Positions 1 through 64,000 of a DNA stretch of 64,000 nucleotides are shown in pieces. Position numbers and translations under genes: made by a program. Within the stretch, counting starts at the first letter, position 1; every line of letters starts with the position of its first letter. This DNA comes from Parabacteroides faecis (GTDB lineage Bacteria; Bacteroidota; Bacteroidia; Bacteroidales; Tannerellaceae): positions 62,001 to 126,000 of the forward strand of contig NZ_BMPB01000013.1 in the NCBI RefSeq assembly GCF_014647375.1. Direction: 5' to 3'. The notes beneath the pieces are model-generated. The model was given only the letters and a program-made list of their open reading frames with translations. It was not told the origin of the DNA and did not search any database.

Positions 1-660
1 GCATATAGCTTGTATAACGATCTGGCTATCGATCTGCATTTCATTCAGAAGAGGAAGTCTCTGAAAGTTATCGGTCTCGGATTTATACATATATAAAGAT
101 TGTCGGTCAGAGAAAAGAGGTTCTCCATCGTTCATTAATGTGATAATGGCTGGATAGAAATTGTTTTCAGCCGGATAAGTCCGGGAAGTGTTATCCGACG
201 GGTTGTACCGGACGATCCGGTTATAACCGATAAACCAGAGACTGTGGTTTTTGTCTTCTGTTACAGCGGAAAAAGACTCCGGTTCGTTTTGCCCGGGTGA
301 CAGCTGGAATGCATGAAAGGTATCTGTTTTGTAATCATAATAACAGGTTCCGCCGGCGGTAAAAACCCATATCTTGCCATCTGAACTTTCAAAAAGATTC
401 AGGATATGGTCGTTCGGCAAGCTATTCGGATTATATGAATTATGCCTATAGATTTTAAACGTATGCCCGTCGAAACGGTTCAGTCCGTCTTCCGTACCAA
501 ACCACATGAAACCCCGCTGATCCTGCAGTGAGCAATACACCGTATTATGCGATAATCCGTGCTTATTGTTGTAATGTCTGAAATGAGGGTTATTGGCAAC
601 TCCCGGCAAGCATTCCAACAATAGCCAAACATAGAAGATCAGCAGCGGTATTCTTTTCAT
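1..660 (-). CDS. Hybrid two-component system sensor (HTCS), N-terminal part only
   Basis: The minus strand is open from an ATG at 660 to the window edge (220 codons), so only the start of the protein is present. After a signal peptide (about residues 1-22) comes a periplasmic region with two-component-regulator propeller repeats. The family signature LSHNTVY followed by GFMWFGTEDGLNRFDG is visible at about residues 36-66. Proteins with this start in Bacteroidales are usually hybrid sensors that bind a glycan breakdown product in the periplasm and activate a nearby polysaccharide locus. The kinase, receiver and AraC-type parts would lie outside the window and are not seen. It is transcribed divergently from the glycan genes at 823-5186, which are its likely targets (inference). 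Confidence 0.85.
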   Translation of the reverse strand, partial: MKRIPLLIFYVWLLLECLPGVANNPHFRHYNNKHGLSHNTVYCSLQDQRGFMWFGTEDGLNRFDGHTFKIYRHNSYNPNSLPNDHILNLFESSDGKIWVFTAGGTCYYDYKTDTFHAFQLSPGQNEPESFSAVTEDKNHSLWFIGYNRIVRYNPSDNTSRTYPAENNFYPAIITLMNDGEPLFSDRQSLYMYKSETDNFQRLPLLNEMQIDSQIVIQAIC

Positions 661-688
661 ATCGAATAGTGATAGTGTTTCTCGAAGA

Positions 689-696
689 CAAAGCTA
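689..696 (-). promoter_or_regulatory. -7 element for the HTCS gene
   Basis: On the minus strand this reads TAGCTTTG, matching the Bacteroidetes TAnnTTTG -7 element, 29 bases upstream of the ATG at 660. No clear -33 element was identified. A 13-base palindrome, tcattctgaatga, lies at 729-741 in the same divergent gap and could be an operator. Confidence 0.5.
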
Positions 697-822
697 ATAA
701 ATAAAAAAGAGAAATAAACCAATAAAGATCATTCTGAATGATTATTGAAAGCTTATGCAGGAAAATTGAAAGTCCTTATACCTGAAAAACAGTTCCTTTG
801 CAATCATAAAAAACTACGTGCC

Positions 823-3345
823 ATGAAGAAATATACCTTATTATTATATATGGTGACTGCCGGTTTATTGTGTTCCTGCAGTCAGCAAAGTAAATATTTC
901 CAGCCGGAAAAGATCAACGAGCTGAGAGCTCCGGCCTATCCTTTGGTAACCATCGATCCTTATACGAGTGCCTGGTCATTTACGGATCAATTGAATGAAG
1001 ATAATGTACGGCACTGGACCGGGAAGCCTTTCCCTTTGGTCGGAGCATTGCGGGTAGATGGTAAAAGTTATCGTTTTATGGGGGTAGAAGAGACACCGAT
1101 GAAGTCAGTTTTACCTACGGCAGGAGCTGAGAAATGGGCCGCCTCTTACACAGAAAAGGAACCGGCAGGAAAGTGGAACCAACCGGATTTTAATGACGCT
1201 GCCTGGGAAAAAGGCCTGGCTGCTTTCGGAACTCCCGGGATGCCGAACCTTTCTACCGAATGGAACAGTAAGGATATATGGGTCAGACGCACCTTTGACC
1301 TGTCTCAGGATTATGCTGATGAAACCGTCATTCTCGATTACTCGCACGATGATATCTTTGAATTGTATATCAATGGGATCGAGGTCGTAAAAACGGATTA
1401 TTCATGGAAAAACAATGTATTGAAAGAATTACCGACCAATGTAAAAGCTACCCTTAAGCCGGGTAAAAACGTAATTGCTGCCCATTGCCATAATCGCGTG
1501 GGTGGCGGTTTCGTTGATTTTGGTCTGTTTGTGAAAGATAAAGTAAAGGATGTGTTCGACACTCCGGCTTTTCAGAAATCAGTCAATGTGTTGCCGACAC
1601 AAACTTATTATACGTTTGAGTGTGGTCCGGTACAATTGGATTTGATTTTTACTTCTCCTCTATTGCAGGATGACCTTCAACTGATGTCTACTCCTGTAAA
1701 CTATATCTCTTATCAGGTAAAAACTTTGGATGGCAAAGCACACGATGTGCAGATCTATATGGATGCTACTCCGCTTTGGGCAATGAACCTGCCGGGACAG
1801 GAAATGGACTTGTCTGTGTACCTGGGAGGTCCGGATAAGATAACGTATGCAAAAGTCGGAACTGTGGAACAGCCCGTTTTACAGAAAAAAGGCGATGATG
1901 TCCGTATCGACTGGGGATATTTCTATCTGGCATCGGATGTTAAACCGGAGCGTGCTATTTCTATGGGAGAATATCATAAGATAAAGAAACTGTTTGCCGA
2001 TAGAGGCTCTGTTTCATTAATGGGAGTCCCTAATTCGGAAATATCCGGAACAGAACCGGTAGTTGCCTATAGTGAGGATTTGGGTAAAGTATCTTCTTCC
2101 GCTGACGGTTTCCTTATGATCGGTTATGACGATCTGTATTCGATACAGTATTTTAAGGATAACCGGATGGGGTATTGGAAACAGAACGGAAAGGTCGATA
2201 TGATACAGGCTTTAGCCAAAGCAGGTAAAGATTATAATAAAGTAATGGAGCGTTGCCGTGCTTTTGATGTCGGGTTGATGAACGATGCAGAAAATGCCGG
2301 AGGTCAGAAGTATGCCGCTCTTTGTGCATTGGCCTACCGTCAGGCAATAGCTGCACATAAACTGGTAAATGATAAGGACGGTAACCTGTTGTTCCTTTCT
2401 AAAGAGAATTTCAGCAACGGTTCGATCGGGACGGTCGATATCACTTATCCTTCTGCTCCTTTGTTTTTGATTTATAACCCTGATCTATTGAAGGGTATGA
2501 TGAATCCGATTTTTTATTATAGTGAGAGCGGACAGTGGAATAAACCTTTTGCCGCCCATGATGTAGGTACTTATCCGGTCGCAAACGGTCAGACTTATGG
2601 CGGTGATATGCCGGTGGAGGAAACCGGTAATATGCTGATACTAACGACAGCCATAGCCCAGCGGGAAGGAAATGCCGAATACGCGAAGAAACATTGGGAT
2701 GTGTTGACTACCTGGGCGAATTATTTATTGAAGGAAGGGCTGGATCCCGAGAACCAGCTTTGTACGGATGACTTTGCCGGTCATTTTGCCCATAACGCCA
2801 ACCTCTCTATCAAAGCGATCATGGGAATAGCCGGATACGGAAAACTGGCCGGCATGCTGGGTGATCAGGTTACTGCCGACAAATATATGGCTGCTGCTAA
2901 GGATATGGCCATTAAGTGGGTTGTTATGGCAGACGATGGCGATCATTACCGGTTGACATTTGACCAGCCGGGAACCTGGAGCCAGAAATACAATCTGGTG
3001 TGGGATAAATTGTTGGGATTAAACATCTTCCCGGATGAAGTGGTTGATCGGGAAATAGCCTATTATCTGACCCGGCAAAATACATACGGTCTGCCGCTGG
3101 ATAGTCGTAAAACTTATACGAAATCGGATTGGATCATCTGGTCTGCCTGCCTGGCAAAAGACAGAAATACATTCGACCGGCTTGTCTCTCCGGTGTATAA
3201 ATATGCCGGTGAAACAACCACCCGTATGCCGCTTAGCGACTGGCATGAAACAACGGACGGTAACTCTGTCGGTTTCCGTGCCCGTTCGGTTGTCGGTGGT
3301 TATTTTATGAAGATGCTTGAAAATAAGATGAATAAAAACAAATAA
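823..3345 (+). CDS. DUF4965/DUF5127/DUF1793 glutaminase-like lipoprotein
   Basis: An 840-residue exported protein of the GtaA-type family found in Bacteroidetes glycan loci; the true substrate is not known. The start is taken at ATG 823 rather than the upstream in-frame TTG at 745, because residues 1-19 then form a lipoprotein signal ending LLCSC with Cys19 as the lipidated residue. The N-terminal DUF4964-like segment (RAPAYPLVTIDPYTSAWS) is followed by an inserted beta-sandwich, galactose-binding-like stretch at about residues 106-241, then the DUF5127/DUF4965 region and an alpha-helical, (alpha/alpha)6-like C-terminal half. It is followed after 29 bases by a GH2 gene, so the two are probably co-transcribed and act on one glycan outside the cytoplasm. 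Confidence 0.85.
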   Translation: MKKYTLLLYMVTAGLLCSCSQQSKYFQPEKINELRAPAYPLVTIDPYTSAWSFTDQLNEDNVRHWTGKPFPLVGALRVDGKSYRFMGVEETPMKSVLPTAGAEKWAASYTEKEPAGKWNQPDFNDAAWEKGLAAFGTPGMPNLSTEWNSKDIWVRRTFDLSQDYADETVILDYSHDDIFELYINGIEVVKTDYSWKNNVLKELPTNVKATLKPGKNVIAAHCHNRVGGGFVDFGLFVKDKVKDVFDTPAFQKSVNVLPTQTYYTFECGPVQLDLIFTSPLLQDDLQLMSTPVNYISYQVKTLDGKAHDVQIYMDATPLWAMNLPGQEMDLSVYLGGPDKITYAKVGTVEQPVLQKKGDDVRIDWGYFYLASDVKPERAISMGEYHKIKKLFADRGSVSLMGVPNSEISGTEPVVAYSEDLGKVSSSADGFLMIGYDDLYSIQYFKDNRMGYWKQNGKVDMIQALAKAGKDYNKVMERCRAFDVGLMNDAENAGGQKYAALCALAYRQAIAAHKLVNDKDGNLLFLSKENFSNGSIGTVDITYPSAPLFLIYNPDLLKGMMNPIFYYSESGQWNKPFAAHDVGTYPVANGQTYGGDMPVEETGNMLILTTAIAQREGNAEYAKKHWDVLTTWANYLLKEGLDPENQLCTDDFAGHFAHNANLSIKAIMGIAGYGKLAGMLGDQVTADKYMAAAKDMAIKWVVMADDGDHYRLTFDQPGTWSQKYNLVWDKLLGLNIFPDEVVDREIAYYLTRQNTYGLPLDSRKTYTKSDWIIWSACLAKDRNTFDRLVSPVYKYAGETTTRMPLSDWHETTDGNSVGFRARSVVGGYFMKMLENKMNKNK

Positions 3346-3374
3346 ACGAAATAGTAACTTTAATATTCACGAAC

Positions 3375-5186
3375 ATGAAAAAAACATTATTGGTATGTTG
3401 TGCTTTGGCACTAACCGTGTGTGCCCAGGCCCAATGGAAGCCGGCAGGTGACAAGATCAAGACGAAATGGGCGGAACAGATCAACCCTAAAAATGTATTG
3501 CCCGAGTATCCCCGTCCGCAACTGGAACGTACGGATTGGGTAAATCTGAACGGAGAGTGGGAATATGCTATTAAACCGAAGGGAGAGGTCGAACCGCAGG
3601 CGTTTGACGGGAATATACTGGTTCCTTTTGCCATAGAATCATCTCTGTCGGGTGTTCAGAAAGAAGTGGGAGATGCCAATGAGCTGTGGTATAAACGGAC
3701 TTTTTCGGTACCGGCTAACTGGAAGAATAAAGATATTGTACTTAATTTCGGTGCTGTGGACTGGAAAGCGGATGTATTTATCAATGATGTCCTGATCGGT
3801 TCCCACCAGGGAGGCTTTACCCCGTTCTCATTTAATATCACTCCTTATCTGAACGGAAAGAGTAACCAGAAATTGGTTGTCCGTGTCTGGGACCCGAGTG
3901 ACAAAGGATACCAGCCGAGAGGTAAACAGACTTCTAATCCGGAAGGTATCTGGTATACTCCGGTAACAGGTATCTGGCAGACTGTATGGATCGAACCGGT
4001 AGCTACTAATCATATTACTTCCGTTAAATCGATTCCGAACATTGACAATGGAACGATGAATGTAACGGTCGGTACTTCTATGCCTTGTAATACCTCTATT
4101 GTTGAAGTTAAGCTGATGGACAAGGGCCAGGTGGTTGCTTCTGCGAAAGGTATCCAGGGGAAAGAACTTCGTTTGGCCGTACAGAATCCGACTCTTTGGG
4201 ATACAACCAATCCGTATCTGTATGACATGAAAGTCTCTTTGGTTAAAGATGGTAAAGTACTGGATGATGTAAAATCATACACTGCTTTCCGTAAGATTTC
4301 TGCTAAGAGAGATGCAAACGGCGTTATGCGTATGCAGCTGAACAATAAGAATTTATTCCATTATGGTCCGCTTGATCAGGGATGGTGGCCTGACGGCTTA
4401 TATACTGCTCCGACCGATGAGGCATTGCTTTATGATATTATCAAAACAAAAGAATGGGGATTCAATATGATCCGTAAACACGTAAAAGTAGAACCGTCAC
4501 GTTGGTATTATCATTGCGATAAAGAAGGTATCCTGGTTTGGCAGGATATGCCGAGCGGTGATATGGGTAACCAGTGGGCTCCTCATACTTATAACGGCGG
4601 AACAGATAAGGAGCGTTCTTCCGCTTCGATCGCAAACTATTATCAGGAATGGAAAGAAATCATGGACCTGTGCGTTTCTCACCCTTCTATAGTCGTATGG
4701 GTTCCTTTCAATGAAGCATGGGGACAGTTCGATACTGAAAAGGTTGCTGAATGGACAAAGAATTACGATCCTTCCCGTCTGGTAAATCCGGCTAGTGGAG
4801 GTAACCACCGTGCCTGCGGAGATATTCTCGACCTGCATAACTATCCGGGTCCGAACATGTTCCTGTATGATCCGCAGCGGGTAACAGTATTGGGAGAATA
4901 CGGTGGTATCGGTTTGCCTTTGGAAAACCATTTGTGGTGGAATAAACGTAACTGGGGATATGTTCAGTTCAAGAACAGCGATGAGGTTACTGCAGAATAT
5001 GTAAAATATGCTAATGAACTGAAAGATATGGTAGACCGTGGTTTCTCTGCAGCCGTTTACACTCAGACCACAGATGTGGAAGGCGAAGTGAATGGTTTGA
5101 TGACCTACGACCGCAAGGAGATCAAGATCAACGAAGCTGCCGTGAAGAAAGCGAACCAGGCGGTGATCAACCAGTTGTCAAAGTAA
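3375..5186 (+). CDS. Glycoside hydrolase family 2 protein
   Basis: A 603-residue exported enzyme with a type I signal peptide (residues 1-19, cut near AQA-QW). Domain order is the GH2 sugar-binding jelly roll (about 40-205), immunoglobulin-like domain (about 210-305) and TIM barrel (about 310-600). The expected acid/base is Glu447 in FNEAWG and the expected nucleophile Glu508 in LGEYGG, so the active site looks intact. It is much shorter than LacZ-type enzymes (about 1000 residues) because it lacks their C-terminal domains. The sugar released (galactose, glucuronic acid, mannose or other) cannot be told from the sequence. It lies directly downstream of the DUF4965 gene and divergent from the sensor at 1-660. 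Confidence 0.88.
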   Translation: MKKTLLVCCALALTVCAQAQWKPAGDKIKTKWAEQINPKNVLPEYPRPQLERTDWVNLNGEWEYAIKPKGEVEPQAFDGNILVPFAIESSLSGVQKEVGDANELWYKRTFSVPANWKNKDIVLNFGAVDWKADVFINDVLIGSHQGGFTPFSFNITPYLNGKSNQKLVVRVWDPSDKGYQPRGKQTSNPEGIWYTPVTGIWQTVWIEPVATNHITSVKSIPNIDNGTMNVTVGTSMPCNTSIVEVKLMDKGQVVASAKGIQGKELRLAVQNPTLWDTTNPYLYDMKVSLVKDGKVLDDVKSYTAFRKISAKRDANGVMRMQLNNKNLFHYGPLDQGWWPDGLYTAPTDEALLYDIIKTKEWGFNMIRKHVKVEPSRWYYHCDKEGILVWQDMPSGDMGNQWAPHTYNGGTDKERSSASIANYYQEWKEIMDLCVSHPSIVVWVPFNEAWGQFDTEKVAEWTKNYDPSRLVNPASGGNHRACGDILDLHNYPGPNMFLYDPQRVTVLGEYGGIGLPLENHLWWNKRNWGYVQFKNSDEVTAEYVKYANELKDMVDRGFSAAVYTQTTDVEGEVNGLMTYDRKEIKINEAAVKKANQAVINQLSK

Positions 5187-5229
5187 ATATTTAACCAGAA
5201 CAAGTAATATTTGTTTAGCAGATAGATTT

Positions 5230-5262
5230 TGTCCCTATGCCTCTTTTGCAGGTGTAGGGACA
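5230..5262 (+). terminator. Possible terminator hairpin after the GH2 gene
   Basis: An 8-bp inverted repeat, tgtcccta (5230-5237) and tagggaca (5255-5262), encloses a loop that can pair again (tgc/gca). Only a weak T-rich stretch follows, so termination strength is uncertain. Confidence 0.35.
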
Positions 5263-5287
5263 TCTTGTGTAAATCAATTAAAATAAG

Positions 5288-5295
5288 TACATTTG
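5288..5295 (+). promoter_or_regulatory. -7 element for the DUF4290-murA-rimM run
   Basis: TACATTTG matches TAnnTTTG and sits 14 bases before the ATG at 5310. A TTG in cttgtg about 20 bases upstream could serve as the -33 element. Confidence 0.5.
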
Positions 5296-5309
5296 CCGGA
5301 TAAACGAAT

Positions 5310-5915
5310 ATGATAATGAAATATAATACAGAAGAAAAGAAATTGGCTATGCCCGAATACGGACGCAATATCCAGAATATGGTAGACTATTGTGTTGCAA
5401 TAGAGGACAGGGAAGAACGCAAGCGTTGCGCCAATACAATAATCAACATCATGGGAAATATGTTTCCCCATCTGCGTGATGTGAACGACTTCAAACACAT
5501 TTTATGGGATCATCTGGCTATCATGTCCGATTTTAAACTGGACATCGATTATCCTTATGAAATCGTGAAGAAAGAGAACCTGTATGCCCGTCCTCCGCGG
5601 ATCCCGTATAACAATAACCGTATCCGTTACCGTCATTACGGGAGAACACTGGAACTGATGATCCGTAAAGCTACGGAGCTGGAACCGGGCGTTGAAAAAG
5701 ATCAGCTCATCAAGTTGCTGGCAACCCAGATGAAGAAATCGTTCCTTACCTGGAACAAGGAGTCGGTTGACGACCGTAAGATATTCAAAGACCTCGATGA
5801 ATTGTCGGAAGGACAGATCGTGTTGAGCGAAGAGGTACATAAACTGACGGAAAGCCGCGATATCCTGGCCCGGAATAATACGAACAAAAAGAATTATCCC
5901 CGTAAAAGCCGATGA
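5310..5915 (+). CDS. DUF4290 family protein
   Basis: A 201-residue soluble protein of a family restricted to Bacteroidetes and almost always found directly upstream of murA. No signal peptide or membrane segment is visible. The sequence is charged and helical with a basic C-terminus (KKNYPRKSR). No catalytic motif is recognised and the function is unknown. Its stop overlaps the murA start by four bases (ATGA at 5912-5915), which indicates translational coupling and suggests a link to peptidoglycan precursor synthesis or its control (inference). Confidence 0.85.
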   Translation: MIMKYNTEEKKLAMPEYGRNIQNMVDYCVAIEDREERKRCANTIINIMGNMFPHLRDVNDFKHILWDHLAIMSDFKLDIDYPYEIVKKENLYARPPRIPYNNNRIRYRHYGRTLELMIRKATELEPGVEKDQLIKLLATQMKKSFLTWNKESVDDRKIFKDLDELSEGQIVLSEEVHKLTESRDILARNNTNKKNYPRKSR

Positions 5916-7216
5916 GTTCATTTGTTATAGAAGGTGGTTATAAGTTATCCGGCGAGATCACTCCGCAAGGTGCCAAGAACGAGGCATTGGAAGTGATTTG
6001 TGCTGTTTTGCTGACTCCGGAGAAAGTAACGATCCATAATGTACCCGATATCCTGGATGTGAACAACCTCATTCAGCTTTTGCGTGACATGCAGGTGAAA
6101 GTGGAACATCCGGCAGCCGATACCTATACGTTCCAGGCTGATAATATCGATCTGGATTATCTGAATACGGATGATTTCCTGCGTAAAAGCGGATCGTTAC
6201 GTGGTTCGGTCATGATCGTCGGACCGTTGGTTGCCCGCTTCGGCAAGGCATTGATCCCGAAACCGGGTGGCGACAAGATCGGACGCCGTCGTCTGGATAC
6301 CCACTTTGTCGGTATACAGAAGCTCGGTGCCTGCTTTAGCTATGATGCCGAACGTCAGTTATACGAGATCGAAGCGAAGCGTCTCAAAGGAGCCTATATG
6401 CTGCTGGACGAAGCTTCGGTAACCGGTACGGCCAATATCCTGATGGCTGCCGTGCTGGCAGAAGGTACTACCACCATTTATAACGCAGCCTGCGAACCCT
6501 ATTTGCAACAGCTGTCATCCATGCTCAACCGGATGGGGGCTAATATATCGGGAGTAGGCTCGAACCTGCTAACCATCGAAGGTGTCGACTCTCTAGGAGG
6601 AACTACCCATACTATTTTGCCGGATATGATCGAAGTCGGCAGTTTTATCGGTATGGCAGCCATGACCGCTTCCGACATCACCATAAAAAATACCGGATAT
6701 GAGATGTTGGGAATTATTCCCGAATCATTCCGCCGCCTGGGTATCACAGTCGAACAGATCGGCGACGATATCCATATCCCTACACACGATTCATACGAAA
6801 TAGATACCTTTATCGACGGTTCTATCATGACCATTGCCGATGCTCCCTGGCCGGGACTTACTCCCGACTTGCTGAGTGTTCTCCTGGTCGTAGCTACACA
6901 ATCCGTAGGCAGTGTGCTGATTCATCAGAAGATGTTTGAAAGCCGCCTGTTCTTTGTGGATAAGCTGATCGACATGGGAGCTCAGATCATTCTTTGTGAT
7001 CCGCACCGTGCTACGGTGATCGGTTTGGGCAACCGTTTCAAACTGCGTGGTTCCAATATGGTTTCTCCGGATATCCGTGCCGGCATAGCCTTGTTGATCG
7101 CTGCAATGAGTGCGGAAGGAACCAGCCATATCCATAATATCGATCAGATCGACCGCGGATATCAGAATATCGATAAACGTTTGAATAACATAGGAGCCCG
7201 TATTACCCGGCTCTGA
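5912..7216 (+). CDS. murA: UDP-N-acetylglucosamine 1-carboxyvinyltransferase MurA
   Basis: A 434-residue cytoplasmic enzyme that transfers enolpyruvate from PEP to UDP-GlcNAc, the first committed step of peptidoglycan synthesis. The start SFVIEGGYKLSGEI, the phosphate-binding region around GSLRGSVMIVGPL and the glycine-rich active loop PKPGGDKIGRRRLDTH are typical. In Escherichia coli MurA this loop carries Cys115, the residue alkylated by fosfomycin. Here the aligned residue is Asp121 (codon GAC at 6272-6274), a substitution known to keep activity but give fosfomycin insensitivity. Length is normal for the family. It is coupled to DUF4290 upstream and followed after 11 bases by rimM. Confidence 0.96.
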   Translation: MSSFVIEGGYKLSGEITPQGAKNEALEVICAVLLTPEKVTIHNVPDILDVNNLIQLLRDMQVKVEHPAADTYTFQADNIDLDYLNTDDFLRKSGSLRGSVMIVGPLVARFGKALIPKPGGDKIGRRRLDTHFVGIQKLGACFSYDAERQLYEIEAKRLKGAYMLLDEASVTGTANILMAAVLAEGTTTIYNAACEPYLQQLSSMLNRMGANISGVGSNLLTIEGVDSLGGTTHTILPDMIEVGSFIGMAAMTASDITIKNTGYEMLGIIPESFRRLGITVEQIGDDIHIPTHDSYEIDTFIDGSIMTIADAPWPGLTPDLLSVLLVVATQSVGSVLIHQKMFESRLFFVDKLIDMGAQIILCDPHRATVIGLGNRFKLRGSNMVSPDIRAGIALLIAAMSAEGTSHIHNIDQIDRGYQNIDKRLNNIGARITRL

Positions 7217-7227
7217 TATTTCCTGTT

Positions 7228-7749
7228 ATGATAAGAAAAGAAGAAGTTTTTAAGATCGGGCAGTTTGCCAAACCTCACGGGATAAAGGGAGAGATCTCGC
7301 TGGTGACGAACTGCGACTTGTTTGATGATGTAGAAGACCCTTGTATCGTTTGTGAGATGGATGGTATCCTGGTCCCTTTCTTTATCGAGGAGTACCGTTA
7401 TAAGACCGATACTGTCATGCTGGTAAAGCTTGAAAATATAAATGATGAGAAAGCTGCCCGTGAATTTACGAACCGTGAAGTCTTTTTCCCGTTGGAAGAT
7501 GTGGATGAAGACGACCTGGTAGGCGATATGTCGTGGGATAGTTTTATCGGATATACTGTCATCGACGAGCAACACGGGGAACTGGGTAAGATCACTGATG
7601 TGGATGAAACGACAATCAACGTTCTTTTGCAGATCGACCATAAAGGCAACGAAATACTCCTTCCGGCTGCCGAGGAGTTGATAACGGCTGCAGATCATGA
7701 AAATAAAACACTCCGGGTTTCCGTTCCCGAAGGTCTGCTTGATTTATAA
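7228..7749 (+). CDS. rimM: Ribosome maturation factor RimM
   Basis: A 173-residue protein that helps assemble the 30S subunit head, binding S19. The N-terminal RimM beta-barrel begins IGQFAKPHGIKGEIS, and the C-terminal PRC-barrel-like half contains GYTVIDEQHGELGKI and LLPAAEELI. Length is typical. It lies 11 bases after murA in the same direction and is probably in that transcript. In Bacteroidales rimM is placed here rather than in the rpsP-trmD-rplS operon of proteobacteria. Confidence 0.93.
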   Translation: MIRKEEVFKIGQFAKPHGIKGEISLVTNCDLFDDVEDPCIVCEMDGILVPFFIEEYRYKTDTVMLVKLENINDEKAAREFTNREVFFPLEDVDEDDLVGDMSWDSFIGYTVIDEQHGELGKITDVDETTINVLLQIDHKGNEILLPAAEELITAADHENKTLRVSVPEGLLDL

Positions 7750-7795
7750 TAACGTTAATTAGAGTAAACAATGCCCGTGTAGATACGGTTTTTGT

Positions 7796-7803
7796 TACTT
7801 TTG
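7796..7803 (+). promoter_or_regulatory. -7 element before the M23 peptidase gene
   Basis: TACTTTTG fits TAnnTTTG and lies 17 bases before the ATG at 7821. It could start a transcript for the M23 peptidase, dxr and rseP run. Confidence 0.45.
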
Positions 7804-7820
7804 CGTTTTAACATAAAAAC

Positions 7821-8693
7821 ATGGCACGAAAACAACGAAAGAACAATAAGAAATCATTCTGGCACCGGATCAGGTTCAAATACAAGCTGTCTTTTTTCAA
7901 TGAAACGACGCTGGAAGAAGTATGGTCTTTCCGTTTGTCACAGCTCTCGGCTTTTCTTACGCTTGCCTTGTTTGCTTTTATGTTGGTGGGGATAACTGCG
8001 TTGATTATTATTAAAACACCGATACGAAATTATTTACCGGGTTACCTGGATGTAGAAATACGTAAGGAGATCATGCAGAATGCACTGCGTGCCGATTCAC
8101 TGGAGCGGATGATGTCCATCCAGTCGCTTTATCTGGAAAATGTAGCCGGTATCCTGTCCGGTACGATCGAGCTGGATTCTATCCGTCAGATTGATTCCCT
8201 GGCCCATGTGGATGCAAACTACGAAATACCCCGCAGTAAGTCGGAAGAAAAGTTTGTCAAGAGTTTTGAGGAAGAAGAAAAATATAACCTGACGGTGCTG
8301 AATCCGAATCCGGTTCCTACAGACGGGATCTTTTTCTATAAACCTGTCAACGGCGTGGTATCTTCGCATTATGAAGCAGATGCCCGTCATTTCGGTGTAG
8401 ACCTCGTGGCGGCTCCGAAAGAAAGCGTACTGGCGACATTGGACGGTACGGTGGTATTTACCGGATTTGATCCTAATTTCGGGAATGTGATCCAGTTGCA
8501 ACACAAGAACGGATTCCTTTCCGTTTATAAACATAATGAATTATTGCTGAAAGAGATTGGCGACCACGTGGTAGCCGGCGAAGCGATTGCTTTGGTGGGA
8601 AACACGGGGAAACTGTCTACCGGCCCGCATCTCCATTTCGAGTTGTGGTATAAAGGTACTCCGGTCAATCCTGAAGAATATATAGCTTTTTAA
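7821..8693 (+). CDS. Membrane-anchored M23 family peptidase
   Basis: A 290-residue protein with a basic cytoplasmic tail, one membrane segment at about residues 47-69, a periplasmic linker with coiled-coil tendency, and a C-terminal LytM/M23 domain. The zinc ligands are intact: His190 and Asp194 in HFGVD, and His270/His272 in HLHFELW. It should therefore be an active peptidoglycan endopeptidase or a direct activator, unlike the degenerate EnvC/NlpD type. It is followed four bases later by dxr. The neighbourhood (murA, M23, rseP) is envelope-related. Confidence 0.9.
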   Translation: MARKQRKNNKKSFWHRIRFKYKLSFFNETTLEEVWSFRLSQLSAFLTLALFAFMLVGITALIIIKTPIRNYLPGYLDVEIRKEIMQNALRADSLERMMSIQSLYLENVAGILSGTIELDSIRQIDSLAHVDANYEIPRSKSEEKFVKSFEEEEKYNLTVLNPNPVPTDGIFFYKPVNGVVSSHYEADARHFGVDLVAAPKESVLATLDGTVVFTGFDPNFGNVIQLQHKNGFLSVYKHNELLLKEIGDHVVAGEAIALVGNTGKLSTGPHLHFELWYKGTPVNPEEYIAF

Positions 8694-8697
8694 ATCG

Positions 8698-9855
8698 ATG
8701 AAAAGAACTTTAGCCATATTAGGTTCTACCGGTTCGATCGGGACACAGGCCCTGGAAGTAGTCAGCGAACATGCCGACTTATTCGAAGTGTATGCCTTGA
8801 CCGCCAATAACCAGGTAGATTTACTGATTAATCAGGCACGTAAATATATGCCCGAAGTGGTCGTAATTGCCAACGAACAGAAATATCCCGAGTTGAAAGA
8901 GGCTTTGGAAGATCTGCCGATCAAGGTATGGGCGGGTTCGGATGCGATTGCACAGGTGGTACAGTCGGAGCCGATCGATATGGTGCTGACTGCCATGGTC
9001 GGATATTCCGGATTGAAACCGACGATTGCCGCTATCAAAGCAGGCAAGGCGATTGCGTTGGCCAATAAAGAAACGTTAGTGGTGGCGGGTGAATTGATCA
9101 CTTCGCTGGCTACAGAGCATAAAGTACCGGTCCTGCCGGTCGATTCTGAACATTCTGCCATTTTCCAGTGTTTAGCGGGAGAGTGGGAGAATCAGGTGGA
9201 GAAGATTCTGCTTACTGCTTCCGGCGGACCGTTCCGTACGAAAACGATGGAAGAACTGGCAGGGGTAACCAAAGCCCAGGCTTTGAAACATCCGAACTGG
9301 AGTATGGGGGCAAAGATCACGATCGATTCGGCTTCCATGATGAATAAAGGCTTTGAAATGATCGAAGCCAAATGGCTGTTTGGCGTAACACCAGAACAGA
9401 TACAGATCGTGGTGCATCCTCAATCGGTCATTCATTCGATGGTGCAGTTTGAAGACGGCGCTGTGATGGCCCAGTTGGGTATTCCGGATATGAAGTTACC
9501 TATCAGTTACGCATTCTCTTATCCGAAGCGTTTGAAGAGTAAAGCGCCCCGGTTGGATTTCAACCAGTATTCCACGTTGACATTCGAAGAACCCGATATG
9601 AAGCGTTTCCGCAACCTGGCATTTGCATTCGATGCGATCCGTACGGGAGGAAATATGCCGTGTATTTTGAATGCAGCCAACGAGATAGTGGTCGCAGCCT
9701 TTCTACGGGATGAGATCGGATTCCTGCAAATGAGCGATGTGATTGAAAAGACGATGGAGAAATCATCTTTCATAGCAACACCTACTTATGAGGATTATGT
9801 GGCAACAGATGCCGAAGCACGCCGGGTGGCGGCAGCGGTTATGAAAACAATATAA
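8698..9855 (+). CDS. dxr: 1-deoxy-D-xylulose 5-phosphate reductoisomerase
   Basis: A 385-residue enzyme that rearranges and reduces DXP to MEP with NADPH, the second step of the non-mevalonate isoprenoid pathway. The NADPH-binding motif GSTGSIG is at residues 8-14. The divalent-metal ligands Asp149 and Glu151 are in PVDSEHSAIF, with the third ligand in NKGFEMIEA. Length and motifs are standard. It lies between the M23 peptidase (4-base gap) and rseP (22-base gap). Confidence 0.96.
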   Translation: MKRTLAILGSTGSIGTQALEVVSEHADLFEVYALTANNQVDLLINQARKYMPEVVVIANEQKYPELKEALEDLPIKVWAGSDAIAQVVQSEPIDMVLTAMVGYSGLKPTIAAIKAGKAIALANKETLVVAGELITSLATEHKVPVLPVDSEHSAIFQCLAGEWENQVEKILLTASGGPFRTKTMEELAGVTKAQALKHPNWSMGAKITIDSASMMNKGFEMIEAKWLFGVTPEQIQIVVHPQSVIHSMVQFEDGAVMAQLGIPDMKLPISYAFSYPKRLKSKAPRLDFNQYSTLTFEEPDMKRFRNLAFAFDAIRTGGNMPCILNAANEIVVAAFLRDEIGFLQMSDVIEKTMEKSSFIATPTYEDYVATDAEARRVAAAVMKTI

Positions 9856-9877
9856 ATTAATACAGACAGACAAATAG

Positions 9878-11209
9878 ATGGAGACATTTTTAATTAGGGC
9901 GTTACAGCTCATCCTGAGCTTATCGATATTGGTCCTTGTGCATGAGTTCGGACATTTTATTTTTGCCCGTATTTTCAAGGTTCGGGTAGAGAAGTTTTAT
10001 CTTTTCTTTGATCCTTGGTTCTCATTGTTCAAGTTTAAGCCGAAGAACAGTGAGACAGAGTACGGTATCGGCTGGTTGCCTCTGGGCGGTTATTGCAAGA
10101 TATCGGGTATGATCGATGAAAGTATGGACAAGGAGGCGATGTCGCAACCTGCCAAACCGTATGAATTCCGTTCCAAACCTGCCGGTCAGCGTTTGATGAT
10201 CATGATTGCAGGTGTTTTGTTCAACTTCCTGTTGGCATTGTTTATCTATTCGATGGTGCTTTATACCTGGGGCGAAACCTATCTGCCTCTGAAGAATATG
10301 AAGCATGGTATGTACTACAGTGAAGCTTTCCATAACATCGGTTTTAAGGATGGCGATATTCTTTTGAAAGCGAATAATGAAGAGTTGGACCGTCTGGACC
10401 AGGCCAGTTTCCGCAAAGTCGTGGAAGCTAATAACGTTACGGTATTGCGTGACGGGGTAGAAACGATTATTCCTATACCGGAAGATATGATGCAGCGTTT
10501 TATGCGTGAAGGAAAAGGTTTTGCCAATCCGAACCGTATACCGATGGTTGTAAAGAGCTTGTTGTCCAAAGATTCACCGGCTGCGATTGCCGGTTTACAG
10601 GCTGGAGATAGTATTGTTGCGGTGAATGGACAGTCTACTCCTTTACTGGAGGAGGTCGCTGAATTATTCGATCAGAATAAAGGAAAGGATATAACTCTGA
10701 ACTTTTATCGTGATAATAAGGAACAGTCGGTTGTTCTCCAGTTGGATACAGCCGGAAAGATGGGAGCTTATCTGATGAGTTCGTCCGATATATATCCGAC
10801 AGTGACCCGTACATATGGTTTCTTCGAATCGTTCCCTGCCGGTGCTATGCTGGGGGTAAATACCTTAAAAGGGTATATCAATGATATGAAGTACGTCTTT
10901 ACGAAAGAAGGAGCGTCGAGCCTGGGCGGTTTCGGTACGATCGGAAGTATCTTCCCGACAGTCTGGAACTGGCAGGTATTCTGGATGCAGACGGCATTTT
11001 TGTCGATCATCCTGGCCTTTATGAATATATTGCCTATTCCGGCGTTGGATGGCGGACATGTGATGTTCCTGCTCTATGAAGTGGTTGCCCGTCGCAAGCC
11101 GAGCGATAAATTCCTGGAATATGCACAGATTACCGGTATGTTCCTGTTGTTCGCTTTGCTGATCTATGCAAATGGGAATGATATATTCCGCTTCTTTTTC
11201 AAGTCCTGA
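9878..11209 (+). CDS. rseP: Site-2 intramembrane metalloprotease RseP
   Basis: A 443-residue inner-membrane zinc protease. The catalytic motif HEFGH (residues 22-26) is in the first membrane segment and the second metal site LDGGH (Asp391) is near the C-terminus. One PDZ domain is evident at about 205-280 (PAAIAGLQAGDSIVAVNG), with a degenerate second PDZ region before it (GFKDGDILLKANNEEL). In other bacteria RseP cleaves anti-sigma factors and leftover signal peptides. Many Bacteroidales ECF sigma/anti-sigma pairs are plausible substrates, but none is encoded here. It is the last gene before the repeat-rich gap. Confidence 0.94.
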   Translation: METFLIRALQLILSLSILVLVHEFGHFIFARIFKVRVEKFYLFFDPWFSLFKFKPKNSETEYGIGWLPLGGYCKISGMIDESMDKEAMSQPAKPYEFRSKPAGQRLMIMIAGVLFNFLLALFIYSMVLYTWGETYLPLKNMKHGMYYSEAFHNIGFKDGDILLKANNEELDRLDQASFRKVVEANNVTVLRDGVETIIPIPEDMMQRFMREGKGFANPNRIPMVVKSLLSKDSPAAIAGLQAGDSIVAVNGQSTPLLEEVAELFDQNKGKDITLNFYRDNKEQSVVLQLDTAGKMGAYLMSSSDIYPTVTRTYGFFESFPAGAMLGVNTLKGYINDMKYVFTKEGASSLGGFGTIGSIFPTVWNWQVFWMQTAFLSIILAFMNILPIPALDGGHVMFLLYEVVARRKPSDKFLEYAQITGMFLLFALLIYANGNDIFRFFFKS

Positions 11210-11229
11210 CGTTTTTGTAAACTGATAAC

Positions 11230-11283
11230 ACTATAATGTCACTACCTTTAGCACTACTGTGCTGATAGTAGTGACATTATAGT
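11230..11283. repeat. Long inverted repeat with nested stem after rseP
   Basis: Perfect 16-bp arms, actataatgtcactac (11230-11245) and gtagtgacattatagt (11268-11283), enclose a second 5-bp stem, agcac/gtgct, at 11250-11263. The pairing continues imperfectly outward (ctgat/atcag). There is no T-run directly after it, so it is not a plain intrinsic terminator for rseP, although it lies only 20 bases past its stop. Confidence 0.75.
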
Positions 11284-11327
11284 ATCAGGATACCTGAGTC
11301 TATAGTGCGGGTATATCATTTCTATGT

Positions 11328-11393
11328 TATAGGGAAAAGTCTGTTATTCTATAGGGAGAGTTCCGGTAGGATATAGGGTAGAAGCTGCTACCT
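11328..11393. repeat. Three 22-bp imperfect tandem repeats starting TATAGGG
   Basis: TATAGGG occurs at 11328, 11350 and 11372, exactly 22 bases apart, and the rest of each unit is diverged but similar (n-A-G-A/G then C/G-rich). The last unit contains a short hairpin, ggtag/ctacc (11377-11392). The 22-bp period is two helical turns, so a protein could bind the repeats along one face of the DNA (inference). Confidence 0.65.
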
Positions 11394-11444
11394 TTTAAGG
11401 AAAAAAGTGTACGCTTTTCTTCTGAAATATGTAAGTCTTTTTTG

Positions 11445-11490
11445 AAACGGATAACTATCAGTCAGGAAATGGGTAGGCATCCGTTTTTTT
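11445..11490 (+). terminator. Intrinsic terminator-like hairpin
   Basis: Arms aaacggat (11445-11452) and atccgttt (11479-11486) are followed by a run of T to 11490. The loop is long (26 bases). It could end rseP transcription or an unannotated short RNA covering the 11230-11490 repeats. Confidence 0.45.
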
Positions 11491-11520
11491 GTTCTGTGCT
11501 ATGAAGTTCGCGAACTATAT

Positions 11521-11653
11521 GTTTCAGCCTTCAGTCTTTCCTACAGCTTGAATAATAAAAACTCCGGCTGAAAGGTGAACTTCTCTGTCGGAAAAGAACC
11601 TTTCAGCCGGAGCTATTGATTTTTACATTCTGAAACAGCCTGAAGGCTGAAAC
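11521..11653. repeat. Nested double inverted repeat
   Basis: Outer arms gtttcagccttcag (11521-11534) and ctgaaggctgaaac (11640-11653) are perfect 14-bp complements. Inside them, ctccggctgaaaggt (11562-11576) and acctttcagccggag (11598-11612) are perfect 15-bp complements. The words aataaaaactcc recur at the inner and outer borders. No ORF is present. This looks like a palindromic intergenic element (REP- or MITE-like) and lies 51 bases past the end of the convergent TPR gene. Confidence 0.7.
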
Positions 11654-11704
11654 GTGAAATAAAAACTCCCTTGAGGGATGGATATTTAAACGCTGATTAT
11701 ACGT

Positions 11705-12424
11705 TTATTTAGCCAACGTTTCGTTGATAGAATCCAGGATTTTCTTGGAGTTAGCATCTGCAGCATTGATTGCCAAAGCTTGTTCCAGATATTCTTTTGC
11801 TTTCTTCATCTGAACGTCTGCTTTATCCTTTTCTGCATCATATTTTGCAGGATCGGTAGCGGCTGCCAGAATCTTGGCACCTTCATTGTAATACATAGCT
11901 CCTAAGCTATAAAGCGCATTACCTTTATATTTAGGATTACTTACGATCAGGACATCTTTATATAATTCTTCAGCATCGGCTACTTTGCCACCTTTCTGGG
12001 CTGCCTGTCCTTGCTTCATACAATATACATAAAGCAGTTTTTCCAGATCGGCATCACCTGGCTTTGCTTTCAAACCTGCCTCTACAGTTGCTGTAAATTC
12101 GGCAGCTTTATTCAGGTTACGCAATGACATTGCTTTTCCTGTATAGGCATCGTCGATGTTTTTGTTCTTTTGAATTGCTAAATCATAATATTTTACTGCA
12201 TCTTCATATTTCTTAGCTTGAAAAGCAGCGAATGCACAATTAAAAACACGGTCGGCATCTTCATTGTTAGTTTGCTTCAGGAACCCGTCATACTTTGTAA
12301 ATGCTTCCGCATAGTTTTTAGCTTTTAAGGCTGCATCACCTTCATCACGCAGTTTATCAGCGTCTTGTGCAAATACATTTCCAATACTTAGGCAGAAAGC
12401 CAATAACAAAACAATTTTCTTCAT
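11705..12424 (-). CDS. Exported tetratricopeptide-repeat protein
   Basis: A 239-residue protein with a signal peptide (residues 1-19, cut near VFA-QD) followed by about four TPR-like helical hairpins, for example GDAALKAKNYAEAFTKYDGFL and AFQAKKYEDAVKYYDLAIQ. No catalytic motif is present. TPR proteins of this kind are common periplasmic scaffolds in Bacteroidales, and the partner cannot be named. It is monocistronic, facing the repeat-rich gap downstream, with its own -7-like element TACCTTAG at 12461-12468 on the minus strand. Confidence 0.85.
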   Translation of the reverse strand: MKKIVLLLAFCLSIGNVFAQDADKLRDEGDAALKAKNYAEAFTKYDGFLKQTNNEDADRVFNCAFAAFQAKKYEDAVKYYDLAIQKNKNIDDAYTGKAMSLRNLNKAAEFTATVEAGLKAKPGDADLEKLLYVYCMKQGQAAQKGGKVADAEELYKDVLIVSNPKYKGNALYSLGAMYYNEGAKILAAATDPAKYDAEKDKADVQMKKAKEYLEQALAINAADANSKKILDSINETLAK

Positions 12425-12460
12425 GGTTGTTAAACGATTTAATTTTTATTATTAGATGCG

Positions 12461-12468
12461 CTAAGGTA
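12461..12468 (-). promoter_or_regulatory. -7-like element for the TPR gene
   Basis: On the minus strand this reads TACCTTAG, a near match to TAnnTTTG, 36 bases upstream of the ATG at 12424. Confidence 0.35.
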
Positions 12469-12655
12469 GTAAGCTCTGTAAAAGTATCAAAACGATTTTA
12501 CATTTTTTTTGATATTATAAAGGAATGAGACCTTAATTTAGAAACGAAGGCAAGCAGACAGATTACAGATAAAAGAAGGCATGAATATAAAGGATTGTAA
12601 ATGTCGGTTATGTTCCGGACAAAGATCAGGAGCATAACCGACATTTGTTTTGGGG

Positions 12656-13762
12656 TTATAATACGGCAGGATAGCAGGGGAGTCCGAAGGCTTCGGCTAC
12701 TGCCGGATAGACGATTTTCCCTTCTATGATATTCAGTCCGGGATAAAGGCTTTTGTCTTCTTTGCATGCCTCTTTCCATCCTTTATCCGCCAGTTCCAGT
12801 ATATAAGGCAATGTCGCATTCGTCAATGCCAGTGTAGAGGTCTGGGGGACGGCACCCGGGATATTGGCTACGCAATAGTGGACGATCGTATCGACCGTAT
12901 AGACCGGATCGGCATGTGTTGTGGGATGTGAAGTCTCGAAACAACCTCCCTGGTCGATGGCGACATCTACCAGGACGCTTCCCGGCTTCATTAATTGCAG
13001 CATCTCTTTTGTTATCAGGTGGGGAGCTTTGGCTCCGGGGATCAGAACGGCACCGATCACCAGGTCCGTGTATGGAAGCTCTGTCTCGATATTGTGGGTG
13101 GAGGAATAAAGTGTTTTTACATTAGCGGGCATGATTTGCTCGAGGTAACGTAAGCGGGGTAGTGAAATGTCGGCTATTGTCACGTCGGCACCGAGTCCGG
13201 CGGCCATCAATGCGGCGCTATGTCCGACTATACCACCTCCTAGCACCAATACGCGAGCTGGTTTTACTCCCGGTACGCCTCCTAAAAGGATGCCTTTTCC
13301 ACCCTGCGGTTTTTCCAGGAAGCGGGCACCTTCCTGTATCGACATACGTCCGGCAACTTCACTCATAGGGATCAGAAGAGGCAGTGTACCGTCCGGATTT
13401 TCAACGGTCTCATACGCCAGGCAGATGGAACCGCTGTCCATCATGGCAAGTGTCAGTTTTTCGTCTGAAGCAAAATGGAAATAAGTAAAGACGAGTTGTC
13501 CTTTGCGTACCAATGAGTATTCGGAGGCAATCGGCTCTTTTACTTTAACGATCATTTCAGCAGTCTGGTAAACGTCGCTTATCGACGGGAGAATCTGTGC
13601 TCCGGCTTCTACATAGGCTGAATCAGGAAAACCGCTGTTTTCACCGGCTGTATGTTGTATATAGACGGTGTGTCCTCTCTTCACCAATTCTTTAGCTCCG
13701 GCAGGCGTAAGCGCTACACGGTTCTCATTGTTTTTGATTTCTTTGGGAATTCCGATGATCAT
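12656..13762 (-). CDS. ald: Alanine dehydrogenase
   Basis: A 368-residue cytoplasmic enzyme that interconverts L-alanine with pyruvate and ammonia using NAD. The start MIIGIPKEIKNNENRVALTP, the substrate region around KVKEP and the nucleotide-binding GGGIVGHSAALMAAGLGADV (about residues 173-192) are characteristic of the AlaDH/PNT family. The short length and single NAD-binding domain favour alanine dehydrogenase over transhydrogenase alpha subunit, and no pntB is nearby. It stands alone between spacers, with a -7-like TATCTTTA at 13801-13808. Confidence 0.93.
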   Translation of the reverse strand: MIIGIPKEIKNNENRVALTPAGAKELVKRGHTVYIQHTAGENSGFPDSAYVEAGAQILPSISDVYQTAEMIVKVKEPIASEYSLVRKGQLVFTYFHFASDEKLTLAMMDSGSICLAYETVENPDGTLPLLIPMSEVAGRMSIQEGARFLEKPQGGKGILLGGVPGVKPARVLVLGGGIVGHSAALMAAGLGADVTIADISLPRLRYLEQIMPANVKTLYSSTHNIETELPYTDLVIGAVLIPGAKAPHLITKEMLQLMKPGSVLVDVAIDQGGCFETSHPTTHADPVYTVDTIVHYCVANIPGAVPQTSTLALTNATLPYILELADKGWKEACKEDKSLYPGLNIIEGKIVYPAVAEAFGLPCYPAVL

Positions 13763-13800
13763 AATGTTAATGTTTAAATGTTGTTATGCTGCAATATACA

Positions 13801-13808
13801 TAAAGATA
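13801..13808 (-). promoter_or_regulatory. -7-like element for ald
   Basis: TATCTTTA on the minus strand, one base off TAnnTTTG, 38 bases upstream of the ald ATG at 13762. Confidence 0.4.
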
Positions 13809-13915
13809 TGACATTATGCTGTAAAAGAATGATTTTTATTTCTTTTTGACAAGTGATGGTTGATGGCTGGACTTCGCGATTGAATATAGAAAGAAATGAA
13901 ACAGTAATGGCAAAG

Positions 13916-14482
13916 TCACTTTGGCTTCACAAATCCTACCGGGTTGCGCGGCTTATCAGACTGTTTCTTTTGGACTTGCAATTCTGCCAGAGTTTTATTG
14001 ATTAATTCCAGTTGTATCCGGGTATCTTCGTTTATGTCGTTGTAGTCAGTAAAAACTTCCTCAATGTATTCTTTGAGTTCTTTTACTTCTTGCTGAAGTT
14101 CTGCGGTTTTATCAACAGGAGGGTTAGTGATCATTTGCCGCACAGCAACAAAGGCACGCATTATGTTGATATTCACCTGTATTGCTGTATTTGAACGGAG
14201 TACACTGCTAAGCATAGCCACTCCCATTTCTGTAAAAACAAAAGGCATGTATTTAAGGTGCTTTCCTTGTTCCATTTTTAAGGTCACAATTTGTGATCTT
14301 AAAGATTCCTCTTTTGTTAACTGAAACATGAAGTCTTCCGGGAAACGGTCAATATTACGTTTTACTGCCTGATTTAAGGTTCTTGTTTCTACTCCGTACA
14401 TTTCTGCCAAATCACGATCCAGCATAACTTTATGCCCTCGTATCTCATAGATCTTACTTTGAATTATTCGTATTTCATTCAT
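13916..14482 (-). CDS. ORF6N domain protein
   Basis: A 188-residue protein whose first about 90 residues match the ORF6N (KilA-N related) DNA-binding domain: [34 protein letters not shown], here recognised by RGxxVMLDxDLAxxYGVxT. The C-terminal part is a charged coiled-coil-like tail ([19 protein letters not shown]). Such proteins are spread by phages and mobile elements but are common as single chromosomal genes in Bacteroidales; the function is unknown. No phage or integrase gene lies nearby. A good -7 element, TACATTTG, lies at 14521-14528 on the minus strand. Confidence 0.88.
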
Positions 14483-14520
14483 AGTTGGTTTTTTAAGATA
14501 ATTATTAATATCATTGGTCG

Positions 14521-14528
14521 CAAATGTA
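14521..14528 (-). promoter_or_regulatory. -7 element for the ORF6N gene
   Basis: TACATTTG on the minus strand, 38 bases upstream of the ATG at 14482, matches TAnnTTTG exactly. Confidence 0.5.
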
Positions 14529-14663
14529 ATGAATTAATTGAAATTATCCCACTCTTCCAAACATGCTTTTCGTAAAAACTCAAATCTGATAAATATTGAA
14601 CCTTTTGCTATCTCCATTATCAGGACATATTGACTCGTTATTGATAAACACTAATGTTCCTCT

Positions 14664-15806
14664 TTAAAATAATAAGTTAAGAATATAGCAAATCTGTTCT
14701 ATGGTCCGTCGGATATTACGATAGGCATAGTCTGGTTGCATCGCTTTTTCCAGGGAGATGGGGGCAGGGTGTATAGGGAATATAGCGGACAGACCTGCTT
14801 CCCGTAATTCTTTGTCTGCTGTAATATCTAGTTGTCCGGTGATGGCAATGACAGGAATCTGCTGTGAGGCTGCTGCACGGGCAATGCCGACAGGTACTTT
14901 GCCGAACAATGTTTGCCGGTCCATCTTTCCTTCTCCGGTGATCACCAGACCGGCCCCGCGAATGATCTCGTCAAAATGCAGATAATCCATAATCAGTTCG
15001 ATACCCGGAGATATATTAGCTTGCAGAAAAGCGACACAACCTCCTCCCATACCGCCGCCGGCTCCTGCTCCGGGCAGATGACCGATCTCTTTTCCGGTCG
15101 TTTCAAAAATAAGTTCAGCCAGGTGTTCCATCCCTTTGTCGAGTGCTTTGATTTGTTCTTCATTCCCTCCTTTTTGCGGACCGAATATACAGGCTGCTCC
15201 CTGCGGACCATAAAAGGGATTGGTAACATCGGTTGCTATATGAAAAGTGCAATCCTGTAATTCTGGTAATTGGTTTTGTGTGTCGATATGCCGGATGGAG
15301 GAAAGACTTTTCCCTCCTTTTTCCACCTCATTACCCTTTTCATCAGTGAAGCGGATACCCAAAGCCTGCATCATCCCTGTTCCGGCATCGTTCGTCGCAC
15401 TCCCGCCCACACCGATAATAAAATTGCGGCAGCCGCGTTCGATGGCGTCGGCTATCATTTCACCCGTGCCGTAGGTGGTCGTATCCATAACATTCCCCGG
15501 TTTCAAAGGAATCAGATCCAGACCGCTGGCAGCCGACATTTCGATGATTGCCGTCTGTCCGTCTCCCGTCATACCGTAGCTGGCCTGAATCGGTTGCATC
15601 AAGGGGTTATGCACCGGTATAGTTATGATTTTCCCTAGGGTTGCATCTACCAGCGCATCGACAGTCCCTTCGCCACCGTCGGCTATAGGTACTTTGATCA
15701 CTTCACATCCGGGCAAAGTATTCTGTATCCCTTCTTCTACGGCGTTGGCGATGGAGGAGGAGGAAAGGCATCCTTTAAAAGAATCGACAGCGATAACTAT
15801 TTTCAT
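14664..15806 (-). CDS. Glycerate kinase (GarK/GlxK family)
   Basis: A 380-residue cytoplasmic kinase that phosphorylates D-glycerate with ATP, feeding it into glycolysis. The start KIVIAVDSFKGCLSS, the block ADGGEGTVDALV, the glycine-rich GVGGSATNDAGTGM and the C-terminal VITGEGKMDRQTLFGK are all family signatures. Whether the product is 2- or 3-phosphoglycerate cannot be read from the sequence. It has its own promoter overlapping the secA terminator and no partner gene for glycerate catabolism in the window. Confidence 0.93.
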   Translation of the reverse strand: MKIVIAVDSFKGCLSSSSIANAVEEGIQNTLPGCEVIKVPIADGGEGTVDALVDATLGKIITIPVHNPLMQPIQASYGMTGDGQTAIIEMSAASGLDLIPLKPGNVMDTTTYGTGEMIADAIERGCRNFIIGVGGSATNDAGTGMMQALGIRFTDEKGNEVEKGGKSLSSIRHIDTQNQLPELQDCTFHIATDVTNPFYGPQGAACIFGPQKGGNEEQIKALDKGMEHLAELIFETTGKEIGHLPGAGAGGGMGGGCVAFLQANISPGIELIMDYLHFDEIIRGAGLVITGEGKMDRQTLFGKVPVGIARAAASQQIPVIAITGQLDITADKELREAGLSAIFPIHPAPISLEKAMQPDYAYRNIRRTIEQICYILNLLF

Positions 15807-15827
15807 TTTCTATCTGTTTGGATGGGG

Positions 15828-15835
15828 TAAAGATA
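15828..15835 (-). promoter_or_regulatory. -7-like element for the glycerate kinase gene
   Basis: TATCTTTA on the minus strand, preceded by the T-run of the secA terminator, 21 bases upstream of the ATG at 15806. Promoter and upstream terminator are nearly fused. Confidence 0.45.
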
Positions 15836-15870
15836 CAAAAAAGGGCAGCTTAACCAGTAAGCTACCCTTT
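15836..15870 (-). terminator. secA terminator
   Basis: Arms at 15840-15852 (aaagggcagctta) and 15858-15870 (taagctaccctttt-like) pair with one mismatch around a 5-base loop. On the minus strand the hairpin is followed by about six T, 22 bases past the secA stop. Confidence 0.75.
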
Positions 15871-15892
15871 CTATCTGTTATCTTGTCAGGTT

Positions 15893-19279
<3,387 letters not shown>

Positions 19280-19375
19280 GATATATATTAATTTATTTAT
19301 TTCGTAAAGTGTTTATTTGTTGACGATCGGATTAATTTGATCACCGGAATGATATATTTCTATCAAATTCCATGC

Positions 19376-19383
19376 CAAAATTA
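19376..19383 (-). promoter_or_regulatory. -7 element for secA
   Basis: TAATTTTG on the minus strand matches TAnnTTTG, 96 bases upstream of the secA ATG, which would leave a leader of about 90 bases. Confidence 0.4.
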
Positions 19384-19450
19384 ATACCTGTCAAATTTTG
19401 TTTATCGAGTAGTGGGAGGTTAACAACAATATTGAATGACCGGTCAGGTC

Positions 19451-21052
19451 TTATCTTTTGATCGTCAACTCCCAAAGGGGTAAGCTTTGAGAAGCGTTAG
19501 GTGGCCGTATCCTCAGCACATGGGTTACCGTGGGGGCTACCTCTGTGGCTTTTACTTCGCGGTAGATGTGTTCCGGCTTGATGCCGTTACCGATAAATAC
19601 AAGCGGAGTAATGACTGCGTTGTTACGAATTATTTTAACTTTTTCTTTCGGATTGTCGTTGTTGATGATCCAGCTCGGTTGTAATTCGATGATCAGGTCA
19701 CCACGTTTCAGGTGATGAGTACCCTGACGGAATTTAACCGTTCCTTCGTTCCATTCACCGGTTCGAAGGGCATGCTCGGTTGTTACATGCTGAACTCCGC
19801 TGAATTCCATCAGGAACTCGGCACACTTATCCTGAATCTCTGTCAGGCTGAGTTTGGCATCTTCAATAGCCTTGCGGTTCAGATAAATCTGGTTATTATA
19901 GAAACCTTTTACCCAATTGCTCTGTTGGCCGTAGATAGCCATCAAATACATGTTGAGCAGCGCTACGCAACGTTTCGGATGAAATTCGCCGCCGTTTATC
20001 TGTAGCCCGTCCGCATATTCCTCTTCACTGGTGTAATAACCGGAACCGGTAAATACGACCAATGTATTGGCTAGACCGACTTTCTTGTCGATAGCATCCA
20101 GCAACTGTTCCAGGTCTTTATCCAGTTGATAGTAGGTATCCTGGATTTCACGGGTATAATCCTTGCTTAGTATCCCTTTGTAATTACCGGCATAGTACGT
20201 AACAGCCAGCATATCCGGACAGCTTCGTGTGCCGAAAGCCCCATATTCCAGGAACTGTAATGCCAGGCGGTTGATCTCCTTATTAATGAAAGGAGTTGTT
20301 TTCAACTTTGGAAAACAATCGTTCGTCTTCTCATTAAAGGTATATTTGAATGGGATTTCATCCAGCACATACGGAAAAGCATTATACTTGTCCAGTGGGA
20401 GGGAAGGTGTCCATACCATCTGGTCCAGGCGGGCAGACAAAGATTCTACCCCATTGTTATAACGATCTACGTACCAGGGGATTCCTTTGTAATAGGTAGT
20501 CGTAGCCCATTTCCCGTTTATGTCATCCATCCAGAATGCCCCGTTGGCAGCATGTCCTGCGGAAAGGATGGCGCTTTCAGGATCGGGAGCGATCGCAAAA
20601 ACGTCGCTTCTTCCTTTGGATGCGATTTTCAGCTCATCTCCGATCGTAGAGCTGAACATCTTTTTGGGAGAATAGTTCTCACGTGTATAATTCCCCAGAT
20701 AGTCTTTATCGTAAAGGACTGAAGTTTCTTTATCGTTGTCGAAATCGTAGATTTTATTTCCGGTAACTCCGTGAAAACAAGGATTACTTCCGGTAAATAA
20801 GGTGGCGAAAGCGCTTGCCTGGTCGACATCCGTGAATTCAAATTTGATATTGTTATATACCAAACCCTCATTCATCAACCGTTTGAAACCGCGTTCACCG
20901 AATGTATTGTAGAAATATTCGATATAATCGCCTCTTAACTGGTCTACGGTAATACAAACCACAAGTTTGGGGGTACGTTGTTGTGCCTCCAGGTTGGTAA
21001 CTACCAGGATTGCGATAAGTGACGTTATTATTTTTCTCATTCGATTCTCCAT
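19451..21052 (-). CDS. PafA-like alkaline phosphatase family protein, catalytically degenerate
   Basis: A 533-residue exported protein with the alkaline-phosphatase-superfamily fold of PafA-type phosphomonoesterases. Asp37 in VCITVDQLRGDYI matches the first metal ligand and Asn99 in GVTGNK matches PafA Asn100. By eye alignment the nucleophile Thr79 is Gln78, the AxxDH metal pair (TADHG) is TGSGY, the DxxGH region is YYAGNYKG, and the Lys/Arg phosphate contacts are gone, so phosphatase activity is very unlikely. The start could be ATG 21052 or ATG 21040; the second is preceded by ggagaa and begins the signal peptide MRKIITSLIAIL. It starts 4 bases after the DUF4105 gene, implying co-translation and a shared role. 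Confidence 0.85.
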   Translation of the reverse strand: MENRMRKIITSLIAILVVTNLEAQQRTPKLVVCITVDQLRGDYIEYFYNTFGERGFKRLMNEGLVYNNIKFEFTDVDQASAFATLFTGSNPCFHGVTGNKIYDFDNDKETSVLYDKDYLGNYTRENYSPKKMFSSTIGDELKIASKGRSDVFAIAPDPESAILSAGHAANGAFWMDDINGKWATTTYYKGIPWYVDRYNNGVESLSARLDQMVWTPSLPLDKYNAFPYVLDEIPFKYTFNEKTNDCFPKLKTTPFINKEINRLALQFLEYGAFGTRSCPDMLAVTYYAGNYKGILSKDYTREIQDTYYQLDKDLEQLLDAIDKKVGLANTLVVFTGSGYYTSEEEYADGLQINGGEFHPKRCVALLNMYLMAIYGQQSNWVKGFYNNQIYLNRKAIEDAKLSLTEIQDKCAEFLMEFSGVQHVTTEHALRTGEWNEGTVKFRQGTHHLKRGDLIIELQPSWIINNDNPKEKVKIIRNNAVITPLVFIGNGIKPEHIYREVKATEVAPTVTHVLRIRPPNASQSLPLWELTIKR

Positions 21053-21056
21053 CTGT

Positions 21057-22238
21057 TCAAATATGTGCCCGCCATCTGTATATACCGTATCCGGAACGTA
21101 GCCAAAGCGTGGCTACAAGCGGGATAAATGCTATATTTAAGTGTTGTGGGATGAAGTACCAACCCGCCAACAGCAGCGTAAGCGCCGCAAAGTTAATAAA
21201 ATGATAATAATATGCAGCCTTTCTGAACTTTTTTACTGCAAACAAAATAACAGCTACCAGGTCGAAAGGTTGTAACCACGCAATCGACCAGTTTGGCCAG
21301 ATGCATGGATGCGTCGATATGAAACAGAGGAAAAATAATACCGTACCGGCCACTCCTGCAAGGAAAAAGAGGATGCAGTCCACCAGACGGAAATAGGTTT
21401 TTCTCTTCCATTCGACAAATGTGATCGACAGTACCAGCAGGAAAATAATCATGCTGCATAACATAGGGGTGAACCATTCTTTCGTACCGTTGGTGTCGTC
21501 GATCACTTCTTCCGAAAGTCGGTTTGTCTGTTTGATCAGTTTTCTTTCGCTTCCGTCCGGATTGACAATGGTTGCTTTTTCGAATTCTTCTTTCAGGTAA
21601 ACCGGTAGGAACATCATTTCATGCGGCGTGGCGATCCGGTCGGTCGGACTACCCAATGCCAGGTCGCATCCGAATGTCAGCCATGAGTTATTTCGCGTAC
21701 AATAATTAATAAGGTCGCGGAATGTTTGTGGCTTAGGAGGATCGTTATATTTAACTTTCCCGCTTACCTGTTCTTCCACGATAGCGACCGGCCGGGTGGC
21801 ACAATTGTCGAAAAAGAAATTGTACCTGTAAACCGCATTCTCCGGTTGTGCATTGGTGATCAGTGCATTCCATATCTTATTGATTTCTTCGGGGGTGAGG
21901 TTTAGTACCTGCTCGGTCACTTCGCTTCCCCGCATCTGATATTCTATTATATAATGTGAGAAATTGTACGCAGCCAGTTTATAATCCGTTTCCCCTTTCG
22001 TGAAGCGATAAATGAAGTTGGGTTTTGAAAAGTCGAAAATACCATAGTTGAATACGACATCGAGCTTATGCAAAGTATCTATTACCCGTATGGCTGTATG
22101 TCCGTACAGGGTGTAGACTTCATCATCGGATGGAGCTGCCGTCAATATGCTGATCTGCGCTTCGTCGCTTAATCTGTTTTGCGCCTTTGCCGGGATCAGG
22201 CAAAGGAGCAGAAAAAGCAGAAGCAAGTTCTTTTTCAT
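21057..22238 (-). CDS. DUF4105 protein, Lnb-type lipoprotein N-acyltransferase candidate
   Basis: A 393-residue protein with a signal peptide (cut near AKA-QN), a periplasmic DUF4105 domain (about 25-250) and four to five C-terminal membrane segments. The NlpC/P60-like catalytic pair is visible as His47 in YTLYGHTAIRV and Cys146 in FFFDNCATRP. From memory, this family has been reported as Lnb, which adds the third acyl chain to lipoproteins in Bacteroides, species that lack Lnt. That assignment to this particular paralog is inference, since Bacteroidales carry several DUF4105 genes. The degenerate phosphatase gene follows 4 bases downstream. Confidence 0.8.
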   Translation of the reverse strand: MKKNLLLLFLLLCLIPAKAQNRLSDEAQISILTAAPSDDEVYTLYGHTAIRVIDTLHKLDVVFNYGIFDFSKPNFIYRFTKGETDYKLAAYNFSHYIIEYQMRGSEVTEQVLNLTPEEINKIWNALITNAQPENAVYRYNFFFDNCATRPVAIVEEQVSGKVKYNDPPKPQTFRDLINYCTRNNSWLTFGCDLALGSPTDRIATPHEMMFLPVYLKEEFEKATIVNPDGSERKLIKQTNRLSEEVIDDTNGTKEWFTPMLCSMIIFLLVLSITFVEWKRKTYFRLVDCILFFLAGVAGTVLFFLCFISTHPCIWPNWSIAWLQPFDLVAVILFAVKKFRKAAYYYHFINFAALTLLLAGWYFIPQHLNIAFIPLVATLWLRSGYGIYRWRAHI

Positions 22239-22268
22239 ACGATAAATTTTTATCGCACAAAGGTAAAG

Positions 22269-22508
22269 CTATTTTTTAAATAGAGAAACGATCCATAATA
22301 AAACGATGGCACCGATAGTCGACATGACCAGGCTTCCGATGACTCCGTTCACGCTCAATCCCAGCAGCCCGAATATCCATCCGCCCAATACACCGCCGAT
22401 GATACCTACTATCAGGTTTACAATCAACCCGAATCCACTTCCCTTCAATATCTTCCCAGCCAGAAAACCGGCAAGGATACCAATAATAATCGAACCTATA
22501 ATTCCCAT
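22269..22508 (-). CDS. GlsB/YeaQ/YmgE-like small membrane protein
   Basis: A 79-residue protein made of three hydrophobic, glycine-rich membrane segments (GIIGSIIIGILAGFLAGKIL, GLIVNLIVGIIGGVLGGWI and GSLVMSTIGAIVLLWIVSLF). This is the transglycosylase-associated/GlsB family, often stress-induced but without a known biochemical role. It ends 30 bases before the DUF4105 gene start and could be co-transcribed with it. No clear TAnnTTTG element was found upstream. Confidence 0.85.
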   Translation of the reverse strand: MGIIGSIIIGILAGFLAGKILKGSGFGLIVNLIVGIIGGVLGGWIFGLLGLSVNGVIGSLVMSTIGAIVLLWIVSLFKK

Positions 22509-23473
22509 AATAACCTAATTTAGTGTTGTTATTAATAAACAAGGGATCGAGGGCTTATGTTTAAACAAATGAATCGGTTGAGAGTAAATCTGTTCTTCTT
22601 TTTGTCAAAATGATATTTCATCTGTTTCATTACTTGAATATATGAGTCCGGGGACGAGTAAAGGCTTTTTTAGACGATTCTCCGATGGTTTTATTATGTC
22701 TTTTTGTTGATAAAAAAGGGACTGGTCGATGAATATAGCAGTGATGTATATATTGTTGTGACTTTATGTTCTGGTATATCGGTTTCCGGATGATTCGTGA
22801 AAGATGATTTTGTGCCATGTCTAAGAGTGGTCTGTGGTAAAAATATGCCTGAAAGCATAAAATCCAGAACAAAAAAACATACCAACTTCTCGATATTAAA
22901 GGTTCTTTAACACGTTTTTCTGTTAAAACGAACCCCCTTCTCATTTAAAATGAAAAAAAACTCGTTTAAAACGAGATGGGTTTTTTGTTTAATCCAAATT
23001 TAGTTAGGTAAAAAAGCGGGAATAAGAGAGATGAATGTTAATTAATGTGTATATGTATTCGCTAAAACAGTTATTCCGGATAATGTGTATGTAAGTATAT
23101 TTGTGTACTGTGAATCTGTTTGATATTAAAATATGGTTATAAATATCTTTTTGCTAATTTGTATGAAAGAATATATCAGAATCTGATTTTGGGTAAACTC
23201 TTCTATTGGACCGGGGCCTATGGATCTGACTATAGGTAGCGGGTTTGATTCATTTACTGCATATGATGCAAATTCATTGATAGTCATTGTTATAAAGAAA
23301 ATTAAGAAAAAACACTCTGTTTATTTCAAACCATTGAATCCGGTGATTATGTTGGTAAAGCAAAAGAAATAGGAGCATCTGAAAGTTTTTTTGCTGATTA
23401 TTTTACAGGTTGTACCTTAGTTATGCCTGTTATTTCACCAATTTTGCTTTTCTTTGCGGAAAATTTCAGTCAC
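22509..23473. other. 965-base spacer without a convincing gene
   Basis: AT-rich sequence with no credible CDS. A 104-codon minus-strand frame at 22630-22944 has no family features and no plausible start context. The stretch holds the phased palindrome array at 22923-22975. From 23306 to 23473 the coaX frame stays open upstream of its start and reads protein-like (SGDYVGKAKEIGASESFFAD), while a second frame from an ATG at 23220 gives about 50 codons. These could be remnants of a decayed gene, but no family was recognised. Confidence 0.5.
22923..22975. promoter_or_regulatory. Array of three phased TTAAAAyGA palindromic sites
   Basis: TTAAAACGA, TTAAAATGA and TTAAAACGA start at 22923, 22945 and 22966, spacings of 22 and 21 bases. 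The second and third are full palindromes: tcatttaaaatga (22941-22953) and ctcgtttaaaacgag (22961-22975). The last is followed by T6 on the plus strand and, on the minus strand, by T8, so a bidirectional terminator is the alternative reading for that copy. Confidence 0.5.
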
Positions 23474-24202
23474 GTGAATTTAATTATAGAACAAGGAAAC
23501 ACCTCTTCAAAAGTTGCGGTATACAACGGACGGCATATGGAAGCCTCTTTTGTATACAAGAAATTCGATGTTGATGAATTGGAGTCTCTCTTTGGGAAAT
23601 ACGATTTTAAACATGGAATATTGTCGACAGTGATAGGCAAGAACGAAGAGCTGAACGATTACCTTCGGGGGAAACTTCAGCGTTTCATCTTTTTGGATGA
23701 GACTATCCGATTGCCTATTTCGGTTCAATATGAAACGCCTGAAACTTTGGGAAAAGACCGGCTGGCTGCGGCAGTTGGGGCTAATTACCTGGAACCGGGA
23801 AAAGACCTGCTGGTCATCGACGCTGGCACAGCAATCACTTACGAACTGATCGAAGCTTCAGGCATTTATCTGGGGGGAAATATTTCTCCGGGTATGACTA
23901 CGCGTTTCAAAGCTTTGAATTTTTATACAAAAAAACTACCTTTGGTGACGGAACAGGAGGAGATCCCTTTATTGGGAACAAATACTGAGAGTGCTATTCA
24001 AGCAGGAGTAGTAAATGGAATAGTCTACGAGATGGATGGGTACATCGAGATGTTACGGATAAAATATCCTAATCTTTTGGTTTTTTTAACAGGCGGTCAT
24101 TCGTTTTATTTTGAAAGACGGCTAAAAAACTCCATCTTTGCAGACATTAATTTAGTGTTGACAGGATTAAATAGAATCTTAGAGTATAATGTTGAAGATT
24201 AA
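23474..24202 (+). CDS. coaX: Type III pantothenate kinase
   Basis: A 242-residue enzyme that phosphorylates pantothenate in the first step of coenzyme A synthesis. The start is set at GTG 23474 because it yields the family's usual N-terminus and length (M-NLIIEQGNTSSKVAVYNG). An ATG at 23423 would add 17 hydrophobic residues with no counterpart. Motifs LVIDAGTAITYELI and GGNISPGMTTRFKAL are present. The first phosphate-binding motif, normally DxGNT, has Glu6 in place of Asp. The stop overlaps the next gene by 14 bases. Confidence 0.9.
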   Translation: MNLIIEQGNTSSKVAVYNGRHMEASFVYKKFDVDELESLFGKYDFKHGILSTVIGKNEELNDYLRGKLQRFIFLDETIRLPISVQYETPETLGKDRLAAAVGANYLEPGKDLLVIDAGTAITYELIEASGIYLGGNISPGMTTRFKALNFYTKKLPLVTEQEEIPLLGTNTESAIQAGVVNGIVYEMDGYIEMLRIKYPNLLVFLTGGHSFYFERRLKNSIFADINLVLTGLNRILEYNVED

Positions 24203-25469
24203 TAAGCTACTAATAGCAAGCATTCTTATATTGACACAGTTGTCGCTCGCGGCACAAAATAACACTAACTCGCCATATACCCGCTTCGGTTACGGTGAAT
24301 TGGCTGATCGCTCGTTTGGAGCAGGACGGGCAATGGGTGGTGTAGGTTTCGGATTGAGATCATCGAAACAGATAAACCCGATGAACCCTGCTTCTTACAG
24401 TTGTATGGATTCATTGACATTTCTTTTTGATTTCGGAGCATCCGGACAATTGTCATGGTTTGACGATGGAATCAATAAGCAACACAATATTAATGGAAAC
24501 GTTGAATATATCGCATTGCAGTTTCCTCTGCATGAACGTATTGCCATGAGTGTCGGTATTTTACCCTATTCTTATGTCGGATATAGTTTTGGTGCTGTAC
24601 GAACGAATAGCGACGGTTCCAATTATGTGGAATCATTTAATGGTTCCGGCGGATTAAACGATTTGTATGCTGGTTTGTCTATAGATATATGGAAGAAGCG
24701 TCTTTCAGTCGGAGCAAATGTCGGATACCTCTTTGGTAATATCAAGCATGAACAGGCAAATGCATTTGTAAACAGTTCAGGATATAATACTGTCCGGAAT
24801 CAGAATCTGGAAGTGCGGGATATAAAACTGGATTTTGGTATTCAGTATACTCACCCTATCAGTAAAAGGGAAGAGATTACATTGGGTTTAGTTTTTTCTC
24901 CGAAAAATCATCTGAACTCGACGTATATCAATACAACGTATAATGTGAATAGTTCCGGTTCAGCCGAAGTTGTAGCTTCCGATACGACGAAGAGTCTGGC
25001 TTTCGATATACCGAATTCGATTGGTTTTGGTGCATCGTATGTGAAAAAGGATAAACTGACATTAGCTGCGGACGTACTGTACGAAACATGGGATAAGGCT
25101 TCTTATTCAGGTTCAAAAGATAGTTTTAAAGACCGTGTCCGGGTAGCTGCCGGTGGTGAGATCATTCCGAACTATCAGAATCGTAATTTTTTCAGCCGTG
25201 TAAGATACCGTGCCGGTGCTCATTACAGCAATTCTTATTTGATGATAAATAATACAGAAGATGCTGCCTATAAGGGTAACGGATATAATGAATATGGTGT
25301 GAGTGTTGGTTTTGGATTGCCTTTGATTGATAACCGTTCGTTATTAAATATATCTTTTGAATACAATAAGATTAAACCTGGTGGGAAAAACATGATCGAT
25401 GAACAGTATTTCCGTTTTACTATTAATTATACATTTAATGAAATGTGGTTCTGGAAGAAGAAAATTTAA
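24189..25469 (+). CDS. OmpP1/FadL-like outer membrane protein
   Basis: A 426-residue protein with a signal peptide (cut near SLAAQ-N) and alternating beta-strand pattern throughout, ending in an aromatic strand (YTFNEMWFWKKKI). The start NTNSPYTRFGYGELADRSFGAGRAMGGVG is shared by a Bacteroidetes family placed next to coaX. It is probably a beta-barrel; the cargo is unknown. The 14-base overlap with coaX implies coupled translation. Confidence 0.82.
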   Translation: MLKINKLLIASILILTQLSLAAQNNTNSPYTRFGYGELADRSFGAGRAMGGVGFGLRSSKQINPMNPASYSCMDSLTFLFDFGASGQLSWFDDGINKQHNINGNVEYIALQFPLHERIAMSVGILPYSYVGYSFGAVRTNSDGSNYVESFNGSGGLNDLYAGLSIDIWKKRLSVGANVGYLFGNIKHEQANAFVNSSGYNTVRNQNLEVRDIKLDFGIQYTHPISKREEITLGLVFSPKNHLNSTYINTTYNVNSSGSAEVVASDTTKSLAFDIPNSIGFGASYVKKDKLTLAADVLYETWDKASYSGSKDSFKDRVRVAAGGEIIPNYQNRNFFSRVRYRAGAHYSNSYLMINNTEDAAYKGNGYNEYGVSVGFGLPLIDNRSLLNISFEYNKIKPGGKNMIDEQYFRFTINYTFNEMWFWKKKI

Positions 25470-25494
25470 ATTGCTAACTTAAATTAAAACAGAT

Positions 25495-26859
25495 ATGAAA
25501 ATAAAGGTATTATTAATTGCCGCTGCATGTTCCATGGGAGCATTTGGCGCGTATGCACAGAAAGGAGTAGATAATGGCACACAGTTCGGATCTGGTGAAG
25601 ACAGTATTCGTTGTGTAACCAATATCAGCTTATTCGTCCCTTATGCAAAGGCTGGAAACTTCAAGGATGCATACGATTTTTGGAAAATTGTTTATGATGA
25701 ATGTCCTGCGGCAACAAAGGATATTTATCTGCATGGTGTAAAGATCATGGCATGGAAGATTGCCAATGAGAAAGATCCGGCTAAAAAAGCTGCATTGATC
25801 GATGATCTGATGGCTGTATATGACAAGCGTGTGAAATACTTCGGTGATGACAAACGTTACGGTAAAGACTGGATCGTTTCCCGTAAAGCGCAGGATTATA
25901 TCCAGCAGATGGGCGAAAAGGCCGATTATAATAAACTGTATAACTGGTTAGGTGAGATCATCAACGAATATGGCGACAATACCGAAGCATTAGGTGTTTC
26001 TTTGTATATGTTTGCTTCTTATCAGAAGATGGCTGATGATCCTAATCATAAAGGACAGTATGTAGAAGATTATCTGAAAGCTTCTAAAATCCTGGATACC
26101 CAGTTACAGGCTGCACAGGCTGCTAACAATGAAAAAGAAGTTAACAACCTGACTACTTTTAAAACAAGTGTGAACGGTGCGTTTGCAAACAGTGGTGCTG
26201 CCGATTGCGAAACATTGCAGAACTTATATGCTCCTAAAGTAGAAGAAAGCAAAAGTGATTTAGCTGCTTTGAAAGAGATCGTAACTTTGCTGAGACGTGT
26301 ACGTTGTCAGGAAATTGATGCATTCTTTGCTGCTGCAGGTTATGCTTATCAGTTGGAACCTAGTGCAGATGCTGCTATCGGTATTGCTAAACAGGCTGTA
26401 AAGAATAAAGATTATGATAAGGCTATCAAATATTTTGAAGAAGCTGCCAATATGGAGACAGACCCTTCTTCAAAAGCTGAAGATTACTATATGATGGCTT
26501 TATTGTCTTTCGACCAGAAGGGCTATTCCAAAGCAAGAGAATACGCAAAGAAAGCTATATCTATTAACGGAAGCTATGGTGCTCCTTATATCCTGATCGG
26601 ACAGATGTATGCTGCAACAGTTAAGAACGTGTTCCCGAATGACGGTGTTTTGGCAAGAGCTGCTTATAATGTAGCTATCGACCAGTGGGAAAAAGCAAAA
26701 CAGGTTGATGAAAGCTCTATAGAAGAAGCAAATAAACTGATCGGTACTTACCGTGCTCATTTACCTTCAACAGAGGAAGTATTTATGCATCCGGATTTGG
26801 AAAAAGGTAAAGCATTTACTGTAGGTGGTTGGATCGGCGAGACAACAAGAATCAGATAA
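25495..26859 (+). CDS. Exported tetratricopeptide-repeat protein
   Basis: A 454-residue protein with a signal peptide (cut near AYA-QK), a conserved N-terminal domain with CVTNISLFVPYAKAGNFKDAYDFWK, and C-terminal TPR units such as AVKNKDYDKAIKYFEEAANM and QKGYSKAREYAKKAISING. This family always lies between the OMP gene and lptC in Bacteroidales and is of unknown function; a scaffold role in outer membrane assembly is an inference from context. It is 25 bases after the OMP gene, and the lptC ATG follows 2 bases after its stop. Confidence 0.85.
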   Translation: MKIKVLLIAAACSMGAFGAYAQKGVDNGTQFGSGEDSIRCVTNISLFVPYAKAGNFKDAYDFWKIVYDECPAATKDIYLHGVKIMAWKIANEKDPAKKAALIDDLMAVYDKRVKYFGDDKRYGKDWIVSRKAQDYIQQMGEKADYNKLYNWLGEIINEYGDNTEALGVSLYMFASYQKMADDPNHKGQYVEDYLKASKILDTQLQAAQAANNEKEVNNLTTFKTSVNGAFANSGAADCETLQNLYAPKVEESKSDLAALKEIVTLLRRVRCQEIDAFFAAAGYAYQLEPSADAAIGIAKQAVKNKDYDKAIKYFEEAANMETDPSSKAEDYYMMALLSFDQKGYSKAREYAKKAISINGSYGAPYILIGQMYAATVKNVFPNDGVLARAAYNVAIDQWEKAKQVDESSIEEANKLIGTYRAHLPSTEEVFMHPDLEKGKAFTVGGWIGETTRIR

Positions 26860-26861
26860 TT

Positions 26862-27527
26862 ATGACGGAAACGCGTTTTCTTGGTAAAACGAACAAATAT
26901 GGCATAACAACTATCTTCGTGGTAGTTGTTATGCTTCTTTTATTTATGGCTTCTTGTGGCAAGGAGAATAAAGAGGTGGTCGAGGTTGAATTCGACCCGG
27001 AAAATACCTATACTATGAGAACGACCGACGTTGTCAGCTTGGTTTCGGACTCCGGTATCACGCGTTACCGAATGAATGCGAAAGAATGGCTGGTATTTGG
27101 TAAGGCCAAAGAACCTTATCATTATTTACCCCAGGGGGTTTATGTAGAAAAATTTGACTCTCTGTTTAATGTGGAGGCAAGTGTAAAAGCGGATACGGCT
27201 TATTATTGGGATAAAAAGACATTGTATAAACTGATAGGACATGTGAGTGTCTTGAGTCTGGAAGGTAAAAGGTTGGATACATCCATTTTGTTTATCGACC
27301 AGAAGGAGGATAAGATTCATACAGATGAGTATTTTGAATTGCAGGAAGGAGATAAGATCATTACAGGTATTGGTTTTGAGTCTAATCAAAATATGACGAA
27401 GTACACGATCTTTGATTCTCAGGGTACTTTCCCTGTAAGCGAAACACCTCGTGATACATCGAATGTAAATACAACTACAGTTGACTCGACGGCTGTAGAG
27501 GTGGCAAAGGTAGATTCAATAAAATAA
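26862..27527 (+). CDS. lptC: LPS export ABC transporter periplasmic protein LptC
   Basis: A 221-residue protein anchored by an N-terminal membrane segment or lipobox (LLLFMASCGKEN at about residues 26-37), followed by the LptC/OstA-like beta-jellyroll repeats (MRTTDVVSLVSDSGITRYRM, GVYVEKFDSLFNVEASVKAD). It bridges LptFGB in the inner membrane to LptA in LPS export. The start at ATG 26862 is preferred over the in-frame TTG at 26829, which lies inside the preceding gene. The C-terminal tail is low-complexity Thr/Val/Asp. Confidence 0.88.
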   Translation: MTETRFLGKTNKYGITTIFVVVVMLLLFMASCGKENKEVVEVEFDPENTYTMRTTDVVSLVSDSGITRYRMNAKEWLVFGKAKEPYHYLPQGVYVEKFDSLFNVEASVKADTAYYWDKKTLYKLIGHVSVLSLEGKRLDTSILFIDQKEDKIHTDEYFELQEGDKIITGIGFESNQNMTKYTIFDSQGTFPVSETPRDTSNVNTTTVDSTAVEVAKVDSIK

Positions 27528-27534
27528 AGTTGAT

Positions 27535-28791
27535 GTGAATGCTTTAACGTACATATTGATTTCGCTGGCTTTTTCAGCTTTTTTTTCAGGCATGGAGATT
27601 GCGTTTATTTCTTCCAATAAATTGCGGCATGAACTGGATAAAAAGAATAAAAATATTGCCGGTAAAATACTGGATATATTTTATCGGAATCCCAACCAGT
27701 TTATTTCAACGATGCTGGTGGGTAATAATATTGCATTGGTCGTTTATGGCCTGCAAATGGCAATTATACTGGAACCGTTTATAGCCCGGTTCGTTACTAA
27801 TGAGGCTTTGATCGTCCTGATCCAATCGATTATCTCTACATTGTTGATCCTGTTTACGGGAGAGTTTATACCAAAAACGATTTTCAAGCTGAATCCGAAT
27901 TTCTCCTTGAACTTGTTTTCGGTTCCTTTACTGATTATATACATTATATTATATCCGATTTCAAAGTTTTCGGCTCTGATTTCTTATTTGATACTGAAGT
28001 TGGTGGGAGTGAAGAATATCACTCAGTCCAGCAGGCGTACTCTGGGTAAAGTCGATCTGGATTTTTTTATTCAGCAGAGTATTGAAGATGCACCCTTGAA
28101 TTCGGATATGGATACCGAAGTGAAAATATTCCAGAATGCACTCGATTTCTCTAATGTTCGTTTACGTGACTGCATTGTCCCGCGGACAGAGATTGTTGCA
28201 TGTGATACGACAGCCAGCATCGATGAGCTACGTTCTAAATTTATCGAGACAGGATTGTCCAAGATTTTGATATATAATGAAAATATCGACGATATTATAG
28301 GATATATCCATTCGTCGGAACTCTTTAAGAACCCGGAAGACTGGACACAGAATATTAAGACTGTTTCGATTGTTCCCGAAACAATGGCCGCCAATAAGCT
28401 TATGAAAGTCCTGATGCAGGAGAAAAAGAGCATGGCCGTTGTAGTGGATGAGTTTGGCGGGACAGCCGGGATTGTGACACTGGAAGATCTGGTTGAAGAA
28501 ATTTTCGGTGAGATAGAGGATGAGCATGATATGAAATCGTATGTTGCCCGTAAGGTTTCGGATGACGAATACCTGATATCGGGGCGTATGGAGATCGATA
28601 CCTTAAATGAAAAGTTTAATCTGGAATTGCCGGAATCAGACGATTATGTAACGATCGCCGGTTACATACTGCATTTCTATCAAAAATTTCCTAATTTGAA
28701 TGAATCAATCGTAATTGATAAATATACTTTCAAAATAATAAAAGTAACGGCGACGAAAATAGAACTTGTACGAATGAAAGTAGGCAATTGA
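27535..28791 (+). CDS. CNNM/CorC (HlyC)-type membrane protein, GldE-like
   Basis: A 418-residue protein starting at GTG 27535 (MNALTYILISLAFSAFFSGMEIAF), 7 bases after lptC. Domains are DUF21 with four membrane segments (1-150), two CBS domains (about 195-315) and a C-terminal CorC_HlyC domain (about 330-415). The family includes magnesium/cobalt exporters and the Flavobacterium gliding protein GldE. The conserved block VVDEFGGTAGIVTLEDLVEEIFGEI is split here by naming only its core GGTAGIVTLEDLVEEI. Ion specificity cannot be told. Confidence 0.88.
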   Translation: MNALTYILISLAFSAFFSGMEIAFISSNKLRHELDKKNKNIAGKILDIFYRNPNQFISTMLVGNNIALVVYGLQMAIILEPFIARFVTNEALIVLIQSIISTLLILFTGEFIPKTIFKLNPNFSLNLFSVPLLIIYIILYPISKFSALISYLILKLVGVKNITQSSRRTLGKVDLDFFIQQSIEDAPLNSDMDTEVKIFQNALDFSNVRLRDCIVPRTEIVACDTTASIDELRSKFIETGLSKILIYNENIDDIIGYIHSSELFKNPEDWTQNIKTVSIVPETMAANKLMKVLMQEKKSMAVVVDEFGGTAGIVTLEDLVEEIFGEIEDEHDMKSYVARKVSDDEYLISGRMEIDTLNEKFNLELPESDDYVTIAGYILHFYQKFPNLNESIVIDKYTFKIIKVTATKIELVRMKVGN

Positions 28792-28834
28792 TGAAAAAAA
28801 GTGGAATAAAAGATGTAACAAATCCTTTTTTTCG

Positions 28835-28842
28835 TATCTTCG
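28835..28842 (+). promoter_or_regulatory. -7-like element for the PpiD-like gene
   Basis: TATCTTCG, one base off TAnnTTTG, 46 bases before the ATG at 28889. Confidence 0.4.
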
Positions 28843-28888
28843 TGCCCTTAAACTGTAAAATATAAACTTTAAAAATAAATAACGATAA

Positions 28889-31027
28889 ATGGCTACGCTG
28901 GAAAAAATCAGAAGCAAAGCAGGACTGCTTGTACTCGTTGTGGGTTTGGCATTGTTCGCTTTTATCATTGGAGACTTTTTGAACTCCGGTTCTACTTATT
29001 TCAGACAAACTCAGGAGAGAGTTGCTAAGGTTGACGGGGAAGTAATTAAAATTCAGGATTATCAGGGACGCATTGATGAAATGACTGAGATGTATAAAAT
29101 GCAGTCAGGTCAGAGCAGTCTTCCCGAAGAATACATGAATCAGATCCGTCAGTCGGTATTCGACGCTATGGTACAGGAAGTTGTACTTGACGAAGCAACA
29201 GATAAATTAGGTATGGGGGTAAGCCCGGAAGAGTTGTTCGACATGGTTCAGGGTGAAAACATTTCACCGATGATCCAGCAGATGCAGATGTTTGTGAATC
29301 CGCAGACCGGAGCATTTGACAAGTCTGCTTTGTTGAACTTCCTGAAAACTATCGATGATGACAATATTGCCAGTTATCCGGCAGATCAGCAGGCTCAATT
29401 GATCCAGGCTCGTAATTTCTGGTTGTTCTGGGAAAAGAATATCAAACGTCAGCGTCTGGAACAAAAATATACTACGTTGCTGAGTAAAGCTGTTTCTGCA
29501 AATGTTTTGGATGCTAAAGAAGCATTCGACAATGCTGCAGAAAACTCTGATATCGTTTATGCAATGCAGTCATACGCTAGTATTCCTGATTCAACGATTG
29601 AAGTGAGCAAGAGCGAAATCGAAAAGCTGTATAATCAGCGTAAAGAACTTTACAAACAAAAAGAAGGTAAGGTTATTAAATATATCGCAGTTGATATCCG
29701 TCCAAGCCAGGAGGATTATGACAAAGCCAGTGCAGATATCGAATCTCTGAAAGAAGAATTTAAGACTTCTGAAAAGGTTGCTGATATTGTAAATGAAAAC
29801 TCTGAAGTTCCTTACATGGATGCTTTCTTTACAGAAAATGCTTTCGATCCTGAAATGAAACAATTTGCAACGACTTCTGAAGTTGGTGCTGTGTATGGCC
29901 CGGTATTTGACAATGACAAATACAGAATGTTCAAGCTGGTTGATAAAAAGATGGCTCCTGACTCTGTAAAGGTAAGTCACATCATGTTAGCTAACTCGGG
30001 TGACGAAGCACGTACGACTGTTTTGGCTGACAGTTTGATGAACGTATTGAAGAATGGCGGAAACTTTGAAGAACTGGCAAAACAGTTCTCTGCTGACCAG
30101 GCTGCTGAAAACGGCGGCGAACTGGGATGGTTTACTGAAATCACTGCACTGAGAGGTGTAAATGAAGATTTCAAAAATGCTGTTTTCTCAGCTCCGGTTA
30201 ATGAAGTTGTAAAAGTGAAGTCATTATACGGAACTCACTTGGTGAAGGTTACGGAAAAAACAGCCAATGTGAACAAATATAAAGTGGCTGACATCGACAT
30301 GACTGTATCTCCGAGTTCAAAAACATATAGCAATATCTATAATGAATTGAACCAGTTCATTTCTAAGAATACCGATTTGGCTAAATTGGATGAAGCTGCT
30401 AAAGAAGCTGGCTACAACCTGATCTCTGGTGTAACAGTTACAGGAGATAACCAGACTTTGGGTAGTATCAAGAATTCTCGTCCGGTTATCCGTTGGGCAT
30501 TCCAGAACGATAAAGGTAAAATCTCTGAGATTTTTGAATGTGATGATAAGTTCGTGATTGCCGGAGTAGAAGGTACATTGAAAGAAGGTTACCGTTCTGT
30601 TGCTTCTTTGACTCCAGCGCTGAAAGCTGAAATCGCTGCTCAGAAGAAGGGTGAAAAGATTGCTGCAGATCTGAAAGCAAAGAATTTGACATCTGTAGAA
30701 GCTTATGCTGATGTGATGGGATCGAAAGTCGATTCTGTTAAGTTTATCAACTTCGGAACTCGTCGTATTGCAGGAATCGGTGTAGAACCGAAACTGAATG
30801 CAATGGTTTCTGTTGCAGAAGTGGGTCAGGTTAGCGAACCGGTTGCCGGAAACAATGGAGTATATGTATTTAAAGTATATGACAGAAATAAGGAAGCTAA
30901 AGAATACAACGAAGCAGAAGAAATCAAGACTTTGGATGCTTCAAATGCTTATCGTTTCGGATTCCAGGCTATCCAGTCATTGGTTAACAAGGCAGATGTA
31001 GAAGACAACCGTATCCGTTTCTTCTAA
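28889..31027 (+). CDS. PpiD/SurA-like periplasmic peptidyl-prolyl isomerase
   Basis: A 712-residue protein with one N-terminal membrane anchor (LLVLVVGLALFAFIIGDFL), a SurA_N/PpiD_N chaperone domain, a central parvulin domain at about residues 345-455 (VKVSHIMLANSGDEARTTV through GTHLVKV), and a long C-terminal region with a second degenerate parvulin-like part. It should be an inner-membrane-anchored folding helper for exported and outer-membrane proteins. The family is typically of this length in Bacteroidetes. A strong terminator follows at 31070-31110. Confidence 0.9.
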   Translation: MATLEKIRSKAGLLVLVVGLALFAFIIGDFLNSGSTYFRQTQERVAKVDGEVIKIQDYQGRIDEMTEMYKMQSGQSSLPEEYMNQIRQSVFDAMVQEVVLDEATDKLGMGVSPEELFDMVQGENISPMIQQMQMFVNPQTGAFDKSALLNFLKTIDDDNIASYPADQQAQLIQARNFWLFWEKNIKRQRLEQKYTTLLSKAVSANVLDAKEAFDNAAENSDIVYAMQSYASIPDSTIEVSKSEIEKLYNQRKELYKQKEGKVIKYIAVDIRPSQEDYDKASADIESLKEEFKTSEKVADIVNENSEVPYMDAFFTENAFDPEMKQFATTSEVGAVYGPVFDNDKYRMFKLVDKKMAPDSVKVSHIMLANSGDEARTTVLADSLMNVLKNGGNFEELAKQFSADQAAENGGELGWFTEITALRGVNEDFKNAVFSAPVNEVVKVKSLYGTHLVKVTEKTANVNKYKVADIDMTVSPSSKTYSNIYNELNQFISKNTDLAKLDEAAKEAGYNLISGVTVTGDNQTLGSIKNSRPVIRWAFQNDKGKISEIFECDDKFVIAGVEGTLKEGYRSVASLTPALKAEIAAQKKGEKIAADLKAKNLTSVEAYADVMGSKVDSVKFINFGTRRIAGIGVEPKLNAMVSVAEVGQVSEPVAGNNGVYVFKVYDRNKEAKEYNEAEEIKTLDASNAYRFGFQAIQSLVNKADVEDNRIRFF

Positions 31028-31069
31028 ATAAATAGCTATAAAAAGGATCAGGTATATCCTTTTGAAGGA

Positions 31070-31110
31070 AAGCTGCCGGACTTATTCAAAAAAGTCCGGC
31101 AGCTTTTTTT
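31070..31110 (+). terminator. Strong intrinsic terminator
   Basis: Perfect 14-bp arms aagctgccggactt (31070-31083) and aagtccggcagctt (31092-31105) with an 8-base loop, followed by a T-run to 31110. It ends the PpiD-like transcript. Confidence 0.9.
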
Positions 31111-31117
31111 ATCTTTG
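31110..31117 (+). promoter_or_regulatory. -7 element for rlmN
   Basis: TATCTTTG starts at the last T of the preceding terminator, 32 bases before the rlmN ATG at 31150. The -33 region would fall inside the terminator stem. Confidence 0.55.
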
Positions 31118-31149
31118 TAACTGAATTAATCGTTATAGAACAAAATACA

Positions 31150-32181
31150 ATGCAAGAGAAAAGACGATTGTTAGGCATGACGCTGAACGAACTGAAAGAG
31201 GTCGCTGCACAGGTCGGCTTGCCCGGTTATGCAGCAAAGCAGATGGCTGATTGGCTGTATAAGAAGAAAATTACGTCCATTGCGGAAATGAGTAATATTG
31301 CTATTGCCAAACGAAGCCTTTTGGAAGAGTCTTTCGAGATAGGAGCGGTACCTCCGGTCGATTGTATGAAATCGGTGGATGGTACGATCAAATATTTATT
31401 TGCTGCAGGTCCCGGTAATTTTGTCGAATCGGTTTATATACCGACCGATGACCGGGCTACGTTATGTGTTTCTTCACAGGTGGGTTGTAAGATGAACTGC
31501 TTGTTCTGTATGACGGGTAAACAGGGTTTTACAGTCAATCTCACCTCGAATCAGATTTTGAATCAGATCCAGTCCCTTCCCGAGTCGGATTCGCTGACTA
31601 ATCTGGTCTTTATGGGAATGGGAGAACCATTGGATAATGTAGACGAACTGTTCAAAGTGCTTGAGATCCTCACGTCTCCCTATGGGTATGGCTGGAGTCC
31701 CAAGAGGATAACTGTTTCTACTATCGGAGTTGCGAAGGGACTGAAACGTTTTCTGGAAGAGAGCGATTGCCATCTGGCTGTCAGTCTGCATTCTCCTTTC
31801 CATGAAGAGCGTTTATCTTTGATGCCGGTAGAAAAAGCATATCCGGCACAGGAAGTTATCGATCTGATCAAACAATATGACTTCACTCATCAGCGCCGTG
31901 TTTCTTTTGAATATATAGTTTTTAAAAATTTAAATGATAGTCCGAAACATGCTAAAGCTCTGATTTGTTTACTGAATGGAATGGAATGCAGGATTAACCT
32001 GATTCGTTTCCACGCTATACCTGATGTCCCGTTGGAAAGTTCGGATTTAGCGAAAATGGAAATCTTTCGTGATACTTTGAATAAAGCAGGGCTCGTTTGT
32101 ACGATCCGGGCTTCAAGAGGAGAAGATATATTTGCTGCCTGCGGGATGCTGTCGACAGCAAAAAAGCAACAAAATGGATAG
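31150..32181 (+). CDS. rlmN: Dual-specificity RNA methyltransferase RlmN
   Basis: A 343-residue radical SAM enzyme that makes 2-methyladenosine at 23S rRNA A2503 and at tRNA A37. The iron-sulfur ligands are Cys113, Cys117 and Cys120 (CKMNCLFC), and Cys331 in FAACGML is the methyl-carrying residue near the C-terminus. Motifs FMGMGEPLDNVDEL and LAVSLHSPF are standard. It sits behind its own promoter. Confidence 0.95.
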   Translation: MQEKRRLLGMTLNELKEVAAQVGLPGYAAKQMADWLYKKKITSIAEMSNIAIAKRSLLEESFEIGAVPPVDCMKSVDGTIKYLFAAGPGNFVESVYIPTDDRATLCVSSQVGCKMNCLFCMTGKQGFTVNLTSNQILNQIQSLPESDSLTNLVFMGMGEPLDNVDELFKVLEILTSPYGYGWSPKRITVSTIGVAKGLKRFLEESDCHLAVSLHSPFHEERLSLMPVEKAYPAQEVIDLIKQYDFTHQRRVSFEYIVFKNLNDSPKHAKALICLLNGMECRINLIRFHAIPDVPLESSDLAKMEIFRDTLNKAGLVCTIRASRGEDIFAACGMLSTAKKQQNG

Positions 32182-32208
32182 AAGACAAGTCATTTAATGG
32201 AAAAGAAC

Positions 32209-32216
32209 TATATTTG
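32209..32216 (+). promoter_or_regulatory. -7 element for the DUF4837 gene
   Basis: TATATTTG matches TAnnTTTG and lies 14 bases before the ATG at 32231. Confidence 0.5.
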
Positions 32217-32230
32217 TGTAATAAAAACGA

Positions 32231-33274
32231 ATGGGTATGAAAAAGATTTCTTTACTGATTAGCTTATATATGTTCCTGGTATTGCTGGGATCATGTAGCT
32301 CTGGTCCGGTTGGAAAACGGGCTACTGGCCTCGCTTATGAGGTTGTTGTAGTAATGAAAAAAGCAAACTGGGATGGCCCTTCGGGAAAGGCTATTAAACA
32401 AGAGCTGACATCTGATGTCCCAGGTCTTCCTCAGTCTGAACCAGCATTGAAAATAACTTATGTAGATCCTTCGCAATTTGACGGGTTATTGACTTATGTG
32501 CGCAATATTCTGATTGTCAATATTGATCCTTCTATTTATACGAAGACCTCATTGAACTATGAGAACGATCGTTGGGCAAAAGGACAGGTAGTTGTCACTC
32601 TGAATGCCCCTTCTCCGGAAGCGATAATAGAGTATGCACAGGCGCATCCGAGGGCGCTTGTCGATTTCTTCGTGAAGGTTGAAATGAACAGGGCTATAGC
32701 ACAGCTGGAGAAAGATTATAGTTCGGTAGTTATGGATAACCTGAAGGATCATTATGATCTGATGTTGAATGCACCGGCTAACATGACTTATTACCGGGAT
32801 ACTACGGACTTTTTCTGGGCATCCAATAATGCCAATACCGGACGTACGGATTTGATTGTATATACTTTCCCTTATACGGATCCGAATACATTTACGGCCG
32901 AATATCTGGTAGAGAAGCGTGACTCCGTATTGAAAGCGAATTTGCCGGGTGCTTTCCCGGATTCTTACATGACAACGGAATCGCGGTTCGGAGTTGAATA
33001 CACCCCGATCACAGTGAATGGAAAGTATTGCGGCGTATTACGTGGTTTATGGAAGATGGTTGGCGATATGATGGGAGGACCGTTTGTCAGTCATGTCCGT
33101 CTGGATGAAAAAAATAACCGCGTAGTTGTTGCCGAAGGTTTTGTCTTTGCTCCTGAAACAGATAAACGTAACTTTATCCGCCGTATCGAAGCTGCTTTAT
33201 ATACACTTCGTCTGCCGGGTGAGTTTGATAAATCGGTAGAAGAGAAGCTGGACATTCCGGAAAGTAAGAAATAA
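32231..33274 (+). CDS. DUF4837 family lipoprotein
   Basis: A 347-residue lipoprotein with a signal ending LLGSCSSGP. The start may be ATG 32231 or ATG 32237 (MKKISLLISLYMFLVLLG). The mature part is a Bacteroidetes-only domain without recognised catalytic residues; WGMMGGPFVSHVRLD-like conserved blocks (here MGGPFVSHVRLDEKNNR) occur near residue 280. Function unknown. It lies 13 bases before pdxA and is probably co-transcribed with it. Confidence 0.82.
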   Translation: MGMKKISLLISLYMFLVLLGSCSSGPVGKRATGLAYEVVVVMKKANWDGPSGKAIKQELTSDVPGLPQSEPALKITYVDPSQFDGLLTYVRNILIVNIDPSIYTKTSLNYENDRWAKGQVVVTLNAPSPEAIIEYAQAHPRALVDFFVKVEMNRAIAQLEKDYSSVVMDNLKDHYDLMLNAPANMTYYRDTTDFFWASNNANTGRTDLIVYTFPYTDPNTFTAEYLVEKRDSVLKANLPGAFPDSYMTTESRFGVEYTPITVNGKYCGVLRGLWKMVGDMMGGPFVSHVRLDEKNNRVVVAEGFVFAPETDKRNFIRRIEAALYTLRLPGEFDKSVEEKLDIPESKK

Positions 33275-33287
33275 ACAAACATAATAC

Positions 33288-34403
33288 ATGGAAGAACGAT
33301 TGATTAAGGTGGGCATTACCCACGGAGATATAAATGGCATCGGATATGAGGTGATCTTGAAAACATTCTCAGATGCCAGGGTTGCAGAACTTTGTACTCC
33401 GATCATATACGGATCATCGAAGATCGCAGCTTATCACCGGAAAGCGTTGGAGTTGCCTCCTGTGAATATGAATATCATCTCTCAGGCCGAAGATGCCGGT
33501 ATTAACCGGGTGAATATCATTAACTGTGTGGATGATGAAACAAAAGTGGAATTATCGCAATCGACATCGATCGCCGGAGAAGCTGCATTCCTGGCTTTAG
33601 AGGCTGCCGTTACTGATCTGAAAAGAGGGGCGGTGGATGTATTGCTGACGGCTCCGATCAATAAACATAATATCCAGAACGAACAGTTCCATTTTCCGGG
33701 ACATACCGAATATCTGGAAGAACGTTTCGGAGGAGTAGGGCGGAAAGCTTTGATGATCCTGATGAAGGACGGTCTGCGTGTCGCTTTGGTAACTGGGCAT
33801 ATACCTCTTTCCGAGGTTCCTTCCAAAATAACTGTGGAGGATATTGTGTCGAAGTTACGTATATTCAATCAATCGCTCAAACAGGATTTCGGTATCGTGA
33901 AGCCTCGTATTGCCGTACTTTCTTTGAATCCGCATGCCGGGGATGACGGCTTGTTGGGTAAAGAAGAAGAAACGATCATCATACCCGCTATGGAAGAAGC
34001 AGAAAAAAGAGGTGTGATGTCTTTTGGACCGTATGCGGCAGACGGATTTTTCGGTTCCCAGATGTATGATAAATTTGATGGTGTACTGGCAATGTACCAT
34101 GATCAGGGACTGGCGCCGTTCAAAACGCTGGCGATGGATGACGGTGTTAATTATACGGCAGGTTTGTCGATCGTGCGGACTTCTCCGGCACATGGTACCG
34201 CCTATGATATTGCCGGACAGAATCTCGCTTCCGAAGAATCGTTCCGTCAGGCTTTATATACAGCTCTGGATATTTACCGCAACCGGTCTATCTATCGTGA
34301 AGCGACGGCTAATCCACTCCGTAAACAGTATTTTGATAAGGGCGGCGATAATGAAAAGCTGGATCTTACCAAAGATGACGATACAGAGGTTTCTCCTCAA
34401 TAA
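33288..34403 (+). CDS. pdxA: 4-hydroxythreonine-4-phosphate dehydrogenase PdxA
   Basis: A 371-residue NAD-dependent enzyme of the DXP-dependent pyridoxal phosphate pathway. Recognisable blocks are the start KVGITHGDINGIGYEV, the metal-binding FPGHTEYLEERFG and VTGHIPLSEV, and the C-terminal TSPAHGTAYDIAGQ. The C-terminus has a short acidic extension (DLTKDDDTEVSPQ). The transcript ends at the perfect palindrome at 34413-34449. Confidence 0.94.
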   Translation: MEERLIKVGITHGDINGIGYEVILKTFSDARVAELCTPIIYGSSKIAAYHRKALELPPVNMNIISQAEDAGINRVNIINCVDDETKVELSQSTSIAGEAAFLALEAAVTDLKRGAVDVLLTAPINKHNIQNEQFHFPGHTEYLEERFGGVGRKALMILMKDGLRVALVTGHIPLSEVPSKITVEDIVSKLRIFNQSLKQDFGIVKPRIAVLSLNPHAGDDGLLGKEEETIIIPAMEEAEKRGVMSFGPYAADGFFGSQMYDKFDGVLAMYHDQGLAPFKTLAMDDGVNYTAGLSIVRTSPAHGTAYDIAGQNLASEESFRQALYTALDIYRNRSIYREATANPLRKQYFDKGGDNEKLDLTKDDDTEVSPQ

Positions 34404-34412
34404 GTAATGAAT

Positions 34413-34449
34413 AAATATCCCCCGGAAAACTGTTTTCCGGGGGATATTT
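34413..34449. terminator. Terminator after pdxA
   Basis: Perfect 18-bp arms aaatatcccccggaaaac (34413-34430) and gttttccgggggatattt (34432-34449). The T-rich end on both sides lets it work in either direction. Confidence 0.8.
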
Positions 34450-34548
34450 GTTATAAAAGCTGGCTCTTTATACCTGTTGTATTTTATAATAATCTGGTCT
34501 ATATTGCGCTTTTTGACTTCAATCTTTTTTTGATAGGAAAAGTTTGCG

Positions 34549-34556
34549 TAAGTTTG
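34549..34556 (+). promoter_or_regulatory. Promoter of the lipid operon
   Basis: TAAGTTTG matches TAnnTTTG, 24 bases before the ATG at 34581. TTTG at 34529-34532 fits a -33 element. Confidence 0.6.
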
Positions 34557-34580
34557 TGGTTCAAAATTGCAACATGAATT

Positions 34581-35048
34581 ATGTTTAAAGATAAAACGAT
34601 CGTATATACTTCCGGAACATTCGATATGTTTCATTATAATCATCTCCGGATGATCAATTATGCTCGTAGTCTGGCTGATATCCTTATCGTAGGAGTAAGC
34701 ACGGACGAACTGGTTTCTTCCTATAAAGCGAATCCCATTATCCCGTTCAATGAACGTCTTCAAATCATTGAAGCGTTGAAAACTCCGGATATTGTCATAC
34801 CGCAGCATACGTTGGATCATACAGAAATTGTAAAGAAGTTGAATATCGATGCTTTCGTGGTTGGTGACGACTGGTTCGGCAAATACGATTATCTGAAAGA
34901 TTTAGGTGTACAGGTTTTCTATTTCCCATATGGAACCGGCGTATCTTCATCTAATTTGAAGAAAACGATTCATGATTCCTACGAAGAGAACCTGAAATAT
35001 CAACGACATGCTAAACCTGCTACTGTAAAGGGAAAAGGGGAAGAATAA
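34581..35048 (+). CDS. TagD-like cytidylyltransferase/adenylyltransferase
   Basis: A 155-residue nucleotidyltransferase of the cytidylyltransferase-like family. The start YTSGTFDMFHYNHLRMINYA carries the nucleotide-binding HxGH box as His18-Tyr-Asn-His21, with Asn in place of the usual Gly. The C-terminal YGTGVSSSNLKKTI matches the RTxGISTS-type motif. By family it would activate a phospho-alcohol with CTP, for example glycerol-3-phosphate to CDP-glycerol or phosphoethanolamine to CDP-ethanolamine; the substrate cannot be fixed. It is the first gene of a four-gene run with a CDP-alcohol phosphotransferase, the natural user of its product. Confidence 0.85.
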   Translation: MFKDKTIVYTSGTFDMFHYNHLRMINYARSLADILIVGVSTDELVSSYKANPIIPFNERLQIIEALKTPDIVIPQHTLDHTEIVKKLNIDAFVVGDDWFGKYDYLKDLGVQVFYFPYGTGVSSSNLKKTIHDSYEENLKYQRHAKPATVKGKGEE

Positions 35049-35057
35049 AAAGAACTC

Positions 35058-35786
35058 ATGGAAAAGTGTGCTTTAATTACCGGTGGTACGAAGGGTATAG
35101 GTAAAGCGGTGGCTTTCTGTCTGGGAAAAGCCGGGTATGACCTTGTGCTTACTTATGCCTCTGATCCGGAAAAAGCCGAACAAACACAAGACTGTTTGCG
35201 GCAGCAATTCGGGATCAACGTGTCTGTACTACAGGCTGATATAACAAAGAAAGAATCCATTGATAAAATAGATGCTTATTTGCGGGAGAATAATTTGCTG
35301 TTGGATGCTGTTGTCTTTAATGCAGGACTGACTTGTCGCGATTCATTTGAAGACTTGTCGCTTGCAGATTGGGAACGGGTCTTTTTTGCGAATGTACATT
35401 TCCCTGTATTCTTATTACAACGTATTGTTCAATTGATCAATAAAGGGGGCAGTGTGGTCTTTACCGGTTCTTTGATGGGTATTCAGCCGCATTCGGTTTC
35501 TCTGGCTTACGGGGTAACCAAAAGTGCTGTGCATGCTTTGGTAAAGAATATGGTCAAATTCCTGACACCTTATGAGTTGCGTGTGAACGCAGTTGCTCCC
35601 GGGTTTGTCGATACCGAATGGCAGAAGACTAAACCGGCCGAGATACGGAGGAATATAGAGAACAAGGTTGCTTTAGGACGTTTTTGTGATCCGGAAGAGT
35701 TGGCCGAAGTGTATAAGATGTTAATAGAAAATAGTTATTTTAATGGCGAAGTGGTCGTTGTAGACGGCGGATATTCGTATAAATAA
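35058..35786 (+). CDS. Short-chain dehydrogenase/reductase (FabG- or 3-ketosphinganine-reductase-like)
   Basis: A 242-residue Rossmann-fold reductase. The cofactor motif TGGTKGIG is at residues 8-15, and the catalytic Ser138, Tyr151 and Lys155 (YGVTK) are intact. General automatic naming would be 3-oxoacyl-ACP reductase. Its position inside a lipid headgroup and acyl-transfer operon, away from other fatty acid synthesis genes, suggests another keto-lipid substrate. From memory, a Bacteroides SDR with 3-ketosphinganine reductase activity (BT_0972 locus) is described, and this may be its counterpart; that is an inference. It is 9 bases after the previous gene. Confidence 0.85.
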   Translation: MEKCALITGGTKGIGKAVAFCLGKAGYDLVLTYASDPEKAEQTQDCLRQQFGINVSVLQADITKKESIDKIDAYLRENNLLLDAVVFNAGLTCRDSFEDLSLADWERVFFANVHFPVFLLQRIVQLINKGGSVVFTGSLMGIQPHSVSLAYGVTKSAVHALVKNMVKFLTPYELRVNAVAPGFVDTEWQKTKPAEIRRNIENKVALGRFCDPEELAEVYKMLIENSYFNGEVVVVDGGYSYK

Positions 35787-35793
35787 TAGATCG

Positions 35794-36681
35794 ATGAGTA
35801 ATTTGGATAAAGAATACGAAGCATCACTGAAATCGATAGAAACAGAAAATGTGGTTGACCGGGCGTTTTATCGTCCGATCGGTTTCCGTATCGCTCGTAT
35901 GTTGCGTGGCACGGGTATTACCCCGAATATGGTGACGGTCATTTCCATATTTGTAGGAGCGGCCGTCGGTTTCATGTTTTATCATGATAATCTGGTTTAT
36001 AATATCTGTGGTATTTTATTATTGATTTTTGCTAATATACTCGACTGCGTAGACGGTCAACTGGCACGTCTGACCGGCATTAAGTCTGCTATCGGGCGAA
36101 TACTTGACGGATTTGCCGGTGATATCTGGTTTGCTTCTATCTATGTCGGTTTTGCTCTCCGTTTATCTCACGAATATGGTACTTACTGGTTTTTCGCTTT
36201 AGCCGTTATTTCCGGCTTATCCCATCTGGTACAGGCGAATATAACCGATTATTATAAAACATTACACCTTTATTTCATCAGTAAGGATAAGGGGGCAGAA
36301 TTCCAGTCTCTGGAGCAGGTGATAGCCCGTCATAAAGAGATGAAACTGGGTATCAATAAAACATTTTATTTTCTTTACAGGGGATATACTTTACTTCAGG
36401 TGAAAGCCACTCCTTCTTTGCAGCGTATGTTACAGAGTCTTCATGCCAAATACGGGGATGATATTCCGGAAAATGTACGGGTTGCTTTTCGTAAACAAAG
36501 TCGTGACTTAATGCGTTATATAGATTTGCTGACATTTAACGGACGTACGATCGTTATGTTTATCGTTGTGTTGGTAGGTGAGGTCTGGGTTTATTTCCTG
36601 TATGAAATAATCGTATTGAATTTTGTATTGCTCATGTCGATGCGCAAACACGAAAAAATGTGCGCATCGTTTATTGAATAA
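35794..36681 (+). CDS. CDP-alcohol phosphatidyltransferase family membrane enzyme
   Basis: A 295-residue integral membrane protein with about six membrane segments. The catalytic signature reads DCVDGQLAR (Asp84, Asp87, Arg92), Gly101 and RILDGFAGD with Asp105 and Asp110. The last two Asp are separated by four residues, where the canonical motif has three. It should move a phospho-alcohol from a CDP carrier to a lipid alcohol, or the reverse arrangement. A soluble, charged insert of about 60 residues (about 165-245) is longer than in PgsA or PssA. It lies 7 bases after the SDR gene and 7 bases before the acyltransferase gene. Confidence 0.87.
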   Translation: MSNLDKEYEASLKSIETENVVDRAFYRPIGFRIARMLRGTGITPNMVTVISIFVGAAVGFMFYHDNLVYNICGILLLIFANILDCVDGQLARLTGIKSAIGRILDGFAGDIWFASIYVGFALRLSHEYGTYWFFALAVISGLSHLVQANITDYYKTLHLYFISKDKGAEFQSLEQVIARHKEMKLGINKTFYFLYRGYTLLQVKATPSLQRMLQSLHAKYGDDIPENVRVAFRKQSRDLMRYIDLLTFNGRTIVMFIVVLVGEVWVYFLYEIIVLNFVLLMSMRKHEKMCASFIE

Positions 36682-36688
36682 ATAGAAT

Positions 36689-37516
36689 ATGAAAAAGAGC
36701 GTAGTAGACATTAATGATTTGCAGGAAGCTGCCCCGTTCTTCAGAAGCCGTATAGGCACCTTCCTTGGCAAATTACTGATTAAATGGTTAAGTGTTGACA
36801 AGGTAAATAAGGTACATGCCAATAACTGCCATTTGCGTGGATCAGCGTTTACTACTGCATTACTGAATGACCCCCTGATCGATATCAAGTATAAATTGCA
36901 TAATGCGGAAATATTGGATCATTTGCCAGAAGGGGCATTTATAACAATATCGAATCATCCGATAGGTTCGGTCGATGGTATTATACTGATCGATATCATG
37001 GCAGCCCGTCGTCCGGACTTTAAAGTTATGGTGAACGAGATCCTGGTAAAGATCGGTGCCATGAAGGATAATTTTGTTTCAGTCCTACCCGATTCTACCG
37101 GCAATGGTCCGAACCCGGCTAATATAAATGGCGTACGCTATTCTTTACAACGCCTGAAAGAAGGGCATCCGATGGGGTTCTTTCCGGCTGGGGCGATTTC
37201 TTTTTATAATAAGGAAGACAAGGGAATCCATGATCTTCCCTGGACACACAGCGTGATCCGTCTGATCCGCAAAGCTAATGTTCCGATATATCCCGTTTAT
37301 TTTGATTTTTTAAATTCCCGCTTCTTTTACTGGCTGGGTAGTATCAGTTGGAAGATACGTACTTTGCGTATTCCTGCCGAGGCTTTTAACAAACGGGGGA
37401 AAACAGTTGATGTGTATGTTGGTGAACCTATTTCGCCTGACGAAATAAAGAATTTTACGGATGATACGGCACTGGCTGAATTTCTATTCAACCGTACTTA
37501 TGGTGCTAAAAAATAA
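36689..37516 (+). CDS. PlsC-like lysophospholipid acyltransferase family protein
   Basis: A 275-residue glycerolipid-type acyltransferase. The catalytic box reads SNHPIGSVDGI with His90 and Asp96, that is H-x5-D where most PlsC enzymes have H-x4-D; similar NHPxGGxDG boxes occur in Bacteroidetes and hemolysin-like acyltransferases. FFPAGAIS corresponds to the FPEGTRS substrate motif. No clear transmembrane helix is present. It could O-acylate a glycerolipid or N-acylate an amino lipid. It is the last gene of the lipid operon. Confidence 0.85.
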   Translation: MKKSVVDINDLQEAAPFFRSRIGTFLGKLLIKWLSVDKVNKVHANNCHLRGSAFTTALLNDPLIDIKYKLHNAEILDHLPEGAFITISNHPIGSVDGIILIDIMAARRPDFKVMVNEILVKIGAMKDNFVSVLPDSTGNGPNPANINGVRYSLQRLKEGHPMGFFPAGAISFYNKEDKGIHDLPWTHSVIRLIRKANVPIYPVYFDFLNSRFFYWLGSISWKIRTLRIPAEAFNKRGKTVDVYVGEPISPDEIKNFTDDTALAEFLFNRTYGAKK

Positions 37517-37568
37517 GAATCCGCTGATAGAATCCACTCTTGATAGCTGGAATTTGAATTAAGATTTG

Positions 37569-37576
37569 TAATTTTG
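37569..37576 (+). promoter_or_regulatory. Promoter of the sigma-54 activator operon
   Basis: TAATTTTG matches TAnnTTTG, 37 bases before the ATG at 37614; TTTG at 37553-37556 may be part of the -33 region. Confidence 0.5.
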
Positions 37577-37613
37577 GCAGACAAACTGAAATAATTACAG
37601 ATATTCAATAGAT

Positions 37614-38801
37614 ATGATGATTAAGGTTGACGTCCAGCAAATAAAACAGCGTTTTGGAATTATAGGAAATAGCCCTGGCCTGAATAGGGCAATCGATGTC
37701 GCTCTCCAGGTGGCTCCGACTGATTTGTCTGTGCTTATTACGGGAGAAAGTGGTGTCGGTAAAGAAACTTTTCCTCAGATCATACATCAGAATAGTCCGC
37801 GTAAACATGGTCAGTATATAGCCGTGAACTGTGGGGCTATTCCGGAAGGTACCATAGACTCCGAATTGTTCGGACATGAAAAAGGATCTTTTACCGGAGC
37901 GTTGGCAGACCGGAAGGGGTATTTTGAAGTAGCCGACGGAGGAACTATTTTTCTGGATGAAGTAGGGGAGTTGCCCACTCCGACGCAAGCCCGTTTGTTG
38001 CGTGTTCTCGAGACCGGCGAATTTATTAAGGTCGGTTCTTCGAAAGTGCTGAAAACCAATGTGAGGATTGTCGCTGCAACTAATGTGAACCTGGTGCAGG
38101 CTGTGGCAGACGGGAAATTCCGTGAAGATCTGTATTATCGTTTGAATACGGTACCTATCCAGATACCGCCGCTGCGCGAACGTCCGGAGGATATCATCCT
38201 GCTGTTCCGTAAATTCGCAGGAGACTGTGCCGAGAAATATCGAATGCCGCCGATCCGGTTGGATGAAGAGGCACGCCAGTTGCTGACCTCTTACCGCTGG
38301 CCGGGAAACGTTCGCGAGTTGAAGAATATAACGGAACGTATTTCTGTGATCGAGGAAAACCGTGATATTACAGCCAGCGTGCTGCGTTTGTATCTTCCGG
38401 ATCTGAATGTGGAAAAATATCCGGTGCTGGTTAAGAAACAGGAGAGCGACCAGAAGTTTTTCAACAGTGAACGCGAGATACTTTACCAGGTACTTTTCGA
38501 TATGAAGAACGATGTCAATGAACTGAAAAAGCTGGTTCACGATATCATGGGAGGAAAAATGCCTATGCCGGTAGCCGACGAGACTACTTATGCACATCCG
38601 ATCCATCCGGTACATTCGGCACCGATCCAGGAAGCGGAAGCGGTAGAGGAAGAAGAGACACTTTCGTTGGAAGATGTTGAGAAAGATATGATCCGTAAGG
38701 CGTTGGAAAAACATAACGGACGCCGGAAGAATGCGGCGGCCGACCTGAAAATATCAGAACGTACTCTTTACAGAAAGATTAAAGAATATAATTTGGAATA
38801 A
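37614..38801 (+). CDS. Sigma-54-dependent activator without a sensor domain
   Basis: A 395-residue bacterial enhancer-binding protein. The AAA+ domain begins almost at the N-terminus: Walker A GESGVGKE at about residues 45-52, the sigma-54 contact loop GSFTGA at 91-96 (GAFTGA in most family members), and Walker B GGTIFLDEV near 115. A linker of about 75 residues (280-355, acidic and His/Pro-rich) leads to the C-terminal Fis-type helix-turn-helix (NAAADLKISERTLYRKIKEY). No receiver, GAF or PAS domain is present, so control must come from a partner or from expression level, as with PspF. lptE begins 1 base after its stop. Confidence 0.92.
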   Translation: MMIKVDVQQIKQRFGIIGNSPGLNRAIDVALQVAPTDLSVLITGESGVGKETFPQIIHQNSPRKHGQYIAVNCGAIPEGTIDSELFGHEKGSFTGALADRKGYFEVADGGTIFLDEVGELPTPTQARLLRVLETGEFIKVGSSKVLKTNVRIVAATNVNLVQAVADGKFREDLYYRLNTVPIQIPPLRERPEDIILLFRKFAGDCAEKYRMPPIRLDEEARQLLTSYRWPGNVRELKNITERISVIEENRDITASVLRLYLPDLNVEKYPVLVKKQESDQKFFNSEREILYQVLFDMKNDVNELKKLVHDIMGGKMPMPVADETTYAHPIHPVHSAPIQEAEAVEEEETLSLEDVEKDMIRKALEKHNGRRKNAAADLKISERTLYRKIKEYNLE

Positions 38802-38802
38802 T

Positions 38803-39315
38803 ATGTTGAAAAAGAATGTGATCTGGCTCTGTCTGATGATAGGGGTAATAGTAACGGCTTGTTCTATTTCCTATAAGTTCAACGGAGCTTCGATTGACTA
38901 TACGAAAGTAAAAACAATTACTGTCAAGGATTTCCCGAACCAGGCTCCTTTGGTGTATCCTCCGTTATCGCAGGAGTTTACCGAAGCATTGAAGGATATT
39001 TATATCCGTCAGACACGCCTTCAGATGGTCAATAACAATGGTGATCTGGATCTGGAAGGTGAGATTACCGGTTATGAATTGACTCCGATGGCTGTCAAGG
39101 AAGATGCCTGGTCATCCCAGACGAAGTTGACGATCACTGTGCGTGTCCGATATTCTAACCGGACAAATCCGGAGGAAGATTTCGAACAGAGCTTTTCGGC
39201 TTATCGCGAGTTCGATGCGACCCGGATGTTGCAGGATGTACAGGCTGAGTTATGTACGGAGATTGTCGATGAGTTGACGGACCAGATTTATAATGCAACC
39301 GTAGCCAATTGGTAA
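38803..39315 (+). CDS. lptE: LptE family LPS-assembly lipoprotein
   Basis: A 170-residue lipoprotein with signal ending IVTACSIS and a domain starting YKFNGASIDYTKVKTITV, typical of the Bacteroidetes LptE family. It would plug and support the LptD barrel that places LPS in the outer leaflet. It starts one base after the sigma-54 activator stop and ends 4 bases before the next gene, so the regulator and this structural gene are translated from one message. LptC is encoded at 26862. Confidence 0.87.
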   Translation: MLKKNVIWLCLMIGVIVTACSISYKFNGASIDYTKVKTITVKDFPNQAPLVYPPLSQEFTEALKDIYIRQTRLQMVNNNGDLDLEGEITGYELTPMAVKEDAWSSQTKLTITVRVRYSNRTNPEEDFEQSFSAYREFDATRMLQDVQAELCTEIVDELTDQIYNATVANW

Positions 39316-39319
39316 AATT

Positions 39320-40090
39320 ATGAAAGCTGCAGACTTATATCTATTGATAGAAGATCCCTCTCTGTTGACGAAGGAGACACTTTCCCCGTTGCGTCAGATA
39401 GTGGATGAATATCCCTATTTTCATATAGCCCGGATGCTTTACCTGAAGAATCTGGCTGTATTGAACGATATACGTTTTGCCGCAGAATTGAAAAGGATGG
39501 CAGTTTATATACCGGATAGAAGAAAATTATTTACATTGATCGAAGGAGAACGTTATGGCATGGCGTTTAGAACAGCATCGGATAAGGAAGAGACATCCGC
39601 TGCGGATTCTTTCTCTTTAATAGAAGCCTTTCTGGCTGATCGTGAGAGCGAGGGGGAACAACAACCGGCAGATGAGAGTTTATTGTTTCAACCATCCGTA
39701 TCGTCGGATTATATTTATTGGTCGTTATCCAAAGATGAGACACCGGTGGAAGAGGAGCCGGCTGCCAGACTTCAGCATCATGATCTGATCGATTCTTTCA
39801 TTAAAAACGACGAACAACGAGCACCGGGTAGCGGTTTGTCACTAACTCTGCAGTCGGATGATCTCTCTTCCCTGACTCCGTTGAAAGAAGAGGAGAGTGA
39901 GCAACCTCGTTCGTTGGACGATGATTCTTATTTTACCGAGACTTTAGCTCATATTTATGTTAAACAGAAACGGTATGAGAAGGCTTTGCAAATTATTAAA
40001 AACTTATATTTGAATTATCCAGAAAAAAATGCTTACTTTGCAGACCAAATTAGATTTTTGGAAAAATTGATTATTAACACTAAAAAATAA
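39320..40090 (+). CDS. Cytoplasmic TPR-like protein of unknown function
   Basis: A 256-residue protein with no signal peptide. The N-terminal part (DLYLLIEDPSLLTKETLSPLRQIVDEYPYFHIARMLYLKNL, named here by its ends) is a conserved Bacteroidetes domain, the middle is acidic and variable (about 85-190), and the C-terminus is one TPR-like hairpin, YVKQKRYEKALQIIKNLYL. No function is recognised. It sits in the lptE-secG transcript, 7 bases before secG. Confidence 0.78.
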   Translation: MKAADLYLLIEDPSLLTKETLSPLRQIVDEYPYFHIARMLYLKNLAVLNDIRFAAELKRMAVYIPDRRKLFTLIEGERYGMAFRTASDKEETSAADSFSLIEAFLADRESEGEQQPADESLLFQPSVSSDYIYWSLSKDETPVEEEPAARLQHHDLIDSFIKNDEQRAPGSGLSLTLQSDDLSSLTPLKEEESEQPRSLDDDSYFTETLAHIYVKQKRYEKALQIIKNLYLNYPEKNAYFADQIRFLEKLIINTKK

Positions 40091-40097
40091 AACTAAA

Positions 40098-40478
40098 ATG
40101 TACGTATTTATTTCTATTCTAATCCTGATCGCTTCAATACTTCTGATCCTGATAGTATTGATCCAGAACTCAAAGGGGGGAGGTCTGGCTTCGGGATTCT
40201 CTTCATCTAACCAAATTATGGGTGTACGTAAAACCACAGACTTTTTGGAAAAAGCAACATGGGGCCTGGCGGGTTTTGTTATTGTATGTAGTATCGTTAT
40301 TACAGCATTTATTCCCAGAGCAACAACTACTACGCAATCTGAAATCAAAAAACAGGTAAATGAAGCTGTTACAATCGACCCGAATACGGTAGCTCCTAAT
40401 TTCGGAACAGCACAGCCATCGGCTAATGCTCCGGCTGAAGAAGAAACTCCGGCAGAAGCTCCTGCCCAGGCTCAATAA
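40098..40478 (+). CDS. secG: Preprotein translocase subunit SecG
   Basis: A 126-residue protein with two membrane segments (about 3-23 and 52-72) and the SecG loop QNSKGGGLASGFSSSNQIMG between them. It assists SecYE and SecA during export. The C-terminal tail is low-complexity Pro/Ala/Glu, as is common in Bacteroidetes. A terminator follows 26 bases later. Confidence 0.93.
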   Translation: MYVFISILILIASILLILIVLIQNSKGGGLASGFSSSNQIMGVRKTTDFLEKATWGLAGFVIVCSIVITAFIPRATTTTQSEIKKQVNEAVTIDPNTVAPNFGTAQPSANAPAEEETPAEAPAQAQ

Positions 40479-40503
40479 GATTTTATTGTATAGCAATATA
40501 TGC

Positions 40504-40537
40504 AAAAAGGCATTCCTTTCCGGGAGTGCCTTTTTTG
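40504..40537 (+). terminator. Terminator after secG
   Basis: Arms aaaaaggcattcc (40504-40516) and gggagtgccttttt (40522-40535) pair with one wobble or mismatch around a short loop and run into T6. Confidence 0.85.
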
Positions 40538-40590
40538 TTTTAATTATTGTCCGATAAATACAATTTATCAGGACGAGTATTTAATTTTTG

Positions 40591-40627
40591 TATCTTTGTC
40601 TAAACAGACAAACCGACCTGTCTGTTT
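40591..40627 (+). promoter_or_regulatory. Promoter plus operator-like palindrome of the DUF4491 gene
   Basis: -7 element TATCTTTG (40591-40598) is followed at once by a perfect 8-bp inverted repeat, aaacagac (40602-40609) and gtctgttt (40620-40627), with a 10-base centre. The repeat covers the expected transcription start, the classic place for a repressor of the TetR type (inference). Confidence 0.55.
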
Positions 40628-40646
40628 TATATTAAACAATACAAAT

Positions 40647-40952
40647 ATGGAGATGATAAATTTTGACGGGCTACTGATTGGGATCGTTACTTTTCTGATA
40701 ATCGGATTATTTCATCCGATAGTTGTTAAAGCGGAATACTATTGGGGAACCAAATGCTGGTGGATATTCCTTCTTTTAGGAATTGCCGGAACGGTTGCTT
40801 CCTTATTGATCGAAAGTGTTTTTGTATCTGCTATCTGCGGGGTATTTGCTTTCTCTTCGTTCTGGACGATCAAGGAAGTGTTCGAACAAGAGGAGCGTGT
40901 ATTGAAAGGATGGTTCCCTAAAAATCCGAAGAGACAATATCCGGAAAAATAA
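40647..40952 (+). CDS. DUF4491 family membrane protein
   Basis: A 101-residue inner membrane protein with three hydrophobic segments (LLIGIVTFLIIGLFHPIVV, WWIFLLLGIAGTVASLLI, VFVSAICGVFAFSSFW) and a basic tail. The start is ATG 40647, after the promoter and palindrome; the longer in-frame reading from 40500 runs through the secG terminator and is rejected. The conserved HPIVVKAEYYWGTKCWW block identifies DUF4491. Function unknown. Confidence 0.85.
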   Translation: MEMINFDGLLIGIVTFLIIGLFHPIVVKAEYYWGTKCWWIFLLLGIAGTVASLLIESVFVSAICGVFAFSSFWTIKEVFEQEERVLKGWFPKNPKRQYPEK

Positions 40953-40955
40953 TTG

Positions 40956-40963
40956 TATCTTTG
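40956..40963 (+). promoter_or_regulatory. -7 element for the 66-residue gene
   Basis: TATCTTTG, starting 4 bases after the DUF4491 stop and ending 21 bases before the ATG at 40985. Confidence 0.55.
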
Positions 40964-40984
40964 TAGCCGTAAAAGAATACAGCT

Positions 40985-41185
40985 ATGAAGAAGAAAAAGA
41001 AAGTCTCTCCGCTGGACGAGTACATCAAGGCGAACCGTAAAGGAAGCCGCGAAGCGGAACTGGAGAATCACGGACGTCCGGTCAGTCATAACCGGGTGCA
41101 TGTATCGAAAAAGGTTTATAACCGTAAAAGAGATAAGGCAGATGCCCAGGGGCGTCTGCCTTACTTGTTTAACAGGGTTGCTTGA
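40985..41185 (+). CDS. Small basic protein, conserved-looking, unknown function
   Basis: A 66-residue very basic soluble protein (MKKKKKVSPLDEYIKANRKG to GRLPYLFNRVA). It is supported by its own perfect -7 element and by codon use like its neighbours. High Lys/Arg content suggests nucleic-acid or ribosome contact, but no family is recognised. Its 3' end lies 7 bases from the convergent M28 peptidase stop, so the two transcripts overlap. Confidence 0.7.
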   Translation: MKKKKKVSPLDEYIKANRKGSREAELENHGRPVSHNRVHVSKKVYNRKRDKADAQGRLPYLFNRVA

Positions 41186-41192
41186 TTTTCTT

Positions 41193-42746
41193 TTATTCTT
41201 CTTTAATATATAATCCTTCGCGTGACAATTGATGGTCGAGGTTAGCTACTCCCAGTCCGACGATAGCCATAACAGTCGCTGCATGTTCCTGGTATTCAGG
41301 AATGCTCTTAGTGTATAAGTCACGTTCCGTATGCCATATTTCATCGTAGCTGAAGTTGTACCCTTTTATATCCTTTTCCATAAAGCCTATGGTCGGAACA
41401 CCTTCGATAGCGAAGACTGAAGCATCCGTACCACCCGGTGTTTTCGGTTGTTTGCGGGGAGCTGCTTCTTTGACTTCGAACGGATATTCCGGATCGATCT
41501 TTTGGATAGGTTCGCATATCTTTACAAAATCATCATACATTGCTTTAGGTACACTGATCCCGACCGGAGGAGTAGGACCGCCATCACGGTTGAAGAGGTT
41601 GGATATCTTTTCCAGTTTCTTCGGATTCCCTTTCACCCAGGCTGTAGCACCCAGCAGACCAAATTCTTCACCGGCAAAGGCACAGAATAGCATGGTACGT
41701 TTGGGTTTGGCTCCGGAAGTAGCGACCAGGCGGGCTGCTTCCATAACAGGAGTAACACCCGAACCATCGTCTACACCGCCTGTTCCCACATCAAAAGAGT
41801 CGAGGTGGCCGCTTAACATAACATATTCTCCGGGATATTTGCTTCCTTTGATGGAACCTATTACATTGTAATATTTTACCGGTCCCAGACGGAAATGGTT
41901 ACGTATATCGAATTCGAGCATGAAAGAACGGCGTTCTTTTACCATCTGTTTAATGGTGGCATATTGATGTTCATCTAGCTTAATATCGGGAACTGTCGGG
42001 AGTTTTTCTATTGTCATTTCCTGATCGAATACGACGTTCTTATCATAAAGTGCACGGAGTGGAACAGGAGCCGATTGGATAAAGCCTAAGACACCAGCTT
42101 CGCACATCTCCTTGTAGAAAAGAGCGGGCTCTTCTTCGTTGAGAGGTAGCAATGAGGTGTTCTTTTTATTTTCCCAATTATCTCTCATAATCTCCTGGTT
42201 CTTTTGAGCAATTGTGTTGTTTTCTGCAATGGTACCGGCACGCTGATAGTCGGCTACTTCCGAGGTGTTGATAGGCCAGCCGTTACTTTTACCGTTTACC
42301 AATACCCAGGCACCTTTCAACTGGCCTTTCATCCGGTCGAACTCGGCTTGTGTAAGAGGTTCCATCAAGACGTGTCCCCGTTGGAGACCTTTTGTGCCGG
42401 AGGTGTAGGAGGGGGTAACAAAGTGCAGATCCATGCCATTCTCGCCGAGTAGCTTGCCGAACCACGGTCCGCGGTTGAAGCCTATCGGCAGTGTGCCAGC
42501 TTCCTGCAGTTCAACTTCCAGTCCCCATTCTTTGAACTTGGAGGCTACCCATTCGGTGGCGTTGTCGTACGCATCGGAGCCGATCGGGCGTCCGCCGAAA
42601 CGGTTGGTCAGAATATCCAGATGGTTCATGACCCGGTTGTCCGTTCGTGCGGTTTCTATGATTTTGTTTACGGTGGCATCCTGTGCCGGAAGAGATGATA
42701 TGGTCATACAGGCCATGGTCGCAAAGAGAAGTATAGTCCTTTTCAT
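41193..42746 (-). CDS. Exported M28 family metallopeptidase
   Basis: A 517-residue aminopeptidase or carboxypeptidase-Q-like enzyme with a signal peptide (residues 1-21). The co-catalytic zinc ligands are visible in LSGHLDSFD, GGVDDGSGVTPVMEAAR and FAGEEFGLLGA, with the later block GGTDASVFAIEGVPTIGF and the final His in EIWHTERD. An inserted protease-associated-like domain lies at about 130-280. It likely trims peptides in the periplasm or outside the cell. The gene is monocistronic. Confidence 0.92.
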   Translation of the reverse strand: MKRTILLFATMACMTISSLPAQDATVNKIIETARTDNRVMNHLDILTNRFGGRPIGSDAYDNATEWVASKFKEWGLEVELQEAGTLPIGFNRGPWFGKLLGENGMDLHFVTPSYTSGTKGLQRGHVLMEPLTQAEFDRMKGQLKGAWVLVNGKSNGWPINTSEVADYQRAGTIAENNTIAQKNQEIMRDNWENKKNTSLLPLNEEEPALFYKEMCEAGVLGFIQSAPVPLRALYDKNVVFDQEMTIEKLPTVPDIKLDEHQYATIKQMVKERRSFMLEFDIRNHFRLGPVKYYNVIGSIKGSKYPGEYVMLSGHLDSFDVGTGGVDDGSGVTPVMEAARLVATSGAKPKRTMLFCAFAGEEFGLLGATAWVKGNPKKLEKISNLFNRDGGPTPPVGISVPKAMYDDFVKICEPIQKIDPEYPFEVKEAAPRKQPKTPGGTDASVFAIEGVPTIGFMEKDIKGYNFSYDEIWHTERDLYTKSIPEYQEHAATVMAIVGLGVANLDHQLSREGLYIKEE

Positions 42747-42865
42747 ATCAGTGTTTGTTTTAAGTATTACAAATTAATGGATAAAATCAACGTGTACCAA
42801 ATGAAATACGGGAAATAATAACAGAATCGTTACACATTTGTAAAAGTATTACCAAAATAAATAGA

Positions 42866-42873
42866 TACCTTTG
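42866..42873 (+). promoter_or_regulatory. -7 element for the metal efflux operon
   Basis: TACCTTTG matches TAnnTTTG, 18 bases before the GTG at 42892 and 33 before the ATG at 42907. The upstream region holds A/T-rich repeats but no clear operator. Confidence 0.55.
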
Positions 42874-42891
42874 TAACCAAATCGGGAGCGT

Positions 42892-43245
42892 GTGAAATCA
42901 ATCTGTATGGCTATAGCGAAATATCTGCTGGTAGTACTCTTTATGAGTTACTATGTAGGTGGTACTGCGTTTACCCATACCCATTATTTCCCGACCTATT
43001 CTATTACCCATTCCCATCCCTTCCTGCCGGGAGCGGACGGTTTGCCTCATCATACACATAGCTCGACTGCTTTCAATACGATCCAGGAATTGGATGATAT
43101 TATGTTGGAAGCCGCTGCCTTGTGTTTTGCATTGGCAACAGCTTGGGTACTTCTTGCCGTGTTTATTCAACAACACAAGTATATAACCCCTGTACGTCTT
43201 GTACGTAACATCAATCTTCGTGCCCCTCCTTTCTGTATTAAATAA
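42892..43245 (+). CDS. Histidine-rich small membrane protein leading the efflux operon
   Basis: A 117-residue protein, read from GTG 42892 (ATG 42907 is an alternative). One membrane segment lies at about 8-26, followed by a loop with seven His in 28 residues (His29, 31, 40, 42, 53, 54, 56), then a second membrane segment at about 78-96 and a basic tail. By the positive-inside rule the His loop is outside the cytoplasm. No family is recognised. Placed just before the CzcCBA-type genes, it may bind the exported metal in the periplasm as a buffer or sensor (inference). Confidence 0.72.
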   Translation: MKSICMAIAKYLLVVLFMSYYVGGTAFTHTHYFPTYSITHSHPFLPGADGLPHHTHSSTAFNTIQELDDIMLEAAALCFALATAWVLLAVFIQQHKYITPVRLVRNINLRAPPFCIK

Positions 43246-43291
43246 TTTACCAGTAACGAAAAACAGAATTATTTAATACAAGAAAATCAAT

Positions 43292-44401
43292 ATGAAACAA
43301 TTACTATTACTATTGCTTCCGGCAATGGTATTATGTTCCTGTAACCATAATAAACAGGACGATGAGGTTGCTATTGCTGTAACTTTGCATGGCGACACGA
43401 TACAAATAGGGGATAAATCACCTATCTTATCCCGGTTGAAAACCGACGTTGTAAAGAAAGAATCTTACCGCCTGGAGTTTACCACTTCCGGTGTCGTGAA
43501 GGCTATTCCGTCCAATTATGCGGAGATCGCTTCTCCTTTTGCCGGACGTATATCCAAATCATTCGTACGCCTGGGACAGAAGGTAATACCCGGAAGTCCG
43601 GTTTTTGAGATAAGTTCGCCGGATTTCTTTGAAACAGGGAAGGCATATTACCAGGCCAAGCAAGAGATGGAACTGGCTCTGAAAAGCCTGAAACGTGAAA
43701 AGGACCTGTTGCAGAACAAAGTCGGCGTACAGAAAGAACTGGAGGAGGCGGAAGTCAATTACGAACTGAAGAAAAAAGATTATGAGAATGCGGTAGCCGC
43801 CCTGAAGGTGTTCCAGATAGAGCCGGACGAACTGGTGCTGGGACAACCTCTGATCGTTCGTTCACCGATAGCAGGTGAGATCGTGACCGACCGTATCGTG
43901 ATCGGCCAGTATATCAAGGAAGATGCCGAACCGGTGGCGGTGATAGCTAACCTGAGTAAAGTATGGGTCGCTGCCCATGTGAAAGAAAAGGATATGGGGA
44001 TGATACAGGCACTCGACAGTGTTGAAGTCCGTTTGCTGGCTATGCCTGACCAGCCGTTTTCAGGAAAGATCTATCATGTCAGTGAAATGCTGGACGAAGA
44101 CACCCGTTCGGTAGAGGTTTTGATCGAATGTGATAACAGTTCGCGTCTGATGAAACCGGCTATGTATGGGACGGTCAAATTGTGCGACCGCAGTACGGAG
44201 GTGATCCGTATCCCGACTTCGGCTATTCTGCAGGAAGAGGAGAGTGCTTATGTTTTGCTTGCTCTGGGTAATAATTGTTACCGGAAACAGAAAGTTTCTA
44301 CTTCTGTTACGGAAGACGGCAAGACGGTGATTCTTTCCGGACTGACACCCGGAGATACGATTGTAAGTACGGGAGCTTTTTATTTACTTGATGCCCGGTA
44401 G
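43292..44401 (+). CDS. RND efflux periplasmic adaptor (CzcB-like)
   Basis: A 369-residue membrane fusion lipoprotein (lipobox VLCSC, Cys17). It has the lipoyl/hairpin core: ASPFAGRISKSFVRLGQKV, a coiled-coil alpha-hairpin (about 110-165), then LIVRSPIAGEIVTDRIVIGQ and a beta-barrel domain. It would link the inner membrane pump to the outer membrane channel. It follows the His-rich gene by 46 bases and precedes the pump gene by 5 bases. Confidence 0.92.
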   Translation: MKQLLLLLLPAMVLCSCNHNKQDDEVAIAVTLHGDTIQIGDKSPILSRLKTDVVKKESYRLEFTTSGVVKAIPSNYAEIASPFAGRISKSFVRLGQKVIPGSPVFEISSPDFFETGKAYYQAKQEMELALKSLKREKDLLQNKVGVQKELEEAEVNYELKKKDYENAVAALKVFQIEPDELVLGQPLIVRSPIAGEIVTDRIVIGQYIKEDAEPVAVIANLSKVWVAAHVKEKDMGMIQALDSVEVRLLAMPDQPFSGKIYHVSEMLDEDTRSVEVLIECDNSSRLMKPAMYGTVKLCDRSTEVIRIPTSAILQEEESAYVLLALGNNCYRKQKVSTSVTEDGKTVILSGLTPGDTIVSTGAFYLLDAR

Positions 44402-44406
44402 ATCCT

Positions 44407-47400
44407 ATGAAGAAGATAATTTATATGGCGATACATCGGCGGGGTCTGATGTTCGTGCTATTCCTGTTTCTTGCCGTAGTAGGATATTATTCGTGGACGA
44501 ACCTGGCGATTGACGCCTATCCGGATATTGCCGATACCACCGTACAGGTTGTAACACAGGTTCCCGGACTGGCTGCCGAAGAGATCGAACAACAGATCAG
44601 TATCCCTATCGAGAGGGCGATGAACGGCATGCCGGGGCTGAATGTGATGCGAAGTAAGAATACCTTCGGACTGTCTACTGTCGTGCTGGTGTTCGACGAC
44701 GGTATCGACGATTACTGGGCACGCCAGCGTGTGCAGGAACGTCTGGTCGACGTGGAACTACCTTACGATGCGGTTCCGGGATTGAACCCGCTGACTTCAC
44801 CTACCGGCGAGATTTTCCGGTATGTACTGGAAAGTGACCGGCTGGATCTGCGTGAGCTGACCGACCTGCATAAGTGGGTGATCATTCCCCGTTTGAAACA
44901 AGTGACAGGGGTTGCCGATGTCAGTAACTATGGCGGTATTACTACACAGTATCAGATAGAAGTGAATCCACATAAGATGGAACAATATAATGTGACATTG
45001 GGCGATATCACCGAGAAGATCGAAAAAAATAACGTAAATGCCGGCGGCAGCATGTTGAGTCGGGGCGACCTGAGTTACGTGATCCGTGGTATCGGTCTGG
45101 TAAAAGACCTGACAGACCTGGGGCGTATTGTTATCAAAACCGAGAATGGTATACCTGTCTATCTCGACGATCTGGGAACATTGAAGTACGGGAATCTGGA
45201 ACGCAAGGGCGTACTGGGTTTCTTCGACGGCGTGCGTGATCATTCGGATGGTGTGGAAGGTATTGTTCAGATGCTTCGCGGCGAGAATCCGTCTAAGGTG
45301 CTGGAAGGTGTGCATCTGGCTGTGGACGAACTGAATAATGAGACCCTACCTGAAGGAACCCGCCTGCATGTCTTTATGGATCGTACGAATTTGGTTGATA
45401 TGACCTTGCATACCGTATCCCACACACTGTTCGAGGGAATGGTGCTGGTGGTGTTGGTTCTGATCCTGTTTTTAGGGAACTGGCGTGGCGCTTTATTGGT
45501 AGCACTTACCATTCCGTTATCCTTGTTGATCGCCTTTATCCTGATGCACCTGACGGATATTCCTGCCAACCTGCTTTCGTTGGGTGCTATCGATTTCGGT
45601 ATTTTGGTGGACGGAGCGATCGTGATGATGGAAACTATCCTGAAGAAGCGCGAACGGCATCCGGACGAGATACTGACTGAAGATTCCATCCTGCGCCGTA
45701 CGACAGAAGTTGCCCGTCCGATCTTTTTCTCTACATTAATTATCATAACGGCTTATCTTCCCCTGTTTGCTTTCGAACATATCGAAAAAAAACTGTTTAC
45801 GCCGATGGCTTACACCGTAGGATATGCTTTGTTGGGTGCTCTGGCTGTCGCTTTGTTCCTGATACCGGGACTGGCTTTTTATGCTTATCGCAAACCGCGT
45901 AAGATATATCATAACCGCTGGCTGGAGAAGTTGGGAGAGATCTATCACAGACAGATCGTCGCTTTGCTGGATAAACCTAAGCGGGTATTACTGCCGTTAT
46001 TGGTTATACTGGTTGCTGCCGGTGTCTTGAGTTATACGGTTGGAAAAGACTTCCTGCCGCCGCTTGATGAAGGAGCTATCTGGATTCAGGTGCAGTTGCC
46101 TCCGGGTATTTCGATCGAGAAGTCGAAAGAGATGGGAGCGGAGTTGCGTAAAGCGGTGAAACAGTTTGATGAAGTCTCTTATGTAATGACCCAGGTAGGT
46201 CGTGATGATGAGGGAGCAGAGGCTTTCTCTCTTTCCCATATCGAATGCGGAGTAGGTCTGAAACCCTACGACACCTGGAAGTTCGGCAAGACAAAGGCAG
46301 ACCTGATCGAGGAAATGTCGGAAACGTTGTCGACCATGCCCGGCTATACTGTCAGCTTCTCGCAACCGATCATCGATATGGTAATGGACCAGATAGCCGG
46401 TGCCCATAGTGACCTGGCAATCAAAGTCTATGGCGATGATATTACCGATACCCGCCATATAGCCGACAAAGTGGTAAATGTACTGCGTGCGATTCCCGGA
46501 GCTGCTGACGTAGCTATTGACCAGGAACCGCCGTTACCTCAGTTGCAAATAGTCGCCGACCGTGACCGTATCGCGCAATACGGACTGAACTTTTCCGATG
46601 TAGCCGATATGATCGAGCTGGCGATCGGAGGAAAGGCTATCTCACAGATATTTGTCGGAAGCAAAAGTTACGACGTGATCTGCCGTTTTGACGATGCCAG
46701 TCGTGATACGCCCGAAAGTATCGGTAATCTGTTGCTTACTAACGGGGCAGGAGCGAAGATACCGCTTTCGCAGGTGGCAGAGGTGAAAATGACAACCGGT
46801 GCCAGTACCATTTCCCGTGAGATGAACAAACGCCATCTGACTATCCATATCAACCTGCGTGGCGTTGACCTGACCGAGTTTCTGAATAAGGCGAACCGGC
46901 TGATCGACAAAGAGGTATCCTATAATCATGATACCGTTCATCTGCAATGGGCAGGACAGTTCGAGAATCAGAACCGTGCCTATAAACGTTTGGCGGCAGT
47001 CGTGCCTCTGGCTTTAGGTATCATGCTGTTGTTGCTGTTTGCCGCCTGTGGAAAGTTCCGTCAGGCAGCTTTGATGATGTGCGTGGTTCCTTTGGCTCTT
47101 TTCGGCGGCATGTTGGCGTTGAATGTGCGGGGGATGACGCTGAATGTGTCTTCTGCCGTCGGTTTTATTGCGTTGATCGGTGTGGCGATTCAGAATGGTG
47201 TGATTATGATCTCCCATATCAATAACCTGCGTAGCCGCGACCGGGGTTTCAAGCAGTCCATTATTACCGGGGCGAAACACCGTTTCCGTCCGATCCTGAT
47301 GACGGCAACGGTAGCTGTATTGGGATTGTTACCAGCTTCCTTGAGTACAGGTATCGGTTCCGATGTGCAGCGTCCGCTGGCAACGGTGATTGTCTATGGG

Positions 47401-47517
47401 CTGCTGTTTGCGACCGTTATTACGCTTTATGTACTTCCTGCTTTGTATTATCTGGTGGAAAAGCACTATTTAGATGAAGATGCGGGAGCTGTTAATTCGG
47501 AAGAGCCGACAGCTTAA
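44407..47517 (+). CDS. Heavy-metal efflux RND pump (CzcA family)
   Basis: A 1036-residue proton-driven pump with twelve membrane segments. The fourth segment carries the proton/metal motif DFGILVDGAIVMMET with Asp396, Asp402 and Glu409, the same 6- and 7-residue spacing as CzcA Asp402/Asp408/Glu415. This fits divalent cation export (Zn, Co, Cd, Ni) rather than the Cu/Ag type, which keeps only one acidic residue here. The usual EN after the motif is ET. It is the centre of an adaptor-pump-channel operon. Confidence 0.94.
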   Translation: MKKIIYMAIHRRGLMFVLFLFLAVVGYYSWTNLAIDAYPDIADTTVQVVTQVPGLAAEEIEQQISIPIERAMNGMPGLNVMRSKNTFGLSTVVLVFDDGIDDYWARQRVQERLVDVELPYDAVPGLNPLTSPTGEIFRYVLESDRLDLRELTDLHKWVIIPRLKQVTGVADVSNYGGITTQYQIEVNPHKMEQYNVTLGDITEKIEKNNVNAGGSMLSRGDLSYVIRGIGLVKDLTDLGRIVIKTENGIPVYLDDLGTLKYGNLERKGVLGFFDGVRDHSDGVEGIVQMLRGENPSKVLEGVHLAVDELNNETLPEGTRLHVFMDRTNLVDMTLHTVSHTLFEGMVLVVLVLILFLGNWRGALLVALTIPLSLLIAFILMHLTDIPANLLSLGAIDFGILVDGAIVMMETILKKRERHPDEILTEDSILRRTTEVARPIFFSTLIIITAYLPLFAFEHIEKKLFTPMAYTVGYALLGALAVALFLIPGLAFYAYRKPRKIYHNRWLEKLGEIYHRQIVALLDKPKRVLLPLLVILVAAGVLSYTVGKDFLPPLDEGAIWIQVQLPPGISIEKSKEMGAELRKAVKQFDEVSYVMTQVGRDDEGAEAFSLSHIECGVGLKPYDTWKFGKTKADLIEEMSETLSTMPGYTVSFSQPIIDMVMDQIAGAHSDLAIKVYGDDITDTRHIADKVVNVLRAIPGAADVAIDQEPPLPQLQIVADRDRIAQYGLNFSDVADMIELAIGGKAISQIFVGSKSYDVICRFDDASRDTPESIGNLLLTNGAGAKIPLSQVAEVKMTTGASTISREMNKRHLTIHINLRGVDLTEFLNKANRLIDKEVSYNHDTVHLQWAGQFENQNRAYKRLAAVVPLALGIMLLLLFAACGKFRQAALMMCVVPLALFGGMLALNVRGMTLNVSSAVGFIALIGVAIQNGVIMISHINNLRSRDRGFKQSIITGAKHRFRPILMTATVAVLGLLPASLSTGIGSDVQRPLATVIVYGLLFATVITLYVLPALYYLVEKHYLDEDAGAVNSEEPTA

Positions 47518-47553
47518 ATAAATTAGAAATTGCAGATAAAAAGAATAAAAGAT

Positions 47554-48810
47554 ATGCGACAATATATTACTATGTGCCTGCTTGCCGGAAGTTTGGCAGG
47601 GAGTGCCCAGCAGATGGTTCCCCTCTCTTACCGCAATTATATGGAGAAGGTAACGGAAGGGAACCTGGAGTATGCAGCCGAACGTCTGAATATGGATGTT
47701 TCCGAAGCGGAGGTCGTTGCTTCGAAAGTCTTCAACGACCCGAACCTTTCCGTATCGTATTTCAATAATGAGAACGGAAGCTTGCAGATGGGAGAAGGAG
47801 TAGAGGTAGAACTGAGCAAAACGTTTTCTTTCGGGAAACGGGGAGCGAATATAGCCCTTGCCCGGAGTGAAAGTGAATTGACAAAGGCGCTCCTTGCCGA
47901 TTACTTCCGCAACCTGCGTGCCGATGCTACGGTCTCTTACCTGGAGGCGTTGAAACAATATGAATTGTATAAGGTGAAGCAGAATGCTTATGAGAATATC
48001 CGCCAGTTGGCGGAAAGTGACAGTGTTCGTTTCACTTTAGGGAAGATTATGGAGATCGATGCTACGCAAAGCCGTCTGGAGGCTGGTATCCTGAAGAATG
48101 AATTATTACAGGCGGAAACTGATTTGCATAACGCTTTCTCTAATCTGAACCTGCTGACCGGTTCGGTTGCCCGGGATACCTTATATATTCCGGAGGCTTC
48201 GCTGCATCTGTCATCCCGCGATTTTGTGCTTGCCGACCTGATCTCTACTGCTTCCATCAACCGTGCCGATCTGGTGGCTGCCCTGAAGAATAAGGAAGTA
48301 GCTGCCCGTGCCCTGAAAGTGACACGGCGGGAACGGAATACGGATGTAGACCTTTCCATCGCTGTAAGCAAGAATGCCCGGGTACATAATGAAGAAGCTC
48401 CGGCTCCTCCCTTTACGGGGGTGACAGCGGGGATCGCTATTCCCCTGAAGTTTTCCAACTTTAATAAAGGGGCGGTGCGTGCAGCCCGTTTCCGTGAACA
48501 GCAGGCGGAAACGCAGTATCAGCAGGCTTTATTACAGGTACAGACGGAAGTGATGCAGGCTTACCGCAGTTATCAGTCTTTGACGGTGCAGGTCAGTCAT
48601 TATGAGAATGGCATGCTTCATGCAGCCCAGGAAGTGATCGACGGGAAGATCTATAGCTATAACCGGGGAGAAGTCTCCCTGCTGGAGGTCCTGGATGCCC
48701 AACGGACGTATGATGATGTGCAGGCACAATATATAGAGACTTTGTTCAATTATTGTACAGCGCTTGTGGAGTTAGAGAAGAGTGCCGGGGTTTGGGATGT
48801 GGAGATGTAA
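47554..48810 (+). CDS. TolC-like outer membrane channel (CzcC-type)
   Basis: A 418-residue outer membrane efflux protein with two OEP repeats: long coiled helices around residues 40-200 and 230-400 (EVVASKVFNDPNLSVSYFNN, GIAIPLKFSNFNKGAVRAAR). The start is ATG 47554, giving signal peptide MRQYITMCLLAGSLAGSAQQ; an in-frame TTG at 47530 is less likely. It completes the tripartite pump and is followed by a terminator. Confidence 0.91.
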   Translation: MRQYITMCLLAGSLAGSAQQMVPLSYRNYMEKVTEGNLEYAAERLNMDVSEAEVVASKVFNDPNLSVSYFNNENGSLQMGEGVEVELSKTFSFGKRGANIALARSESELTKALLADYFRNLRADATVSYLEALKQYELYKVKQNAYENIRQLAESDSVRFTLGKIMEIDATQSRLEAGILKNELLQAETDLHNAFSNLNLLTGSVARDTLYIPEASLHLSSRDFVLADLISTASINRADLVAALKNKEVAARALKVTRRERNTDVDLSIAVSKNARVHNEEAPAPPFTGVTAGIAIPLKFSNFNKGAVRAARFREQQAETQYQQALLQVQTEVMQAYRSYQSLTVQVSHYENGMLHAAQEVIDGKIYSYNRGEVSLLEVLDAQRTYDDVQAQYIETLFNYCTALVELEKSAGVWDVEM

Positions 48811-48820
48811 AGTATATAAT

Positions 48821-48857
48821 AAAGAATCCCCGGTATTTGCTTTCCGGGGATTTCTTT
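48821..48857. terminator. Bidirectional terminator between efflux operon and toxin-antitoxin locus
   Basis: Arms aaagaatccccgg (48821-48833) and ccggggatttcttt (48844-48857) with T-rich flanks on both sides, placed between convergent genes. Confidence 0.8.
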
Positions 48858-49172
48858 TTATGAATTGATCAAGCTCTTCAATTTCTCGGGAGCTTGTCTG
48901 GTATCAAATACAGTAATAATACGTATCGTATTTTTATCAATCCAGTAGACTATTTTATAGTTTCCTTCGATAATAGAGCGAAAGCCTTCAGGTTCATTTA
49001 CTAACGCAGTTTCTATCTTACCTAGATAAGGTTGATTGATCAATCGTTGTGCCGTTTGCTGAATTTGCAGGATAATAGACATAGCAACAGTCTCACTTGC
49101 TATGTCTTTGTAATATAGTTTGATATTCTTTAATTGTTTCCTGGCACAAGTAGTCCATGCCAGTTTTACCAT
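48858..49172 (-). CDS. RelE/ParE-type toxin (pair 1)
   Basis: A 104-residue ParE-fold protein, predicted to poison gyrase or cleave ribosome-bound mRNA. The core block GFRSIIEGNYKIVYWIDKNT and the end VFDTRQAPEKLK are typical. ParE-like enzymes in Bacteroidales with the YKIVYWI strand group with ParE more than with RelE ribonucleases. Its start overlaps the antitoxin stop by 7 bases. It is a diverged paralog of the toxin at 49484. Confidence 0.85.
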   Translation of the reverse strand: MVKLAWTTCARKQLKNIKLYYKDIASETVAMSIILQIQQTAQRLINQPYLGKIETALVNEPEGFRSIIEGNYKIVYWIDKNTIRIITVFDTRQAPEKLKSLINS

Positions 49173-49423
49173 TTTTTCATCTCTTCAGTTAAATCTTCAT
49201 CCGAAATGCAACGTCCATACAGAACATCTTCTCTTGCTTCTCTGACACATGAGGTTAATTCTTCTTCAGATACAGCCCAAGGATATGGTTTACTTTTAGA
49301 TGTAAGTTTCCTTTGCTGTAAAGTTTTTGCATAATTCTCCAACTCTGTAAACTCCTCTTCACTCATCGAGAGGATGAACTCGGTGAAACATTGTTTCCGT
49401 AAATTTAATTCCATTGTAGTCAT
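49166..49423 (-). CDS. Antitoxin (pair 1)
   Basis: An 85-residue acidic protein, starting at ATG 49423 so that its start MTTMELNLRKQ matches the paralog MNTTELNLRKQ at 50106; an upstream in-frame ATG at 49450 lies inside the promoter element and is rejected. The C-terminal half, EEELTSCVREAREDVLYGRC then ISDEDLTEEMKKW, is shared with antitoxin 2 and probably wraps the toxin. No classical DNA-binding domain (RHH, HTH) is obvious. Confidence 0.75.
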   Translation of the reverse strand: MTTMELNLRKQCFTEFILSMSEEEFTELENYAKTLQQRKLTSKSKPYPWAVSEEELTSCVREAREDVLYGRCISDEDLTEEMKKW

Positions 49424-49451
49424 AATATTTCTTATTTGGTTTACTAGCATG

Positions 49452-49486
49452 ACAAATATAAGGTATTAATTCTGAATTATATTTTA
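49452..49486 (-). promoter_or_regulatory. Promoter and operator of toxin-antitoxin pair 1
   Basis: -7 element TATATTTG at 49453-49460 (minus strand), with palindrome aattctgaatt at 49468-49478 between the -33 and -7 positions. The 35-base block is repeated almost exactly at 50135-50169. Confidence 0.65.
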
Positions 49487-49798
49487 TATTCCAGTTATTT
49501 CTTTCAACTTGTCCGGTGACTGTCTGCAATCGAATATATGAGCTATGTAAATAATCTCTCTGTCAATCCAGTAAATAATTTTATAATATCCGACAACAAG
49601 TGAGCGATAACAAACAGGACAACTTTCCAGCAATGGCTCTACAAAACCTAATTGGGAATTTGTTTCCAGTAAGTCTACAGAAGCCATAAGTAACTGGATG
49701 AGCTTAGTTGTATATGGTTGGCTTAGGGGAGTGTAGAAGCGTGCAATTTGTTTAATATCGGACTGCGAAGTTAATACCCATCTTATTCTTTTAGCCAT
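49484..49798 (-). CDS. RelE/ParE-type toxin (pair 2)
   Basis: A 104-residue ParE-fold protein. Shared blocks with toxin 1 are YRSLVVGYYKIIYWIDREI and IFDCRQSPDKLKEI. The pair overlaps its antitoxin by 16 bases, and its end at 49484 runs into the promoter block of pair 1. Identity to toxin 1 is low enough (by eye, mostly confined to the C-terminal half) for the two pairs to be functionally insulated. Confidence 0.85.
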   Translation of the reverse strand: MAKRIRWVLTSQSDIKQIARFYTPLSQPYTTKLIQLLMASVDLLETNSQLGFVEPLLESCPVCYRSLVVGYYKIIYWIDREIIYIAHIFDCRQSPDKLKEITGI

Positions 49799-50106
49799 GC
49801 TTCCATTTCTTTATGCATTTCCTCATTACTGATACATTCGCCGTTTTGTGCTTCCTGATAAGCTTTGTTGACTGTTGCTATCAGTTCCTCTTGTGTAAAA
49901 CGATGTCCGTACCGAGTATTGAATTTGGGTTCTGCTAATGTATTGTTATCATTTGCAGGGATAGAATATGCCTTATTTGAATGAATGTTAGATCTGCTTT
50001 TTCTTTCTTCAATACATTTTTCGATCTCGTAAATTACTTCTTCATCAGAAGAGCCGACGAGTTCAATAAGATTTTGTTTCCGTAAATTTAATTCCGTTGT
50101 ATTCAT
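49783..50106 (-). CDS. Antitoxin (pair 2)
   Basis: A 107-residue protein starting MNTTELNLRKQNLIELVGSS. The C-terminal QEELIATVNKAYQEAQNGEC and ISNEEMHKEMEAWLKE match antitoxin 1. A variable middle (about 35-65) separates the two conserved ends. The N-terminal half may be the operator-binding part, since it is the portion both antitoxins share next to identical operators (inference). Confidence 0.75.
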   Translation of the reverse strand: MNTTELNLRKQNLIELVGSSDEEVIYEIEKCIEERKSRSNIHSNKAYSIPANDNNTLAEPKFNTRYGHRFTQEELIATVNKAYQEAQNGECISNEEMHKEMEAWLKE

Positions 50107-50134
50107 AATTGCTTGCTTTAGGTTTTCTTATCTG

Positions 50135-50174
50135 ACAAAGATAAGGCATTAATTCTGAATTATATTTACATTTG
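50135..50174. promoter_or_regulatory. Divergent promoter with one shared palindrome
   Basis: On the minus strand the -7 element of pair 2 is TATCTTTG (50136-50143). On the plus strand the -7 element of the ferredoxin gene is TACATTTG (50167-50174). The palindrome aattctgaatt (50151-50161) lies between them and upstream of both, so one bound regulator could silence both directions. Confidence 0.6.
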
Positions 50175-50196
50175 TAACCAAATAAGAAATACACGT

Positions 50197-50973
50197 ATGA
50201 TATTTTACTTTTCAGGAACCGGGAACTCCCGTTGGGTTGCGAATGCTTTGGGCATTGCTTTGGGAGAGCCTGTTGTTTCGATAGCAGAGGAGTTAAAAAC
50301 AGGTAAAAAGGAATTTGTCTGTCCGCTCAGGGAAGACGAGAAAGTGCTGTTCGTTTACCCGGTGCATTCCTGGGGACCAGCTGTTCCTGTAACTCGCTTT
50401 ATCTCTGGTTTGAAGCTGACCGGATACGATAAACAACCGGTTTATTCTATCTCAACCTGTGGCGACGAATGTGGCTATACGGATGATATAATGCGGAAAG
50501 TACTGAAAAAGAAAGGTCTTATACTGACCGATAGTTACTCTGTCATTATGCCGAACAATTATATCCTGTTACCGGGTTTCGATGTCGATAGCAAAGAGGT
50601 GGAACAAGAGAAACTGAAAGACGCCCCTTCGGCTGTCGATGCTATTGTTGCCGCTATTCGGGATGGTAAAAACGTTAATTTATACAAGAAAGGAAGCCTG
50701 CCGGGACTGAAAAGCTACTGGATATATCCTCTTTTTACTAACTTTGCCATAGGGAAGAATTCTTTTCGGGTGACGGATGACTGTATCTCATGCGGCCTGT
50801 GTGAGCGGGTTTGTCCGACCGGAACGATTACGCTGACCGGCGGGAGACCTGTCTGGTCTGATACCTGTGTACAATGTGTCGCTTGTATCCATCGCTGTCC
50901 GGTTCGTGCCATCGAATATGGTAAGATTACCCTGAAGAAAGGAAGATATCATCATCCCGATACTAAACAATAA
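50197..50973 (+). CDS. EFR1-type flavodoxin-ferredoxin protein
   Basis: A 258-residue cytoplasmic redox protein. The N-terminal flavodoxin-like domain starts FYFSGTGNSRWVANAL (FMN phosphate loop), and the C-terminus carries two 4Fe-4S clusters: CISCGLCERVCPTG and CVQCVACIHRCPV. EFR1 family members pass electrons in anaerobes, but partners are not known. It is divergent from the toxin-antitoxin locus, and the TlpA-like gene follows after 11 bases. Confidence 0.9.
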   Translation: MIFYFSGTGNSRWVANALGIALGEPVVSIAEELKTGKKEFVCPLREDEKVLFVYPVHSWGPAVPVTRFISGLKLTGYDKQPVYSISTCGDECGYTDDIMRKVLKKKGLILTDSYSVIMPNNYILLPGFDVDSKEVEQEKLKDAPSAVDAIVAAIRDGKNVNLYKKGSLPGLKSYWIYPLFTNFAIGKNSFRVTDDCISCGLCERVCPTGTITLTGGRPVWSDTCVQCVACIHRCPVRAIEYGKITLKKGRYHHPDTKQ

Positions 50974-50984
50974 ACAAAGCAAAA

Positions 50985-51968
50985 ATGAAGCAATTTGTAA
51001 TGATGGTTATGGCGTTGTTCCTGTTGGCTAGCTGTCAGGAAACACCCAAAGGTTATGTAATAAACGGAGTAGTGGAGAATATGCCTGATGGCAAGATCTA
51101 TCTGAAATCCTTCCGTAATAAAATGTTCTTTGATGTGGATACAGCCGAGATCAAGGATGGTAAATTTACCTTCAAAGGTGAAGTAGACCAGCCTCTGTTG
51201 TATGGTCTGGCTACCGAGGATATGAATTATCCGGTACAACTCTTTGTTGAGAACACTACTATGGATGTAACGATCGGTAATGACGGTGAGACAATTATCG
51301 TTCAGAATTCTCCTGTTAATGTGATTTTCCAGGAGAACCAGAGCAAGGTCTTTGAGAACGGGTTCGATATCGATAGCCTGATCAGCAAATATCCTGACTC
51401 TCCGGCTGCCGTTTTCTATCTGTACCGTTACTTTACGTATCAGCTACCGCTGGATCAGTTGAAGGCTACTCGTTCCAAAATCTCTCCGGCTTTGGCTAAC
51501 TGTCCTTATGTGAAGGATCTGGATGGCATCATCGGTCAATTGGAAAACGTACAGATCGGTAAGACGGCACCTGAGTTCTCTTTACCGGATACGGCTGGAG
51601 TAGCTGTTTCCTTGTCCGACTTCCGTGGTAAATATGTTTTGTTGGACTTCTGGGCATCCTGGTGTCCTCCTTGCCGTCGCGAGAATCCGAATGTCGTGAA
51701 AGCATTCCAGGATTACAAGGATAAGAATTTCACGATCATCGGTATTTCCCTGGATAATAATAAAGATAAATGGCTGAAGGCCATTGCTGATGATAACCTG
51801 ACCTGGACGCATGTATCCGACCTGAAATACTGGGATTCGGAAATACCGGCCTTGTATGGTGTCCGTGGCATTCCGGCTAATGTTTTGCTGGATCCTGACG
51901 GTGTGATCATTGCCAAGAATATCACAGGTGAAGAATTGCATAATACTTTAAAAGATGTAATCAAATAA
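50985..51968 (+). CDS. TlpA-like thioredoxin lipoprotein with DUF4369 domain
   Basis: A 327-residue lipoprotein (signal ending LLASC) with the Bacteroidetes DUF4369 domain (about 22-115), a helical linker, and a C-terminal AhpC/TlpA thioredoxin domain. The active site is WCPPC with Cys227 and Cys230. It should reduce or isomerise disulfides in the periplasm. It precedes an exported protein of unknown function by 2 bases. Confidence 0.92.
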   Translation: MKQFVMMVMALFLLASCQETPKGYVINGVVENMPDGKIYLKSFRNKMFFDVDTAEIKDGKFTFKGEVDQPLLYGLATEDMNYPVQLFVENTTMDVTIGNDGETIIVQNSPVNVIFQENQSKVFENGFDIDSLISKYPDSPAAVFYLYRYFTYQLPLDQLKATRSKISPALANCPYVKDLDGIIGQLENVQIGKTAPEFSLPDTAGVAVSLSDFRGKYVLLDFWASWCPPCRRENPNVVKAFQDYKDKNFTIIGISLDNNKDKWLKAIADDNLTWTHVSDLKYWDSEIPALYGVRGIPANVLLDPDGVIIAKNITGEELHNTLKDVIK

Positions 51969-51970
51969 GC

Positions 51971-52597
51971 ATGAAACGAAATCTGCTTATATCCTTTTTC
52001 TGCCTTCTCTGCCTGTGGGTTTCCGCTGCGGAGAAGGTTGATTTTGATAAAGCCGTCCGTACGGCTGTCGAACGGCAGATGCAGGCTTATCCGAAATCGA
52101 CGCTGAAAGATCTGTATAAGAATTTCTTTCAGGATAAGTTCGGTCCCGGACATATTATCAGCGATACGACTGCTGCCGGAAATTATTTGCGCCGTGAAAT
52201 GGCTTCTTATACGGAAACAGAAGGTGAACTGGCAGAGCCGACCGGTTGGGAAGGCAACTTCTACCGGGTAAACCTGTCCGTCATAAAGAACGGGCAAATT
52301 CCTTACCAGACCTTTTTTGATGCATTTATCCGTAGTGTGAACGGAATCCGGCCTGTGACCGTTGCCGAATGGCAAAAAGAATGGAACCGGATTGAAGCAA
52401 TTATCCGTTCGATGGAGCTTACCTTGCCGGACTATGAAAGTGATAGGAAAGAGATCGACGACCGTTTGAACCGGGGTGAATATGTCGGTCATCACAGTAA
52501 AGTGTTCGAAGATACTTACTCTCCGCATTACCGTATCATCAGTAAAGATATTTTTGAACAAGAATTACAACCTTTAATACAATTGTCATCCAATTAG
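51971..52597 (+). CDS. Exported protein of unknown function
   Basis: A 208-residue protein with signal peptide MKRNLLISFFCLLCLWVSAA. The mature part is helical and charged with no recognised domain; conserved-looking blocks are FFQDKFGPGHIISDT and YVGHHSKVFEDTYSPHYR, both rich in His/Asp/Glu and possibly metal binding. The 2-base spacing to the TlpA-like gene suggests a shared transcript, although the mature protein has no cysteine pair that would make it an obvious disulfide substrate. Confidence 0.75.
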   Translation: MKRNLLISFFCLLCLWVSAAEKVDFDKAVRTAVERQMQAYPKSTLKDLYKNFFQDKFGPGHIISDTTAAGNYLRREMASYTETEGELAEPTGWEGNFYRVNLSVIKNGQIPYQTFFDAFIRSVNGIRPVTVAEWQKEWNRIEAIIRSMELTLPDYESDRKEIDDRLNRGEYVGHHSKVFEDTYSPHYRIISKDIFEQELQPLIQLSSN

Positions 52598-52646
52598 TTA
52601 CAACAAACAATCAATCCTTCTTGTTTTATTATTGAATAATAAATAG

Positions 52647-53516
52647 ATGAAGAAGGAGATGAGAATTGCAATCAGCGGTAATTCAGGTTTTATAGGACGG
52701 CATCTGACAGAGTTTTTATCTGTCGGAGGAAATGTTGTTGTCCCTTTGAAACATTCGATGTTCCGTTCGAGGTCGGATGAGAAACTGAGGCAGGCACTGA
52801 CCGGATGCAATGTCGTAATCAATCTGGCGGGAGCTACTATCAACCAGCGCTGGACCCGGAAAGCCAAGCGTAAAATACTGAACAGCCGTATCCATACGAC
52901 CCGGCGATTGGTTTCGATCATCAATGGGATGGAGGTGAAGCCGGAAGTGTTCATCTCTGCTTCTGCCGTCGGTATTTATCCGGATAAGGGTATTTATTCG
53001 GAGAGCAGTACGTCGGAAGGAACGGGTTTCCTGGCTGATGTCTGTATCCGTTGGGAAGATGAGGCGCAGAAGTTATCGAGAGATATCCGGCTGGTTATTG
53101 CACGTTTCGGGGTTGTTCTGGCGAAAGACGGAGGCGCGTTGCCTAAGATGTTGTTGCCGTTCCGTTTCTTTGTCGGCGGAAAGATTGCTTCCGGAAAACA
53201 AGGGTTCTCCTGGATACATATAGAAGATGTTTTGCATGCCATTCAGTTTATTATCGATCATAAGGATTTGTCGGGAATCGTGAATCTCGTTGCTCCCCAA
53301 CCTTTGACAAACCGGGCTTTTACAAAAGTTACCGCCGAGGTGATGCATCGTCCGGCATGGTTGACTATTCCCCGGAAAGTTTTCCAATATGTATATGGGG
53401 AAGGTGCGGAGGTGGTCACCAAAGGACAGCAGGCTTATCCTGCCCGGCTACTTTCTGCCGGGTATATATTCCGTTATTCGGATATACGGCTGGCTTTATA
53501 TAGTTTCATGATGTGA
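52647..53516 (+). CDS. TIGR01777 family NAD-dependent epimerase (YfcH-like)
   Basis: A 289-residue extended short-chain dehydrogenase. The Rossmann motif is ISGNSGFIGRHL near the N-terminus; the TIGR01777 marker blocks are VVINLAGATINQRWT, RIHTTRRLV and FSWIHIEDVLHAIQF. The C-terminal DUF1731-like segment is present. Substrate unknown. The start is ATG 52647, with an in-frame ATG 12 bases later. It is the last gene before the inverted-repeat element. Confidence 0.88.
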   Translation: MKKEMRIAISGNSGFIGRHLTEFLSVGGNVVVPLKHSMFRSRSDEKLRQALTGCNVVINLAGATINQRWTRKAKRKILNSRIHTTRRLVSIINGMEVKPEVFISASAVGIYPDKGIYSESSTSEGTGFLADVCIRWEDEAQKLSRDIRLVIARFGVVLAKDGGALPKMLLPFRFFVGGKIASGKQGFSWIHIEDVLHAIQFIIDHKDLSGIVNLVAPQPLTNRAFTKVTAEVMHRPAWLTIPRKVFQYVYGEGAEVVTKGQQAYPARLLSAGYIFRYSDIRLALYSFMM

Positions 53517-53530
53517 TCTTAAACATATCA

Positions 53531-54117
53531 ACAAAAGTTTTTCACAATAATTTCTTCATTCCTTCATCTGCTACGTAATTTGCTGATTATTAATCTTTAT
53601 AGATGAAGGTATTTAATTAAGATGAAGGATGCTTCCTTTATTTTTGATTTTTTTTTATTCATAGATGATATTATTCGATGCTGTAAAAGGAGTAGGTTTC
53701 TTTCGAAGGATTGTCTGTAAACTTATAGTATTCTAGCATACATCCGGTAATCTCTTAGGTCCGTTATTATATCTCTTTTTCTGTTTCCCATTTGTCGGAC
53801 GCTTGTTTGACAGTTGGCAAACGCTTGGAAGACTGCTGTCGAATAAGCGTTCGACAGATGACAAACAATAGAAAGTTAATAACTTTCGGAGTAATAAGTA
53901 ATTAGTTCTTTACTTGTTGTTTGTTATTTAGATGCTACTCTTTGCCGAACAGATTCAACCGGAATAGTACTGACTTTAAGCAGAAATATGAAGTGTTTTT
54001 CCAAAAGAAAGATCATAACCTTCATGCTGTCCCAAAATCATTCATTGTAATATATCGGTAATCAATCGATTAAGCTACAGATGAAGGAATGAAGAAATTA
54101 TTTTGAAAAACTTTTGT
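53531..54117. mobile_element. MITE-like element with 40-bp terminal inverted repeats
   Basis: The ends 53531-53570 and 54078-54117 are inverted copies with 39 of 40 matching bases. Similarity extends outward (atcaac/gttgat) past a 5-base indel. The 587-base element is AT-rich and has no transposase. Its centre is structured: hairpin ctgtcgaa/ttcgacag (53836-53857), then an outer stem acaaacaa/ttgtttgt (53861-53868 with 53917-53924) enclosing gaaagtt/aactttc (53871-53887) and aagtaa/ttactt (53896-53915). No clear target-site duplication was found. Confidence 0.6.
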
Positions 54118-54177
54118 TGTGTTGATGTGTCCCGTTTATTCACAGATGAGGTTTGGCTTTACATTGTAGATATGGCA

Positions 54178-54213
54178 AATAAAAAAGCGGCCCCATTAAT
54201 CGGAGACCGCTTT
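54178..54213 (-). terminator. Beta-galactosidase gene terminator
   Basis: Arms aaagcgg (54184-54190) and ccgcttt (54207-54213) with additional partial pairing inside; on the minus strand the hairpin is followed by T6, about 22 bases past the stop. Confidence 0.75.
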
Positions 54214-54234
54214 CCTGTTTATATTGGCACTTAT

Positions 54235-57621
<3,387 letters not shown>

Positions 57622-57647
57622 TTATTTAGGTTGGTAGTATCTTATTG

Positions 57648-57700
57648 AAAATGGGAGGCCGGTAATTATATGTACATACCAATTACCAGTCTCCCATTTT
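57648..57700 (-). terminator. Strong hairpin between DUF3332 and beta-galactosidase genes
   Basis: Twenty-base arms (57648-57667 and 57681-57700) pair with two mismatches around a 13-base loop, with weakly T-rich flanks. It may terminate or attenuate transcription before the GH2 gene, or protect the upstream mRNA end. Confidence 0.65.
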
Positions 57701-57713
57701 AAGTGTTGTATTT

Positions 57714-58268
57714 TTATTTAGCAGCGTAATAAGAGTAGCCTTCAACTACCTGACGGAATGCCAGAACGCCTGCCTGATTCAATTCTACGTTCATTTCTTT
57801 ACCGTCCGGCAAATACATGACCACTTCGTCGTTATCAGTAAACTTTAACAGTTTAGTCGCTTCGCCATCGGCTTCCACGCTCCAGCTCTTGTCTGTTTCG
57901 TTGAATACAAGGTCGATTGCTTTTTCTTCACCTTCTTTTTGGATATGATATCCGTCTTTCTTGGTTTCGACAGTATATACACCGTCTTTTCCGTTGATTG
58001 TCTTTACGGTTCCTGCATCTGCAACAGGATTGTTTCCGCTCCAGAATTCGATAGAGTTCAGAACCAGTATATCTGCAAGAGCTGAGATTTCATAAACGGG
58101 GACAATCCAGAAAGCGATAAATACTAATTCGTTGACGAACTTACTGTCGATATTTCTGTTCCAATCCAATAGTTTGTTTGTCAAGCCGAATGATCCGATG
58201 CAAGATGAAAATAGAACACTGCTGGCCAAGGTTGTAGCCACTAATAATGTTAAACTTTTTTTCTTCAT
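57714..58268 (-). CDS. DUF3332 family lipoprotein
   Basis: A 184-residue lipoprotein (signal ending VLFSSC) with a hydrophobic helix pair near residues 48-78 (VNELVFIAFWIVPVYEISAL) and a beta-rich C-terminal half. The family is widespread in Bacteroidetes and Vibrio; function unknown. It is separated by 118 bases from susD and has its own -7-like element, so it may be only loosely tied to the polysaccharide locus. Confidence 0.82.
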   Translation of the reverse strand: MKKKSLTLLVATTLASSVLFSSCIGSFGLTNKLLDWNRNIDSKFVNELVFIAFWIVPVYEISALADILVLNSIEFWSGNNPVADAGTVKTINGKDGVYTVETKKDGYHIQKEGEEKAIDLVFNETDKSWSVEADGEATKLLKFTDNDEVVMYLPDGKEMNVELNQAGVLAFRQVVEGYSYYAAK

Positions 58269-58299
58269 GAATTTTAAATTATTTGTAGTTAATTTGGGG

Positions 58300-58307
58300 C
58301 GAAGATA
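58300..58307 (-). promoter_or_regulatory. -7-like element for the DUF3332 gene
   Basis: TATCTTCG on the minus strand, one base off TAnnTTTG, 31 bases upstream of the ATG at 58268. Confidence 0.4.
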
Positions 58308-58386
58308 ATAATAATTTTGTTTCCCAACTTACTGTTTCTTTATTATTTCGGCATTACCGGATCCTTCTTATCCACTGCTTCAGATG

Positions 58387-60168
58387 TTAATACCCCGGAT
58401 TCTGATCAGTCTTCAGAAGAGGATTCAAATCGATGGCAGATTGAGGTATGGCTTTCAATAGCATACGGTCATCCCATTTCATTGTGATCACTTTTTCTCC
58501 GTCCGGCATGGTAATATCCACATTATTGATCTGCTCTCTACAATAGGCGGCACCATAACGGATTATATCATCCAGGCGGAAACCTTCGGCAGCCAGTTCG
58601 ATCCTGCGTTCGTTGCGGATTAATTCAAGCCCCTGTTCTTTTGACAAAGAGGTCGGGACGTTCGGCATCCCGCAACGGTCGCGTAGTTCGTTCAGTGCAG
58701 CCTGTACTTGTCCGTCGAAACTGGTTGTCTGCGTTCTGGCTTCTGCAAAGATCAGCAGGATTTCCGCATAACGGATGCAAGGATAATCGCCTGTGGCCTG
58801 TCCGTATCCGGACGGGTCATTTTCCAGAGACAATGTTTTGCGGAAGTTGAATCCTGTTTTAGATTCATTGTTACCTCCTTTTATCCATTCGTAGGCAAAA
58901 TCTGTTCCGTAATTCGTTTCATACCATCCTTTGAAAGGCAGCATAATGGAGACATACAAGCGGCTGTCGCGGTTACGATATTCGCTGATGTATTTTTCAT
59001 TCCTGATCTCTCCGCTTTTTACTTTATTTTCGACAAAAAGACGGAAAGTATTTTTATTGTCCGTAGCAATAAATTCATCCGCTTCTTTTCTCAGTTCCGT
59101 ATAGTTGGCGGCACGTTCTGTTTTGGAAGGAAGGTTGGGTTTGCTACCATCTACAGCCCAATATGAGTCAACCAGATTCTGGGTAGGAGTGACGGAGGAC
59201 CATCCGCCCAGCTGGTTGGGGCGCATACTCGTATATCGTACCATGTCCTGATAATCCCAGTCGGATGCGGCATATTGACGGGTCATGATATATTCGGGGT
59301 TGTCCGTATTGCCATTCTCTGTGTGCCACAGCGCTTCGTAGCTGAACATACCCTTTACGAATTTTTCTTTGTCGATATTGAATTTGGTGAAATCAATATA
59401 CAGATCCATTTCATCGGCTTCTTTCTGCTGCGCTTCGTTTAATGAAGAGATGCGGAATAAAGAGAAACCTCCTTTATCCATTATCTCTTTTGCTGTACTT
59501 TCTGCAGTTGCATAGTCTCCGAAATTCAATGCGGCTCTGGCCTTTAGGGACAATGCTGCATATTTGGTGATACGGCCTTTTTCATTCGGATAACCTCCTG
59601 TATATTTTTCAGGTAAACCTGCTGCCCCTTCTGTCAGTTCCTTCATGATAAATTCACGGATAACGCTTATTTCATCACGTGTCACATTTTCAGCATCATA
59701 GGGAAGTACTTCCGTGATCAGAGGTACTTTTCCGAAAGTTTGTGTAAGCGACAGATATTGCCATGCCCTCATTACGCGGGTTTCAGCTATGAAACGTGCT
59801 TTTAATGCTTCGTCCATAGGACAATTCTCTATTTGTGATAGGAATAAGTTTGCTTTACGAATTGTTTCGAAGTTCCAACCGGCATCATAAGCGGCACTCA
59901 TACCATTTTGCAGAAAAGTAGAACCGCTTGACTCCCATGAGTACTGGCAATATGCGTCGGGTGAATAGGTGTCGTCATAAACCCCTATGCCCGGAATAGT
60001 ATTGGAGTAAATTACATTCAGATTCATCCAGGCATCCTTTTCCGATGTCCAATATGTTTCGGAAGCAATACTTGAGGGTGGCTCAACTTCTAAATCACAA
60101 CTTGCGACAGTTGCACCTATTATTGTACAGAATGCAATGCTTTTGAATAGTTTATTTATATTTTTCAT
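58387..60168 (-). CDS. SusD/RagB family glycan-binding lipoprotein
   Basis: A 593-residue outer membrane surface lipoprotein (signal ending TVASCDLEVEPP, Cys24) with the SusD TPR-like fold; SIASETYWTSEKDAWMNLN is the N-terminal block, and the C-terminal SusD marker LELIRNERRIELAAEGFR is here ELIRNERRIELAAEGFRLDD. It forms the lid of the SusCD pair, binding the glycan or oligosaccharide for import. It starts 22 bases after the susC stop. The ligand cannot be named; the adjacent LacZ-type enzyme suggests a galactose-containing glycan. Confidence 0.93.
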   Translation of the reverse strand: MKNINKLFKSIAFCTIIGATVASCDLEVEPPSSIASETYWTSEKDAWMNLNVIYSNTIPGIGVYDDTYSPDAYCQYSWESSGSTFLQNGMSAAYDAGWNFETIRKANLFLSQIENCPMDEALKARFIAETRVMRAWQYLSLTQTFGKVPLITEVLPYDAENVTRDEISVIREFIMKELTEGAAGLPEKYTGGYPNEKGRITKYAALSLKARAALNFGDYATAESTAKEIMDKGGFSLFRISSLNEAQQKEADEMDLYIDFTKFNIDKEKFVKGMFSYEALWHTENGNTDNPEYIMTRQYAASDWDYQDMVRYTSMRPNQLGGWSSVTPTQNLVDSYWAVDGSKPNLPSKTERAANYTELRKEADEFIATDNKNTFRLFVENKVKSGEIRNEKYISEYRNRDSRLYVSIMLPFKGWYETNYGTDFAYEWIKGGNNESKTGFNFRKTLSLENDPSGYGQATGDYPCIRYAEILLIFAEARTQTTSFDGQVQAALNELRDRCGMPNVPTSLSKEQGLELIRNERRIELAAEGFRLDDIIRYGAAYCREQINNVDITMPDGEKVITMKWDDRMLLKAIPQSAIDLNPLLKTDQNPGY

Positions 60169-60190
60169 ATGTCTAATTCTTTACAATCGA

Positions 60191-63100
60191 TTAAAATGTC
60201 AGGTTAACTCCCAGTGCGATAGAAGAAACACCTCTTGTATCTTGCCCACGGCCGTTTCCGGTTTCCGGGTCAAAATCTTCCATTCTTTTGTCTGCACGGA
60301 TCGTGAACGGATTTTCTGCTGCCACATATACTTTCAGGGCATCCATTTTTAGAGCTTCCAGTGTTTTTTTATTGAATGTGTAGCCGAGAGTAATTGTTTT
60401 GATACGGAAATAGTCGGTATTCATTAACCAATATTCGGAAAAACGGTTATTGTATGTCGAGTGTGCGCTTGTACGGGAATAAATTCTCGGATAAGCAGCG
60501 TTCGGATTCGGGTTATCCAATGTCCATCTCTTCAGGTGATATTCACGTGGACTGGCATTGTCGGAGAATGCCCAGGCCTGTTCTTGCCAGAAATACTGTT
60601 TTGTGCCGCTTACACCTTGTCCGAATGCGCTAAGTTCAAATCCTTTGTAACGTAAGTTGACATTGATACCATAGGTAATATCCGGAACGTCGCAGGCCAG
60701 GAAGTCTTTGTCTTCCGCATCCAGTTTTCCGTCTCCGTTTTTATCGACATATTTAATGTCACCGGCCTGTGGAGTCATACCGTCTGTTACATAATTTCCA
60801 CTGTCGATGTCTTCCTGGCTTAATAAGCCATCTGTGCGCCATCCGTAGAACGTACCGATTGCATAACCTACTTTTTTGATCCAGGGATCTTCATAAATAG
60901 GGTCGGATGCACCCAGGTCTGTTACTTTATTCCAGTTTTTACTCATGTTGAAACCAACAGAGTAGGAGAAGTCACCGATTGTTTTATTGTGTGTGATACC
61001 GAACTCAATACCTTTGTTGCTGACGCTACCGATATTCTGTGAAGGTTTAAAGTCTTTATAAATACCTACTTCATAAGGTACGTTATAACCTAGCAGGATA
61101 TCGTTGGTCACTTTATTGTAGTAGTCGCCGGTGAAGTCAATCAGACCGTTGAAGATAGAGAAATCCAGACCGACATCTGTAATGGTTACCTTTTCCCAAC
61201 CTAAAGTAGCATTGGCCGGTTTTGCTTCCTGAATGCCGTTTACGATGCCATCTTCAAAATTGTAGTTACCACCTTGTTGATAAGTGGAGAAATAATCGTA
61301 GTCGCCTACATTATTAATATTACCCAACATACCCCATGAAGCACGGAGTTTCAGGTTATTGATCCAGCTTATATCCTGCATGAATGCTTCCTGGTTGATA
61401 CGCCATCCGGCAGAGAATGAGGGGAAGATCCCCCAGCGGTTATCTTTATGGAAACGGGAAGAACCGTCTGTTCGTAAATTGGCTTCCAGCAGATAACGAT
61501 CCATAAAGCTGTAGTTGATACGTCCGAAGTATGAAAGCATTTTATTTTCGTTTGAACCCCCTTCCGTACCGGTGTCGTTCGGTGCGCTTGATCCGCCATT
61601 CAGGTCGGTCATATTGTTTGTCGGGAAGTTTTTGCGATACGATTTTTGTTTCTGGTATTGATAATGCTCATAAGAAATACCGGCTAATACATTGAAGCTA
61701 TGTTTGTCATTACTCCATTCGTAGTTGGCAAGTCCGTTATAAGTCAATCGGTTATGTTCGATCCATTCGTAAGTCATTTTCGACTCGTCTGTCTGTGAAC
61801 CGTTCAGTTCCAACCCGGTCTTGAAGTCTTTGATCTTAGATGTACTGGCATCGTAAGTAGTTCCCTTGTAATCATATACTTTATAGATCATTTCGCCGGT
61901 TAAAACAAGACCTTTCACGGGTTTGAAGTCCAGCGCCAGGTTCAAAAGCGTATTGGTTGTCTTATTTTTCGACCAGTTACCTTGGTTTTGTTTGCGTAAC
62001 GGGTTACGTAACATATTTACTGTAGAAGCAGGTTTTCCTCCTTCATAACTACCCCATTCTCCGTTGCTTTGTTTGGCAACATACGTGGATGGGACGGTTA
62101 GTAATTCCACGTAACTGATTCCTCCTTTATCTGATTTGTTGTCGTCCTGGATATAATTGATGTTGGCGCGCATTGAAACCCATGACTTGATGTCGGAAGA
62201 TATATTCGTTGTCAGGTTGTAACGGTTGCTGTTTGCTCCCGGTGTGAATTTGTCATCGAATGTATATCCTAAACCTGTGTAGTATTTTACTTTGTTGCCA
62301 CCACTGAAACTCAGCGAATGCTTTGTGATTGTGGATACATCGTCCAATACCAGATCGTACCAATTGGTATTCGGGTACATGTCCGGATCGGATCCGTCGC
62401 GGAATTTCTGGATCATTTCATCTGTATAAGGAACTTGTGCATTAGGATTGTCATTTAATGCGGCTTCATTTGCCAATCGGGCATACCATTCGGAGCTAAG
62501 AACTTTCGGTGTATAGGTTGCCATCTTTACACCGAAGTATCCGTTGTAGTTTATCTTCAGGTCACCTTCCTTACCTCCTTTGGTTTTAACCATGACAACA
62601 CCATAAGCGGCACGTGAGCCGTAGATAGCGGAAGAGGCGGCATCTTTCAGGAAGGATACACTTTCGATAGTGTTCGGATCAAGAGCAGAAAATACGGTAG
62701 CATCGGCAGTTGCTCCGTCAATCACGAAGAGCGGTGATGAGGTACCCAGGTTACCACGGCCGCGGAAGTTAATGGATGGTGCTGCACCCGGGCGGCTGAT
62801 GATTGTTACGCCCGGAACTTGTCCTTGTACGGATGCCAAGACATTCGTATTTACGCGCTCCTTCAATTCTTCAGAACTTACAGAAGCGACGGCCCCAGTC
62901 AGGTTTACTTTCTTTTGTGTACCATAACCGACAATGACAACTTCATCCAGAGCCTGTGAATCTTCACTCAGGAGGATTTTCCCTTTGGTAGTTTCCGAGG
63001 CTCTGACCTCAATAGTTTTAAAACCGATGCTGCTGATGACCAGGATGTCATTGGGATTTGCTTCCAGAGTGAATTTACCATCCAAATCTGTAACAGTTCC

Positions 63101-63313
63101 ATTGGTGGTACCTTTGACAATGACGTTGGCACCAATCAGCGGTTCATTCATTGTTCCGTCAAAAATGACTCCACTTATGGCTTTTTTCTGTTGGGTAATA
63201 GATACATCTGTTGTAGCTGCGTACAAGGATGATGTGGTTACAGAAACAGGAAAAGCAAGTGCGATTAAAAGCAAAGAAATTTGTTTTTGCTTTAACATAG
63301 ACCTGTAATTCAT
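60191..63313 (-). CDS. SusC/RagA family TonB-dependent outer membrane transporter
   Basis: A 1040-residue protein: signal peptide (about 1-32), a carboxypeptidase-regulatory-like domain (about 45-125, GVIFDGTMNEPLIGANVIVK), the TonB-box and plug start (LDEVVIVGYGTQKKVNLTGA at about 126-145), the plug, and a 22-strand barrel. It imports glycan fragments with energy from TonB. No anti-sigma-interacting STN domain is present, so control by an ECF sigma factor is unlikely. Confidence 0.94.
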   Translation of the reverse strand: MNYRSMLKQKQISLLLIALAFPVSVTTSSLYAATTDVSITQQKKAISGVIFDGTMNEPLIGANVIVKGTTNGTVTDLDGKFTLEANPNDILVISSIGFKTIEVRASETTKGKILLSEDSQALDEVVIVGYGTQKKVNLTGAVASVSSEELKERVNTNVLASVQGQVPGVTIISRPGAAPSINFRGRGNLGTSSPLFVIDGATADATVFSALDPNTIESVSFLKDAASSAIYGSRAAYGVVMVKTKGGKEGDLKINYNGYFGVKMATYTPKVLSSEWYARLANEAALNDNPNAQVPYTDEMIQKFRDGSDPDMYPNTNWYDLVLDDVSTITKHSLSFSGGNKVKYYTGLGYTFDDKFTPGANSNRYNLTTNISSDIKSWVSMRANINYIQDDNKSDKGGISYVELLTVPSTYVAKQSNGEWGSYEGGKPASTVNMLRNPLRKQNQGNWSKNKTTNTLLNLALDFKPVKGLVLTGEMIYKVYDYKGTTYDASTSKIKDFKTGLELNGSQTDESKMTYEWIEHNRLTYNGLANYEWSNDKHSFNVLAGISYEHYQYQKQKSYRKNFPTNNMTDLNGGSSAPNDTGTEGGSNENKMLSYFGRINYSFMDRYLLEANLRTDGSSRFHKDNRWGIFPSFSAGWRINQEAFMQDISWINNLKLRASWGMLGNINNVGDYDYFSTYQQGGNYNFEDGIVNGIQEAKPANATLGWEKVTITDVGLDFSIFNGLIDFTGDYYNKVTNDILLGYNVPYEVGIYKDFKPSQNIGSVSNKGIEFGITHNKTIGDFSYSVGFNMSKNWNKVTDLGASDPIYEDPWIKKVGYAIGTFYGWRTDGLLSQEDIDSGNYVTDGMTPQAGDIKYVDKNGDGKLDAEDKDFLACDVPDITYGINVNLRYKGFELSAFGQGVSGTKQYFWQEQAWAFSDNASPREYHLKRWTLDNPNPNAAYPRIYSRTSAHSTYNNRFSEYWLMNTDYFRIKTITLGYTFNKKTLEALKMDALKVYVAAENPFTIRADKRMEDFDPETGNGRGQDTRGVSSIALGVNLTF

Positions 63314-63354
63314 GTGTTTTTTGATTAATAATTAATACTAATTAAAGGTTATCA

Positions 63355-63371
63355 TAGTTCTAACAGAACTA
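63355..63371. promoter_or_regulatory. Operator-like palindrome A upstream of susC
   Basis: tagttctaacagaacta is a 7-bp inverted repeat with a 3-base centre, 42 bases upstream of the susC ATG. An equivalent site with the complementary centre is at 63571-63587. Confidence 0.6.
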
Positions 63372-63546
63372 TGTCTGGTGTATAATATGTAATCAAAAGC
63401 CTATCAGTGTATTAGTGGGGATTGGTAAAAAACGACAAGTATGGTATTAACTTAATTGAATAATTATTAATTAACATATTGGGCTTTATTCCTTATGAAT
63501 CGCGATTAATTTTAATATAATTAGTCATTGATAATAAAAAATATAC

Positions 63547-63554
63547 TATATTTG
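63547..63554 (+). promoter_or_regulatory. Plus-strand -7 element without a downstream gene
   Basis: TATATTTG matches TAnnTTTG exactly and points toward palindrome B and into the 3' end of the PD40 gene on the opposite strand. It may start an antisense or small RNA (inference). Confidence 0.4.
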
Positions 63555-63570
63555 TGACGACGTTATAAAA

Positions 63571-63587
63571 TAGTTCTGTTAGAACTA
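63571..63587. promoter_or_regulatory. Operator-like palindrome B
   Basis: tagttctgttagaacta has the same arms as site A and the reverse-complement centre (gtt for aac), so it is site A in inverse orientation, 216 bases away. It sits just after the plus-strand -7 element. Confidence 0.6.
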
Positions 63588-63645
63588 AGTGATTTATATT
63601 TTTCTTCTCTTGGATAATTTCTTTTGATATTACTAATTGTATTTT

Positions 63646-64000
63646 CTACCGAAAAAGTACCTCTCTGTTCACTGTCTCTTTATTATTCCGGGTTTTACGG
63701 ATTAGTTGATCTCTGTTTTTTACGGGTGCAGTGATCAGTTCCGGCAAGTTGAATGTTTTAGTGAATTTGAGATAAAAATCCGGGTCTTCCTGAGGTAAAA
63801 CGAAAGGTTTGCATGCCATCCCCGTTTGAGTATCAAATTTGGCGATATAGGGATGAGCCCATAGACCATCCTGTCGTTTGCTGCTGAAAACGAACCATTC
63901 GCCGGTAGACGACCAGGTATGAAAACTATCTACATCCGTACTGTTCACCTCTTCCATATTACGTATTTCGTTTGTTTCCAGATTTAATAAGTACAGTTCA
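63646..64000 (-). CDS. PD40/TolB-like beta-propeller protein, C-terminal part only
   Basis: The minus-strand frame is open from the window edge to a stop at 63646 (118 codons seen; the start is outside the window). An internal ATG at 63957 is not the start, because the frame upstream continues as ELYLLNLETNEIRN, typical propeller sequence. The repeat signature SSTGEWFVFSSKRQDG matches the PD40 motif. A mixed basic tail (NRDQLIRKTRNNKETVNREVLFR) ends it. Such proteins accompany some SusCD loci in Bacteroidales; function unknown. Confidence 0.78.
   Translation of the reverse strand, partial: ELYLLNLETNEIRNMEEVNSTDVDSFHTWSSTGEWFVFSSKRQDGLWAHPYIAKFDTQTGMACKPFVLPQEDPDFYLKFTKTFNLPELITAPVKNRDQLIRKTRNNKETVNREVLFR

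What the first reader, a model, noticed from the sequence alone, without database searches (positions are those of the whole stretch)
34581..37516. Four-gene lipid operon that could make a phospho-headgroup (perhaps sphingolipid) lipid
Seen: nucleotidyltransferase, SDR, CDP-alcohol phosphotransferase and acyltransferase genes with 7-9 base gaps behind one promoter, and bounded upstream by a terminator. Known: TagD-like enzymes make CDP-alcohols, CDP-alcohol phosphotransferases use them, and a Bacteroides SDR has been described as 3-ketosphinganine reductase (BT_0972 locus, from memory). Inference: the operon covers keto reduction, acylation and headgroup transfer, for example for ceramide phosphoethanolamine or phosphoglycerol ceramide. 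Serine palmitoyltransferase is not in the window.
Basis: partly seen in the sequence, partly recalled or inferred. Interest (0 to 1): 0.72.

Follow-up and report, generated by a model that had tools for sequence, protein, structure and literature searches.

The report
Likely phosphoglycerol-ceramide operon of Parabacteroides
A four-gene operon of the Parabacteroides family of gut bacteria probably puts a phosphoglycerol headgroup on their ceramide lipids, a host-active lipid for whose headgroup genes I found no report.

Summary
The operon is real: four genes, gaps of 9, 7 and 7 bases, a 20-bp hairpin upstream. The host is a Parabacteroides. All four genes occur in order in 34 of 35 named relatives, and the cytidylyltransferase in 67 of 69 Tannerellaceae genomes. 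In a 159-genome Bacteroidales sample the operon was found in 4, all with serine palmitoyltransferase. The ketosphinganine-reductase leg of the reading fails: this genome's KdsR lies elsewhere (438 bits, cut-off 400), and the operon SDR is absent from 47 of 51 SPT-bearing genomes. The phosphotransferase is kin to those of the alternative inositol-lipid cluster. In several other families that cluster occupies the same slot behind pdxA, so the operon looks like a headgroup-swapped version with a TagD-like enzyme. A published survey reports phosphoglycerol dihydroceramide (PG-DHC), among intestinal species, only from two Parabacteroides, and mainly PG-DHC from Tannerella; this fits the operon's range. 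Best reading: CDP-glycerol is made, transferred to dihydroceramide, and the product O-acylated. Substrates are inferred. The SDR's role is open, the cytidylyltransferase is divergent, the transferase lacks the usual fourth aspartate, and Porphyromonas, another PG-DHC maker, could not be tested.

The parts
34410..34452 (+). 20-bp hairpin after pdxA, likely terminator/operon boundary
   Evidence: fold -29.7 kcal/mol, z -7.6; weak T-run, not listed by the consensus scan
34526..34556 (+). Bacteroides-type promoter-like match (TAAGTTTG at 34549-34556); weak
   Evidence: no clear enrichment over chance
34581..35048 (+). TagD-like cytidylyltransferase (divergent: HYNH for HxGH, no Arg at the RTEGISTT position)
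   Evidence: PF01467; best solved relatives 1coz TagD and 2b7l TarD; motifs in 34 and 35 of 35 copies
35058..35786 (+). SDR reductase, FabG-like, intact GxxxGxG and YxxxK; not KdsR
35794..36681 (+). CDP-alcohol phosphotransferase; fourth Asp position is Gly, Asp one place on
36689..37516 (+). PlsC-type acyltransferase related to GlsA and the OlsF acyltransferase part
   Evidence: PF19576; NF053697 123.5 bits, NF052615 129.3 bits, both below cut-off
33288..34403 (+). pdxA, upstream neighbour; in several other families the inositol-lipid cassette follows it
37614..38801 (+). sigma-54-type regulator, downstream neighbour (97-base gap), probably not part of the operon

Best explanation
The operon makes phosphoglycerol dihydroceramide (PG-DHC). 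Inferred steps: (1) the TagD-like enzyme joins CTP and glycerol 3-phosphate to CDP-glycerol; (2) the membrane CDP-alcohol phosphotransferase moves phosphoglycerol to the 1-OH of dihydroceramide, whose SPT and KdsR are encoded elsewhere; (3) the GlsA-like acyltransferase esterifies the 3-OH of the N-linked 3-hydroxy fatty acid, giving acylated PG-DHC; (4) the SDR acts in the same cassette, either making the polyol phosphate for step 1 (the part MIPS plays in the inositol cassette) or setting a hydroxyl on the lipid; this step is open. Shown here: the gene set, its conservation, its kinship and shared slot with the inositol-lipid cassette, its co-occurrence with SPT, and that the SDR is not the genome's KdsR. 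Not shown: any substrate.
Against: No substrate was tested. The TagD-like protein scores 103 bits against the GCT cut-off of 165, has HYNH for HxGH and lacks the Arg of RTEGISTT, and its lead over the ethanolamine-phosphate enzyme among solved relatives is small (85.8 against 80.5 bits). P. gingivalis makes PG-DHC, but I could not test whether it has the operon; outside Tannerellaceae only one other family of the sample (f42) had it. T. forsythia and P. merdae were not seen by name either. G199 (f42) carries both the glycerol-type and the inositol-type locus, as does this genome. Five of 69 Tannerellaceae genomes have the cytidylyltransferase but no SPT hit, two of them (G399, G408) about 90% complete. 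PG-DHC synthesis has no obvious need for the extra SDR.
Confidence: 0.53

Rival explanations
1. The operon makes phosphatidylglycerol (CDP-glycerol plus diacylglycerol), standing in for the missing PgsA.
For: TIGR00560 (PgsA) is over its cut-off in 0 of 159 Bacteroidales including this genome (one weaker match, G347), while 6 of 14 control genomes exceed it. PF01066 finds four proteins in this genome: ours, two paralogues, and one beside a Psd-like gene that looks like PssA (the last named by eye).
Against: PgsA is missing from the sample also where the operon was not found, yet PG is among the lipids reported for B. fragilis (PMC12132519, passages) and at low level for all species of an oral set (PMC11052126, passages). 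So PG need not depend on the operon.
Confidence: 0.15
2. The SDR and cytidylyltransferase make another CDP-polyol (for example from a ketose phosphate), so the headgroup is not plain glycerol.
For: In the sample every genome with the SDR has the cytidylyltransferase (4 of 4); TagD signature residues are altered; MIPS fills the analogous place in the inositol cassette; a ribitol-type cytidylyltransferase sits beside a transferase of this family in G339.
Against: PG-DHC is the published lipid whose range fits; no other polyol ceramide of Parabacteroides turned up in the passages I read.
Confidence: 0.18
3. One reading: the SDR is the 3-ketosphinganine reductase and the operon makes ceramide phosphoethanolamine.
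For: FabG-like SDR with intact catalytic residues; SPT present in the genome; the ethanolamine-phosphate enzyme is close behind TagD among solved relatives of the first protein.
Against: KdsR proper is elsewhere; the SDR is absent, at E up to 1e-38, from 47 of 51 SPT-bearing genomes; PE-DHC is reported also from Bacteroides and Prevotella.
Confidence: 0.08

Closest known systems
Alternative (B. vulgatus-like) inositol-lipid cluster of Bacteroidetes (PMC9246714)
   Same: Homologous CDP-alcohol transferase (43% to this genome's own copy), soluble CDP-alcohol supplied by a cluster cytidylyltransferase (their proposal, unconfirmed), same slot behind pdxA in 8 of 16 loci
   Different: Nucleotidyltransferase, ATP-grasp-like, HAD and MIPS genes are absent (ATP-grasp and MIPS named by eye); TagD-like enzyme and SDR in their place
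TagD/TarD glycerol-3-phosphate cytidylyltransferase
   Same: Best solved relatives, GDDWxGKxD kept
   Different: Below the TIGR01518 cut-off, HYNH for HxGH, no RTEGISTT Arg; neighbours are lipid genes
CDP-alcohol phosphotransferases AF2299 and IPCT-DIPPS
   Different: Gly at the fourth Asp position; about 80 residues of the model's range 16-291 have no counterpart in the AF2299 alignment
Caulobacter Cpg ceramide phosphoglycerate pathway (PMC12275187)
   Same: CDP-activated three-carbon headgroup for ceramide
   Different: Route starts from a ceramide kinase; CpgD is said there to have no homology to TagD
GlsA lyso-glycine-lipid O-acyltransferase
   Same: Same acyltransferase family; the chemistry recalled for GlsA (ester on a 3-OH acyl chain) matches acylated PG-DHC
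   Different: 123.5 bits against a cut-off of 260

Membership tests
3-ketodihydrosphingosine reductase KdsR (NF049977, BT_0972) | Score over the 400-bit cut-off | tested here: not met
   Not among the SDR's 25 best NCBIfam matches, the last at 108 bits; another SDR of this genome scores 438
3-ketodihydrosphingosine reductase KdsR (NF049977, BT_0972) | Direct alignment with BT_0972 | not testable with these tools
   B. theta sequence was not reached; only masses compared
TagD glycerol-3-phosphate cytidylyltransferase (TIGR01518) | Score over cut-off 165.4 | tested here: not met
   103.1 bits
TagD glycerol-3-phosphate cytidylyltransferase (TIGR01518) | HxGH and RTEGISTT signatures (names recalled) | tested here: not met
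   GTFDMFHYNH in 34 of 35 copies, no match in one; FPYGTG[VI]SS in 35 of 35 (34 named loci plus the window's own copy)
TagD glycerol-3-phosphate cytidylyltransferase (TIGR01518) | Nearest solved relative is TagD | tested here: met
   1coz 85.8 bits, 2b7l 83.0, ethanolamine-phosphate enzyme 80.5; a narrow lead
CDP-alcohol phosphotransferase (PF01066) | Family score and fold | tested here: met
CDP-alcohol phosphotransferase (PF01066) | DxxDGxxAR...GxxxDxxxD with Asp at the last place | tested here: not met
   First part kept; Gly at +4, Asp at +5
Alternative inositol-lipid cluster | MIPS, nucleotidyltransferase and HAD beside the transferase | tested here: not met
   Absent from the operon; present at G000:C3
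PG-DHC synthesis | Loss of PG-DHC on gene loss | not tested
   Bench experiment; only a phyletic fit

The most novel reading that the evidence does not exclude
The pdxA locus of Bacteroidales is a headgroup-exchange slot: one family of ceramide-directed CDP-alcohol transferases, which has lost the usual fourth catalytic aspartate, is paired with interchangeable CDP-alcohol makers (inositol, glycerol, perhaps ribitol), so that swapping the cassette switches a lineage's acidic sphingolipid. This operon is then the PG-DHC synthesis operon, with its own reductase making the headgroup precursor.
Probability: 0.3. Interest if true: 0.82.

Novelty: new variant of a known kind. Interest (0 to 1): 0.66.

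Why it matters
PG-DHC is a bacterial sphingolipid studied for its effects on host cells. My searches (open-licence PMC papers only) turned up no paper that assigns genes to its headgroup step, judged from listings and from passages of some of the papers. If the reading is right, four genes make that step testable by simple deletion in a gut commensal, offer a reason why Parabacteroides make PG-DHC while B. fragilis makes inositol ceramides, and show how sphingolipid headgroups are exchanged by cassette.

Tried and rejected
SDR as KdsR: rejected. Operon as the order's general PgsA substitute: weakened, because PgsA was not found anywhere in the order sample. Reaching Bacteroidaceae through G341: that family held 3 genomes, so the empty answer says nothing. 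Locus tags BT_0969-0971, 0973, 0974: no paper. Identifying G339 as Porphyromonas by its aminotransferase: no very close solved relative. Acyltransferase against solved structures: no match up to E 0.1. Promoter and terminator scans: no better than chance. The plain Foldseek search of the pdb library never ran; only the VIA-align second look did.

Rows and choices. A1 holds the window and 17 of the 35 named loci. The transferase tree kept only ORFs of 200-400 aa holding DxxDGxxAR; transferase loci L134, L136, L137 and L149-L151 gave no row. Tannerellaceae stand there as the window, L119 and 7 named loci. Its bootstrap had not settled. Neighbourhoods were fetched for all 22 genomes matched, but not for the second piece in G208; for 16 chosen places (111 of 198 genomes had some match, mostly weak); and for 6 of the 11 genomes beyond those already covered only in part (G317 and G252 were not fetched). 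In the 16 stretches (L139-L154) no TagD-like neighbour was found.

Full report
Observation. The host is a Parabacteroides; the nearest named records are P. gordonii and P. goldsteinii, each with 96% identity in the transferase. Thirty-four of 35 named loci hold all four genes; the 35th starts inside the transferase at a contig end. The cytidylyltransferase is highly conserved (88-100% identity over the loci). A strong hairpin separates the operon from pdxA.

Distribution. In 69 Tannerellaceae genomes the cytidylyltransferase is found in 67, including 47 of 47 good-quality genomes; SPT in 64, including 45 of 47. Reading the two lists together, 62 of 69 have both, 5 the cytidylyltransferase only, 2 SPT only. 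Only the cytidylyltransferase, not the whole operon, was searched there. In a 159-genome sample of the order (drawn evenly, unnamed) orthologues of the SDR at E up to 1e-38 occur in 4 genomes. The same 4 (G000, G302, G199, G318) have a closely matching cytidylyltransferase and transferase beside it, by coordinates. SPT is found in 51 of 159, among them all 4 operon genomes. The SPT query scores 509 bits to Sphingobacterium SPT and 303 to the next entry. Two further genomes have a related cytidylyltransferase and no transferase match: G293, beside LicD, IspD-type and CDP-glycerol polymerase-type genes, and G231, with a truncated reading frame beside a LicD-looking gene (the last named by eye).

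The SDR. It is FabG-like with intact cofactor and catalytic motifs. The genome's KdsR is another protein, at G000:C3:363328-364155, 438 bits over a 400-bit cut-off (coordinates). BT_0972 itself was not available; its published mass of 30.99 kDa (PMC9278070: abstract, sections 6, 14, 15 and passages) fits the C3 protein (30.4 kDa) better than the operon SDR (26.8 kDa). The genome also has a FabG-like gene next to a FabH-like one (L164, both named by eye). So neither ketosphinganine reduction nor general fatty acid synthesis seems to need the operon SDR.

The transferase. The model (pLDDT 80.7) has the CDP-alcohol phosphotransferase fold. In a 48-row tree the transferases beside the TagD-like gene form one clade of 11 rows (98/100) among those of the inositol-lipid cassette. 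Of the 48 rows, 37 have Gly at the +4 place after the third Asp, one has Ser, and 10 have the usual Asp, including two PssA-like rows and the transferases next to SPT genes in L130 and L133. In the 37, +5 is Asp or Asn; in the Ser row it is Glu. PMC9246714 (passages) gives the usual motif as ending GX3DX3D. That the last Asp is the catalytic base is recalled. What takes its place is unknown; no coordinates were examined.

The slot. In 8 of 16 order-level loci with an inositol-type transferase call, pdxA lies directly upstream of the cassette (L120, L121, L123, L124, L128, L131, L135, L136; some of the other 8 are cut by contig ends). In L123 the order is rlmN, DUF4837, pdxA, nucleotidyltransferase, ATP-grasp-like, transferase, a 342-aa ORF, HAD, MIPS, acyltransferase (45% to ours), sigma-54 regulator, lptE (names by similarity to the window and L040, of which rlmN, MIPS and ATP-grasp are by eye): our locus with the inositol genes exchanged. 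L123 is the only inositol locus where the acyltransferase was seen. In G318 and G199 the operon lies elsewhere, behind a 363-364 aa ORF, with another gene between transferase and acyltransferase (PF03706 flippase-like in G318; the G199 one not searched). This genome keeps its own inositol cassette at C3.

Phenotype. PMC3037954 (passages) tested over 240 isolates of over 90 intestinal species: only P. distasonis and P. merdae made PG-DHC; T. forsythia made primarily PG-DHC; P. gingivalis, the species in which PG-DHC was described, made predominantly PE-DHC. PMC10757044 (passages) reports PG-DHC and acylated PG-DHC as most prominent in P. gingivalis, where PI lipids were lacking, and the reverse in B. 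fragilis; the extra acyl chain is on the 3-OH of the N-acyl chain. The operon's range and its acyltransferase fit this. The P. gingivalis case is the main loose end.

Literature. (open-licence PMC library only) listed no paper that, from its listing, assigns genes to PG-DHC headgroup synthesis; one search showed 40 of 55 papers, 30 of 68. PMC12275187 (passages) mentions phosphoglycerol headgroups without a gene. In PMC10757044 the word 'gene' does not occur. In PMC5126122 (passages) the enzyme studied is SPT. Subscription journals were not searched.

Verdict. Best reading PG-DHC synthesis, 0.53 (lowered by 0.02 in checking, since T. forsythia and P. merdae were not seen by name and the TagD lead over the ethanolamine-phosphate enzyme is narrow).

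Noticed in passing
L130 (G217), 1787-15141; similar in L133 (G331): SPT, two long genes without a Pfam match (GNAT-looking by eye), a HisC/CobD-like PLP enzyme (below both cut-offs), a CDP-alcohol transferase with the usual Asp, a nucleotidyltransferase and a LysE-type exporter in one row, followed by the inositol cassette. It could be a phosphoethanolamine-ceramide route.
   Followed up: partly
L135 (G339), 5256-8052: Behind pdxA, a transferase of the same family followed by a ribitol-5-phosphate/IspD-type cytidylyltransferase and no inositol genes: a third possible headgroup in the same slot.
   Followed up: partly
L041 (G000:C21), 3349-10563: A second paralogue of the transferase (Ser then Glu at the usual Asp place) ends a cluster of ketosynthase, carrier protein, two dehydratase-like genes, FAD enzyme, FabG and thioesterase: an unknown lipid cluster (names by eye).
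   Followed up: no
Bacteroidales order sample: PgsA (TIGR00560) was over its cut-off in 0 of 159 genomes; how this order makes phosphatidylglycerol is unclear.
   Followed up: partly
L040 (G000:C3), 7394-8251: The inositol cassette carries an ATP-grasp-looking protein without any Pfam match; a homologue lies upstream of the transferase in 12 of 16 inositol-type loci.
   Followed up: no
L127 (G319): A distant SPT-like enzyme (39%) with an SDR and another gene shared with the L041 cluster adjoins the inositol cassette.
   Followed up: no
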